From assembly GCF_004359215.1 (NCBI RefSeq), contig NW_027152082.1:1-64000 (forward strand): DNA of 64,000 nucleotides, read 5' to 3'. The DNA is from Bremia lactucae (lineage: Eukaryota; Oomycota; Peronosporomycetes; Peronosporales; Peronosporaceae). Positions 1-64,000 of the stretch are shown piece after piece (position 1 is the first letter of the stretch; each line of letters starts with the position of its first letter). The position numbers were made by a program, and so were the translations under genes. Below the pieces are notes generated by a model that was given only the letters and a program-made list of their open reading frames with translations, was not told where the DNA came from and ran no database searches.

Positions 1-53
1 TATCGACCATTTTCGAGAGTAGGATTAGCAAAGTCAAGTGGGCAAGGAAACCT

Positions 54-1095
54 GTGCTAAATCAATGGGCAGCAAAAGTAACGGGCAGTCGGTCCTCAGG
101 TCAATCTGCTGACATGGGCCCACGGACTGAAAACGACCAAATGTTTATGTTTAATCCATCCAAGTATTCGGCGGAAGAAATCGAACGGCTGAGGGTAGTA
201 TGTGCATCCCCAGGTCGTGACAGATCGAATCCGCGCCCCCGAACTGGCACCGGAGATGAGTGGAAGGTTATTCAGGGGTTGGCAGAGGGCCACATCGTCA
301 GCCGGGGTCTGCCATATTTTCCAAGAAAATTTTCACTGCGAAGGACCGCTTGCGGTTCCAGACATCAATTCAGATGCAAGTTGAGGGCGAATTGTCCTTT
401 TCTCTCATTGGTGCTCGGACTATCACAACCAACCGACAGCATACTCAAGCGTTGAAGGAAGACATATTGCTGGCTGCAGAAGGATTAAAAGTGAACCTAG
501 GGGACCTTCATATGATGCTGAGTCAAGTCAAGACTATAAGTTACAAGAAGGGTCAACGGTCAATCCATTTATTTTTCTTTACCCGTACTGCGGCGAAGAA
601 ATTCCAGCGCACGGTAGTCCCGTTCAGACGCCGTTTGTATCAGCTTCAAAATCCTCATGCTCCGAACGCGGGGTCAGTATGGAACCGACAGATTAGATGC
701 GACGGCACCAGACTAACGACTGTAACAGAATACGTCGTATTGCTGTATAACGTCACACGTTTTATGAACATCGGGCGGCTTACTGCATTTTTCACAGAAC
801 ATATTAGTGCTAAGGTGAAGCTGGAGAACTTGGACGCGTGTACACTCAACTCTCGCACCTCCACGGTATAAAAATTAACGGTCCCGCGCTTGGGGTGCGG
901 GTCTCTTGGCCATCTCATATCAAGATGTGGTTATTTCACCGAGAAATTACAGGGTTTGGGGTGTCGGGGTGTGTGCTTGCATCCGAAGGGGAGGTATTGC
1001 CCCTTGAGGATCTCGCTGTTCCATTTCACAGCTTCGAAGAAATGAAAGATGTGGCACTCAACGGATCTGCCTACAGAACCAAGCGGATAGGGTAG
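54..1095 (+). pseudogene. LINE ORF1-like region, copy 1
   Basis: Decayed coding sequence matching 18840-19920 of copy 2. Frames at 54-455, 260-871 and 838-1095 carry successive pieces, so at least two frameshifts separate them. The most protein-like piece (260-871) is basic, with the segment FTRTAAKKFQRTVVPFRRR at about 585-645. That would fit a nucleic-acid-binding ORF1 protein, but no named domain is recognised. The function is inferred only from its place upstream of EN/RT. Confidence 0.5.
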
Positions 1096-1121
1096 CAGAA
1101 TCGTCGGTTAATCCTCCCGAG

Positions 1122-2330
1122 GTGCACGTCCGCGTGACAGAAAAAGGTCTCGCTCCTACCATTTCTACACGTGTCCAGGATGTCAGCTCACGTATCAGCG
1201 GCGGGGCGGTAACTCACCCGGTGCTCTCGGCGAGTCCAGATGGCGTACCCATCCCAGCTCTGAAACCGCTCTGGGTCACGGTGTCTCGACGATGTCGTAC
1301 GAACCGTCGTGGAACTGTTAAAGCGATTACTACCCGTCGGGCTACTGGGTCCACCCAGTTCGCAGCCCTCGCAGATCCTGATGAGGAGTTGTGTGATACA
1401 GGAAGGACGGGTATGGCGAACATTACTCCGCGGAGCGATGAGGAGAGGTTTGCCGCGCAAGAAGTGGAACCATTATCTGCGCCTGTTTATAGTCCTGAGG
1501 TGCAACTACGCAATCTTCAAAGTCTACCACCACAAGTGCCGAGTACGCCGCAATTGGTAGCTTTGAAGCCAAAGGAACGTGCTGAAGCACGAAGCATACT
1601 TCAGGAAGCGGACAGCCTAAAAGAGCAACTTATGGATATGCCCGCTGAGACCGAATTGGCATCAGTTACGGAATATTCGATTCAACAAGTGTTGCGGTTG
1701 CGGCACGTCGCCACGCCGGCGCCAGGGAATTGTCTGGCGCTTGCGGTGGTACAAGAACTGGCCAACGACGACCTAGCGCAAGTGGAGACGATTCTGAATA
1801 GGGCTGCGCCGTGTGTGAAACGGGAATTTAAATACACAGGTCCATTAGACATGACGGATCAATTTGACCATGCGGAGCGGCTGAAAACCCTGGTAAATGT
1901 ACGGCAAGGATGGATGGCAACGTCCATTAAAGAGTCTACCAAAAAAAATTAATGGTATCTGGAAGAATACGCGGCCAGCGCCACGAATAGGGTAATGCCA
2001 ACCGGTCAATATAACTGGGGAGGAAGCACCATGCTTCTTACGGCAGCCAATGTTTTGCAACGAGATGTTTACGAGATCGGACAGCCAAGCGATATTCACC
2101 ACCCATGAACTGCTGCCTATATAGGCCAAGCTCGATGACTAAGGCTAACAAGGTGATTAAGACAGGGGAGCTGCTCATCTTGACTGTATCAGAATGTGTC
2201 GAGATGATAGCGACAGCCAATAGAGCGGACCCAATAAATATCCCTCTTATACTCCGCTAAACAGACCGTCACTACTTGGCCTTCTTTCACTGCACGCTTC
2301 CTGGTCCGCACGACTCTGAAGTTTTGCCTG
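1122..2330 (+). pseudogene. OTU-like cysteine protease segment of LINE, copy 1
   Basis: The open frame 1122-1952 starts on a non-ATG codon and is a piece of a longer protein. It contains PAPGNCLALAVV with the candidate catalytic Cys at codon 1731-1733. Downstream, after frame breaks, are NWGGSTMLL (about 2007-2033) and a DRHY motif with the candidate catalytic His at 2270-2272. This order of a Cys helix, a W-G-G turn and an H-Y strand is that of OTU peptidases. In this copy the tryptophan and tyrosine codons just before DRHY have become arginine and stop (about 2252-2260). Some LINE lineages are known to carry OTU-like domains; assignment here is by motif. Confidence 0.6.
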
Positions 2331-3867
2331 AAGATGGCAGCGGTGAGGATATGGATGTTTCGCAAGATGAGATCAGTGATGAGGAGATGAAGACGATAAT
2401 CTGGCAGGGGTGGTTGGTGCTCCAATTCGGCCTTGCTGGGGGGTGACATCAACGAGCTGTCGACCAGACTAGCAGTCGGTGACATGATGTGCACATTGCG
2501 CCAAGATATTCAGTTGATTCTCCGTTGCTCGGCGTCGTCCCGGTATCCCGCACTTCTCGAATTCCTGGTGAATATGGTGGCCGCCAGCTCTGCGGGCACC
2601 CAGCTCCGCTTAATGACGACAAATCTTCTGCAGACCAGCCCGGCGGAAACTCAGCGGCTGCAACTGGACTATCGTATCCCCGATACGGTGATGATATAAT
2701 GGCAATCTTGGGCGGCCGAGCGGGCGGCGCTTTACGACGTTCGAGTTGGTAACAGGGAGCTCCAACAGTTGCAAGGTCCTGATCCCAGCACTAAAATTTG
2801 GAAGAGTATCCTAGCGGACGGTAGTGCAGATACCGTTCCTCCACAATTGCTACCAGAACTGCCATCGCCGGGGTATACGTATTCAAGGATCGATCCAGTT
2901 CAGGCGTTGGTGGAGCAGTACGGGGATAGTGGCCATACCAGTCTAATAATTTGCCACCAGTCTACGACACTGGTCACTCAACGTGGTCAGAGAGCTAAAC
3001 AGCCGGTGCTGCGTGACGGCGGGCGGTCCAGCACAATTCAAATAGAAGGATCGAGGTCCTGGCAGGACATGTGGCAAGACCTTGAGTCGGAGTGGCCGAG
3101 GACAGCACTTAGTGGGTTCCCAACGGTGGGGTCCAGTAACATTAACTAGAACAAGGTGGCCCAAATGGAACCGCGGCGTCTTCTCACTATGGTACGACGC
3201 TTCCCTCATAAGAGTTAACCCCTGCGAGTTTTTAAGCGATGAAGGTGGTCCGCGGTATAGTTCCAAGAATGTATGTATGATCGTCTCGCCGTGTATCGAG
3301 ACCGGGTGTCTGACCAGGTTACTAAAAGATGGCTTGAGGATTGGAAGGAAAGAACTTCGCGCCAAATAGCCCGGTCCTCACTGGCACCTCTCATCGATAG
3401 TTCGGATGATTGGCGGAGGTTAAAAAACAGTGGATTTGGCGGAGACGACCTTCTCCGACGGTGTGATATAACCTATGAGGGAAAAATAGCTCGTCACATC
3501 ATCTGTGTGCTGCTATAAAAGGCCGAGATCTGGTCCATCACGGGTGAGGACGCCGCAAAAGACACTGGCATTGCATCCCAATTACGCTGTCATTTTGCGG
3601 GTCTGAAAGCCCTGACGGCATATCGCTCGTCATTTACGGAGATGGTCAACCAGGACGACTGGACGTTACTCGACACGTTCTTTGAACACTCTATCACCCA
3701 GATGAGTGTTCAAAGTCCACCCCAGTACTAAGGGCAGCCATATGAGAAGTCAGTACCTGGCGACAAGTCAACATATGTCTCATTGGGATCTATACGGCTT
3801 GTACCATCAGCTCAAATGGGACGGAAACTCTCAAGCAGACGGGAAAGCCGCAGGCTCTCGACAGGAG

Positions 3868-4640
3868 AAGGTTATCCGAGTAAGAACTCAGAATGTGAGG
3901 GGACTTACGAAGGAATCAAGAGCCGGTTGGTTCGCGCCTGGCGGAGAATGCCAACCGCCCAGCGGCCAATTGTTCGTTGCATACAAGAAACGCATGTGAA
4001 TAGTGAGGAGTCAGCTACGCGGTTGCAAGACGACTGGAAGCGCATGTGGGGACAACCACAGCATGTTACAGGGTCTCCCCTATCATACTGGAGTGTCGGT
4101 ACAGACAAAACGGGGTGTGTGGCAATTTTACTCGACCCACGTCGAGCAGCCGAGGCACGTCCATGGCATCCTGAACTGTGGACAAACTGGGTCGTCTGGT
4201 TGAGATCGGAGATGTCCTGCTGGTGTATCTTTATGCGCCAAACCGTCATGCCGAAAGAGAAACATTTTTTCCCACCTGGTGGAATGGCCGTGGCCAAGCC
4301 GAGATACCATACTTGCGGGCGATTTTTAACTCAGTACAAAGTCCCCAACTTGACCGCTTGGTTCGCCAGCGCACTGGACGTCCAGAAAGTGCTCAGTTTA
4401 GGCCACTTGCTAACTTTAATGGGGCTCGAAGACGCCAGTGCATTGTCGGCCCCGATGGATGACGACGATCCACCAGAACCGACGGAATTCTTACATACTG
4501 GACCAAATCGACGGCTAGCAGAATTGATCGGTTTTATGTTCCGCGTGGGTGGGCGTCTACGGTGCAATGGGTGGAGGTGACAGAGCCGGCCGTCGAGTCC
4601 GACCATCAACGGGTGTATCTTGTTCTAGGGCGGGGTGCGT
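3868..4640 (+). pseudogene. LINE AP-endonuclease domain, copy 1
   Basis: Motifs of the exonuclease-endonuclease-phosphatase fold appear in order in shifting frames: RVRTQNVRGL near 3880, IQETH with the catalytic Glu near 3985, VYLYAPNRHAERE near 4220, and ESDHQRV with the SDH motif near 4595. The domain nicks target DNA for target-primed reverse transcription. At least three frameshifts make it non-functional. It lies directly upstream of the RT, as in APE-type LINEs. Confidence 0.75.
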
Positions 4641-5102
4641 TAAATGCACCCGAAAGTCGAAGAGTGCGTCCTGTCCAGTACCCTATTCCCTCCCAGAACC
4701 CAGCGTGGGTTCAGCAGGCACTGCTGTCAGAGCGGATCGATAAATGTGGGGCGGGACCCATCAACGCATACATGGGATGACCAGGTTCTCCGGTGTATTG
4801 CTGCAATGAAACGGTGCGCAAGCGTTCAAAACAACGAAGCAAACGGTATGTGGAAAAGGTTCAGCGGCAAACGCGAGCAGGTCTAACAAGTCGACAGCAA
4901 CTCATACACGCCCTTCGAGTAACGCTTCGCGAGGAGTGTATGATTCAGGAGGGGCGCTGACTTGAGCGTACGACGGATCGACTACGATGGGATCTCAAGC
5001 GCGTTTCTGATTGGAGCGAGACCAAACAATTACCAACCTTCACCAACACCATGGGGCGGCCTTTTCGCGCCATGCCACAGTCGGTGATAAGTTTGCAACG
5101 GA

Positions 5103-6330
5103 GTGGCAGCAAATTTAGGCCGGAGTCACAACACTATACCGCAGTGGGGCATGCGTCAGGCGTTCGATGAATTCGTCACGATTCCGGAGGCTGGCAAAAT
5201 GTCTTCGATCGAAAATGCTTCCTTGCTTCAGCCTGTGAGCATGGACGAAGTGGCCACTGCAATATCAGGACTGAATCGGCACAAGGCGGTGGGGCCTGAT
5301 GGGCTTAAGAATGATTTCTCTAACGACACTGAAGTTATATTGGCGCCGGCGATGGTACTCCTCGAAAACGAATTACTGGATGGGAAGGATCCGCCGCCTT
5401 CGTTTCTAGAAGGCCTCATTATTCCACTTTGCAAATAGGGGGACTCGGTCGATGCTATGGATTAGCGGCCGATATCGCTTCTTCAACTAGGTTACAAAAT
5501 ATTTGCAAATCTTATGGCAACACGGCTACAAGCAATTCTTCTTAAGGCAATTGGGGACAACCAGCAGGGTTTTGTGCAGGGACGACAGATGATGAAAACA
5601 ATCATGATGATGCTCGCAAAAAGCAGTCTCTACTTCTCGGGCTGAACCTGACTTGGAAGCAACACGGAGTCGAGTAATTTTGTTGCTGGATTTTCGAAAG
5701 GCATACGACACGGTGGCCCGGGATTTCCTCTTTCAAGTCCTGGAAGAGTATAGATTCGCAAGTCCTTTCCTTCACATGATGCGTAAATTGCATGAGTCTA
5801 CCACAGCTAAATTTTTGGTCAATGGCTCCCTTTCTCAACCATGGGAAATCGCTACGGGGATTCAGCAGGGATGCCCTTTGGCGCCATTACTGTTCATTCT
5901 GGCGGCGGAAGTCCTGTCGTTAGCGATCATACAGGACCGCGAGCTTCAGGGGATCGAGGTTCCCGGGACACACGGTGAGCGACTCACCTTTTCGGCGTTT
6001 GTCGATGACTCCACTGCATTTCTCCAAGAAGGGGGTAGTCTTTAACGCGTCCTCGACATCGTCGCAGCTTTCGGTCGATTATCGGGGCTCACTGTGCAGC
6101 CAAAAAAACGTCAGATTATCTTTTTGAATACGGCTGTGGCTTTGCCGGAATATGAGGGAATACCTGTGTTGCCCCATGGCGAAACAATACGCTACCTCGG
6201 TCATCAAGTGGGTACAGGGGCACACGCCGACGAAAATTGGGCCGTCCGGATTCGGAACGTGCGCCGTCGACTCGCGACGGCTACTCGGGTGCGACCAGTG
6301 TCTCTCTCCGGGTGCTCATACTCAATGTAA
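5103..6330 (+). pseudogene. LINE reverse transcriptase, copy 1
   Basis: RT blocks run in order: KAVGPDGLKNDF (about 5284), RPISLLQLGYKIFANLMATR after a stop near 5440-5465, [12 protein letters not shown] with a catalytic Asp at 5689-5691, [13 protein letters not shown] (about 5860), and FVDDS with the Asp pair at 6004-6009. The catalytic aspartates survive, but the frame is broken at about 5438, 5645 and 6045. A frame at 6094-6330 continues into the thumb. The RT copies element RNA at the nicked chromosome. Confidence 0.85.
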
Positions 6331-8302
6331 TAATGCTCCCAGGAAAACTCTTCACAGCAGCGGCCTTTGATATGCCACAATGGGCGGAGGAGGAGCTCCA
6401 AACACTTTTTGTGGAAACATGCAACCTCAACAGAGCGCAGTCGTCATAAAGTTAACCCGGGCATTTTGTACACACCGCGAGCGGCCGGTGGGGTCGGCTT
6501 GGTGTCGACAGCAGTGGCTGTAAAATCGCAACGGATGAAACACGCTCTTCTTTGGCTTACACAGAGGCGCGACAGATACGTCGGGGCGTGGAATTATGGA
6601 CGTTTCGGGAGGCTCGGGACGACGCCACTATCGCGATAACACCACTGAACCCTCTTCATCCCCGCAGTCAACGGAGCAAGATACGTGGTGAATCGTTCCG
6701 GGTTGATATTTGTGCTTGGCTTCGGCCGTCGGAAATGGAGCATGAAGCCTTACAGGATCGGCGTGGTCACCATATGCAACGGCTCATCTCGCAGACCACG
6801 TGCTGGAGGGACGGAGGCCGGCTAACGATTTGGTTAGCGGAGCTGTTACCGGCAGTTACATGGGAGATAGCGCCCGTGACCAGACGGTATTGGCCAACAT
6901 ATTCGTGGGCAGACAACCCATGGCTATGCGATGGCATAGGTCATTGGCTGATGAGCAAGAAATACGACCGCATCAGGCAGTGCGCACTGGAAGAACTTGC
7001 GATGGAGCGAACCGGTCCGACAACATACGTTTGTCACGTCCCGTTGGCTGAGGGAGCGGACAAGCACCACACGAACCGCAAACGCGGGCGCTGTGCCTTA
7101 GCAATTCATTTGGAGAGTCCTTCATTGCCTATGGGACGGACATTCGAGGTAATCCACACGGTGGCTTTACGACACCCCCCGGACATCCGGCTATCTTACA
7201 ACTGGGTGCTGGTAGAGCCTGGAGTTGTCCGAGGGGTGGAAGGTACAGCGCTGGATATTTCTTCACGGGGAATCATGCTAAAGCAGGAGGCCAACGGAAT
7301 TAATTGGACAGTCGATGACTCACATTCAGTACCTCTGGCGTTTGAGCACGATGTGGCCGTCATCAGGAGCTCGCAACGAGCTCTCGGGCTTGTCGTTGAG
7401 GCACATCATCGATCCACAGCTTTCCGTGGGATGCCCCATCCAACGTAGCGAATCGGCATGTATTAAGGCACATTAAACGCCAGCCGTATGGCAAGGCGAA
7501 GGTGGGGCTCGGCACGGCTCTGGGAGGTCTACTCCAGAAATTACAAACCTGCGCAGACAGGGGAGACTAGCACTCTGCGCCCTTTATCAAACCCCGAAGC
7601 AGCGGTGGGGTCATCAAAATGCAATCACGGAGTATCAAGTGTGGGTCTATTACCGTTTGATACTCCAACAGCTCAATTATATTCTTCCCGGGCAGGGAAC
7701 TTGACAACAGTTGCAGGAGGCTGTCCGTCTGTGGCGGTCACAAGGAGATACTGGAGCACATTTTGTGGACATGTACGGTGGCCTAGGGATGCTGGCAGGC
7801 GGTCCTGACCTTATGGTTTAAGTTTGACGTGCGGCTGGATGACGTAATCCAGTACGCGGGGTACTGCATGGCAAGAACACCGCCGCCTCTGTCTAGGACA
7901 CTATTCCAACGGCTGCAGCAGGCCTTTGGGAATACTGTGGCAGAGTATATTGTTCAGTGGAAGCGCATATGGTGGATCTTGTGTTCCGTATGTATCTCGA
8001 CTCTTTGGATACAGCGCAATCGGGTTGTTCACGAGCGGCAACAACTTTCACTTCTGGGTAGTGTCCAAGAGTTTTTCTCTAACGGACTTCGGCAATTACG
8101 AGCGTTATCGGCGAGAGAGCGCAGAACGCTACCGTCAAGGGTGCAAGGCATCCGGCTATGGCAGTGTATTGAGTTACTAGGTGAAATCATTGTGCTTTCT
8201 AGAGCATCACATCAAGTGGCGAGCCACGTACAACCACCGGGCATTTCGACACTGGCGTTGCTAATCTGGCTTAGGACATTCCAGAAGTCTTGCTCACATT
8301 AA
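6331..8302 (+). pseudogene. LINE ORF2 C-terminal region with zinc-finger remnant, copy 1
   Basis: The longest frame is 6552-7448. Further on, near 7720-7775, one frame reads VCGGHKEILEHILWTC, which resembles the RT-associated zf-RVT finger at the end of many LINE ORF2 proteins. A hydrophobic segment with IQRNRVVHERQ follows near 8010-8040. The last coding stop is at 8300-8302, then an AT-rich tail. The function of the middle part is unknown. Confidence 0.6.
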
Positions 8303-8361
8303 TACCGTGTAATAAACTTTCTGTTCCTCTCTATATATATAATAACAACCCTGACTGTGGA

Positions 8362-8823
8362 TGTAATGGGGTGTCCCGTTCCATAAATATTATTTCTCAT
8401 GAGATCAAAATTATTGTATTTTTTATTTTGACTAAATAGTTCCAAAATTACCAAATTTGGTAATATTGAAACAATAAGACATTAGATCTATTGATTGGTT
8501 GCTTTAAGTTTAAATGGATCACCGCCAATCGTTACAAGACACGATTAAACGTCGCGCAAGGAGGCGCATTGTATATTTAGTTATTAATGTATTTAAGCCA
8601 GTAGAACGAAGATCGTTTTTTAAAACTTAATGTCTTAATACAGTATTACTTTCTTCCTATTCTAAGGTCTAAATATTAATCTTTAGTAGCTAAGACCTCG
8701 GAGCTACTCAAAACCTTCCTCTGCACATCGTGTACGTAAAGTAGTCGAGGCGCCCACCTTCACTGTAATCAGTGTTGATTGACTAGTACTGTTATCAGTA
8801 CTAGCAAAGGGTGCCCCGTTACA
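8362..8823 (+). repeat. 5' LTR, family A copy 1
   Basis: It starts TGTAATGGGGTGTCCCG and ends GTGCCCCGTTACA (462 bases), with near-inverted termini typical of Ty3/gypsy LTRs. The other window copy in the same state is 27104-27565. Related LTRs lie at 15277, 41138 and 61661, and inverted at 17153. Confidence 0.88.
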
Positions 8824-8825
8824 CC

Positions 8826-8843
8826 TGGTAGCACTTTGTAGTC
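8826..8843 (+). promoter_or_regulatory. Primer binding site, family A
   Basis: Two bases after the LTR the sequence reads TGGTAGCACTT. The first eight bases are complementary to the ...TGCTACCA 3' end of eukaryotic initiator tRNA-Met, a common Ty3/gypsy primer. The match beyond eight bases is poor, so the tRNA identity is a guess. Confidence 0.55.
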
Positions 8844-8874
8844 CGTTCGACGGTCTACACACGTTCCATCCAAC

Positions 8875-9885
8875 ATGGACATGTTGGATGAAGAAAGAGG
8901 GAGCTTACAATCTTCTCAAGAAGGCCATCACGTAACGCATGTAAGATTCACTCATTTGAGTGACATTGAATGGAGAGCGATCGAACGCGTGAGTTCTATC
9001 GTAGGCGGGTCAGCCGTTGACGCCATGCTGTTCACTCCGAACACAGATGAACAATATCCGGCCATAGCCGAGTTCATGTTAACAGTTGGAACTGTTGAGA
9101 CAGCAGCATTTACATACTGCTAGCGGGCTAACGCTTCCGTTTCGACCCGAAAGAGCATAGATCGAAATCTCTGAGTTTAAGGCAGGCAAAGGCGACTTCA
9201 TTTTAAGATGGTTCGTCGAGTTAGACGACGCCATTAAGGCTCGCCGCATCAATGATGATGCGACTAAAGTGGAATTGGCATGTTCAACTGAGCCGGACGT
9301 GTCAAATCTTGGGCTTTAGGGCTCAAGCATCACGACCCACTATTTTTTAAGTCGTATGAGGTCTTTAAGACCCGACTCAGGCAAACATTTGAGCCGCGAC
9401 GTGCCAAATTCAGGGCTCGAGTCGATCTCCTGTATTTGAAGCAGGGCAAGCGTGACCTTCACGTTTATGCCCAACATACACGATACCTGGTCAGTTGTAT
9501 CGTGAGTCATCCAATTGATGAACAAACACAGACAACTGTGTTTAGTAAAGGTCTTGAAGACGGTCCTGTTAAGACTCACCTGTTCCGACTTATACTCGAG
9601 TCGCTCGACCAAGCGAGCTCAATGCGGAATGGGAGGACTTCAGCCTTAAACAAGCTTTCGTCCATTTGGGTGCATATCGATTACCGAGGCGACATGAAAA
9701 CGGAGGTCCAGAATTTTGGACCTCTCGTATGTGGAGAGCGAGAAACTTCGCTCTTCAAGCAAAGATTACAAAAATGCAATCGTTGTCAAAAGACGGGTTA
9801 CTACGCCTATGAGTGTAGTGCCCCACGCCCAGTGCCCCAGGCCCAGTGCCCAGGAACACTGAGCGAACGATCGACCCTCCGCTAG
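8875..9885 (+). pseudogene. Gag, family A copy 1
   Basis: An ATG at 8875 opens a frame that ends at 9121. The gag core continues in other frames (9436-9885) with LRQTFEPRRAKFRARVDLLY near 9370-9425 and FSKGLEDGPVKTHLFRLIL near 9541, typical of retrotransposon gag. The C-terminal zinc knuckle at 9775-9816 has Cys-x2-Cys and the final Cys, but TAC (Tyr, 9799-9801) stands where CCHC needs His. The RNA-binding finger is therefore broken. Confidence 0.75.
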
Positions 9886-10820
9886 GAACAGCGGAGGACG
9901 CAGATTCGACGCTGTTGCGAAATCGCAACGGCGAGGTGGATCAGCAAAAAAAACGGTGCGGTTCAGTAGGTGCGGAGCGCCCTACTGATCCAGCAACGTC
10001 AAAAGATTCTTTAGCCTTTTGACGAAAGTTGCTCCATGCATAAATTGGCAGCATTAAGCCGTGATGATGCCTGCCTCTCGTTCATCAGATGGCCATCTGA
10101 TATACGTCTTGGAGCGTCCACAAGCGTGTGGATGTCCTACAAGTGAGTGCGATGGACTCACTTGTGGCTCGATCGTTTGCACGACTGCACTAGACCTCAG
10201 TGTGAATACCCATCACATTTTAGAGTTAGATCCCGACGGCTGTGCACAAGCACAGGCAGCGTCGATGTTCGACCACTCGAATAAGTTGAGTGGTACGAAA
10301 CAAGGATGCTTGCTTGAAAATTAACATCCAAGAAAATTAGAAACGCCTGTCTATAAGAGACAGTGCGAAAGTCCGAGATCGACTGGAAAGTTGATCATAG
10401 AGGATCTCGCTGCGGTGGCGCAACCACAGCTAGAGGCAGTTGTAGAGGATACTCCCCATAATAAAACTTGAGGGAAAAGCTTGCCGAGAATCTGCGTTAA
10501 AAAGTCCCCAGAAACCTGTGGTCAAAGGTTCCCAAGTATTTTTGGGAATATGTTCCAAAGAGGAAACTGAGACGTTAAATGTCTTAGTAAACAACGGATC
10601 AAGTGGGGGCGCCTATACACTTGATCTTATAGCGCCTCCGAAGTTTACTTCGGAGAGAACTCAATTGCGAACGCTAGAACCGAAACGGTTCTTGCGTGAT
10701 CTGCGCAGTGGCAAAGTCAAGCAGATCTGCATAATTGTCACAGATGACAAGTACGAGGCAGGTTGCCTAACGATAAAGGCACTCGACACAAAATTGACCT
10801 GATTCCAGATTCAAAAATAC
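9886..10820 (+). pseudogene. Protease remnant and protease-RT linker, family A copy 1
   Basis: Most of the protease is missing: the FDVILG stretch seen in the inverted copy near 16310 is absent here. The frame 10518-10802 carries LTSER/LEPKRFLRDLRSGKVKQIC, which I recognise as the spacer between protease and RT in oomycete Ty3/gypsy polyproteins, not as the protease active site. Frames at 10061-10324 are other parts of the same linker. Confidence 0.55.
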
Positions 10821-11965
10821 TGTGTCATGAAGCAATGGTTATTGCCTCGTGAAAAAGTTTTAGCGATAGACAAATTCTTTGCCGAATGCTTGGCAGCGGG
10901 CCAAGTAAGGGAGTCAACCTTCATACATAGCTCTCCGACCGTCTGTGTGCGTATAAAGCAATAGGAGGGTGGCGAATTGTGCATGTGCTCAATAAATTGA
11001 ACGCTGCAACGGTACTGGCTTAAACGCCGATACCACGAAATGACGTAATGATTGATGGTATGTCAAATAGTACTGATGGATGGATTCTATCAGATCCTTA
11101 TGCGTGAAGAGGATATTCAATGCCCCTGCAACATCGAAGATGTGTAACCAATCTGTCAACAATAGTGTGGGATTTCGAACCGAGATATTTTGATGACGCC
11201 TTCGTTCATAAAAGCCACGAGTCAAAAGTCGGACGTTGAAGTGCATCGTTCCCACGTCCGAAAGGTTCGTGCATTTACGCGTGAGCATAAGTTGCATGCC
11301 AACTTCACGAAGTGTATACTCGCTGCAAGCGAAACACCACTTATTGAGTGCATGTCGGTAAATACGGTGCACGCCCTGATCCGTAAGCGATCAAGGCGAT
11401 CACCGAGTAACCTGTGCCAGTCGATTTAAAGAAGCCTCGAAGGTTTCTCGGCTTGGCGGCCCGTACTTACATAAGCACTCCCGAAGTTGTGCCGAAATGA
11501 CAGTACATCTTTCTTCTTCGTTAAAGAAATGTAAAGTTGTCATAGAGCGATGATTGTCAGCATTACTATGAGGGTGTCAAGCAAAGGTTGATGCAATTGC
11601 CTATCTTGGCGATTGCGGACCAAGGCAGATGATTTCATGCGGTCTGTGACGCAAGCTATTTTGCAATCGGCTGTGCGTTAATGTAATATGACACAGACGG
11701 TGCAAAGCGCGTCGTCTCCTATCAATCGCGTCATCTATAACCAGCTGAATGCAATTGCCCAGTGTATGACGAGGAGCGCATTGCCATGAAATATACACTG
11801 GATAAATTTAAGGTCAATCTCTTGAAAGATTGACCGATCAGTGTTTATACGAGCCATGCGGCCGTAAAAAGTTCACTCATCGCAAAAAAATGGCGAGATA
11901 GTTACCTTCCTTTCTTGAAGCATAAATTCTCCGTGGAATTAAAACCAGGACGACTAAACGTCGTC
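10821..11965 (+). pseudogene. RT-RNase H remnant, family A copy 1
   Basis: Homology to the frame at 37389-38681 can be followed piecewise: AIDKFFAECLAAG near 10865, RNase H pieces near 11620-11760, and the tether near 11930-11980. A deletion near 11110 removes the LFMPQGLSNAP block. Many stops are present. Beyond 11105 this copy is not part of the high-identity tract. Confidence 0.7.
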
Positions 11966-12054
11966 GCTGATCCCTTATTTGTGTCGGCACGTTTTTTTTG
12001 AGCCGGTGGTGGAAAAAATTAAAAGTGAGCATGAGCCTAACGCTGCAGCAATAT

Positions 12055-13600
12055 GTGTTTTGACATGAACATTACTTGACGATAGAAGAGCCTATCAAGA
12101 AGGCAAGACTCTAAAAGCTTTGATGAATTTCCTTAGAAATCCATCACAACAATTCTTAAAAGGATGGTCATAATCGTATCGATTCTAAACAGATCAATAC
12201 AAAACACGCAATGATTACTGTATTACACAGGTATTGCAGGCGACACATTTCATTTCGCATTCCCACCCATAATATTCTGCGTTTACACATCTTGTATCAG
12301 TACCAATATGTGGCTATCGTGGACATGAGAAATTTATCTCACGATAACCAAAATTTCTACTGACCACCCCAGTTTATATCCATTCGCAAGCTCTTACGTG
12401 CTTGCGAAGTTTGTCAAAGGTTGAAGCCCAGTGCTTGATTCTGTACTCCGTTAAAACCTCTGCCTGTTCCGGCAGAGTGTTGGCAGTCCGTATTTATGAA
12501 ATTCGTCTTCGAATTCCCGAAGGCACCCACAAGAAAATGGTATTGTTGCGTTTGTTGTCGTTCCAGCTAAATCGTACATCTTGCTGCAGTCCCGGAGTCG
12601 ATCACAGCTAAAGGCTGTGCTGATGTCTTTGTTGACACGATATTTCGACTCCGTGGATTAACCCGTGAGCTGGTCTCAGGTTGAGACCCCTGGTTCAAGG
12701 CGGGGTTCCGGCATTTTGTGTTCAGATAGATACTTGGAACACAGTTAAAAATGTCAACTTTTGACAATCCAGAAAAAATGGCCAGACTTATCCTCGAAGA
12801 AATACATCGCGGAATCGTCTATTCACTTACGAGTTGAAGCGAGTTCTTGCCGATGGCAGGATTTGCCATCAGCAATTCGGTGCATGCATCATCAAAGCAT
12901 ACACCACTTTTCGTGAACGGCTGATGCCAACCACGTATACCCGCCTAGTTTTAAAGTGACTCCTATTCAAGTGGGAGAGGTACTCACCCGAGCAAAGAAC
13001 AATCTAGCTCTTTCTCATCCTGCATTGAATCTACGGTCAATGCGAAGGATATCAATGTTGAGTCAATTAACATTGAAGGGGACATACTCAATAATAGCGA
13101 TCAGGTTATAGCTGACTTTGATGACGATGCTGAAATACTCAGCATCGATAACAACAATATTAGTGCGAACAAAATTACTCACGATAGAGGACAATGACAT
13201 TTCCGCAGTGCGCACCGGGCGCACTGAAAACAAAACCAAAATCGAGTCAGCAGGAGAATTCCTGCAGGCTTCATAGGCAGTGATCCGTTTCGTACAGGAT
13301 TCAATTGCTCATGCGATTGACCGGCAAATCCGGGACTCTGGCAAAACTTAATAATAAACATTCCATTAACTAATGCTAAAGATGTAATCCTACTGTCTAC
13401 GGTAAATCTATTATACAGGTAGAGACAAATGCGGCACTAATTAAATTACGGCTCAGGTACATCGGCCCGTTTCGTGAACAGCACCGCAAAGACAATGCGT
13501 GCACGATCGAGCTGCCTCGTAGGATGCGTACGCATCCTACGCATTATGTCGGGCGTTTCTGCCCATGCCATCAAAACGAGGCTTCTTCCAGTTCCTGAAT
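12055..13600 (+). pseudogene. Integrase remnant, family A copy 1
   Basis: HHCC-type pieces lie near 12260-12430, with the CEVCQ segment at about 12405. At the first catalytic position near 12490 the WQSV-M-D block reads Lys instead of Asp. The GPY/F-like C-terminal module with CTIELPRRMRTHPTHYVGR is at about 13500-13560. The frame is broken throughout. Confidence 0.7.
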
Positions 13601-13959
13601 AAACTGGCATGGTCTAAGACATCCGCTAAAGACTGATGGCCCCAGGACGGAGACTGGCTCTCACAAACCAGAAGCTTGACTACACCCTTCTAAATTGACG
13701 AACTGCCACCAGTCCGTCTTGAAGGGACTGATGTGTCCGTTCATTTGCCAGTTGATCAACCGCAACTTGCGCACAGTTATGCAACTGTTCACACGAAATA
13801 CCGTCGACCGTCATCGCTAAATCGCGACGATGTGATCTTTCGTGATCGACCTCCACCCATAAATGCCGATGGACGTGATCCTGGTCACGTGATGACTCGG
13901 GTTCGACGAATGAGTAGAACACGGTTTTTCCTGCTCCTCCACATCCCTTGACGGATTCG

Positions 13960-14115
13960 AGTAGTGAGAATCGTTCTCTAGTCGAACGCTCCTTGAACCA
14001 GCGCAAGGTGAAGGTGGTTCGATCGTTGGCGAGGTTTATCCACCCTGGCATAATAAATGGCAACCTCGTTCCCAACTAATGATAGATGTCCCAGGTTTCG
14101 TTCGACAATACGACA
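13960..14115 (+). pseudogene. Chromodomain remnant, family A copy 1
   Basis: The sequence aligns with the better chromodomains at 33678 and 39726 over the LVERLL..., WRG and NLVPN-encoding stretches, but several indels destroy the frame. Chromodomains at the integrase end steer chromoviruses to marked chromatin. Confidence 0.5.
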
Positions 14116-14269
14116 AGAAGACCCATCCTCTTACTCAGAGGATCCTTTGCAGAACGAGCGCTTCCCGAACTCGTAAAGGATTGGAGGTTCTCAATCCCTT
14201 CGCGCATCTCGCAAGAGATGGGCGTCCTCGAATAATAATTTTTAAGGGAGTATGACTCATGGGGCATGA

Positions 14270-15163
14270 CAAGACAGCAGCATGAGTCCACCACGAGAAG
14301 CAAGGCAAGCCTGCCTCTCTGGACACGCGGTTAAGCTTGTAGCGTGCACCGACTACAGTCCGTCTTTCGAACAGGTCACGAAAAGCATTCAGTTTGTCAA
14401 GTCAGGCGTCGCAGCCTAGGCTTTGCACAGTCTGTACAAATGATTCCAAAACTTGGAATTAAGGAGTGACATCCTTCGCCCGCTGCATGTGAAGCCTCGA
14501 TACCGGAAAGTGATTGATGAAGAGTTCTGTTTCGTCCTCACCAGACTTGTGAAGGCTGGATGAGTTGAATTACGAGCGGTCGTTTTTCATACCTTACCAA
14601 CGAGTTATGTTGCCCTAAGAGGGCAACCAATGTTTATTTCGGGAGCGAACCGCAACGGATTGCGGTTCACCTCCTGTTGGTTCATGTTAACGTTCACGCT
14701 TACATTACTCTCGGAGAGATCAAAAGGATCACTCTGTCCCTGGATGCATACTAGCACCACCAGTAGCATGCTTAATGAATTGACCTTTACGATCTACTCC
14801 GTTCCTGATGTTGCATTCTGACATCACCAGAGCTATCATCGTCTATGGAGTCATCACAAGATGACTCCACACCAAAAGGGTCCGACGAGCAGTTAAACAA
14901 TTTCGTCATCACCTCTTTGGTTGTCACGTTAGAGCCCGTAGGCTTAACAAACGCAAATTGGGTGAATCGGAGGCATAACAATTGAAAACGAGTCCGGTGA
15001 TGAATCCGACTCGTGCTAGTTGGAGCTGAAGGTGACGAACTCCTCACACTAGACGCATTAGCGTCAACTAAAACATTTGCATCACTACCAGCTACCTGGA
15101 GCCGTGTATCTGACAGCTTTGCGCCTACACAGGCTACGCGCACGGATTTCGCTACCATGCGCA
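14270..15163 (-). pseudogene. Antisense ORF (aORF) remnant, family A copy 1
   Basis: Read on the minus strand, this starts near 15163-15155 (MVAKSVRV, like MATNKS-RV of other copies). It continues through a serine/aspartate-rich part and reaches the conserved block with QRAKDV and LDKLNAFRDLFERRT near 14360-14480. Stops and frameshifts are frequent. It points against pol, as in the family-B copy at 33981-34703. Function unknown. Confidence 0.55.
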
Positions 15164-15270
15164 ATTAAAAGTTGGAATTTATTTAAAACCAACGAGTGCT
15201 AATTTACAGAGAGACACATGATAGTATTATCTGTCACTTTACAAAATTTACTATAGTGACTTTGTTTATA

Positions 15271-15778
15271 GGGGGATGTAATGGGGTGTCTCGTTTCCTA
15301 AATATTATTTTCATTAATCGGAATAATAAATACTATTCCCCATGATAGGAAAAAAATCGTTTTCTAAAAGAGGAAATAAATAATGAAGTACAAAACTATT
15401 ATCGTTTATTAATTTTGACTAAATGTTCCAAATTACAAAATTTGGTCATATTGAGACAAGAAGACAATCGTTCAATTGATTAGTTGATTTAATTTTAAAT
15501 CGCCCCATCCAATCAATACAAGACACGATAAACGGTGCGCAACGGAGGCGCATTGGATAATTAGTCATTAATATTCGAAAGCCAGTAGATAGATGATCCT
15601 TACAAAATAACTTAATTTATTAATACGGTATTTATTTTTCCTTATATTAAAGCCTTAGTAGTAACCCTTAGTAGCTACGACTTCAAGCTACTTAGAATCT
15701 TCCTCTGCACATTATGTCGTTAAGGAATCGAGGCACCTATCAGTGGTACTGTTGTCAGTACTGGCAAAAGATGCCCCC
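15271..15778 (+). repeat. Purine tract and truncated 3' LTR, family A copy 1
   Basis: A short GGGGGA run at 15271-15276 precedes the LTR start TGTAATGGGGTGTC at 15277. The LTR can be followed to GATGCCCCC at 15769-15778, where it stops and inverted internal gypsy sequence begins. The terminal ...GTTACA is missing, so no target-site duplication can be checked. Confidence 0.8.
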
Positions 15779-15784
15779 TCAAAG

Positions 15785-17152
15785 TATTGAGAGGTTATTC
15801 CCTCAAGTTTAAATTGGGAAGTATCTTCTCCAACTGCTTCGACGTATGGTTTGAAAACCACAGTGATCTCCTCTACAATCAACTCTCCAGTCGATCAAGG
15901 ACTTTTGCGCTGTCTCTTATGGACAGCGTCTCGTTTTTTATGCTGCTTTCGAAGCAAGCATCCTAGTTTCGCACCACTCAACCAACTCGATTAGTCAAAC
16001 TTTAACACTGCCTCTGCTTGTGCACAATATGTCGACGTCGCAATGATGGACCTTCGACGCTGCATGTGTTTGCGACAGGCGTCGGGAATCTAACTCCACA
16101 GTGTGATGGGTTGTCACACGGAGTCGTGCAAACGACGAACCATAAGTGAGGCTATTGCACTCACTCGTCGGACATCCACACGCTTATGCACGCTCTAAGA
16201 CGGTCATCAGATGGTCACCTGATGAATGTGACGCAGGCACCGTAACGGCTTGATGCTGCCAGTTTTTGCAGGGCTCGTTCTTTCTGAGCCATGGTATCCA
16301 AGGATGACATCAAATTTGTCATCCAGATCCAGTACTATGTTTGTGAGTGAGGAGCACCTTTCCTCAAAAGACTTGCAAATTCTTTTGAGATTGCTGGATT
16401 GGTAGATCGCTTTGCACCTACTGAACCCGACCGTTTTTTTACGATCCGCCTCGCGGTTGCGATTTCGCAACAGCTCGGACCCGCGTTCTCCGCTACTTTA
16501 AGTGAAATGTCGATTGCTGTTTTAGTGTTTCTAGGCACTGGGCGTGGGGCACTACGTAGTAGCCCGCCTTTTGTTCGTTTGCGACAGCAGCATATATATG
16601 CTGCTAGCGGGCCGACGCTTTCGCGGCGACTAAAGCTAAGCACCTGCTCAAATTAGAGGCGCTTCATAAAGCGATCTCTGTATCGGATCAGGAGAACTTC
16701 AGCCTGAAACAGGCTATCGTTCACTCTGGCTATCGTCTAATAAGACGACAAGAAAACAGAGGTCCAGAATCTATGGACTTCTCGTATGTGGAGAGCGAAA
16801 ACCCTCGCTCTTCGAGTTCGGTTTCAGGTTTTAAGCATCCTGTTCTCAACACCTCCGCGTGTTGAGAGCTTGCGGGTGAAGCAAATTTCCTTTTTATTGA
16901 GCCATGCCGAGTTTATGGATTATGAACTCGGCTATAGCCGCGTGATGCTCGTCTCTTTGTCGAACAAACAACGGCTGGCCCGCCTTCAGTCGAACTCATT
17001 CGTTCGACCACTCTTTATGCAAGGTCATTCAAATGAGTGAACGTTTCACGCATTGCGTAGAAGCCTTCTTGATGGGCTTAAAAGCTCCCTCCTTCTTAAT
17101 CCAATATGTCCATTTTGGATACGACGTTGAACGGACTACGAAGTGCTTTAGG
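15785..17152 (-). mobile_element. Inverted 5' internal fragment of family A (linker, protease end, gag)
   Basis: Minus-strand reading reproduces the 8826-10450 order in reverse. It has a primer-site-like stretch next to the inverted LTR, gag pieces (16620-17100), a protease end with LDLDDKFDVILG near 16300-16330, and the protease-RT linker near 15790-16250. It joins the truncated plus-strand 3' LTR with no spacer. Many stops. Confidence 0.75.
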
Positions 17153-17660
17153 TGTAACAGGGCACTTTTGCTAGGACTGATAACAGTGCTAGCCAACCTA
17201 CGCTGGTAACAGTGAATTTAAGGTTCCTCCATTACTTCACGTACACTAACGTGCAAATGAAGGTTACAAATAGCTAAGAAGTCTTAGCTACTAGAGGTCG
17301 ATGCTAAGGCTTTAGTACAGAGAAAAAGTGAAACTGGTTTATTATATTGAGTTCCTGCGTAACGATCATCTATCCACTAAATTTAATAAATATATTATTA
17401 GCTTTGTATAGCGCGTCCTTGCGTCCCGCTTAATTGTGTCTTGTAACGATTAGGGGGTTGATTTAGACTTTAATCAAACAATTAATAGAAATATTGTCTT
17501 GTTGCGTCAATATTACTAAATTTGGTAATATTGAACTATTAAGTCAGAATTATTTTAGGATTGTAATTTTGTATTTTCTTTGTTTATATCTTCTTAGAGG
17601 AAATAGTATTTACTGCTCCTCGTGTAGGAAATTATATTTATGTAAGGGTACACCCGTCTC
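17153..17660 (-). repeat. Inverted LTR, family A
   Basis: It starts TGTAACAGGGCAC, the reverse complement of the family-A LTR 3' end. It can be followed through the AAATTTGGTAATATTGAA block (17518-17535) to the degraded 5' end near 17650. The outer terminus is too decayed to define a target duplication. Confidence 0.7.
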
Positions 17661-17980
17661 AACAATAGCTTTTGAAGAACTTAAGAAACAACTTGTTGAA
17701 TTCGTGACTATAAAGTTGAGAAAGAAAAGCTCTTTTCCTCCAAACTCAAGGCGGTATGCCGTCGTCAAGATCTATATGTATAAAGCACAAGGTGAGTGAA
17801 CATCAGCTTCCATTATTCTCTCCTCCGCCTTAAAAATTAAGTAAAGACAGTCTCGTCGCACAAGTTACAAGATCTTGCGCTCTAGGTAGATTTTATAACT
17901 GGTTACTCTTCAAATCGCCGTGCCCGGAGCAGAGATTTGACTGAGAACCCGGGCTAGCCTTAGTTAGTCCATTAAAGCGA
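17661..17980. other. Unassigned 320 bases between inverted LTR and LINE copy 2
   Basis: No recognised protein or repeat. It contains an AG-rich stretch with weak codon structure at 17660-17800 and may include the true LINE 5' UTR, since the LINE 5' boundary cannot be placed exactly. Confidence 0.4.
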
Positions 17981-18473
17981 GCACGTCACCAGCCGCGGCG
18001 GGTGGTGATCAAGGCGAGATGGACGGTGCCTCTGGATGGGTAGGGGGTAGGGCAGCTCCGCAACAGCTGTATCCTCCAGACCCCGGGGGGGGGGGCAGTG
18101 GGAAGGGGGCGGGACACTCGACTCCGCACCGCGGAGACAAAGACTACGGGTCTCCTAGCCGCAGCCCGCAGATACTGAACGAAATCTATGGAGGTGTTCT
18201 TAATACCGGGATAGACGGCGATCAAGGGGCTCATCCACGTGAGTTGGTAGAAAATCCTCCCAGTGCGGGTAATAGGGCGGACGGGGAGAGGTCTGCAAAG
18301 TGAGCGGCCCAAAGACGACAGGACCAAGCGAGAAGGGGAGGCCAGACTCAAGGGGTCTGAACTCCAGGCGATTGGCCCGCGGCGGTGTAGGCGTGGGGGG
18401 GGGGCTTTGTCTGAGCAGCGGAACGTGGAAGTGACGGGTCCTAGCGGGCCCGTGATCGTTCTACCTCCGCAAA

Positions 18474-18668
18474 ATGAGTGACGAGCAGATATTTGCGGCG
18501 GTGACGGCGGAACTTTGAGCCGCTCCAGAGGCGGTTCAACGGGAGGCGCGGAAAGCCACTGTGGCAGCTTTGTTTGCGGCTGAGTTGGAGGCGCTAAACA
18601 TGCCACTCGATCGAGTACCAACGACGAAGCAGCGGTACACCAGGTTGAAAGGGGCCGAGTCGGATTAG
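18474..18668 (+). pseudogene. LINE ORF1 N-terminus, copy 2
   Basis: An ATG at 18474 opens MSDEQIFAAVTAEL, then a TGA, then the same frame continues AAPEAVQREARKATVAALF and on to a TAG near 18666. Without the one internal stop this would be a 64-codon helical, Ala/Glu-rich N-terminus. It is the most likely natural ORF1 start, by composition and position. No domain recognised. Confidence 0.45.
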
Positions 18669-19920
18669 CTCTTAGGATTTTTTTGAAGAAGTCAGCGTCG
18701 TGGATGGCTGCGCTTATGCCGAATAGTGTAAGCACGCCCGGGGAATATGTCGGGATCTGTACAACTCTTCCTGGTCTTCATCGACCATTTTCGAGAGTAG
18801 AACCAGCAAAGTCAAGTGGGCAAGGAAACCTGTGCTACATCAATGGGCGTCGGTCCTCAGGTCAATCTGCTGACACGGGCCTACGGACTGAAAACTACCA
18901 AATGTTTATGGTTAATCCATCCAAGTATTCGGCGGAAGAAATCAAACAGCTGAGGGTAATATGTGCATTCCCAGGTCGTGACCGATCGGGTCCGCGCCTC
19001 CGAACTAGCACGGAGGTTGAGTGGAAGGTTATTCAGGGGTTGGTAGAGGGCCACATCATCAGCCGGGGTCTGCCGCATTTTCTCAAGAGAATTTTCACTG
19101 CGATGGACCGCTTGTGGTTCCAGATAACAATTCAGATGCAGGTGGAGGGCAAATTGTCCTTTCTCTCGTTGGTGCTGGGACTATCATAACCAGCCGGCAG
19201 CATACTTAAGCGTTGAAGGAAGACATATTGCTGGATGCAGAAGGATTTAAAGTGAACCTTGGGGACCTTCATATGATGCTGAGTCAAGTCAAGATTATAA
19301 GTTACAACAAGGGTCAACGGTCAATCCATTATTTTCTTTATTCGTACTGCGACGAAGAAATTTCCGGCGCACGGTAGTCCCGTTCAGACGCCGTTTGTAT
19401 CAGCTTTAAAATCCTCGTGCTCCGAGCGCGGGGTCAGTATGGAACCGGCAGATTGGATGCGACGTCACCAGACTAACGACTGTATCAGAATACGTGGTAT
19501 CGCTGTATAACGACACACGTTTTATGGACATCGGGCGGCTTACTGCATTTTTCACAGAACTTATTAGTACTGAGGTGGAGCTGGAGAACTTGGACGCGTG
19601 TACATCCAACTCTCGCACCTCCACGGTATGAAAATTTAACGGTCCAGTTGGACGGTTGCCCCGAGTTTCTTCGCGTCATCGTGCGCATCGGCTGGTATGG
19701 GATCTACATAGTTCTTAAGCATCATGAGGTGGGGCGGCGGCTGCAGTGCTTGGTTGCGAGTCTCTTGGCCACCCCATATCAAGATACGGTTATTCTGCCA
19801 AACATTTACAGTGTTCGGGGGGGTGATTGCTTTCGAAGGGGAAGTATTGGCCCCTGAGGATCTCGCTGTTCCATTTCACAGCTTCGAGGAAATGAAGGTT
19901 GTGGCAACTCAACGGATCTG
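18669..19920 (+). pseudogene. LINE ORF1-like region, copy 2
   Basis: The frame 18683-19189 (168 codons, including YSAEEIKQLRVICAFPGRD) is the longest intact piece of the ORF1 region in either copy. Further pieces at 19724-20173 include CPGCQLAYQRPGG, which could be half of a zinc knuckle. The function is inferred only from position. Confidence 0.45.
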
Positions 19921-20283
19921 CCTACAGAACCAAGCAGATAGGGTGGCAGAATCGTCGGTTAATCCACCCGAGGTGCACGTCCGCGTGACAGAAAAAAGGT
20001 CTCGCTCCTACCATTTCTACAAGTGTCCAGGATGTCAGCTCGCGTATCAGCGGCCGGGCGGCATCTCACCCGGTCCTCTCGGCAAGTCCAGATGGCGTAC
20101 CCATCTCAGCTCCGAAACCGCTCTGGGTCACGGTGTCTCGACGAGGTCGTACGAACCGTCATGGAATCATTAAAGCGATTACTACCCGTCGGGCTCCTAG
20201 GTCCATTGGTAGCTTTAAAGCAAAAGGAAGGTGCTGAAGTACGAAGCCTGCTTTAGGAAGCGGACTGCCTAAAAGAGCAGCTT

Positions 20284-20965
20284 ATGGAGATGCCCGCTGA
20301 GACCGAATTGGTATCAGTTACGGAAGATTCGATTCTACAAGTGTTGCGGTTGCGGCACGTTGCCACGCCGGCGCCAGAGAATTGTCTGGCGCTTGCGGTG
20401 GTACAAGCACTGGCCAACGACGACCTAGCACAAGCGGAGACAATTCTGAATAGGGCTGCGACGTGTGTGAAACAGGGATTTAAATACACAGGTCAACTAC
20501 AAATGACGGATCAATTCGACCATGCAGAGCACTGAAAAATCCTGGTAAATGTACGGCGACGATAGATGACAATGTCCATTAAAGAGTCTACCAAACAATT
20601 TTAATGGTATCTGGAAGAATACGCGGCCAGCGCCACGAATAGGGTAATGCTAACCGGTCACTATAACTTGAGAGGAAGCGCCATGCTTCTTATGGCTGCC
20701 AATTTTTTGCAACGAGATGTTTACGGGATCGGGCAGCCAAGCGATATACACCACCCATGGAACTGCTGCCTTTATAGGCCAAGCTCGATGACTTAGGCTA
20801 ACAAGGTGATTGAGACAGGGGACCAGCTCATCTTGACTATATCAGAATGTGTCGAGATGATAGCGACAGCCAAAAGAGCGGACCCAATAAATTTAACTCT
20901 TATACTCTGGTACACAGACCGTCACTATTCGGCCTACGTTCACTGCACGCTACCTGGTCCGCACG
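20284..20965 (+). pseudogene. OTU-like cysteine protease segment of LINE, copy 2
   Basis: PAPENCLALAVV places the candidate catalytic Cys at 20383-20385; the preceding Gly is Glu here. After stops, MLLMAANFLQRDVYGIG (about 20680-20735) matches the middle of the fold. LWYTDRHYSAYVHC (about 20905-20945) keeps the His strand intact, with His at 20923-20925. Comparing both copies shows which residues were ancestral. Confidence 0.6.
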
Positions 20966-22415
20966 ACTCTGGGGTCTTGGCTGATGATGGCCTCGCTGAG
21001 GGGTGACATCAACGAGCTGTCTACCAGACAAGCAGTCGGTGACATGACGTACACATTGCGCCAAGATATTCACTTGAATCTCCGGTGGTCCCGGTATCCC
21101 GCACTTCTCGAGTTCTTGGTGAATACGGTTGCCGCCAGCTCTGCGGACACCCAGCTCCGCTTAATGACGACAAATCTTCTTCAGACTAGCCCAGCGGAAA
21201 CTCAGCGGCTGCAACTGGCATATCGTCTTCCGGTATAGGTGATGGTACAATGGCAATCTTGGGGGGACCGAGCGGGCGGCGCTTTACGACGTTCGAGCTG
21301 GTAAAACGGAGCTCCAACAGTTGCAAGGTCCTGATCTCAGCACAAAAAATTGGCAGAGTATCCTAGCGAACGGTAGTGCAGACACCGTTCCTCCATAACT
21401 GCTACCAGAACTGCCATCGCCAGGGTATACGTATTCAAGTATCGATCCAGTTCAGGCGTTGGTGGAGCAGTCCGGGGATAGTGGTCATACCAGTCTAGTA
21501 ATTCGTCACCAGTCAACGACACTGGTCACTCAACGTGGTCAGAGAGCTAAGCAGCCGGTCTGCGTGACGGCGGCGGTCCAGCATTACAAATAGAAAGATT
21601 GAGGTCCTGGCAGGACATGTGACAAGACCTTGAGTCGGAGTGGCCGAGGACAGCACTTAGTGGGTTCCCAACGGTGGGGTCCAGTAACATTAACTAGAAC
21701 AAGGTGGCCCAAATGGAACCGCGGCGTCTTCTCACTATGGTACGACGCTTCCCTCATAAGAGTTAACCCCTGCGAGTTTTTAAGCGATGAAGGTGGTCCG
21801 CGGTATAGTTCCAAGAATGTATGTATGATCGTCTCGCCGTGTATCGAGACCGGGTGTCTGACCAGGTTACTAAAAGATGGCTTGAGGATTGGAAGGAAAG
21901 AACTTCGCGCCAAATAGCCCGGTCCTCACTGGCACCTCTCATCGATAGTTCGGATGATTGGCGGAGGTTAAAAAACAGTGGATTTGGCGGAGACGACCTT
22001 CTCCGACGGTGTGATATAACCTATGAGGGAAAAATAGCTCGTCACATCATCTGTGTGCTGCTATAAAAGGCCGAGATCTGGTCCATCACGGGTGAGGACG
22101 CCGCAAAAGACACTGGCATTGCATCCCAATTACGCTGTCATTTTGCGGGTCTGAAAGCCCTGACGGCATATCGCTCGTCATTTACGGAGATGGTCAACCA
22201 GGACGACTGGACGTTACTCGACACGTTCTTTGAACACTCTATCACCCAGATGAGTGTTCAAAGTCCACCCCAGTACTAAGGGCAGCCATATGAGAAGTCA
22301 GTACCTGGCGACAAGTCAACATATGTCTCATTGGGATCTATACGGCTTGTACCATCAGCTCAAATGGGACGGAAACTCTCAAGCAGACGGGAAAGCCGCA
22401 GGCTCTCGACAGGAG

Positions 22416-23188
22416 AAGGTTATCCGAGTAAGAACTCAGAATGTGAGGGGACTTACGAAGGAATCAAGAGCCGGTTGGTTCGCGCCTGGCGGAGAATGCC
22501 AACCGCCCAGCGGCCAATTGTTCGTTGCATACAAGAAACGCATGTGAATAGTGAGGAGTCAGCTACGCGGTTGCAAGACGACTGGAAGCGCATGTGGGGA
22601 CAACCACAGCATGTTACAGGGTCTCCCCTATCATACTGGAGTGTCGGTACAGACAAAACGGGGTGTGTGGCAATTTTACTCGACCCACGTCGAGCAGCCG
22701 AGGCACGTCCATGGCATCCTGAACTGTGGACAAACTGGGTCGTCTGGTTGAGATCGGAGATGTCCTGCTGGTGTATCTTAATGCGCCAAACCGTCATGCC
22801 GAAAGAGAAACATTTTTTCCCACCTGGTGGAATGGCCGTGGCCAAGCCGAGATACCATACTTGCGGGCGATTTTTAACTCAGTACAAAGTCCCAAACTTG
22901 ACCGCTTGGTTCGCCAGCGCACTGGACGTCCAGAAAGTGCTCAGTTTAGGCCACTTGCTAACTTTAATGGGGCTCGAAGACGCCAGTGCATTGTCGGCCC
23001 CGATGGATGACGACGATCCACCAGAACCGACGGAATTCTTACATACTGGACCAAATCGACGGCTAGCAGAATTGATCGGTTTTATGTTCCGCGTGGGTGG
23101 GCGTCTACGGTGCAATGGGTGGAGGTGACAGAGCCGGCCGTCGAGTCCGACCATCAACGGGTGTATCTTGTTCTAGGGCGGGGTGCGT
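22416..23188 (+). pseudogene. LINE AP-endonuclease domain, copy 2
   Basis: Same motifs and same frame breaks as 3868-4640, 18548 bases on. One visible difference is a T to A at 22779, changing VYLY to VYLN in the central motif. Sharing the frameshifts means this tract was copied after the element died. Confidence 0.75.
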
Positions 23189-23650
23189 TAAATGCACCCG
23201 AAAGTCGAAGAGTGCGTCCTGTCCAGTACCCTATTCCCTCCCAGAACCCAGCGTGGGTTCAGCAGGCACTGCTGTCAGAGCGGATCGATAAATGTGGGGC
23301 GGGACCCATCAACGCATACATGGGATGACCAGGTTCTCCGGTGTATTGCTGCAATGAAACGGTGCGCAAGCGTTCAAAACAACGAAGCAAACGGTATGTG
23401 GAAAAGGTTCAGCGGCAAACGCGAGCAGGTCTAACAAGTCGACAGCAACTCATACACGCCCTTCGAGTAACGCTTCGCGAGGAGTGTATGATTCAGGAGG
23501 AACGCTGACTTGAGCGTACGACGGATCGACTACGATGGGATCTCAAGCGCGTTTCTGATTGGAGCGAGACCAAACAATTACCAACCTTCACCAACACCAT
23601 GGGGCGGCCTTTTCGCGCCATGCCACAGTCGGTGATAAGTTTGCAACGGA

Positions 23651-24878
23651 GTGGCAGCAAATTTAGGCCGGAGTCACAACACTATACCGCAGTGGGGCAT
23701 GCGTCAGGCGTTCGATGAATTCGTCACGATTCCGGAGGCTGGCAAAATGTCTTCGATCGAAAATGCTTCCTTGCTTCAGCCTGTGAGCATGGACGAAGTG
23801 GCCACTGCAATATCAGGACTGAATCGGCACAAGGCGGTGGGGCCTGATGGGCTTAAGAATGATTTCTCTAACGACACTGAAGTTATATTGGCGCCGGCGA
23901 TGGTACTCCTCGAAAACGAATTACTGGATGGGAAGGATCCGCCGCCTTCGTTTCTAGAAGGCCTCATTATTCCACTTTGCAAATAGGGGGACTCGGTCGA
24001 TGCTATGGATTAGCGGCCGATATCGCTTCTTCAACTAGGTTACAAAATATTTGCAAATCTTATGGCAACACGGCTACAAGCAATTCTTCTTAAGGCAATT
24101 GGGGACAACCAGCAGGGTTTTGTGCAGGGACGACAGATGATGAAAACAATCATGATGATGCTCGCAAAAAGCAGTCTCTACTTCTCGGGCTGAACCTGAC
24201 TTGGAAGCAACACGGAGTCGAGTAATTTTGTTGCTGGATTTTCGAAAGGCATACGACACGGTGGCCCGGGATTTCCTCTTTCAAGTCCTGGAAGAGTATA
24301 GATTCGCAAGTCCTTTCCTTCACATGATGCGTAAATTGCATGAGTCTACCACAGCTAAATTTTTGGTCAATGGCTCCCTTTCTCAACCATGGGAAATCGC
24401 TACGGGGATTCAGCAGGGATGCCCTTTGGCGCCATTACTGTTCATTCTGGCGGCGGAAGTCCTGTCGTTAGCGATCATACAGGACCGCGAGCTTCAGGGG
24501 ATCGAGGTTCCCGGGACACACGGTGAGCGACTCACCTTTTCGGCGTTTGTCGATGACTCCACTGCATTTCTCCAAGAAGGGGGTAGTCTTTAACGCGTCC
24601 TCGACATCGTCGCAGCTTTCGGTCGATTATCGGGGCTCACTGTGCAGCCAAAAAAACGTCAGATTATCTTTTTGAATACGGCTGTGGCTTTGCCGGAATA
24701 TGAGGGAATACCTGTGTTGCCCCATGGCGAAACAATACGCTACCTCGGTCATCAAGTGGGTACAGGGGCACACGCCGACGAAAATTGGGCCGTCCGGATT
24801 CGGAACGTGCGCCGTCGACTCGCGACGGCTACTCGGGTGCGACCAGTGTCTCTCTCCGGGTGCTCATACTCAATGTAA
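23651..24878 (+). pseudogene. LINE reverse transcriptase, copy 2
   Basis: Essentially identical to 5103-6330, with [12 protein letters not shown] near 24229 and FVDDS near 24549 and the same stops. Only single-base differences were seen, for example two near 23504-23505 just upstream. Confidence 0.85.
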
Positions 24879-27046
24879 TAATGCTCCCAGGAAAACTCTT
24901 CACAGCAGCGGCCTTTGATATGCCACAATGGGCGGAGGAGGAGCTCCAAACATTTTTTGTGGAAACATGCAACCTCAACAGAGCGCAGTCGTCATAAAGT
25001 TAACCCGGGCATTTTGTACACACCGCGAGCGGCCGGTGGGGTCGGCTTGGTCTCGACAGCAGTGGCTGTAAAATCGCAACGGATGAAACACGCTCTTCTT
25101 TGGCTTACACAGAGGCGCGACAGATACGTCGGGGCGTGGAATTATGGACGTTTCGGGAGGCTCGGGACGACGCCACTATCGCGATAACACCACTGAACCC
25201 TCTTCATCCCCGCAGTCAACGGAGCAAGATACGTGGTGAATCGTTCCGGGTTGATATTTGTGCTTGGCTTCGGCCGTCGGAAATGGAGCATGAAGCCTTA
25301 CAGGATCGGCGTGGTCACCATATGCAACGGCTCATCTCGCAGACCACGTGCTGGAGGGACGGAGGCCGGCTAACGATTTGGTTAGCGGAGCTGTTACCGG
25401 CAGTTACATGGGAGATAGCGCCCGTGACCAGACGGTATTGGCCAACATATTCGTGGGCAGACAACCCATGGCTATGCGATGGCATAGGTCATTGGCTGAT
25501 GAGCAAGAAATACGACCGCATCAGGCAGTGCTCACTGGAAGAACTTGCGATGGAGCGAACCGGTCCGACAACATACGTTTGTCACGTCCCGTTGGCTGAG
25601 GGAGCGGACAAGCACCACACGAACCGCAAACGCGGGCGCTGTGCCTTAGCAATTCATTTGGGGAGTCCTTCATTGCCTATGGGACGGACATTCGAGGTAA
25701 TCCACACGGTGGCTTTACGACACCCCCCGGACATCCGGCTATCTTACAACTGGGTGCTGGTAGAGCCTGGAGCCTGGAGTTGTCCGAGGGGTAGAAGGTA
25801 CAGCGCTGGATATTTCTTCACGGGGAATCATGCTAAAGCAGGAGGCCAACGGAATTAATTGGACAGTCGATGACTCACATTCAGTACCTCTGGCGTTTGA
25901 GCACGATGTGGCCGTCAGTCCTGACCTTATGGTTTAAGTTTGACGTGCGGCTGGATGACGATCCAGTACGCGGGGTACTGCATGGCAAGAACACCACCGC
26001 CTCTGTCTTGGACAAATCATGCTAAAGCAGGAGGCCAACGGAATTAATTGGACAGTCGATGACTCACATCCAGTACCTCTGGCGTTTGAGCCCGATGTGG
26101 CCGTCATCAGGAGCTCGCAACGAGCTCTCGGGCTTGTCGTTGAGGCACATCATCAATCCACAGCTTTCCGTGGGATGCCCTATCCAACGTAGCGAATCGG
26201 CATGTATTAAGGCACATTAAACGCCAGCCGTATGGCAAGGCGAAGGTGGGGCTCGGCACGGCTCTGGGAGGTCTACTCCAGAAATTACAAACCTGCGCAG
26301 ACAGGGGAGACTAGCACTCTGCGGCCCTTTATCAAACCCCGAAGCAGCGGTGGGGTCATCAAAATGCAATCACGGAGTATCAAGTGTGGGTCTATTACCG
26401 TTTGATACTCCAACAGCTCAATTATATTCTTCCCGGGCAGGGAACTTGACAACAGTTGCAGGAGGCTGTCCGTCTGTGGCGGTCACAAGGAGATACTGGA
26501 GCACATTTTGTGGACATGTACGGTGGCCTAGGGATGCTGGCAGGCGGTCCTGACCTTATGGTTTAAGTTTGACGTGCGGCTGGATGACGTAATCCAGTAC
26601 GCGGGGTACTGCATGGCAAGAACACCGCCGCCTCTGTCTAGGACACTATTCCAACGGCTGCAGCAGGCCTTTGGGAATACTGTGGCAGAGTATATTGTTC
26701 AGTGGAAGCGCATATGGTGGATCTTGTGTTCCGTATGTATCTCGACTCTTTGGATACAGCGCAATCGGGTTGTTCACGAGCGGCAACAACTTCACTTCTG
26801 GGTAGTGTCCAAGAGTTTTTCTCTAACGGACTTCGGCAATTACGAGCGTTATCGGCGAGAGAGCGCAGAACGCTACCGTCAAGGGTGCAAGGCATCCGGC
26901 TATGGCAGTGTATTGAGTTACTAGGTGAAATCATTGTGCTTTCTAGAGCATCACATCAAGTGGCGAGCCACGTACAACCACCGGGCATTTCGACACTGGC
27001 GTTGCTAATCTGGCTTAGGACATTCCAGAAGTCTTGCTCACATTAA
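24879..27046 (+). pseudogene. LINE ORF2 C-terminal region, copy 2 (rearranged)
   Basis: It matches 6331-8302 except for a block of about 190 extra bases near 25918-26103 and a one-base deletion near 26791. The extra block shortens the main frame to 25100-25858. The zinc-finger remnant near 26465-26520 is unchanged. Confidence 0.6.
25829..26103 (+). repeat. Template-switch-like local duplication in LINE copy 2
   Basis: The segment beginning CATGCTAAAGCAGGAGG occurs at about 25829-25917 and again at 26015-26103. Between them sit about 97 bases (25918-26014) that resemble 26547-26645 further 3'. Copy 1 has a single segment. This is the pattern of a jump forward and back during copying. Confidence 0.75.
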
Positions 27047-27103
27047 TACCGTGTAATAAACTTTCTGTTCCTCTCTATATATAATAACAACCCTGACTGT
27101 GGA

Positions 27104-27565
27104 TGTAATGGGGTGTCCCGTTCCATAAATATTATTTCTCATGAGAACAAAATTATTGTATTTTTTATTTTGACTAAATAGTTCCAAAATTACCAAATTT
27201 GGTAATATTGAAACAATAAGACATTAGATCTATTGATTGGTTGCTTTAAGTTTAAATGGATCACCGCCAATCGTTACAAGACACGATTAAACGTCGCGCA
27301 AGGAGGCGCATTGTATATTTAGTTATTAATGTATTTAAGCCAGTAGAACGAAGATCGTTTTTTAAAACTTAATGTCTTAATACAGTATTACTTTCTTCCT
27401 ATTCTAAGGTCTAAATATTAATCTTTAGTAGCTAAGACCTCGGAGCTACTCAAAACCTTCCTCTGCACATCGTGTACGTAAAGTAGTCGAGGCGCCCACC
27501 TTCACTGTAATCAGTGTTGATTGACTAGTACTGTTATCAGTACTAGCAAAGGGTGCCCCGTTACA
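27104..27565 (+). repeat. 5' LTR, family A copy 2
   Basis: 462 bases with TGTAATGGGG and CCCCGTTACA ends. Almost identical to 8362-8823, as expected inside the high-identity tract. It is followed by the same primer-site-like TGGTAGCACTTCG at 27568. Confidence 0.88.
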
Positions 27566-27616
27566 CCTGGTAGCACTTCGTAGTCCGTTCGACGGTCTAC
27601 ACACGTTCCATCCAAC

Positions 27617-28627
27617 ATGGACATGTTGGATGAAGAAAGAGGGAGCTTACAATCTTCTCAAGAAGGCCATCACGTAACGCATGTAAGATTCACTCATTTG
27701 AGTGACATTGAATGAAGAGCGATCGAACGCGTGAGTTCTATCGTAGGCGGGTCAGCCGTTGACGCCATGCTGTTCACTCCGAACACAGATGAACAATATC
27801 CGGCCATAGCCGAGTTCATGTTAACAGTTGGAACTGTTGAGACAGCAGCATTTACATACTGCTAGCGGGCTAACGCTTCCGTTTCGACCCGAAAGAGCAT
27901 AGATCGAAATCTCTGAGTTTAAGGCAGGCAAAGGCGACTTCATTTTAAGATGGTTCGTCGAGTTAGACGACGCCATTAAGGCTCGCCGCATCAATGATGA
28001 TGCGACTAAAGTGAAATTGGCATGTTCAACTGAGCCGGACGTGTCAAATCTTGGGCTTTAGGGCTCAAGCATCACGACCCACTATTTTTTAAGTCGTATG
28101 AGGTCTTTAAGACCCGACTCAGGCAAACATTTGAGCCGCGACGTGCCAAATTCAGGGCTCGAGTCGATCTCCTGTATTTGAAGCAGGGCAAGCGTGACCT
28201 TCACGTTTATGCCCAACATACACGATACCTGGTCAGTTGTATCGTGAGTCATCCAATTGATGAACAAACACAGACAACTGTGTTTAGTAAAGGTCTTGAA
28301 GACGGTCCTGTTAAGACTCACCTGTTCCGACTTATACTCGAGTCGCTCGACCAAGCGAGCTCAATGCGGAATGGGAGGACTTCAGCCTTAAACAAGCTTT
28401 CGTCCATTTGGGTGCATATCGATTACCGAGGCGACATGAAAACGGAGGTCCAGAATTTTGGACCTCTCGTATGTGGAGAGCGAGAAACTTCGCTCTTCAA
28501 GCAAAGATTGCAAAAATGCAATCGTTGTCAAAAGACGGGTTACTACGCCTATGAGTGTAGTGCCCCACGCCCAGTGCCCCAGGCCCAGTGCCCAGGAACA
28601 CTGAGCGAACGATCGACCCTCCGCTAG
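27617..28627 (+). pseudogene. Gag, family A copy 2
   Basis: As 8875-9885, with an extra break: a tryptophan codon has become TGA near 27713, so the first frame is shorter than in copy 1. The zinc-knuckle His to Tyr change is shared, so it predates the copying of the tract. Confidence 0.75.
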
Positions 28628-30565
28628 GAACAGCGGAGGACGCAGATTCGACGCTGTTGCGAAATCGCAACGGCGAGGTGGATCAGCAAAAAAAACGGTG
28701 CGGTTCAGTAGGTGCGGAGCGCCCTACTGATCCAGCAACGTCAAAAGATTCTTTAGCCTTTTGACGAAAGTTGCTCCATGCATAAATTGGCAGCATTAAG
28801 CCGTGATGATGCCTGCCTCTCGTTCATCAGATGGCCATCTGATATACGTCTTGGAGCGTCCACAAGCGTGTGGATGTCCTACAAGTGAGTGCGATGGACT
28901 CACTTGTGGCTCGATCGTTTGCACGACTGCACTAGACCTCAGTGTGAATACCCATCACATTTTAGAGTTAGATCCCGACGGCTGTGCACAAGCACAGGCA
29001 GCGTCGATGTTCGAACCACTCGAATAAGTTGAGTGGTACGAAACAAGGATGCTTGCTTGAAAATTAACATCCAAGAAAATTAGAAACGCCTGTCTATAAG
29101 AGACAGTGCGAAAGTCCGAGATCGACTGGAAAGTTGATCATAGAGGATCTCGCTGCGGTTGCGCAACCACAGCTAGAGGCAGTTGTAGAGGATACTCCCC
29201 ATAATAAAACTTGAGGGAAAAGCTTGCCGAGAATCTGCGTTAAAAAGTCCCCAGAAACCTGTGGTCAAAGGTTCCCAAGTATCTTTGGGAATATGTTCCA
29301 AAGAGGAAACTGAGACGTTAAATGTCTTAGTAAACAACGGATCAAGTGGGGGCGCCTATACACTTGATCTTATAGCGCCTCCGAAGTTTACTTCGGAGAG
29401 AACTCAATTGCGAACGCTAGAACCGAAACGGTTCTTGCGTGATCTGCGCAGTGGCAAAGTCAAGCAGATCTGCATAATTGTCACAGATGACAAGTACGAG
29501 GCGGGTTGCCTAACGATAAAGGCACTCGACACAAAATTGACCTGATTCCAGATTCAAAAATACTGTGTCATGAAGCAATGGTTATTGCCTCGTGAAAAAG
29601 TTTTAGCGATAGACAAATTCTTTGCCGAATGCTTGGCAGCGGGCCAAGTAAGGGAGTCAACCTTCATACATAGCTCTCCGACCGTCTGTGTGCGTATAAA
29701 GCAATAGGAGGGTGGCGAATTGTGCATGTGCTCAATAAATTGAACGCTGCAACGGTACTGGCTTAAACGCCGATACCACGAAATGACGTAATGATTGATG
29801 GTATGTCAAATAGTACTGATGGATGGATTCTATCAGATCTTTATGCGTGAACAAGATATCTCGTTCATCTGTAGTGGCTAGTTATGCCACAGGGACTTAG
29901 TAATACCCTACGACATTAGACATATGTGTGTCCAATCTGTTTAGATCGGTCCGGGATTTTTTGCACCAAATTATTTTGATGACGTCTTCGTTCATAGCAG
30001 AGCCATGAACGGAAAGTCGGACGTTGAAGTACGTCCGAAATGTTCTAACACTTATGCGTAAGCATAAGATCTCAAGAAGTGTATATTCGCTGCAAGCGAA
30101 ATATCAATTCTTGGGTGCATCGTGAGTAAACACGGTGCACGCCTTGATCCGGAAATGAATAAGGTGATCATCGACTGGCCTGCGCCAGTCCATGTAAATG
30201 GACTTCCGAAATTCCATAGCTTAGCGGCGTACTTCCACAAGTACTCCCTCAAAAATGGCGAAATGATAGTACATCTTTCTTCTTTGTTGAAAAGAAAAAT
30301 TTAAAGTGGTCATGGAACGTTGATTGTCAGCGGTCCTAAGCAAAGCTCGATGCAATCGCTAATATTCGCGATTGCGGACCAAGACAGACCATTTCATGTG
30401 ATCTGTGACGCCAGCGATTTTGCAGTCGGCTGTTCGTTAATGTCATATGACACAGACGGCGCAGAGCGCGTCGTCAGTTATCAATCGCGTCAGCTTCAAC
30501 CAGCTTAATGCAACTGTCCAGTGCATGACAAGGAACGCCTTGCCATGAAATACGCACTGGCTTAG
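28628..30565 (+). pseudogene. Protease linker and RT-RNase H remnant, family A copy 2
   Basis: The linker frame 29261-29545 matches 10518-10802. After 29853 the copy keeps RT sequence that copy 1 has lost. RNase H is readable at 30320-30508 with FHVICDASDFAVGCSLM and YQSRQLQPA. It stops abruptly near 30565, where family-A antisense-ORF sequence in reverse begins. Confidence 0.7.
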
Positions 30566-31790
30566 TTAAGGGTGAGACGAATTCTTCATCGATGCCCTTT
30601 TCCAGCATCGTTGGTACACTGGTAAGCGGGCAAAGGATTCCAAAACTTTATTCCAGGCTTGGAGAGCATTTGTCCAAAACGATTAAAGCATAGGCCGCGA
30701 GGCCTGGCTTGGCAAACTGGATGTTTTCCGTGAACGGTTCAAAAAACGAACCTAGTCGGTGCACGCTATAAGTTGCACCGTTTGTCTAGAAAGGCATGGA
30801 TACCTTGCCTCTCATGGGGACTCATGCCCATGCAGTTTCAAGGGTGCAGTGCAGGTCATGCCCCTAAGGAAGCATATTCCCTTAAGGACCATCATTGGAG
30901 GAAGCTCATCTCTTACGAGATGCGTCAAAGGATTGAGAACCTTAAATCCTTTAACGAGCTCGGGAACTGCTCGTTCTCAGATGGACCCTCTGTAGGAGGA
31001 TGGGTCTTGTCGTACTGTCGCACGAGATTCGGAACGTCCATTATCAGTTGGAAACGAGTTTCCCAGGATTTTCTTTAGGAAAGTAAAGTCATTGTTTAAT
31101 TTTGTGATACTAGAATTATTTTCGACTTTTTCGATTTTTAAATTGTTTTTTATCAAATGAGAGTGGGTACCCTCGCCAACAAACGAGATAACTCGTTCGA
31201 ACCCCCTTCACCTCACGTTTGTTCGAGAGGCGTTCAACAAGAACACGCTTCTCACCACTCGAATCCGTCAATGTATGTGGAGGTGGAGGAAAAATCGGGT
31301 TCGTGTCATTTGACGAACCCGAATCAACATCGTAATTTGGACCCCCCCCCCTTTTATAATTTGAGGGAGGACATTGATCACGAAGAGTCCGTTGCCGCGA
31401 GTTGGCGGTGACGGTTGATAATGTTGCTCGTGACCAGTTGAGAATTTGTGCGCAGGTTGCGACTGAGCAACTGGCGAACGAAAGGACACATCAGTTCCTT
31501 CAAAACGAGCTGGTGACACTCCACGAAAGATCGCTTTCTTGTAGGAAAGAGTGGATCGTCTGGTTCATGAGAATCAGACTCTGTCCCGAGACTATCATGC
31601 TTTGGCACGGCACCATAAGGCTTTGGCTGATGCCTTAGACTGTTCCGGTGTAATCCGAAATCGAAAGAAGCCTCGTACTGATGGTACGGGCGGAGGCGGT
31701 CGACGTAAACGTAGAATGCGTGAGCATCCTACGTGGCAGCTCGATCGTGTGCGCATTGCCTTGGCGATTTAGAACACAAAACGGGCCGAT
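30566..31790 (-). mobile_element. Inverted 3' part of family A copy 2
   Basis: The minus strand reads integrase C-terminus (near 31790-31690), linker, chromodomain (near 31250-31110) and then 3' noncoding sequence toward 30566. Because of the inversion, the antisense ORF runs on the plus strand here. Confidence 0.75.
30584..31078 (+). pseudogene. Antisense ORF (aORF) remnant in the inverted block
   Basis: The plus strand reads DEFFIDALFQHRWY and LFQAWRAFVQND, one stop near 30676, then SIGREAWLGKLDVFRERFKK. After a frame change come RLSRKAWIPCLSWG (30773-31078 frame) and LISYEMRQRIENLKSF. These match the family-B aORF and the family-A copies at 40000 and 59600. Function unknown. Confidence 0.6.
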
Positions 31791-31794
31791 ATAC

Positions 31795-32042
31795 CTGATT
31801 AGTAATTAATTACTACTTCATTCGTCACTACATGTTTTGGTAGGAAATTAAATATATTAACATGGATTTACTATTCTTAATCATAAAGCCGTAGTCTAGC
31901 TAAGCCTTAAAGCTAAAGACCTTAGCTTCATAAGATTCTTCCGCTGTACTCTTGTGTACATGAAGTTTCGAGGCACCCACCTTCACTGTAATTATAAGGT
32001 TAACTAGTACTATTTAGTACTAGTGAAAGGTGCCCCGTTAAA
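31795..32042 (+). repeat. Truncated LTR (family-A-like)
   Basis: The 3' half of a family-A-like LTR ends GGTGCCCCGTTAAA at 32042, followed by TGGTAGCTCTTCG like the other primer sites. The 5' half is missing at the inversion breakpoint. Confidence 0.7.
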
Positions 32043-32093
32043 CCTGGTAGCTCTTCGTAGTCCGCTCAACGACCTACGCACATTTCATCCAAT

Positions 32094-32735
32094 ATGGAAA
32101 TGTTGGATGAAAAAGGAGGGATCATTCCAGCCCCTCAAGAAGGCTATCACGCCACGCGTGAAGGGTTTATTCATTTCAGTGACCTTAAAAGGAGAGCGAT
32201 GAAACGAATGAGTTTGGTCGTAGGCGGGCCAGCCGTTGGCGCCGTGCCGTGCACTCTGGGAAGAGATGAACAGCATGCAGCCATAGCCGAGTTCATACAA
32301 CACGAACTCGACGCGGCCCGAGAGAGCTTGCTTCACCAGCAAGGCTCTCAACACCGAGATGTGTAGAGAAAACGGAGTGCTCAACGGCTGGAACTGTTGA
32401 GACAGCAGAATTCACATGTTGCTAGCGGGCCGACGCGTCGACCGAAAGCTTAAAGATCTTAATCTCTAAGTTTAAAGCAGTCGAAGGCGAATCCGTGTTG
32501 AGATGATTTGTCGAATAAGACGACGCCATAGAAGCTCGCCGTATCGGTGATGATGCGACGAAAGTGAAATTTGGCATGTCCAACATAGCCGGATGTGCCA
32601 AATCTTGGGCCTTGGGGCTCAAACTTCACGACCCATTAGTATGAGGTCTTTAAGACCCGTCTCAGACAAACGTTTAAGCCGCCACGTGCCGAACTCAGGG
32701 CTCGAGCCGAGCTCCTGTATTAGAAGCAGGGTAAG
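32094..32735 (+). pseudogene. Gag fragment
   Basis: The frame 32094-32366 starts MEMLDEKGG and aligns along its length with the family-A gag N-terminus (MDMLDEERG), but is well diverged. The gag core follows in other frames to about 32735, where it is cut and joined through a hairpin to integrase-end sequence. Confidence 0.7.
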
Positions 32736-32736
32736 C

Positions 32737-32772
32737 GTGTCCGTGGATGGCTAAAACGCCATCCACGGACAC
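32737..32772. repeat. Perfect 14-bp hairpin at deletion junction
   Basis: GTGTCCGTGGATGG (32737-32750) and CCATCCACGGACAC (32759-32772) flank an 8-base loop. It lies exactly where gag sequence ends and downstream integrase-region sequence begins, and is not present in the other gag copies. Confidence 0.85.
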
Positions 32773-32799
32773 CCATCCAATCACAGGGATCCTCTAGTT

Positions 32800-33660
32800 T
32801 AAGTGGGAAAGGGTCATGCTCATCACGCGTCGAAATTACCAACGACGCTACTGATGTCGATGTCGAAGCAATCGACATCGAAGAAGAGAAGATCTTATGG
32901 AAGTGCGCACAAAGCGCAATGGAAAAGACAAAACAAACGAGTCGATAGAGGAATTTCTGCTGGATCGAGAATCAGTAATCCGTTTCTTACAGGATTCCAT
33001 TGCTAACGCAGTGGATCGTCAGAAACGGAACGCAGATAAACATGGAAGAGCAAATGTTCTTTTATTTAAAATTAATGACCTAGTACCACTCTCTACGGTA
33101 AACTTACCTAAGCGTGTATGTCTATAATCTGGGTAGCAGTAAACTACTACCCAAGTTCATTGAGCCATTTCGTGTATTGCATCGCAAAGGCAATGCATAC
33201 ACAATAGAATTGCCACGTAGGATGCGTTCGCATCCTACGTTTTACGTTGGTCGGCTTCGCCCGTACCATCAGTATGCGGTTTCTTCCGAGGACGGATCTG
33301 GCCACCCCTTTTAAGAATCTTCAAAAGATTCTTGTGGTCACAAACCAGATTATCATGCTGAATCTGGAAATTCTCATGTCGAGTCTGATGATCCTCGAAA
33401 TCGCGATGAGCTGACGACAGCTCATCATGAAGAGCGTGAAGTTCCCGCTCGTGCTCTAACATTGAGTATGCACTCTTCGAACGGTTTTCCAACCGATCAA
33501 TATAGTGGCTTGCAACGTTTACTCCAACGAGTGACACTTATTGCGCTCGTGTTTAAGACCCTCCTCCAGTACATGGAGGTAGCGGTCGAGTTTGTCGATC
33601 TTCGACTCTAGATTCGCAGATTCGGATCTAATTTTTCTCCTCCACCACAACCATTGGTGG
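32800..33660 (+). pseudogene. Integrase C-terminus and linker, family B
   Basis: The GPY/F-like module is readable at 33130-33314: FIEPFRVLHRKGNAYTIEL, then YVGRLRPYHQYAVSSEDGSG. The linker after it is rich in Ser, Asp, Glu and His (about 33320-33480), as usual between the integrase module and the chromodomain. The catalytic core is deleted. Confidence 0.7.
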
Positions 33661-33929
33661 ATTCCCACGGTGGCCAACGCTTCCTTGGGGCACGTATTCT
33701 AAACTACCGTGACGTGATGGGGCAGCGAACGAGTTATCTGTTTCGCTGGCGCGGTTATCCACCTTCGCATGACAGCTGGGAGCCTCGTTCCCAGCTAGTT
33801 GTTGACGTTGAGGGCCTCGTCCGTCAGTATGACGAGACCCATCCGATGGATCAGAAGGTCCATCAGAAATCACGCGCCCCTGGCGCGTGTAAATCGATTG
33901 CAAAACGTCAATCGCATCGCGCATCTTGA
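33661..33929 (+). pseudogene. Chromodomain and pol stop, family B
   Basis: This is the best chromodomain in the window: RFLGARILNYRDV, then SYLFRWRGYPPSHDSWEPRS, then LVRQYDETHP (about 33678-33845). The frame runs to a TGA at 33927-33929. The aromatic and WEP residues of chromovirus chromodomains are kept. Upstream pol is deleted, so it cannot be expressed normally. Confidence 0.75.
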
Positions 33930-33980
33930 TAGAGATGCGAGCCCTTCCCCAGGGCGAAGAAAGGGAGTAAACATCCCCTT

Positions 33981-34703
33981 TCAATCGTTTCGTGTTGTCA
34001 GCACAACACGGACAGGATCACCCCACGTGAGGCATGGAAGTCCTGCCTCACGAGACAACCGATGCAATTTATTCTCTGCACCGGTTGAAGTTCATTTCTT
34101 AAACTTAACGAGAATTGCGTTAAGTCTTTGAAGCCAGACTTCGCGTCCAATGTCTTTAATATGCGATAAAAAGGCGCTCCAGGCTTGCATCAGCGAGGTT
34201 TTATCTCGCTTGTTGTTGCCATTATACTGTCGATGCTTAAGAAAAGCATCGAGATAAAAATCTTCCTCAGCGCGAAAGTTCTTCGCGCTGAGATCAAGGC
34301 TTGTAGCTTTATCACAGTAAATAAATGATATTTATTGTGATGAGTATTCTTTCCAGACAAGATATTTGACTAGCCGTTCGGGCAAAAGGCACGGTTTCTT
34401 CTCAGGGGCAAAGACGAGACATTTATTGTCTACGCTCCCCTGAGTGGTACCTACTGAAGCAGGGGTACAAGAACTTTTATTACAATGGTTTTCGCTATCG
34501 CCGTCACCACGCACACCAATATGTGCGGGTGACAGCACGGAAGACGGTACTGGCGATGAGGAATCATCTTTATCGTCGGAACCGAACATGCTGTTGCGAA
34601 TGCTACCAGCACGCCTACCCGAATGAGCCCCCTCATTCAAAGGCTCATAGTCAGCCGCCTGACAATGATCAGGTGACTGTTCTGTTTTCCCCGAGTCGGC
34701 CAT
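33981..34703 (-). pseudogene. Antisense ORF (aORF), family B
   Basis: A single minus-strand frame of 241 codons runs from an ATG at 34703-34701 (MADSGKTEQ) to a TGA at 33983-33981. Only two internal stops interrupt it (34334-34332 and 34094-34092). It has an acidic Ser/Asp-rich N-terminal half, then FAPEKKPCLLPER, EEDFYLDAFLKHRQY, LMQAWSAF, IGREVWLQRLNA, and RLSREAGLPCLTWGD. The same blocks occur in family A in the same order. It converges on pol, whose stop is 52 bases away. No known domain is recognised. Antisense ORFs are known in some plant Ty3/gypsy elements; homology to those is not claimed. Confidence 0.7.
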
Positions 34704-35020
34704 TTCATTCGACTCGCATTCAAAGTGGACCTCCAAAGAGGGGTCGCATTCACATGGTGAATTACCACGTGCACCCGCAATATCTAGTGTTGCGAAAGAA
34801 GATGATACAACGGCAGACGTTTCGTCTGCCGCCGAAATAATAATGCGTCGCTCGCGGCTGCTTGAGCCGCAGCCGAAGGTACCGCACTATTCGAATACCG
34901 CATGAGTTGATTCTTCATGCGATGGAATTTAAAATGATGGTTCTGACAACATCGTTTTAAAAATTAAGTGGTCACATAGCGACCACTCCATCCAATGACA
35001 GTCTTGGTGATTGTCGTTTG

Positions 35021-35475
35021 AGGAGGGGTGATGTGACGGGGTGTATCGTTAGATGAAATTAACACTTTAAGGTTATTAATTAATATATTATCTAAAAGGT
35101 AGATAATATTTGAAGAATATTACTTTACGTAGTAATATTCGGAAAGCTTATCCACTGGTAGATATAGGCCGTTATATCTACTTGCACCGCGGTCCAGTCA
35201 GCACTGGACGCGCGAAAGAGAGAGACAGATGAGAATTTATTACATATATTTTCTTAGTTTGTAATTAAGTTAGTATTAAATACATAGAAACAGAAGAACT
35301 TATTTTATTATATACAGTTAACTTTTAACCCTCTTTAATGAAAGTGTTTTAAAGGGAGTCTTCCTCTGCACGTACTAGTGTACGTGAAGTGACGTAGGGC
35401 ACCACTCGCACTAAAGCAGTGCGAAGTGGACTTTACTGAAGCTGTAACGGGCTAAAGTTGCCCTAATGTTATACA
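35021..35475 (+). repeat. Polypurine tract and 3' LTR, family B
   Basis: AGGAGGGG (35021-35028) precedes the LTR, which starts TGTGACGGGGTGTATCG at 35032. The body matches the solo LTR at 47355-47804 in reverse. The 3' end near 35475 is altered and contains a second TGTAACGGG, so its last bases are uncertain. Confidence 0.75.
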
Positions 35476-36403
35476 GTCCCCGTTTAGTACACTTGGTGTA
35501 CTTAAGTGGATGGTCAATTACGTAAATAAAGTAATTAGACCTACCACTCGGGTGTGGTTCACATTTGTGACAAACCCTTGTGTATGTGATGCACATAGGT
35601 GCATTCACATTAGGAGGGATGACGGCAAGCGTCATCCGTTACGCGAGGTATCTAGAAGATACGCTCGCAATACATACTAGTGTTATCTACACCGATAAAA
35701 ATTTTGATTGGTAGAAATAGGTATTTATATTTAATGCGATTTAAAATAAATCAGTCTGAAAACTACTTTCTACTTAGTAAGTGCGCACGAGGAGCCGGAT
35801 TACCATTCCCGTGACGACACTTTACTAGAGTACTTAGTGCGTTATGTGAGTTCGCTAACGCGACCACCACAACTACCTCACTGCACGCAAGAGAAGCTGG
35901 TTTAACCGCTTCCTCGCTGTGCTAGGGTGTGTGTCTAAGTAGAGCGTGGCCGCAGTTACGACGTGCCCGCCTACACTTGCTAGCACTTGAAATCCTTCCC
36001 ACGACTCGCATCTCTGCTTGTGTACGTGAGGATGAGCCTCAACATCGATTAAGCTCATTTCCCTTACCTCTCAGAACATCATCGGGAGGTAGCAGGGCAT
36101 ATGGCGCAGAAACTTGGTGAACAAGCCCTGGCCAGGCTCTTGGGTAGTCCTCCTGAGCAACATGTTGCTCAGTTGGAGCAGTTGAGGCAATTGTGCTCGA
36201 ACAGCGGGAGCCGCGTCCAGGGCACAGAGCCATGCTGCGGCGGAGTCCGTCACTCATACTAAGGATGAGCTGAGGCACGAGCAAGCTCGGAGCGAGGCTA
36301 TCAACAGGACTGTTGAGATGCTCTCTGCCCGGCCGCATCAGCCGAGACCCATTCGGATGGACCCGCCCAAGTTTGATGGAACTGCAGCGCACACGATTCT
36401 CCA
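35476..36403 (+). mobile_element. Family-C element, 5' leader and gag start
   Basis: The sequence from about 35640 resembles 62140-62640: CGCTCGCAAT, CCGTGACGACACT, ACTACCTCACTG, then a gag N-terminus with EQALARLLGSPPEQHVAQLEQ. This copy keeps a segment (RPIRMDPPKFDG, about 36348-36384) that the 62-kb copy has lost. Frames are broken. Its LTR cannot be delimited. Confidence 0.6.
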
Positions 36404-37163
36404 ATGGCTTTAGCCGTGGAGCAATGCGGTGTCGCGCAGCTCATCGAGGATGACAGCCGGATGGTGTCGAACGCCATGTCGCACCTGCGCGGTAAGGCCT
36501 CAGAGGGGGCTTACTCGGCGCTTATGGGGGACAGAAATGCGTTCCCTAATGGGCGATCTTTAATGAAAAGATTCGCGCCATGTACCAGCCGCCGAACGAC
36601 GAAGTTTTGCTTCACGTGCGCTTCTTTGAGTCGCGACAAGCGAAGCGATCTCTGCAAGAGTATGTGCAGGAGATGCGCTCGCTTTCGGCGTCCATTACCG
36701 TATGATCGATTTCCGGAGCACATTAAGGTGCTTACTGTTATAAACGGACTACGGCATGGCCCATCGCGACAGGCCCTTTTCAGAAAGGTGCCGTCCACGA
36801 TGGAAGAAGCAATCCGAATTGCCTTAGCTGAGGAGCAATCCTACAACAGTGCCTCGGCGACAGCTTGGTATAAGCCGTCGGCCGAGAGGACAGATGCCAC
36901 TCCTATGGAGTTGGGCAATGCAGACGTAGTCTGAAATAAATGCGGCAAGCGCGGCCATATGATGGCTCGCTGCTATGCCAGGGTCCCTGCTGGGGCAAAA
37001 ATGCCCAGCAAGAGGACTCCCTTCCCAAAGGGCGATGGCAAGAACCAGCGTGCGAGATGCATGAGCTCTGCATCGACCACTGAGGGTCGGGAACGCAGGG
37101 CGCAGTAGGGGCCGGATGCCCTACTCACGCGGACTCTGAAGCTAGCCCTAAGTTCAGAGTTGT
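36404..37163 (+). pseudogene. Gag, family C copy 1
   Basis: The frame 36404-36934 ends at a TGA that replaces the first zinc-knuckle Cys, leaving NKCGKRGHMMARC. From about 36411 to 37163 the sequence is almost identical to 62767-63519. In the middle (about 36555-36710) the natural gag reading IRAMYQPPNDEVLL is in another frame, so two compensating indels hold the frame open. It ends abruptly at 37163 against integrase sequence. Confidence 0.75.
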
Positions 37164-37427
37164 ACAATGATTCGCGCTTGCGCATCATGTATGAGTGCCC
37201 AAAGACCAACAAGTGGACATCGTGGACGTGAGACAACTTATCTTACAGCAAGTCACGACATTTACTGGCCATGCCAGTATCAATTCTTGCGCAAGTACAT
37301 TCGTGCTTGCGAGGTATGTCAACGGGTGAAGCCCCGCCGTGTACCTCTTTAACCTCTCCCACTTCGGCAGAATGTTGGCAGTCCGTATCTATGGACTTCG
37401 TTTTCGGATTTCCCGAAGACGAACAGC
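37164..37427 (+). pseudogene. Integrase N-terminal fragment, family A type
   Basis: The HHCC region reads SGHRGRE and CEVCQRVKP (about 37198-37335). The first catalytic block WQSVSMDFVFG keeps its Asp at 37394-37396. It then breaks near 37427 into inverted RNase H sequence. Confidence 0.7.
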
Positions 37428-38755
37428 ATCAGCGACGACATCAAGTCGTCCTGGTTTATATTCTACGGAGAAATTATACGCCGCGAAGAAGGAAAGACAC
37501 CTCGCCATTCTTTGCGAGTGGTGTGGGCTATTTACGGCCGTGCATAATGACGCATGGTCCGCATATACGTTGTACAATCTATCTCCTAGGAGGTAGATCC
37601 TAAATTTAGCCAATGCATATTTCATGGCAAGGAGTTCCTTGTCATGCACTGGGTAATTGCGTTCAGCTGGTTGCAGCTGACGCGATTGGTAACAGACGAC
37701 GCGCTCCGCGCCATCTGTATCGTATTGCATTAACGCACAGCCGATTGCGAAATCGCTGGCGTCACAGACCACATGGAATGGTCTGTCTTGATCTGCAATC
37801 GCCAAGATAGGCGATTGCATCAAGCTTTGCTTGATATCTTCAAAGGAACGCTGACAATCAGCGTGCCATAACCATTCTCCGTCTTTTTTGAAGAGACGAG
37901 AGAGATGATCTGCCTTCTCAACATAATTGCGGGAGTTCTTGTGCAAGTACGCCGCTAGCCCAAGGAACTTTCTAAGTCCCTTGACATCGACTGGAAATGG
38001 CCAGTCGGTAATTGCCTTGATCTTTTCGGGATCAGGGCGCACGCCGTGTTTACCGACGATGCACCCAAGAAGTGTTTTTTCGCTTGCAGCGAATATGCAC
38101 TTCTCGAGATTTGCGTGCAACATGTGCTTTTGCATAAATGTAAAAATCTGACGAACGTGATTTTTATGAACTTCCACGTCCGCCTTTCTGTCAATTGTCT
38201 GACTATGGACGAAAAAATCGTCAAAATAACTCGGTGCGAATTTTTGCACCGGACTCAACGGATTCGTTACGCATCTGTTGAAAGTTGCAGGAGCGTTACT
38301 AAGCTCCTGTGGCATTAATAGCTTTTTCCAAAGCATCCCACTGGGAGTGCTCACTGCTGTGTACGGGATGTCTTGTTCACGCATAAGGATCTGATAAAAT
38401 TCATCCATCAGATCCATAGACGGAAAGATGGTACTCTTAGACATACCATCTATGATTACGTCTTTTCTAGGTATCGGCGTTTGAGCCGGTACCGTTGCAG
38501 CATTCAGTTTATTAAATGCGTGCACTATCCGCCACCCTCCTGTCGCCTTCGGCACACAGAAGGTTGGAGAGCTATGTGGGGAGGTTGACCTCCTTTCATG
38601 GCCCGCTTTTACGCGACCGGTAAAGAATTTATCGATCGCAAGTACTTCTTCACGTGGCAGTGGCCACTGCTTCACTGACACAGTACTTCGAGCCCGGTTT
38701 GAGCTCGATCTAATGTCGAGTGCCTTAATCCATAGGCAACTCGCATGGAACTATC
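37428..38755 (-). pseudogene. RT-RNase H fragment with long intact frame, family A type
   Basis: The minus-strand frame 38681-37389 holds 430 codons without a stop, the longest pol frame here. RT shows WRIVHAFNKLNAAT, PSMDLMDEFYQ with the first catalytic Asp, and SYFDDFFVHS with the Asp pair. RNase H shows HVVCDASDFAIGCAL, HDKELLAMKYAL and YADHASL, so its catalytic residues look intact. The frame begins on a GTG inside pol, so it is a polyprotein piece without its own start. Protease and integrase are missing, so the unit is defective. Confidence 0.85.
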
Positions 38756-39725
38756 TAGGGAATACAAGGACTCGCTCGAGCAAAAAAAAAGTTTAGCTCT
38801 TGCTCATCACGCATTAGCACTAAGGTCAATGCGAAAGATACTAATGTTGATTTAATTTACATTGAGGTGGACAAACTCAGTAATAACAATAATGTTATTA
38901 CTGACTTTAATAACGATGCTGAAAGACTTAACATCAAAAAGAAAATTATTAATGAGAACGATAATACTCTTAATAACGAATAGATTTAAATACCGCAGTG
39001 CGAGCCGGTCGCACTGAAAACAAAAAAAGAGATAGCAGGTAATTTTTTTTGGCTTGAGAAGCATGGGTCCGTCTTGTACAGGAGTCCATCGCTGATGCGG
39101 TGGACCAACAGAAACGGAAGACAACATACCATCAATTAATTCTAATAACCCAGTCGTACTGTCTACGGTTGACCTTCTGAAACATGTCGTGATGAAGGCA
39201 GTGATAAATTACTGCCCAGGTATATTGGGCCGTTTTGTGTTCTACATCGCTGCCTCGTGGTATGCGTGCGCGCATCCTACGTTTTATGTTGGGTATCTAT
39301 GGGTACGAGGCTTCTTCCAATTCCGGGTTACACCGGAACGGTCGAGGGCATCGCCAAAGCCTGATGGTTTCGAGCCAAAGCCTTGTTGTCTCGGAACATA
39401 GTCTGATTCTCTTGAACCAGACGATCCACTCTTTCCTTCAAGGAAGAGATCTTCTGACGAGCTGTCACCAGCTCGTTTTGAAGGGACTGACATGTCCTCT
39501 TGTTCGCCATTTGTTCAGTCGCAACCTGCGCACAATTTTTCATATGGTCACGAAACACATTGTCGACAGTCACCGCTAACTCGCTGCGATGGGCTCGCTC
39601 GTGATCAAGATCCTCCTTTAGATAATAAGAGGAGTGGTCCAATCACGATGTTGATTCGGGCTCGTCAAATGAGTCGATCCCGATTCCCCCCCCTCCACAT
39701 CCGTTGACAAATTCGAGTGATGAGA

Positions 39726-39900
39726 AGCATTTTCATGTTGAAAGCTTCTTGAACCGCCGTGAGGTAAAGGGGGTTCGAACGAGTCATCTCGTTCGTTGGC
39801 GAGGGTATCCACCCTCGCATGATAGTTAGGAACCTCGTTCCCAACTGATGTTGGACGGGTCTCGTCTTGCAGTACGATGAGAACATCCGCCTCGACAGAG
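39726..39900 (+). pseudogene. Chromodomain remnant, family A copy 3
   Basis: Reads HVESFLNRREVKGVRTSHLV, then RWRGYPPSHDS, a TAG in place of the Trp codon, then EPRSQLMLDG. A single G to A change explains the stop. The rest of the frame to the pol end near 39975 is damaged. Confidence 0.7.
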
Positions 39901-39999
39901 AGTCCATCAAGAACGAACGTTTCCCGCGCTCGTAATAGTATTGAAGGTTCTCAATCCCTTGATGCATCTTGTTAGATGAGCGTCCTCAAATGAGAATCT

Positions 40000-40993
40000 T
40001 TAAGGGAATATTTCTTTGCTCTCTACCTCAAGCTTTGGGGTACATGCTTCTTTAGAGGCATGACCTGCCCCTTTAAAACAGCATTGACATGAGTCCCCCC
40101 ACGAAAGGCAAGGAATTCCTGCCTGTCTAGACAAACGTTGTAGCTTATAGTGTGCACCGACTACGGTCCGTTTCTCGAACCGTTCACGGAGAGCATTTAG
40201 CTTGTCAGGCCTATGTTTTGCATATTGAGCACAAAGGCTGTCCAAGCTTGGAGCAAAGGTTTGCATCCTTCCCCCGCATAGAAGAGTACTACCGATGCCG
40301 ATAAAGAATTCCGTCTCATTCTCACCAGTGAAGCCTGGCTGAGTCAAATAACGGAATGTGATATCGATCGTTGTCATACCAGACCAACGAATTAGGTTAT
40401 TCTTCGAGGGGAAACTATGTCTATTTTCAGGAGCGAGCCGCAACGTTTTGCGATTCCTCTCTTGATGGCGCATGTTAACGTTAACTTGGCCCTTGAAGCA
40501 ATCCCTAGAATCACTCCTTTCCTGGCGTATGCAAACTAGCACCACCAGTAACACTCTTCCCTACAGATCACTTAGTTTCTAGTGACGTATACTTAGTCAC
40601 CAGAGTGATCATCGCCCACGAAGTCACCATCCGATGACTCCCCACCAAACTCGTCATCACCTCTTAGGTTGTCACATTAGAAACCAAAGGTTTAACGGAC
40701 TCGTCCTTAGGTGATCCGGCGGCATTTACAGTAGCCACTGAGTCGGGCGGTGCCGGTGACTTGGTCCAGTCACCTACAATTGGTGTAGCAGGTGACTTGT
40801 CACCGTCACCTGCAATTATATTATCAGATGACATATCTCAGTCACCTTCAATTGGGGTAGGAGGTTACGTATTCCACACAGTCGACGCATTAGCGTCTAC
40901 TTAAACATTTGCAATACTAACAGCTGCACTAATCCGTGCAGCTGCCAGCTTTGCGGCCTCACGGGCCACGCGCACAGACTTGTTTGTCGCCAT
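40000..40993 (-). pseudogene. Antisense ORF (aORF), family A copy 3
   Basis: It starts at an ATG at 40993-40991 with MATNKSVRVAREAAKLAAA. It is broken by stops in the acidic part, then gives an intact 184-codon frame (40554-40000) with NLIRWSGMT, KLNALRERFEKRTVVGAHYK and RLSRQAGIPCLSWGD, then a Cys cluster (CQCCFKG). It ends at 40000, about 25 bases from the damaged pol stop. Matches the family-B aORF at 33981-34703. Confidence 0.65.
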
Positions 40994-41137
40994 GTTGATC
41001 TCGGTCAAAATCAATAAGGCAAATAATAACGGTATTTTGATTAAAATCAATAATGCAAAATTACACGGAAAGACATAATAGTATTTCCGGTCACCCTACA
41101 TCAGTCGCAATAGTGACTGTTAGTTAAGGTGGGGTGA

Positions 41138-41619
41138 TGAAATGGGGTGTCTCGTTTCATAGGTATTATTTCCTATAAGAGGAAATAAACAAAGAAATAC
41201 GAAATTATATCTTCATTAATTTTAACTTAAATAGTACTCATATTACCAAATTTGGTAATTGATACAATAAAACATTAGGTCTATTGATCGGTTGATTTAA
41301 GTCTAAATCAGTCCAGTCAATCATTATAAGACAAGGATAGTGTGGATCGCAAGGACGCGACATCCTTAGTTAAATATTAATATAATACGTTCAGAAGTAG
41401 ATAGATGATCGTTACTTAGGAAACTAAATACATTAATACAGCTTTACTATTCTCTATTGATAAGCCTTAGTCTAGACCTGTAAGCTAAAGACCCTAAGAT
41501 CCATAGAAACCTTCCTCTGTAACTTTGTGTACGTGTAATTTCGAGGCATCTCACCTACATTGTAATCAGTGTAAGGTTAACTAGTACTGATCAGTACTAT
41601 TGAAAGGTGCCCCGTTACA
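41138..41619 (+). repeat. 3' LTR, family A copy 3
   Basis: Starts TGAAATGGGGTGTCTCG (TGTAAT changed to TGAAAT) and ends GGTGCCCCGTTACA at 41619. Directly preceded by the polypurine tract. No matching 5' LTR is in place, because the 5' side is rearranged. Confidence 0.82.
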
Positions 41620-42298
41620 CAAGTGGTGGGTCTAATTACTTCACTTGTGTGGGGCAACTTTCATTGCGAATAGGTGCGAATCCAGCGTGGGAAATGCGTC
41701 GTCTGTGTACGTGCTACATGTGATGCTCACTCACAGGCTTCACCACCGAGCTAAGAAGTTGTCATCACCACTTTTGTTGTTCTGTTAGGATCATGGCAGG
41801 GGTATGGCCATTTCCATATGTTTCGATCCAAACAAGGAGATTTTCTCTCTCTTGTCCTCATATGTCTCAACACTGACAACAAGAGGGCAAGCCTTAGGCT
41901 CCTGATCAGGTACAGGAATTTACCGAGTTGCATAAATGCTGCTAAGTGGTCCGATATAGAAAGATTCATGTTGCAGAAAGGCTTTAAGCCTTGCAACAAG
42001 AACCTTTGGGCCCTGAAAAGGATGTGATCTCTACGATCCAGCCCAAACAAATTTGTAAGGTTATCAAACGCTACGCGTTTCACCCCTAAAAGTTTGAGAA
42101 ATGGATCTATGTCAGCAGACGCTCGGACTTATAAAGACTCAGGCGTAGATTGGCGAATCGGACTTAATTCATTAAGATTATACGAAAAACTAAACTTTAA
42201 TTAAAATTTAAAATGTGGAACCTTACCTTAATTCCACCAGATCTCTATCTGGTGGCTACTACTCGTATTTCGTATCACCTACATAAAAATGGGATTGT
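41620..42298. other. Unassigned interval with overlapping ORFs on both strands
   Basis: A minus frame (41751-42083, 110 codons, from MKRVAFDNLTNLFGL) and a plus frame (41818-42027) overlap. Neither shows a domain I recognise, and no intron or promoter helps to choose between them. The interval may be a gene fragment captured between elements. Confidence 0.3.
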
Positions 42299-42553
42299 TT
42301 TAGCCAATCAGAAGCCTTACTTATTGCGCTCCGCATATTTTTTTTCACGATAAAAAAACATCGTTTTGAATCGGGCTGGGTCAAGTTGATCTACTCTCCA
42401 TATCCTTCTTTTTGACTTGTAAACAAGCGGGTCCTACGAATTATTATCAATCACAATACATTCTCTATATCACACTCAATTTCTACTTTCTTCCTTGTCA
42501 GGCTGTTCTACAATGCTTCCACCACACCACCCAATGCATCCTTTCCCAGCACA

Positions 42554-42880
42554 ATGGCCCTGACGGATGCAGCTCGCGAATTCGCTCATGCAGAAGGATA
42601 TGCTGTGTCTACCCTAAATTCCGACAAAAAGAAGATTATTTTGTAATGCGATCGACGTGGTACCTACCTGCAAAGGGCAGCAACATGACTTGAGTTGCCG
42701 CGAAACTCTGCGAGCCGATTGACTAATTGCCCGTTTCGTCTATCAGGGCGTCTACCAAGCGATAACAGCTTGCAACTGCGAACTTTTCATAGGGAACATA
42801 ATCATGAACCTTCAGACAACATAAGTAGTCATCCGACTGCCTGACGCTTTCAATCAGAGCAAAATTTGTTAGTACAAAAA
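42554..42880 (+). pseudogene. FAR1-like DNA-binding domain of the MULE
   Basis: An ATG at 42554 gives MALTDAAREFAHAEGYAVST, and after a stop the pieces RLTNCPFRL and REHNHEPS. These are the C-x-F and H-N-H-E parts of the FAR1/WRKY-GCM1-type zinc-binding domain in Mutator transposases. It binds transposon ends. Broken by at least two stops. Confidence 0.6.
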
Positions 42881-43059
42881 CTTCTTAAGGCTGGGATTGC
42901 GCCGAAAGAAATTGTCACAACCCTACGCCAAATAGATCCCAGCACAAAAGCAATAGGAAGGACAATCTACAACGAGCGCCAGCGGTGCGAGCAGAAGAGC
43001 TTCGCAATCGTACACCACTGGACGCTCTATTTGACATTCTGCATCATGCAGAGTGGGTT

Positions 43060-43102
43060 TATAGGTGTGAAAGATGATTATCATCATCTTTTCACACCTA
43101 TT
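43060..43102. repeat. Palindrome 1 inside the MULE transposase
   Basis: ATAGGTGTGAAAGATGATT and its near-perfect reverse complement lie back to back, with almost no spacer. It is inside coding sequence and disrupts it. Confidence 0.75.
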
Positions 43103-43146
43103 CTATGCCAGCCAAAAATCTGTGGAACTCCTTTACAGACATCCAT

Positions 43147-43198
43147 ACGCTTTGGTGGCGGACTGCACCTAGATAGGTGCAGTCCACCACCAAAGCGT
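43147..43198. repeat. Palindrome 2 inside the MULE transposase
   Basis: The 24-base arms 43147-43170 and 43175-43198 are reverse complements with one mismatch and a 4-base spacer. Weaker symmetry continues outward for about 15 bases (to about 43131 and 43213). The left arm is normal transposase sequence and the right arm replaces what should follow the first catalytic Asp. Confidence 0.85.
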
Positions 43199-44315
43199 AA
43201 GGATATCTGTGATCGATTCATAATGCCGGATCCTCCATATCACTGGTGTCACAAGCTTCAACACTTCCTCCCAATTGCTATTGCTTTCATCAGGCATGAA
43301 CGTGAAGCGGACTACCTTTGGGCTCTCGATCAACTGCCACAGACAATCACAACAGACCGAGAATTTGCCCTAAAGAATGCCCTGAAATAACATTTCCCAC
43401 CTCAACCCATCTTCTATGCGTTTAACATATTTAAAAAAACGCTCTAGCAAATTGTCGTAAGTTTTTTGGACCTGGGGATGACTGGAATAAATTCGTGAAG
43501 AGTCGGACAGATGTAATCTATTCGAAATCAGAGGAAGTGTAAATCAATCTCATGATAAGCATGCACTCAACATATACTGCACTGCCTAACATGCTGGCCT
43601 ATCCGGATACCACCTGTCTGACACATAAAAATTAATTTATTTACGCATACACCAGGAATTGCATGCATTTTGGCCACGTCACATCATCGAGAGCTGAAGG
43701 GCTTCATCATATGTTAAAGAGCTACATAAGTGTTCCGGAAAAAACTTGGGTGATGTACAAACTCGCGTAGCTCATGCTGCTTAAGCCCAGATTGAAAATC
43801 TTGGTGTTTAGCTGTCGTAGGAGCGAATGCAAGTCATGCACAAACACAGAAAATCCCTTTCTTTGCTGTAGTGCGCCGCATTTCAATATACGCACTAGGA
43901 AAATGCTTTGAGCTATGAGTTATCTGAAGATCCTACCAATGCCACCATAACCTGTTCAGTTGCGTGTAATTCAAGAATGGAATACCCTGTCAGCATCAAA
44001 TAATCTGCTTTTCTAAGAAGTGGCCGCCCTCTCACTGTTAAGAGTTTCCACCATTAATGGCGCTTGGATGCAGCTGCGCCTGCAGCCATGCCTGAAGTGG
44101 GTAGACAAAATGTTGCCACCATATTAGAGGCTGTCAAAGAACGTTACAACATGGTGGAGTATCGCCATCAAGAAACCATTATGGGAACAGCTACGATAAA
44201 TTGCAGTCTGGATGATATGGCTCCAAGAATTCTGTCCCTTAGCGTACTCGTGGTCGCTCAACTGGATCTAGACCGTCACAAAAAATAATAATGTGCATCA
44301 ATCATCAAGGCAACG

Positions 44316-44574
44316 AGATCCATCTGAATTTGAGTTTGTTCAAGTAGCGGATTGCTCGAAACTTTGCATACAATCAGGTCAAAATGCACGCAGGTGCCCC
44401 ATCGCTCAATCTCTGGCTCTTTTAAATAAGTCCTTTTATCCATCTGAATTTGAGATTGTATAAGCAGCAATTCGTTGAAGACTTTGCAGTATTTGCAGGA
44501 ATAAGGGTCACAATGCACGCAGGTGCCCTTAACGCCGAATATCTGGCTCTTAAATAAGTATTTTTTATCCACTT
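44316..44574. repeat. Two imperfect tandem copies of about 125 bases
   Basis: Both copies begin ATCCATCTGAATTTGAG (44321 and 44440) and share AATGCACGCAGGTGCCC and CTGGCTCTT. On the minus strand they form one open frame (44614-44276) with repeated TCVH motifs and CVHCDPYSCKYC, which could bind zinc. No family recognised. Confidence 0.6.
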
Positions 44575-44583
44575 CATCAACTT

Positions 44584-44797
44584 GCCATTCCACCCCAGCA
44601 TTTGTTATTTCCACCCGTCATTATTTTTTCCACCCGTCATTATTTTTTCCACCCCTTATTTGTCTTTTTCCGCCCATATAAATAAATATGCGAAGCGTTA
44701 TACATAATGCTTCTGATTGGCTAATCGGAATCAAGTTGGCAGCGACGGTATTTTTTTGCATGGGGTGGAAATAACGAAATGGTGGGGTGGAAATAAC
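44584..44797. repeat. MITE-like inverted repeat at the MULE 3' end
   Basis: CATTCCACCCCAGCATTTG with TTATTTCCACCC (44584-44620) matches in reverse 44764-44797. Extra copies of TTTTTTCCACCC occur between them. It may be the MULE's own complex 3' end or a small nested element. No clear target duplication. Confidence 0.55.
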
Positions 44798-44810
44798 ATT
44801 CCCCTTTATT

Positions 44811-45622
44811 TATTATCTAAGTTCTTAATAGCAAAAGGTGTGTTGTGAATTGTACACTTCAACCGAAGTATGCCCCATTACAATTTTATATTCCGTTGCA
44901 TGGTTGCTACTCTGGCAAATTGCAGTGCACAATTTCGATTTGGCACAGCCATAAAAAATATGGTTTTCGGCACTTCATATGGTACGGATTCTTTATTCGA
45001 TCAGGAGAATGATACTATGAATTCTGTAGGCTCTTATTTCCTCGATTTTTCGTTCCAAGTTGCTTAATTCTTCATGGAAGGTCCTGTCGCTGCGGATGCG
45101 CTCTTTGAGCAATAGTAATCAGGCAGCAAATAATAGGTGGGCGCGAGTGGGCTTTAATATATGCCCCGTCATGATTATTTAGTCCCCTTAAAAGTCTTGG
45201 CCCGCAAACGCTTGATTACTTACGCCATGAGCTATTTAGTGCTTGTACGTGCGCAAATAGCCCATGCTTTAGTAGGGTTGGCAATTGAGACCGTGAATGA
45301 GTCTAGCTAGTATCATGCATCTTTTTGTGAAGATGCTCAGACTTGGAAAATGATTTTTATGACACTATCGCGTTAGAAGCTCAGCTATTTAAAATGAGAC
45401 TTGTCGAACGCAAATCGTGTATAAGATTTATAAAAAGCCTTCCCATCTGGGAGGTTACCGGCATGACTCTTCCGTCTCGTGGAACAAGACGAGTATATTT
45501 TCACCGACCTTTCGACGGGCGTGTACACGTCGATAGCGGCGAGTATGCTAACATCATACGTTTCAATTGAGAAATATTAAATAACAATACTCAGATTTGT
45601 GACTATTTTTGAATAACGACTA
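44811..45622. other. No recognised gene
   Basis: AT-rich sequence with a few short frames (44870-45067 and 45343-45570) that show no domain, signal peptide or codon regularity. The 45343-45570 frame cannot be excluded as a small or partial gene. Confidence 0.4.
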
Positions 45623-45807
45623 CAGTATAACCTGTCTAAATTAATAATGTTGGGACGCCCTTTCCTGATAAATTTAAAAAGTTTAGAATTTTAGACAGGT
45701 GTAGTATCCCACAGATAAATTAATTATTTCGCTTTTTTGGAGGGATGTGGTTATAAAAGAAAGGCCTCTCCCACAATCCCCAAGAAGAACTCAGCAGCGC
45801 ATCAACA

Positions 45808-47354
45808 ATGCCTCTGGGAGGAGCACGCCACAATGACGGACGATGTCCGTGTGGCTCTCTGCAAACATTACACATAGAATCCCGCACTGATCTAGGCACA
45901 GCTTGTCAATTGACTTCAGGACAAATATCAGCTGGGGGTCAGCCAGGCGACGGTCTCCAGCACGCCGAAGAAGAAGGCAGACCATCTTCGACTTTCAGAA
46001 GACAGCAGTAATGTATTCACTGATGGAATCAGCTCTGCTGGCTTGGTTTAATGCCCATTCGGATCGTATCAGTCTTAGCGGAGACGTTGCCCGTGAACAT
46101 GCAGAGCGGATTTTGGACCTTCTTTGTCCAGGACATGAACTATTTCAGCTTTCCAACGGATGGCTGGAATCCTATATAGCTCTGAATGGAATCCGCGCCT
46201 ATCGCAGTTCGGAGAGAGCGGCGCGATGGACATGGTTGATGAGGAGGATGCGCTTTCTCCCTTATGCGAGGTCCTCAATTAGTATAAATGGAAGAATATC
46301 TACAACATGGGTGAGACTGGCTTGTTCTATCGGATGCAGGTAAGCACTCTGCGAAGGACACCAAATTTTGTTATCTGGTGGCTAATGCAACTCTTCTGTT
46401 TCAAGCTGACACTTCGCTTGCAACAGGGAGCTGAAGGGGTGAAAGCAAACAAGGAATAAATGTGACTGTCTACTGCAATGGTGATGGGTCCGACAGAGGC
46501 CCCTATGGATCATTGGCACTACGCCACTTCTCGCTGCTCCCGCCATGTCAATCTCCAGAACCTTGGCTATCAGTATCGCAGCAACAAGAAGGCCTAGATA
46601 ACACAAATTATCATCTTGGAGTGACTGAGGGACTTCGATGGGAGAATGGCAAACCGCAAGGTGCTGCTGATCCTGGACAACTGCAGTGCACACGTCCTGC
46701 TTGCTGATCTGTCGCAGCGAATCGCAATTCGCAACACGACAATCTACTATATTTCGCCCAACATGACGTCGAAGCTTCAGCCGTGCGACCAGGGTATCCT
46801 ACGCAACCTCAAAGCCTACTAGGCGCAGCTTCTCCCGTATGCTCCTTCAGGATCTCGACAATGGTGTCGTTGAGCCGGCAAAGATAAACATCTTTCATGC
46901 TATCTAGGTGTCAGTCTCAACTTGGTCTAACGATGTCCGCATTGAGACCATCCATAACTGTTACCGGCATTGCAACATCCGGTCAGAACCAGCTGATGCT
47001 GCACCAGTCCTAGAGGAGCAGTGCCTTGACAATGAAGTCATGGTGGAGATGGAACATCAGATTAGACGCTTCAGGTATCCTATCGTGATGAACATCCGCA
47101 ACCTGCTAGACTATCCTACCGAGCGGATCACATCATACATTCCAGACGTGGATGAAATCATTGAGGACCACCTCCCGACTCAGCCTGAGGACGAGCAGGA
47201 ATCGCTGTCGTAGATGCTCAGAAAGCACTCGAGTTGCTTGAGACAATCTGGCTGCAACAGGATGGCGGCGCGCTGGGTTTTCTCAAGTCCGTACAGCAGA
47301 TGAAGGACAGCGTTGGAGCAATCCGCACAAACCAAATCGCTCAGCCTGACATAC
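45808..47354 (+). pseudogene. pogo-like DDE transposase, main part
   Basis: A CENP-B-like HTH region lies near 45900-46230: MESALLAWFNAHSDRISLSG, then GWLESYIALNGI. The first catalytic block reads NMGETGLFYRM (about 46302-46335), with Gly where the catalytic Asp of NMDETG is expected. The second is intact as LLILDNCSAH (about 46665-46694) with SPNMTSKLQPCDQGI after it. The C-terminal frame 46908-47213 and its shifted continuation to 47354 have ETIHNCYRHCNI. Several frameshifts. Confidence 0.78.
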
Positions 47355-47804
47355 TGTAACGGGGCACTACGACTTGAACTGCTTCAGTACAAGTCCATTT
47401 CGCACTGCCTCAGTTGCAAGTGGTGCCCTACATTATTTCACGTACACTAGTACGTGCAGAGGAAGACTTCTCTTTAAGGCAACTAACTTAAAGAGGGTTA
47501 AATGAAAACTGTATTAATATAAGTAAGTATCTCTTCTATCTATCTTGTAAATGCAAACCTAATTATAATCTAATACTAAACATGCAATTGAATACTTATC
47601 TGATCTTATCTGTATCTCTCTTTTGTTTATCTCTACAGCTGATTAGTCTGCGAAATAGATAAAATGGTCTATACCTATTTATGGATAAGAATTTTGAACA
47701 TAACTACATAGAGTAATATCCTCCAAATATTCTCTACGTTTTAGATAATATATTAATTAACAGCCTTTAAGTGTTAATTTCATGTAACGATACACCCCGT
47801 TACA
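47355..47804 (-). repeat. Solo LTR, family B, with 5-bp target duplication
   Basis: 450 bases from TGTAACGGGGCAC to ACACCCCGTTACA, reverse in orientation to the LTR at 35032. CATAC stands directly before it (47350-47354) and after it (47805-47809). A solo LTR with matching 5-base duplication shows insertion of a full element followed by LTR-LTR recombination. Confidence 0.92.
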
Positions 47805-47809
47805 CATAC

Positions 47810-49331
47810 GAGATTTCTTCAGACGTGTTTAGTGCTTTCAATTATTTTACAGTATCTGATTTTTTTCATCAAGAAAAATTATATGAATAATAAATTTAAA
47901 AAAAGGGACCTCAAATTGCATTTAATAATTAAATTACAAAGGTTTATTAATCATTAAATGTGCTCGATTAACGACGAAGTTAAATGAATAATTTAAGAAT
48001 CTTATTAATTAACTCGGGATTTTCTTAAGACAGGCTCTTCTGTTCATTTCATTTTTCTACTTCAAATGAAAGGTAAATTTTGTCTGGCTCAATCAAATGT
48101 GAAACATTCTCAACATCTAGAGCTTCAAGCAAAAATTCTACAGCATATCAGATTTTGCTCGTCACATAAATTCTAGCTGGGTATGTGAGCCAGCTTCGTG
48201 AAAGACGCATCATTTTTTCCCTGTCAAAACAACTATTTCTCTGCTTACAATTATTGGGTAAACTATTCCTACGAGGAAACAGCCTCGACTGTAACCAGTA
48301 TGTAACATAGTCGCATGTTGAAAGAGAATTAACGCAAGACAAAGTTGTCAACACGCAAACACACAGAAGACAATCGCGATAATGCACATATATTGGATTG
48401 TTCATGCTTGAACTTTATATGGCGCAATAGTCCCGAGTCCGTAGGCTTACAATTCGTGCGATTGTAAGCTCGTTGGCTGCAGTGCGTCCTATATGTCGCA
48501 GCTGAGCCATAACATAGCAGGCTATCCTGACAAATACAAACACAGTTTCCTGTAAGCATTTTTTATTAAATATAAACAGTCCCGATCGTTAGCGCGAATG
48601 ACTATTTTTTTGGTCAAAGCTAAACTTTATCGCCTATATTACCAGGCTTTGGCTTCATAAAAGAGAAATCTACGGGGACGCGAGCTGGAGTAAGGGACCT
48701 CGAATAATCCAAGTGAAATATAATGATAATATCTATAGGTTATGTAGTTTTACGCTAGAGTTGCCATATCGTGCGTCTGTCGTAAAGCCGTCAGCTGGAA
48801 TAAGAACGAATCTTAGCAAATGTTTCTATCAATATAGAATGCACTGCACACCCCTCCCGACTAAACCGACTGAATGGGCCGCCAATCGAGCTCAGAGAGC
48901 GACCAAGTTTCACGCCAAATACGCACAAATCACGCGATCGGATATTCCGCCGCTTGCCGTATGTATCAATTGGTCGAGACTGGCGCCGACAGCTGTTCTC
49001 GATGATTGCTTTTTCCAAGAACGTCGGTGCAGAACCAAGACATGTGTGTGCATGACACGGGCAACTCGCGAGTTTTTTACATCTGACTCTTATGCGGCTA
49101 AAGGCACAGTGCCGCACAAGCTCAAAATAACGACTCCTACAGTTTGCCTTGTCACGTGATCAACCTCGTTTTGAATTGATAGTGGCAAGTAAGTGGACTG
49201 CTATTGATTCCGGCAAGAGGGTTACGCAAGACTTTGGTGCAGGGAACAATAGAGCTGTTTTTATCGAACCTTCAGCGCAGATTCCAGGAAAGTTGCGCTG
49301 GCGTGACGCTTCGGGCTCCGGAGGCTGGACA
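47810..49331. other. pogo 3' remainder and host upstream region
   Basis: The transposase reading frame resumes after the duplication and stops near 47830. The next 1.4 kb is AT-rich with no recognised gene. A 148-codon frame at 48713-49159 starts on GTG and shows no domain. The promoter of the gene at 49332 should lie here, but no clear initiator element was identified. Confidence 0.5.
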
Positions 49332-51245
49332 ATGCAGGTCCACCGACGGTGGCTCAGATTCGTGCTGGTGGTACTGCTCATGAATTCACAGGCCAATGCA
49401 CAGATTTTTGCAGTGCAAAGTCGCGATGGGGATCCAGAAACGGTCTTGAATTTTAAAGAGGATCTCAATAATGGACGTGTTCCAACGTTGGCGACGCAAC
49501 GACCAGAACGGCCATGGTTGCTTGACCAGAATGCATCGTCGGACTCGTCGGAACCAGCAGAGCCCTCGACACCGACGCCCGAGGTTTTAAAACCAACCGA
49601 CGCACCAAGTACACGGGCGCCTTTGACAAGTGCTTCCCCGGGAGTGAATAATAAGGACGTAGATGCTACCGACAAACCTTTACCTGTTAACAAACCCGTC
49701 GATCCTGCAAAGCGCGACGCCAATCGAGACAAAGCGACTGGTGTGGTAAAGCCAAAGGACGAGACCACGGAGGTTACGTTTACAAGGTCCCCACTTCTTC
49801 AACAGACAGCGCCTGTGTCCGACGCCATCCCCACGGCTGACAGCAATGCTAATTTTGACAAGCCAACCTCCAGTCCTCCAACTGAAGTTGAAATCAAGCC
49901 AGAGGAGTCGAAACCCGTGCCAAATGCACCACCGAAATCAATTTCTTTAAAAGTGAGGAAACAAATCATCGATCCCGAGTCTGGATCGGACGACGATGCC
50001 AGTGTAGGCTCTAAAAGTGATTTAAACGAGACCCAACAGACTTTGAAACCTCCTACGAAGAAGGATGCCAGTACGATTCAAGAGACTCTCGAATCAAATA
50101 CAGTCGATTTAAAGACAAGTAAAACAAGTGACAAGACTACGAAACAAGACAATTTATCCGACAATGGTACGGATTCAAAGCAAGAAGCAGATACGTCGCG
50201 ATCATCTTCGTCGTCTGGATCGCCGTCGGCCGCGGCGTCCGTATTAGCTGATGCAGCATCGAATGCCACGAGTACTGCATCAAATACGTTAATGCTTGGT
50301 TTAATGATGGCAGGCGCGATTGCGCTTGTGTTACTGGTCGCCCTCTTTGTATACAAGAAAACCAATCAACTGGTCCAAGACGACGACCCTGGTCTTGAAA
50401 GAGGACGTCACGATCACACTCAAGGCGTGGCTCAAGCGTCAACAGTGGCGGCAAATTATCATCAGAATCACAACATGTCGCCAACAGGGTTTAGTGACGA
50501 CAATTACCCGCCAAATCCTGGCAATAGCCAATTCGATCAGGAGCCTTACGATCACGATGGAGGTCGACTTACGTACAATGATCCAAACCTCGACATGTTG
50601 ACACCACGAAGCCAAATCGCTTTAGCGCATTCTCAAATGTCCTTGCCACCAATGGCGCAAACAAATTCTTCACACGGTACGAGTCAGTATTCGCAATACT
50701 CGTCCCAGTCGTCGTCGTTTTATGGTCAAAGTATGTATAGCTCTGGTCACTCGGGGAATCACTTTCAATCAAAGTATGACAGTCGACATCGAGAGGATCT
50801 TGCTTCCGAGGACGAGAGCGATTTTGGGGGCGATTCGATTCAAGATCTGTCGAATGGATGGCATGGAATGGGTCAAAAAGGGTCGAAAAAGACGACAAAG
50901 CGACCGGATTTGTCTTTGGACGAGTCGTTTTTTGAACCCAAAGACTCGCGATCGACGTCAGCAAGTGATTATCACGGCCAAACGCGCTTTCAAGCGTCCG
51001 GCCAGACAGAATACCGCATGTCCACGGCAGATGAGAGCAGATATATGGGCGACGAGAGTTTTGCGGCCACGAATAGTAATTACGACCAGAGCCACTACAA
51101 TGGCGACCCGAGTTTTCAAAGCAGCGGCTTTAGCGAGTTTGAGGCATCTGGTGCACCCCGCCGACGAGGGGATAGTAGCAATCATGACGCGTCTTCGTTT
51201 TATCGGACCAAAGATTCTCGATTTACGGACGCTTCATACTATTGA
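49332..51245 (+). CDS. Single-pass type I membrane protein, Ser/Thr-rich (hypothetical)
   Basis: 637 codons without intron. The open frame extends upstream to 49149 but starts there on TTG. The ATG at 49332 is chosen because it begins a signal peptide: MQVHRRWLRFVLVVLLMNSQ, with probable cleavage after ANA at about residue 24. Residues 24-318 are hydrophilic and rich in Ser, Thr, Pro, Asp and Lys, as in mucin-like ectodomains. One membrane segment lies at about 320-342 (LMLGLMMAGAIALVLLVALF) followed by KK. The cytoplasmic tail (344-637) is rich in Ser, Tyr and Gln, with repeated acidic DES motifs and RFTDASYY at the end. No named domain. A surface sensor or wall anchor is possible but is inference. 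Regular codon use and no damage suggest a live gene. Confidence 0.85.
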   Translation: MQVHRRWLRFVLVVLLMNSQANAQIFAVQSRDGDPETVLNFKEDLNNGRVPTLATQRPERPWLLDQNASSDSSEPAEPSTPTPEVLKPTDAPSTRAPLTSASPGVNNKDVDATDKPLPVNKPVDPAKRDANRDKATGVVKPKDETTEVTFTRSPLLQQTAPVSDAIPTADSNANFDKPTSSPPTEVEIKPEESKPVPNAPPKSISLKVRKQIIDPESGSDDDASVGSKSDLNETQQTLKPPTKKDASTIQETLESNTVDLKTSKTSDKTTKQDNLSDNGTDSKQEADTSRSSSSSGSPSAAASVLADAASNATSTASNTLMLGLMMAGAIALVLLVALFVYKKTNQLVQDDDPGLERGRHDHTQGVAQASTVAANYHQNHNMSPTGFSDDNYPPNPGNSQFDQEPYDHDGGRLTYNDPNLDMLTPRSQIALAHSQMSLPPMAQTNSSHGTSQYSQYSSQSSSFYGQSMYSSGHSGNHFQSKYDSRHREDLASEDESDFGGDSIQDLSNGWHGMGQKGSKKTTKRPDLSLDESFFEPKDSRSTSASDYHGQTRFQASGQTEYRMSTADESRYMGDESFAATNSNYDQSHYNGDPSFQSSGFSEFEASGAPRRRGDSSNHDASSFYRTKDSRFTDASYY

Positions 51246-52144
51246 GCGACTTACGAGTCCTGACCAATTTTAATGTCCCTCAAAAGTTTGTCCATGGTTG
51301 TGTGTAAACCTACGGATGTCTGTCAAAATGGAATTCAAATTAATTTATACTTTTGGCGATTGTATTCCTGTAAATTTGTATTTAAATTGCGAATTTTTCA
51401 TTGTTCGTGAAAAACAAATTAATATATAGATTGAAAGGTTTTCTTTAAAAAAAATAAAAACAACCGACTGATGTGATGTACACCAAGTGCGTCCGATCTC
51501 GTTCCGCAGTGGCAGAGACATCCTCGCCCCTTGGCAGACCTTGCAACTCTTCTTTGGCTCGTTGTTACGCCTCGTGGGGCGCGTTTAGTACGCAAGTGCC
51601 AATTCTTTGCAACGTATTGCAAGATTCAGTATCAAACCGCCGAATCTCTCGTGTTGCCACGAGTAGATTTAATACCGAGAACATCACGCTAGAAGACGCG
51701 CCATGGCGGACGCGCAGGATGTCCAGACGCTCAAGATGCAAGGCACGTGACATCGTGTGGCCATTTAAAGCACACTCTCTTCCTTTGTGACAATATCGTG
51801 TGGTTTGTAGTGGTACGGAAACACGAGAATGACCCGGATCGTCGACGTTCGACTCATTTGCGATTAGAACCGCCACGTACGTGGCCATGTTGCAGTCCTT
51901 TTTCGTGCCATGATGCGACTTTAGACACTAATACGCGTTGTAACACGTAGAATCCGATGTCCGATTAGCGAGTTCTTTCCAACGGGCCCGCACATCAGGC
52001 GTTCATCGCCTTCTTCGCTCCAATACTAGCAGTATCGGGAGCTATGTACCACCGACAAAGGAGAACGATAGTACTCCTACCGGCAATAATGCGTCTAGCA
52101 GCAACGCGATTGTTGAAAACGACAAGCTTTATGACTCGAAAGAA
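51246..52144. other. Intergenic region and possible 5' exons of the PP2C gene
   Basis: The frame of the phosphatase is open upstream of its first ATG back to 51946 without a Met. A GTACGT donor at 51877, a CACTAAT branch-like site and an AG at 51967-51968 would make a 92-base intron. That intron would join an upstream Arg-rich exon in phase (PP-SSFQRARTSG). A Kozak-like ATG at 51703 (MADAQDVQTLKMQG) is a candidate start, but its splice to the next exon is not in phase as far as I can see. Confidence 0.4.
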
Positions 52145-53925
52145 ATGCCTTCCGTGCCTGAATCGGTCAAAATAGACGATCATCTCGCTACTGACCAAGT
52201 CGAAGACGATCCAGTGCCTTTGTATCTCGAACACACATGGACCCACGTGGTGCTTAAAATGACGGCGTTTACCGAAGAAGATACCGTCACAAGCTTTACG
52301 TTTGATGAGAAAGGAGGCGGTATTGGCCAAACTTGTGAGAATATTGCAAGTATACCTGCCGATACACTCCTTGCAGAGACCGACCACGCACGTGTGCTGT
52401 ATAGTCACGGGCGTTTCTATTTAGTCAATGGCGACCAAGCAAATGGGGACACGTTTGTGCGGTTAAGTCCCGTGGAAACCCAAGCAAATGACGAAAATAT
52501 GGGCGATCGTATGCAATGGCCTCTCGAGCCTCACGTGGCATTTCGAGTTGGAAAATCGGATTTTCTTGTTACATCGTTTCACGAAGAATTGCCAAGTCTT
52601 ACGGTCTCGGCATTAAGTGGCAAATTAGCTGGCACGGAGTTTGTGATTACACAAGAAGGTGCAGGAATTGGTCGATCTGCGGAGAATCAAATCCATACAA
52701 GTGATGGGGAACTCTCTCGAAAACATGCTGCAATTTGGTTTGATGAATTGACGAATCAATTTTATTTGATTGATTTAAACTCGACGAATGGGACATTTAT
52801 GAAACTCGTGGGAAGTTATCAAGAACCCTATCGACTGGAAATTGGCGACGATTTACTCGTGGCACAAACGTGTTTAACTGTCAATCGGTTTGACTTTGGA
52901 GCGCATGCCGACATGGGCGCTCGTAAACATATGGAAGACGCGCATACGATTATTCAAGACTTGTGTATTGAACCATTAAGTCGTTTGGGATTGCATCCCC
53001 AGTCATTCTTTGCTGTCTATGACGGCCATGGCGGTGACGAAGCATCTTCGTTTTTGAGTGACGTGCTCCACCATAGCCTCATTACCGCGTTTTTCATGCA
53101 CACGAGTGAATTGAAACCTTTACTAACAATGACAATTGAGGAATTGCAATCAATCATCATGAAGCGCTTGACCAATGCGTTTGAACGTACGGATGAAGAA
53201 TTTTTAAGGACCTCGGATCGTCCGCAAGCTGGAAGCACGGCCACGACAGTCTTTGTGGCGGGCAAGTATCTCTTTGTGGCCAACGTTGGAGACTCGCGCA
53301 CTGTCTTGAGTCGCAATGGCACAGCTGAACGACTTTCAAATGATCATAAACCCAGTCGAACGGACGAAGCGCAGCGGATTCGAGAGACTGGCGGCTTTGT
53401 GATTCACGGACGTATTATGGGCGAATTGGCCGTCTCGCGTGCCTTTGGCGACGCCCCTTTCAAGTCGTTTGATCTCGTCGAGCCTTTGGTCGATGACATT
53501 GACACGAAAGCACGGAACGAGTACAATTCGCAGGAATTACCGGTGAATCCCAACGATATTTTAAAAGGTCCATTAGTGATTCCGACGCCAGAGTTTACCG
53601 TCACGGAATTAACAGACGAGTGCGAGTTTGTGATGCTCGCAAGTGACGGATTGTATGATGTGTTGAAAGATCAAGAAGCTGTGGATTTTGTTCGTCGAAA
53701 ACTTGTCGAATTGAAAGATGTGCAACGGGCTGTTGAGGTGTGTGAGTGAGTGGATTGTGCTAGATGATGCTTGTGGTGGATTAATGGCGCGATTCTCTCT
53801 CGTTTTTCTTTGTGTAGGCGCTTATTGAGTATGCCATTTTTCATCAGCGGTCGACCGATAATGTGACATGTGTCGTTGTGATGTTTAAAGAGGCGAAAGA
53901 AATAGTGTGGCAAAGTTCCTCGTAA
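52145..53925 (+). CDS. FHA-domain PP2C-type protein phosphatase (two exons)
   Basis: Exon 1 is 52145-53737 (531 codons) and exon 2 is 53818-53925, ending TAA. Together they give 566 residues from the first ATG. A degenerate FHA-like segment (about 58-107, GGGIGQ, NGDTFVRL) is followed by a good FHA domain (about 158-247) with GIGRS, SRKHA and NSTNGTF, which binds phosphothreonine. PP2C follows: MEDAH 263-267, VYDGHGG 291-297, GSTATT 363-368, NVGDSR 380-385, SRAFGD 431-436, ASDGLYDV 499-506 and STDNV in exon 2. The metal-binding acids (E264/D265, D293, D501, D545) are present, so it should be an active Mg/Mn-dependent Ser/Thr phosphatase. More 5' coding sequence is possible. Confidence 0.9.
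53738..53817 (+). other. Intron of the PP2C gene
   Basis: The donor is GTGTGT at 53738, which fits the GTRNGT oomycete donor pattern, and the acceptor is TTTGTGTAG ending at 53817. The 80-base intron is in phase 0. Reading through instead stops after three codons and loses the final PP2C strand. Splicing restores LIEYAIFHQRSTDNV, the conserved PP2C C-terminal block. The stronger-looking GTGAGT at 53742 would put exon 2 out of frame. Confidence 0.88.
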
Positions 53926-54235
53926 ACATGAGTCTGAGCGCTAAAAAAGAGGACAAAACATCAATATATAGGATAGGACGGGACAATTACTACTATTGAA
54001 CGAAAAATTGCCGTATGGGTTTAAAAAGAGTAAAACCACATTTTAGGAAGAGAATTTCTAAACTCACTTCATGCAGTTTTTAGTCAATTTAATTTCTGAA
54101 TTACAGCGTATCACATTGCATTACATAGATCAACGCCAAACTCTCCGTGCACGATCACCAACTGCGGCGTTATCTGACGGCTTTCCATTGACTTTTTTGC
54201 GCGGTTTAGAAAAGTTGGAACCGTCCTAGAACGAA
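53926..54235. other. No recognised gene
   Basis: The 3' flank of the phosphatase gene, AT-rich. A short minus-strand frame at 54111-54308 shows no domain. Confidence 0.5.
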
Positions 54236-54541
54236 GTGCAAGTAAAGATTTTTTTAAATACAAGAATGCTGGTATCCCATCATGACCCAGACCGTCCCGA
54301 AAATTCAAGTAAGCGAAGCCATAAGTGCTTGAACTATCCTTTCCAAGTCACTTTAAAGCAAAGAGCTTGGAAGTTGGAGATAGATAATGGTGCTCAAAAC
54401 CATGACCTTGTGCATCTTAGTGCATATTCTTCCGTACGCAGGCTTGGGAATACGGCAAGTCAGCAGGTGGTTCGCTTCACAATGCTGTTGTCCCTTCTAG
54501 AACAATTTAATAATTGTCTCTCGTTCATCATGGCCAACTAA
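54236..54541 (+). pseudogene. FAR1/MULE-type DNA-binding fragment
   Basis: One frame reads CLNYPFQVTLKQRAWKLEID, then NGAQNHDLVHLSAY. The C-x2-P-F, W-x-L and H-N-H-D pattern resembles zinc-binding domains of Mutator-like transposases. It has no transposase behind it and is cut near 54541 by family-A sequence. Confidence 0.4.
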
Positions 54542-55019
54542 TGAACGTCTTTGAGCGTTACAGGCGTGTGGATGTCGTACGAGTGAGTGCGATGGCCTCA
54601 CTTGTGGTTCGGTCGTTAGCATGACTGCACAAGACCTCAGTGTGAATACCCAGCACATTGTGGAGTTAGATCCCGACGGCTGTGCACGAGCAAATGCAAC
54701 ATCGAAGGTCCGCTATTGTGACGTGGACATAGTTATTGACGGAAGTGCACAAGCACAGGCAGCGTCGAAGTTCAACCACTCGAATAAGTTAAGAGGTACG
54801 AAACAAGGATGCTTTCTTGAAAAGCAACATCCAAGAGAATTTGGAACGCCCGTCTATAAGAGAGAGTGCGAAAGTCCTTGCTCGACTGGAGAGTCGATCG
54901 TGAAGGATATCGCTGTGGTAGCGCAACCACAGCTAGAGGATGTTGGGGAGGATATTCACCAAATAATTTCTGAGAGAAGAAGTCCCCGGAAACCTGTGGT
55001 CTAAGGTTCCCAGGTACCT

Positions 55020-56279
55020 TTGGAAATAAGTTCCAAAGAAGAAACTGAGACAATCAATGTCTTAGTAAACAATGGATCAAGTGTAGGCGCTTATACACTT
55101 GATCTATTAGCGCCTCCGAAGTTAACTTCGGAGATAACTCGATTGCCAACGCTATAATCGAAACGGTTTTTGCTGATCTGCGTAGTAGTAAAGTCAAGCA
55201 GATCTGCCTACTTGTCACAGATGACGACAACGTGGCCAATATTCGGTCGGCAATCGTATTTCTTGAGAACGAACGGATTCTCAATAGCTCATCGATAAAC
55301 GAAAGTGTCCTGAATGAGAAGATTCGGATTATACGTTTTACGTCCCGATCCTGGGAGTCTTTGAAAACAACCCATATGCATAAAGATTTAGTTGAATTTT
55401 AGGATGTCTTCCCTGAATCAGTACCGTGCGAGTTGCCTAACGACAAAGGCACTCGACACGAAATCGACCTTATCCCAGGTTCGAAATACTGTGGTATGAA
55501 TCAATTGCCGTTGCGTCGTGAACAAGTAATAGCGATCGACAAATTCTTTGCCGAATGCTTAGCAGCGGGCCATGTGAGGGAATCAACTTTCCCACATAGC
55601 TCTACAACCTTCTGTGTGCGCAATGCAACAGGAGGTTGGCGGATAGTGCATGCATTCAATAAACTGAATACTGCAACTGTACCGGCTCAAACGCCGATAC
55701 CACGAAAATATGTAATCATTGATGGCATGTCAAAGAGTACTATCTTTTCGTCAATGAATCTGCTGGATGGATTCTATCAGATCCTTGTGCGTGAACAAGA
55801 TATTCCGCTCACAGCAGTAATCACCCCCAAGTAGTATGCTATGGGAGTGGCTAGTCATGCCACAGGGGTTTAGTAATGCCCCTGCGACATTTGACAAACG
55901 TGTAACCAATCTATTGAGATCGGGGCGGGATTTTGTACCGAGCTATTATGATGACGACTTCGTTCATAGCAGACCCATGAACGGAACGCCGGATGTTGAA
56001 GTTCATCGTATCCACGTCCGAAAGGTTCTTACCCTTATGCGTAAGCACAAGTTGCATGCAGAAATGTATATTCGCTGCAAGCGAAATACCTCTTCTTGGG
56101 TGCATCGTGGGTAAACACGGTGAATGCCGCGATTCAGAAAAAGATCAAGGCGATCACCGACTGGCTTGTACCAGTCGATGTAAGGGACTAAAACAGTTCC
56201 TCGTTTAGCGGCATTTTTGCACAAGTACTCACGTACTTGTGCTAAAATGACAGTATATCTTTCTTCTTTGTTGAAGAAA
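55020..56279 (+). pseudogene. Reverse transcriptase, family A copy 4
   Basis: The frame 55433-55834 gives GWRIVHAFNKLNTAT and SSMNLLDGFYQ, where Asn (AAT, 55757-55759) replaces the first catalytic Asp. After one stop the frame 55836-56114 gives MPQGFSNAPATF and SYYDDDFVHS with the Asp pair kept. The linker with LEPKRFLRDL-type sequence precedes it. Confidence 0.8.
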
Positions 56280-56289
56280 AAACGTAAAG

Positions 56290-56779
56290 TTGTCATGGAA
56301 CCCTGATTGTCAGCTTTCCTTCGATGATATTAAGAAAAGCTGGATGCAATCGCCAATCCTGGCGATTGCAGACCGAGATCGACCTTTTCATGTCGTCCCT
56401 GACGCCAGCGATTTTGCATTCGGCTGTGCGTTAACGCAATATGTCACAGACGGCGCAGAGCGCGTCGTCTATTTTCAATCGCGTCAATTTCAACCAGCGA
56501 ACGCAACTATTTAGTGTATGATAAGGAACTCCTTGCCATGAAATACGCACTGGCTAAGTTAGGGTCTACCTCTTGGAAGATAGACCGTTCATTGAATATA
56601 CGGACCATGCGTCTTTACGCACGGCCATAAGCAGTCCACACCTCTCGCATAGAATGGCGAGATGGTTGTCTTCCTTTGCGGAGTATAACTTCTCCGTGGA
56701 GTATAAATCAAGACGACTAAGCGTTGTCGCTGATGCCCTTTCGCGCCGGCCCTATTTTGAGCTGGCTGCGCAACAGTGA
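56290..56779 (+). pseudogene. RNase H and tether, family A copy 4
   Basis: Reads PFHVVPDASDFAFGCAL, then YFQSRQFQPA, a frameshift, then EYTDHASLRTAISSP and EYKSRRLSVVADALSRRP. The Asp of DASDF and of TDHAS are kept; the Glu-bearing DKELLA block lies in a shifted frame near 56520. Confidence 0.75.
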
Positions 56780-57760
56780 CCATAAGATCACTGTTGCAAT
56801 AATAAGTGTTCCGATGTCAACATTAAATGACGACGTTAGAAGAGCTTAACATGAAGATAAGGCTCTTACAGGGTTGATGGATTACCTAAGAGATCCATCC
56901 CAACAATCCTTAGAAGGGTTGTCGAAGTTGTATCGATCCTCAACAGATAGATATACAACGCGCAACGGTTAATTGTATTGTTCAGCCATTGCTGGCGACA
57001 CACCTCGTGTCATCATCCCTACCCATAATGATCTGCGATTACGCATCATGTATGAGTACCACGATGCACCAAAAAGTGGTCATCGTGGACGGGAGAAGAC
57101 ATTTCTCACGATAAGTTCCGACTTCTACTGGCCACGCCAGTATGTGTTCGTCCACAAGCACATACGTGCTTGAGAAGTTTGTCAACAAGAAACCCCAGTG
57201 CTTCATCCCGTGCCCAGTGCTTCATCCCGTGCTCCGTTACATCCTCTGCCTTTTCCGGCAGAGTGCTGGCAGTCCGTATCTATGAACTTCGTCCTCGGAT
57301 TCTTTGAAGTCACCCATAAGAATAATGGTATTCTTGTTTTTGCTGAGCGTTTAAGCAAGATGGTACATCTTGCTGCCGTCCCGGAGTCGATCACAGCCAA
57401 AAGCTGTGCTCGTGGCTTTATTAAAACGATCTTTTACTTGATGGGTTACATTTTGAACTGGTCTCAGATCGAGACCCTCGATCCACGGCGGGATGAGCTC
57501 AAGCTTAAAATCTCCGTGCAAAATTTTCATTGCGAATTGTAGCATGAGAATTTCCAGATTCAGCATGAGAATCTGCAGTCGTGAACAAGTCACTACCATC
57601 CTCAATACCACTTTCTAATTAACACCCTGCGGCTGAGTTAGTGAGCATTACTGGTTTAAGCTATGCTCTATTATTGATTTTAGTACTACCGCAGCCGCAA
57701 ACCTGTATAACTAGCCATTGAAGGAGATGGTAACAAAAATACGTTAAGAATGCAAAGGTA

Positions 57761-57812
57761 AAGGTGAAGTCGTAACAAGGTTTCCGTAGATGAACCTGCG
57801 GAAGGATCATTA
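57761..57812 (+). rRNA. 3' end of 18S rRNA gene (fragment)
   Basis: The last 52 bases of the small-subunit gene are readable, from AAGGTGAAGTCGTAACAAGG to GCGGAAGGATCATTA at 57812. The universal TCCGTAGGTGAACC stretch has G to A (TCCGTAGATG). It is a fragment without function in ribosomes. Confidence 0.9.
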
Positions 57813-57955
57813 CCACACCTAAAAAACTTCCACGTGAACTGTGGCAAAACTTAGTTGGGAACAAATTAGGCGGCGACTGCAGACTTTATTGTTAGCGGTT
57901 GCTGCTAAATGCGTCCCATCATGGCGATCGTTTCGACCTCGGTTGGAATTAGTAG
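57813..57955 (+). other. ITS1 fragment
   Basis: Directly after the 18S end come CCACACCTAAAAAACTTCCA and CGTGAAC, the start of Peronosporaceae ITS1 as I remember it. GGCGGCGACTGC, TATCATGGCG-like CATCATGGCGATCG and TAGTAGCT follow. It ends near 57955 before 5.8S. Species-level comparison was not possible. Confidence 0.8.
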
Positions 57956-58250
57956 CTAACAGTGTTCAAATCACTTGGATCACATTTAAAAATGTCAACT
58001 TCTGATCATCCTGAAACAGATGGTCAGACGGACCGTGCAAACCGTATTCTCTAAGAGATACGTCTCGGACACGTCCACTCTTTTGACAGCTGGAGCGAGT
58101 TCTTGCCGATGTAGAATTTGCCATCAACAATTCAGCGCATGCTTCTACAAAGCATACACCATTTTTCGTGAATGGCTTACGACACCCTCGTATCCCTATG
58201 CTGTTTGAGAGTAACTCTTATTTAAGGGGGGAGGGACTCGCTCGAGCAAA

Positions 58251-59220
58251 GAAGCTTTAGCTCTTGCTCATGACTCATTAGCCCTAAGGTTCAATGCGAA
58301 GGATACGAATGTTGAGTTTACTAACATTGAAGTGGACAAACTCAGTAATAACAGTTATGCTTTTACTGACTTAGACAACGATGCTGGAAGACTCAGCATC
58401 GAAAACAATACTATTAATGATAATGCTCTCAATCGTGAAGAGATGAATATCTCCGCAGTGCGAGCCGGTTGCACTGAAACAAAAATAAAATCGAGTCAGC
58501 AGGTGGTTTCCTGCTGGCTAGCGAAGCAGTGGTCCATTTGTACGGGATTCCATCGCTAGTGCGGTGGACCGACAGATACGGAACTCTGACAAAAATGGAA
58601 AAGCAAACACACTTAAATTTAAAATTAATGACCTAGTCATACTGTCTACGGTAAACCCACCAAAGCACGTAGTGACGAGTGTAGGCAGTAATAAATTACT
58701 GCCCAGGTATATCGGCCCGTTTCGTGTATTACATCGCTAAGGCAATGCATACACGATCGAGCTGCCTCGTAGAATGCGTACGCATCCTACTTTTTTTGCT
58801 GGTCGTCTCCGCTCACGCCATCAGTACGAGGCTTCTTCCGATCCGGATTACACCGGAACGGTCAAGGGCATCAGCTAAAGCCTTATGGCTCCCAGCTAAA
58901 GACTTATTGTCTCAGAACAGGGTCTATTTCTTTTGAGCAAGACGATCCACTCTTTCCTACAAGAAAGAAAATCTTCTGACGAACAGTCAACAGCTTCTTT
59001 TCGTTCGCCAGTTTGTTCAGTCTCAATCTGCGCACAACTTTTTACCTGGTCACGAGAAACATTGTCGACCGTCACCGCTAATGCGCGGCGACGAAATTGC
59101 TCGTGGTCAAGATTCCCTCTTAAGGAAAAAAGGGTGTGATTCGAATTACAATGCTGAATCGGGCTCGTCAAACGAGGCGAATCCGATTCCCCCCCCACAT
59201 CCATTGATGGGTTCGGGTGG
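58251..59220 (+). pseudogene. Integrase end and linker, family A copy 4
   Basis: The GPY/F-like module is at about 58690-58800, with RYIGPFRVLH-like and TIELPRRMR pieces in shifted frames. The linker to 59220 has open frames on both strands; the antisense one (59204-58896) is coiled-coil-like but probably a shadow. Confidence 0.6.
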
Positions 59221-59480
59221 TGAGAAGCGCTTTCTTGTTAAAAGATTCTTGAGCCACCGTGAGGCAAAGAGGTTCGAGTGAGTTATCTCGTTCGTTGGCG
59301 AGGGTGTCCGCCCTCGCATGATAGTTGGGAACCTCGTTCCTAACTGATATTGGACGTTCCGGGTCTCGTCTTACATTACGACGAGACCCATCCTCCTTGG
59401 TAAAAGGTCCAACGGAGAACGAGTGCTTCCCGAGCAAAAAAGTATTGAAGGTTATCGATCCCTTGACGCATCTCGTAAGA
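59221..59480 (+). pseudogene. Chromodomain and pol end, family A copy 4
   Basis: Reads KRFLVKRFLSHREAK, a frameshift near 59277, then SYLVRWRGCPPSHDSWEPRS, a stop near 59339, then HYDETHP. The tail after the chromodomain resembles the family-B tail and reaches a stop near 59478. Confidence 0.7.
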
Positions 59481-59862
59481 GATGAGAGTCCTCCAATGGG
59501 GATCTTTGAGGAATATGCTTCCTTAGGGCATTTACCTGCACCCTTAAAACAGCATGGACATGAGTCTCCCCACGAGAGGCAAGAATCCGTGCCTCTCTAA
59601 ACATAGGGTGCAACTTATAGGGTGCACCGAGTACGGTCCGTTCTGGAACCGTTCACGGAAAGCATTTAGCTTGTCAAGCCAGACCTCACAGCCTATGTTA
59701 TGTACATTCTATACAAAGGCTGTCCAAGCTCGGAACAAAGGTTTGACATCCTTTGTTCGTTTGCAAGTGTACCACCGATGCCGGTAAAAGGCATTGATGA
59801 AGAATTCTGTTTCAACCTCACCAGGCTTGTGAAGCCATGATGAGTCGAATATCGGAATATGA

Positions 59863-60150
59863 TAATCGCCAAGATGGGCTATCGCATCAAGCTTTGCTTG
59901 ATACCTTCAAACGAACGCTGACAATCAGCATTCCATAACCATTTCGTCTTTTTTCAAGAGACGAGAGAGATGAACTGTCATCTCGGCATAATTGCGAGAG
60001 TACTTGTGCAAGTACGCCGCTAAATCAAGGAACTTTCTAAGTCCCTTGACATCGACTGGAACTGGCCAGTCGGTGATTGCCTTGATCTTTTCGGGATTAG
60101 GGCGCGCGCCGTGTTTACCGACGATGCACCCAAGAAGTGGTATTTCGCTT
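59863..60150 (-). pseudogene. Inverted RT-RNase H fragment inserted in the aORF
   Basis: About 290 bases match 37796-38096 (minus-strand RT end and RNase H start) with moderate divergence. In the other family-A copies the flanks ...GGAATATGAT and GATCGTTGG are nearly adjacent, with only a few bases between. GAT occurs at both junctions. Confidence 0.8.
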
Positions 60151-60668
60151 TTGATCGTTGGTCACACCAGACCAACGAATGAGGTTTCTCTTAGAAAGTA
60201 ACCAAGGCCTCATTTCAGGAGCGAACCGCAACGTATTGCGGTCCGTCTCCTGCTGGCGCATGTTAACGTTAACGTCAACTTGGCCCTGGGGGCGATCTCT
60301 AGATTCATCCTTTTTTCTGGTGATACAAACTAGCACCACCAGCAGCACTCTTACCTTCGCGACCACGCTATTCCTGGTGACAAACACTAACGTCACCAGA
60401 GTTTTGGTCATCGCCCTCGGAGTCATCTGATGATGACTCCCCGCCAAAGAGGTCCGACAAGTTTAACAACCTCGTCACCATGTTTTTGTAGTCACGTTAA
60501 GAACCAAAGGCTTAACGGGCTGGGCCCGGTGGGAGAGGTGATCCGGCGGCCTTCCCAGTCACCACTGAGTCGGGCGATGCAGGTGACTTGGACCAGTCAC
60601 CTACGACTGGTGTAGCGGGTGACGTGTCCCCGTCATCTACATGTCATCAACAGATGACAAACCCCAGT

Positions 60669-61288
60669 TGTAGCGGGCACTGCCGACTTGTACTCCTTTA
60701 GTGCAAGTGGTGCTACACGTCACTTCACGTGCAAAGAAGACTCTCTTCAAAACACTTGCTTCAAAGAGGGTTAAAAGTAAGCTGTGTTTAATATATAATA
60801 GGTTCTTCTGTTTCTATCTATCTATTACCAACTTAATTTTATACTAATACAAAACCTGTAATAAATTCTTTTCTATCTCTCTCTTTGCGCGCGGTGGCTG
60901 GGATGGTGGCTGGCTGGTAAATCACGCTTCATGCAGCAAAGTAATATGACATCCCATCATTCAGACGTACTCTCGACGATAGAAATACAAATATAAAGGG
61001 TGTTTGAAACGTCTCCTACTGTTGAGAATGGAACAGTCGCCTGATATACGTCAGGCGGCTGACTGAGCCTTCGAATGAGAGGGCTCATTCTGATAGACTA
61101 GTAAACAGTCACGATGAGGCTGACTGGACTGCGGAGCAAGTAAATATAATGATCTATATCTACCAATGGATAAGCTTTCCGAATTTTATTATTAAAAGTA
61201 ACATTCTCCAAATATTATCTATCTTTTAGATAATGTATTAATAACAACCTTTAAGTGTTAATTTCATGTAGCGATACACCCCGTTACA
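60669..61288 (-). repeat. Solo LTR, family B, with 5-bp target duplication and internal insert
   Basis: It runs from TGTAGCGGGCAC to ACACCCCGTTACA in reverse orientation. CCAGT flanks both sides (60664-60668 and 61289-61293). It is about 170 bases longer than 47355-47804. The extra part (about 60899-61112) includes sequence matching in reverse the family-B internal region near 34610-34680. Confidence 0.9.
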
Positions 61289-61645
61289 CCAGTCAACTCC
61301 AATGGGAGCAGGAGGTGACATATCCCACGCAGTTGACGCATAAGCGTCTACTGAAACATTTGCCTTACTGACAGCTACACTGATCTGTGCAGCTGCCAGC
61401 TTAGCGGCCTCGCGGTCCACGCGCTCAGACTTGTTTGTCGCCATCTTGATCTTGGTCAAAATCAAGAATGCAAATAAAATCGATATTTTGATTAAGATCA
61501 TATTGCAAACAAAACGGGTTATTTGATTAAATCATAATGCTAATAAAATTGGTATTTAATTCAGAAAAACAATAATGCTAATTACAAGGAAACACTTAAT
61601 GATCGCCCTGTCACCCTACATCAATCACTGTAGTGACAGTTGATT

Positions 61646-62118
61646 AAGGGGTGGTGGTGATGTAACGTGGTGTTTCGTTACATAAGTAAATTTCCTACAA
61701 GAGAAAATAAGCAAAGAAGTACAAAAAATAACTATCTTTATTAATTTTGACTTAAATAGTTCCAATAATAGCATATTTGATATTCTTTTTGATGCAATTA
61801 GACATAAGCTTTATTGATTGGTTGTTTTAAGTCTAAATCAACCACGCCAATCATTTCAACACACGATTGTGCGGTGCGTAAGGAGGCGCCATACTTAGTT
61901 AGATATTAATATTATAAGTTCAGTAGTAGATGGAAGATCGTTACGCAGGAAACTAATTCTATTAATATTTCTTCCTAATACTAATCCTTTGAATAACCTT
62001 TAGTAGCTTAAGACCCTAAGCTCTTAAAAAAAACTGTGTACGTGAAGCCTAACCTACACTGTTATCAGTGTATGGTCAACTAGTACTTACCAGTAGTATT
62101 GAAAGGTGCCCCGTTACA
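61646..62118 (+). repeat. Polypurine tract and 3' LTR, family A copy 4
   Basis: AAGGGGTGGTGGTGA (61646-61660) precedes an LTR starting TGTAACGTGGTGTTTCG at 61661 and ending GGTGCCCCGTTACA at 62118 (458 bases). Family-C sequence follows directly. Confidence 0.85.
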
Positions 62119-62638
62119 GCTAGCGCTATAGTAATCCTAGGTATTAAAAATAATACGCTCGCAATGTAGGAGTGCACATCTACAGAGGTGGCATCTATTG
62201 ATTAATTAAAAATATGCTTTATGCTTAATTTTTTATAAATAGAAATTAATTTTCCGTGACGACACTTGTCCTAAGGTCGTTGGGTGAGGTAGCTTAGACG
62301 CCCACCAACTACCTCACTGTGCATGAAGGTGTGTGCTTAAGTAGAGCGTTGTTGCTATAGAAGCGCCCGCGTAGTAGTCCTATTCATGACCCGTCTCTCT
62401 GAGCGTGTCAGTGAGGATGAGCTTAAAATCAATTGAACTCGTTTCACAGACCTCTCCGAATGTCATCGGGAGGTGGCAGAGCACTTGGCGCAGGGACTTG
62501 GGGAACAAGCCCTGGCCAGGCTCTTGGGTAGTCCTCCTGAACAACATGTTGCCCAATTGGAGCAGTTTAAGGCATTTGGGCTTGGGCAGCAAGTGGTCGC
62601 GTCCGAGACACAGCCAAGCTGCGTTGGAATTCGTCACT

Positions 62639-63463
62639 ATGACTCAGGATGAGCTTAGGCGTCAGCAGGCTCGGAGCGAGGCTCTCAGCAAAATTGCTGA
62701 GATGCTTTCCGCCCGGCCGTTCAAGTTCGACAGAATTGTAGCGCACACGATTTTACACTGGCGGATAGCCGTGGAGCAATGCGGTGTCGCGCAGCTCATC
62801 GAGGATGACAGCCGGATGGTGTCGAACGCCATGTCGCACCTGCGCGGTAAGGCCTCAGAGGGGGCTTACTCGGCGCTTATGGGGGACAGAAATGCGTTCC
62901 CTAATGGGCGATCTTTAATGAAAAGATTCGCGCCATGTACCAGCCGCCGAACGACGAAGTTTTGCTTCACGTGCGCTTCTTTGAGTCGCGACAAGCGAAG
63001 CGATCTCTGCAAGAGTATGTGCAGGAGATGCGCTCGCTTTCGGCGTCCATTACCGTATGATCGATTTCCGGAGCACATTAAGGTGCTTACTGTTATAAAC
63101 GGACTACGGCATGGCCCATCGCGACAGGCCCTTTTCAGAAAGGTGCCGTCCACGATGGAAGAAGCAATCCGAATTGCCTTAGTTGAGGAGCAATCCTACA
63201 ACAGTGCCTCGGCGACAGCTTGGTATAAGCCGTCGGCCGAGAGGACAGATGCCACTCCTATGGAGTTGGGCAATGCAGACGTGGTCTGTTTTAAATGCGG
63301 CAAGCGCGGCCATATGATGGCTCGCTGCTATGCCAGGGAACCTGCTGGGGCGAAGATGCCCAGCAAGAGGACTCCCTTCCCAAAGGGCGATGGCAAGAAC
63401 CAGCGTGCGAGATGCATGAGCTCTGCATCGACCACTGAGGGTCGGGAACGCAGGGCGCAGTAG
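62639..63463 (+). pseudogene. Gag, family C copy 2
   Basis: An ATG at 62639 gives MTQDELRRQQARSEALSKIA and a frame open to 63461. In the middle (about 62910-63060) the natural gag reading FNEKIRAMYQPPNDEVLL and RSLQEYVQEMRSLSASITV is in another frame, so two compensating indels are needed. The C-terminus has an intact CCHC knuckle CFKCGKRGHMMARC (63288-63329). A stretch of about 33 bases near 62730 is missing compared with 36348-36384. Confidence 0.75.
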
Positions 63464-63588
63464 GGGCCGGATGCCCTACTCACGCGGACTCTGAAGCTAG
63501 CCCTAAGTTCAGAGTTGTCGAACAAATGGGTAGCATAGTCCATGAGGTCTCAAAATTTCGGACCTCAACCCTGCTGGTCTAAAGCGCT

Positions 63589-63858
63589 CAAGTAAGAGGC
63601 TATGACCAGGTGATGACCCTCCTAGTGGATTCGGGTGCATCACGAAATTTAGTAAAACTCGCGTCTCTAGATAAGAGACCGGCGATGTTTGAGTTGCTTT
63701 GCCAGGATGGCAAGCGAGAAGAGGCGACCGTTCGTTTAGCCAACGGCGCGCTCGTTAAGTCTGAGGGAGTTTAGATAGAACTCGCCTTCCGCTTTAGTAA
63801 CTTCTCTGATAAAGAGAAGTTGACAGTGCTAGCTATGGACCCAGCTCGTGGAGGCTGA
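63589..63858 (+). pseudogene. Retroviral-type aspartic protease, family C copy 2
   Basis: One frame reads VMTLLVDSGASRNLVKLASL with the active-site Asp at 63628-63630. It continues to ANGALVKSEGV, a TAG near 63772, then LAFRFSNFSDKEKLTVLAMD and another stop. The active-site triad DSG is intact, but the stops make it a pseudogene. Confidence 0.8.
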
Positions 63859-64000
63859 GGTAGTGAAAACGGAAATGACAAGTAGTCATGAATCCCATAG
63901 TCCTGCACAGAGCCGAGGGCTTGTGGCAGTAGACAGCGAGCTGACAGGAAGTCAAGCGTCGCATGAACCGGCACAGTGCCTAGAGCCTGGTGCGTTTTTT

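What the first reader, a model, noticed from the sequence alone, without database searches (positions are those of the whole stretch)
33981..34703. A conserved antisense gene (aORF) convergent with pol in family B
Seen: a minus-strand frame of 241 codons between the pol stop (33929) and the 3' LTR has only two internal stops. Family A carries the same protein in the same place and orientation. Shared blocks include FAPE-x2-P-x-LL-x2-R, (T/E)-(E/D)-F-(F/Y)-(I/L)-x-AF-x2-HR-x-Y, AW-(T/S)-AF, E-VWL-x2-LNA and RLSR-x-AG-x-PCL-x-WGD. In the stretch from LNA to WGD I count about a dozen codons that differ between families yet encode the same residue, including CGT versus AGA for Arg. The sense strand has no known coding role there. 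Inference: the antisense frame was under protein-level selection. It may be expressed from an antisense promoter in or near the 3' LTR and could regulate or complement the element.
Basis: partly seen in the sequence, partly recalled or inferred. Interest (0 to 1): 0.88.

Follow-up and report, generated by a model that had tools for sequence, protein, structure and literature searches.

The report
Conserved antisense gene overlapping retrotransposon pol
A jumping element in an oomycete genome carries a second, backwards-reading protein gene that runs into its main gene, and selection appears to have divided the shared DNA so that each protein keeps its important parts where the other is free to vary.

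Summary
At 33981-34703 the window holds the middle of a broken copy of an antisense gene running 34903 to 33238 (minus). It starts 128 nt inside the 3' LTR and reads back through the pol stop, chromodomain and integrase-chromodomain linker. Relatives of about 460-590 aa exist in Peronospora and Hyaloperonospora. Pfam gives only weak hits, and the core model has no match at E<=0.001 in PDB or BFVD.

In 25 genomic copies the antisense frame is under purifying selection: omega 0.49 [0.41-0.59] where pol does not overlap. In the overlap, constraint alternates. Opposite the chromodomain the antisense frame is free (1.01) and pol constrained (0.63). Opposite the pol linker the antisense coiled coil is constrained (0.57) and pol free (1.02). 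All 10 homologous proteins tested could still encode the window copy's chromodomain on the opposite strand, beyond a matched null (0/300 each), so the overlap is probably conserved across genera.

[quoted passage not shown] The protein family, oomycete host and partitioned overlap appear new. Most likely function, inferred: a nuclear, oligomerising regulator. Expression is untested.

The parts
33238..34903 (-). Whole extent of the antisense gene (aORF) in the window copy, about 555 codons, broken by stops and frameshifts
   Evidence: tblastn of P0001 residues 21-559 to L001; start codon by frame translation and comparison with relatives, most of which begin MRG or MRC or have it within the first residues
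34335..34886 (-). aORF piece 1: acidic, Ser-rich N-terminal region and the FAPE..P start of the core (184 codons open)
   Evidence: pI of this region 4.5-5.1 in three relatives
34095..34331 (-). aORF piece 2: helical core (79 codons open)
   Evidence: core model of relative L007 pLDDT 84.8, pTM 0.79
33628..34017 (-). aORF piece 3 (other frame after a frameshift): CPCC end of core and linker, opposite the chromodomain
33235..33537 (-). aORF piece 4: coiled coil and basic tail, opposite the integrase-chromodomain linker
   Evidence: coiled coil predicted at residues 429-535 of P0001, block pLDDT 70-93
33132..33269 (+). pol: integrase C-terminal SH3 domain (PF24626)
   Evidence: Pfam E=1.1e-12
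33270..33692 (+). pol: 141-residue linker between SH3 and chromodomain; the part opposite the coiled coil has omega about 1 in copies
33693..33836 (+). pol: chromodomain (PF00385)
   Evidence: Pfam E=3.6e-10
33927..33929 (+). pol stop codon of the window copy
34904..35031 (-). stretch between 3' LTR and aORF start, with a purine-rich PPT-like tract at about 35020-35031 (sense)
   Evidence: sequence; mean conservation 0.84-0.89 over positions -180 to -21 from the start
35032..35446 (+). 3' LTR of the element (about 415 bp)
   Evidence: three matches with limits at query 113-118 and 527 in the genome-wide DNA search

Best explanation
A high-copy chromodomain Ty3/gypsy element of a downy-mildew-type oomycete encodes, antisense to gag-pol, a protein of about 560 aa. 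Its layout is: acidic disordered N-terminus, basic all-helical core with WGDPCPCC near its end, linker, long coiled coil, basic tail. The gene starts just inside the 3' LTR and overlaps about the last 830 nt of pol on the opposite strand. Shown by computation: the frame has been under protein-level selection; in the overlap the two genes take turns (linker opposite chromodomain, coiled coil opposite pol linker); ten tested relatives, including Peronospora and Hyaloperonospora, keep the capacity to encode the chromodomain opposite. Inferred: it is transcribed from an antisense promoter in or beside the 3' LTR and acts as a nuclear, oligomeric nucleic-acid- or chromatin-binding accessory protein that regulates the element, in the manner of HTLV HBZ or maize Grande GENE23. 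I put about 0.95 on the selected antisense gene, about 0.9 on the partitioned overlap and about 0.4 on the regulatory role.
For: Own-genome search: 130 scored matches (lower bound), 28 of the 130 rows without a stop in the match, one of them a partial match. 13, 127 and 178 homologous proteins at E<=0.001 (the last two lists show the best 120). Omega by frame and segment with bootstrap limits. The family A core repeats the result: aORF frame lowest at 0.51. Chromodomain on the opposite strand in 33 of 34 family B loci (30 of 31 distinct copies) and 14 of 20 loci fetched with the family A query. Synonymous shuffles of pol opposite the coiled coil: 8 antisense stops seen against 71.8 expected in 17 segments. 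Opposite-strand coding test in 10 homologous proteins. Core pI 9.3-9.9 and tail pI 11.0-11.6 in three relatives.
Against: No expression data. No well conserved oomycete-type initiator upstream. No known fold or domain, so the DNA/chromatin-binding role rests on charge and architecture alone. With 12 hand-picked cleaner copies the chromodomain contrast is weaker (0.92 vs 0.57, 8% of bootstraps against) and 282-345 is not decisive (0.47 vs 0.77). In the shuffle test 2 of 17 segments were not unusual (P 0.17 and 0.67). In family A the segments beyond the core were inconclusive, and 6 of 20 family A loci lacked an opposite chromodomain hit.
Confidence: 0.7

Rival explanations
1. The open antisense frame is a passive shadow of a sense gene or of base composition.
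For: Antisense frames of coding regions can be open by codon bias; a 174-codon sense frame is also open opposite the N-terminus in copy L006.
Against: Where pol does not overlap, the three sense frames have omega 0.57-0.97 and 3.5-4.1 stops per 100 codons against 0.49 and 0.40 for the aORF. Opposite the coiled coil, pol is the neutral frame. Synonymous shuffles of pol give 71.8 stops against 8.
Confidence: 0.02
2. The functional product is antisense RNA (dsRNA/siRNA control of the element), and the protein is secondary.
For: A review notes that antisense transcripts of retrotransposons may act through dsRNA (PMC7264820, passages).
Against: Codon-level constraint and cross-genus protein conservation need a protein; an RNA role could coexist.
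Confidence: 0.08
3. The protein is a structural or integration cofactor (for example, it travels with the particle and works with the chromodomain or integrase) rather than a transcription regulator.
For: It overlaps the chromodomain end of pol; long coiled coil; a review discusses nuclear import of the pre-integration complex in connection with such aORFs (PMC7264820, passages).
Against: No gag, env or integrase model among the Pfam families shown (24 of 24; 25 of 50); expression in antisense would uncouple it from gag-pol dosage.
Confidence: 0.3
4. A host gene or secreted effector captured by the element (one Hyaloperonospora homologue is named an RxLR effector candidate).
For: P0118 carries that name in UniRef.
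Against: None of the hits listed has a precomputed Pfam domain, and apart from P0084 and P0118 they are unnamed or uncharacterised; the gene sits opposite a chromodomain in 44 of 51 distinct loci examined; relatives begin with a polar or small-residue stretch, not an evident signal peptide (inspection only).
Confidence: 0.05

Closest known systems
Antisense aORF-3R of plant LTR retrotransposons (Grande gene23, RIRE2, Retand TRP28, PvRetro13 ORF2); PMC7264820, PMC11963269 (passages)
   Same: Antisense ORF between pol and 3' LTR, present in most copies and in several species, suspected nuclear/regulatory protein
   Different: Retand is described as a non-chromovirus lineage; no TRP28 (PF04195) match here; the passages read describe these ORFs as lying between pol and LTR, whereas half of this gene lies inside pol; oomycete host
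Boty/BcGypsy1 brtn of Botrytis (named in PMC7264820 and PMC8365987, passages)
   Same: Additional antisense gene in a non-plant gypsy element
   Different: Sequence not available to compare; no overlap with pol mentioned in the passages read
HTLV-1 HBZ
   Same: Antisense gene of a retroelement; nuclear regulator (PMC11963269 passages); acidic N-terminus and coiled-coil C-terminus (domain layout recalled, not from a call)
   Different: No bZIP match seen; no sequence relation found; transcription start unknown here
HIV-1 tat/rev overlap with functional segregation (Fernandes 2016 as cited in PMC9119678, passages)
   Same: Ordered part of one protein overlaps a disordered linker of the other
   Different: Here the two genes are on opposite strands, in a retrotransposon, and the split is two-way over about 830 nt
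Oomycete chromodomain elements (Chronos), PMC5348765 (passages)
   Same: Oomycete Ty3/gypsy element with a chromodomain after integrase
   Different: 'antisense' occurs 0 times in that text; whether this element has Chronos' dual RNase H was not tested

Membership tests
Antisense aORF-3R (plant/fungal LTR retrotransposons) | ORF antisense to gag-pol, between pol and 3' LTR | tested here: met
   it also extends into pol
Antisense aORF-3R (plant/fungal LTR retrotransposons) | Kept in most copies and in several species | tested here: met
   several species and many copies; opposite chromodomain in 44 of 51 distinct loci. The fraction of all elements that carry it was not measured
Antisense aORF-3R (plant/fungal LTR retrotransposons) | Antisense transcription | not testable with these tools
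Retand TRP28 proteins | Transposase_28 domain PF04195 | tested here: not met
   all 24 families at E<=1 over 14 members are shown, none is PF04195
HBZ (HTLV-1) | bZIP domain | tested here: inconclusive
   no bZIP model among the 24 families, but a coiled coil is predicted
HBZ (HTLV-1) | Antisense promoter in 3' LTR | not testable with these tools
   only 128 nt lie between LTR and start codon; no well conserved initiator-like site
Chromodomain Ty3/gypsy element | Integrase followed by chromodomain; gag | tested here: met
   PF00385 and PF24626 in this copy; PF17921 in L034 and PF03732 at window 28034 come from other copies or pieces
Chronos | Second (archaeal-type) RNase H in pol | not tested
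   no intact pol was examined for it
RxLR effectors | Signal peptide and RxLR motif | not tested
   label on P0118 only

The most novel reading that the evidence does not exclude
A retrotransposon has evolved, by overprinting its own pol linker, an opposite-strand regulatory gene with a fold not yet described. The two genes have divided the shared DNA into alternating domains, and this arrangement has persisted through the split of Bremia-, Peronospora- and Hyaloperonospora-type downy mildews: an HBZ-like system outside retroviruses.
Probability: 0.35. Interest if true: 0.85.

Novelty: new variant of a known kind. Interest (0 to 1): 0.7.

Why it matters
Antisense genes in retrotransposons are usually noted as ORFs of unknown standing. 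Here codon evidence from 25 natural copies (and the core of 18 copies of a second family) shows selection on the protein, and the overlap with pol gives a natural experiment in how two proteins share one stretch of DNA on opposite strands. It also gives a protein family to test as a retroelement regulator in genomes that are mostly retrotransposon, and it warns that such proteins enter gene and effector catalogues of downy mildews.

Tried and rejected

It was then repeated with the exact letters of the window copy, which is the result reported. The 10 proteins tested were picked by me from the 180 held (P0001 being the reference), for spread and for having the linker; the other 169 were not tested.

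Full report
What is there. The window lies in a genome held as G000 (115,934,607 bases, 220 contigs). Its size and gap-rich repeats fit the Bremia lactucae SF5 assembly (115 Mb with 24 Mb of gaps; PMC6570648, passages), but no tool named it, so the species is an inference. One copy alone is weak evidence; the relatives decide.

The gene is larger than described. Searching the genome with the window copy gave 130 scored matches, a lower bound (6,647 loose candidates); 28 of the 130 rows have no stop within the match, one of them a partial match. Less broken copies run on past WGD for about 260 codons. The database search found 13 homologous proteins, then 127 and, with the core alone, 178 at E<=0.001; the last two lists show 120 each. 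Those with names are from Peronospora matthiolae, P. effusa and Hyaloperonospora arabidopsidis; the rest shown are unnamed ENA entries. Members that look full-length are about 490-590 aa. Alignment of 14 shows a start that is mostly MRG or MRC (P0004 and P0005 begin a few residues earlier), a variable acidic N-terminus, a conserved core (LAPEKKPW ... TPTGARYKLHRLSREAGLPCLSWGDPCPCC ...), a linker, a coiled coil and a basic tail ending near RKKPRTDGT. Mapped back, the window copy runs from the ATG at 34903-34901 to about 33238, broken by the stops ending at 34332 and 34092 and by frameshifts near the start and near 34014. The start lies 128 nt from the 3' LTR (about 35032-35446).

It overlaps pol. 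Pfam places the integrase SH3 domain at 33132-33269 and the chromodomain at 33693-33836 on the plus strand, 141 residues apart. The antisense linker lies opposite the chromodomain, and the antisense coiled coil opposite the SH3-chromodomain linker. In loci fetched from the genome, the chromodomain lies on the opposite strand downstream of the aORF core in 33 of 34 family B loci (three are second fetches of the same copy: 30 of 31 distinct) and in 14 of 20 loci fetched with the family A query; 5 of those 20 had no chromodomain hit within reach and 1 had one in the same orientation.

Selection. I aligned 27 of the 30 loci L001-L030 (L022 is a near duplicate of L021; L023 and L026 have too many N), left out L001 and L013 as too diverged, and computed Nei-Gojobori dN/dS over all pairs of 25 copies in six frames. 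Codons 1-281, where pol does not overlap: aORF 0.49 [0.41-0.59], pol-phase frame 0.97 [0.82-1.17]. Codons 282-345: 0.49 [0.34-0.70] against 1.02 [0.74-1.48]. Codons 346-430, opposite the chromodomain: aORF 1.01 [0.78-1.29], pol 0.63 [0.50-0.81]. Codons 431-557, coiled coil: aORF 0.57 [0.47-0.69], pol 1.02 [0.85-1.25]. With 12 copies that I picked as having fewer lesions the direction is the same, but the chromodomain contrast (0.92 against 0.57) is not decisive, with 8% of bootstraps the other way, and 282-345 weakens (0.47 against 0.77). Stops per 100 codons in codons 2-281: 0.40 in the aORF frame, 1.9-11.2 in the others. The only other low frame (0.57) is the mirror frame that shares third positions, with 3.5 stops per 100. 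These are pairwise sums on related copies with bootstraps over codons, so the limits are descriptive; many copies are dead, which should dilute the signal toward 1.

Independent checks. (a) Shuffling synonymous codons of pol opposite the coiled coil gives 71.8 expected antisense stops; 8 are seen in 17 segments from 15 loci (10 further segments were dropped because the pol frame was not open, 13 because they were short). Two of the 17 segments were not unusual on their own (P 0.17 and 0.67). (b) In the more distant family A (18 loci, median identity 0.60), the core again has its lowest omega (0.51) and fewest stops (1.7 per 100) in the aORF frame; segments beyond the core were inconclusive because frames break.

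Is the overlap older than this genome? No Peronospora DNA could be fetched, so I asked whether each protein could encode a chromodomain on the opposite strand, taking the best codon choice at every site and the exact chromodomain letters of the window copy (58 residues, self score 320). All 10 proteins tested (two P. effusa, two P. matthiolae, one H. arabidopsidis, five ENA; picked by me from 180 held) have their best score, 221-281, in the same phase as the window genome's copies and within the linker; other phases reach 12-97. Random conservative change to the same identity with P0001 (16-38 of 59) gives 93-187 on average, and 0 of 300 draws reached the real score for any protein. P. matthiolae P0007 keeps only 16 of 59 antisense residues yet scores 253. 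These are upper bounds, since codons are chosen freely, but the null is treated alike. The simplest reading is that a chromodomain is, or was until recently, encoded opposite in those species too, and that the similarity of the antisense linkers is imposed by the chromodomain.

How it may work. Shown: a selected protein; a well predicted all-helical core (191 residues, pLDDT 84.8, pTM 0.79) and a long predicted coiled coil; acidic N-terminus (pI 4.5-5.1), basic core (9.3-9.9), basic tail (11.0-11.6) in three relatives. The phase puts pol's second codon base opposite the aORF's third, so pol's third base lies opposite the aORF's second. This makes it hard for both to be conserved at one site and fits the alternation. 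Inferred: antisense transcription from or beside the 3' LTR, nuclear entry through the basic tail, self-association by the coiled coil, binding to nucleic acid or chromatin by the core, and regulation of the element. The coiled coil probably arose by overprinting the pol linker, because integrase and chromodomain are old and widespread (recalled) while the aORF family appears only in downy mildews among the named hits listed.

Comparison. [quoted passage not shown] GENE23 of Grande is nuclear and transcribed antisense (PMC7264820, passages); Retand elements carry TRP28 antisense proteins (PMC11963269, passages). No TRP28 match here. An oomycete survey describes chromodomain elements without the word 'antisense' (PMC5348765, passages). 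Partition of an overlap into ordered and disordered parts is described for HIV tat/rev (PMC9119678, passages); in the listings (partial lists for 39, 73 and 74) I saw no case of it on opposite strands in a retrotransposon. I therefore rate it a new variant of a known kind.

Noticed in passing
window 599-11814 and 19359-30573: A long direct duplication (spacing about 18.5-18.8 kb, pieces 83-100% identical): tandem duplication, repeated insertion or assembly artefact.
   Followed up: no
window 30573-31830: A reversed family A fragment (aORF core on +, chromodomain end on -) joined directly to a plus-strand RNase H-like pol piece; the region is a mosaic of broken elements.
   Followed up: partly
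window 35443 onward: Another high-copy unit abuts the 3' LTR: 38 of the 40 best rows begin at query 511-524 (window 35430-35443); a gag-like frame follows at about 36.2-36.9 kb (by inspection).
   Followed up: no
L034:1688-2989: A 1.3 kb imperfect palindrome (74% over 1351 columns), perhaps inverted LTRs next to an aORF copy.
   Followed up: no
P0118 and P0084 (UniRef): Homologues of this retroelement protein are labelled 'RxLR effector candidate' and 'Core-binding domain-containing' in Hyaloperonospora; effector lists may hold retroelement antisense proteins.
   Followed up: partly
P0127 and P0016 clusters: 1335 and 524 member sequences (90% identity clusters) named from Peronospora matthiolae: high copy number of very similar antisense proteins, suggesting recent expansion.
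   Followed up: no
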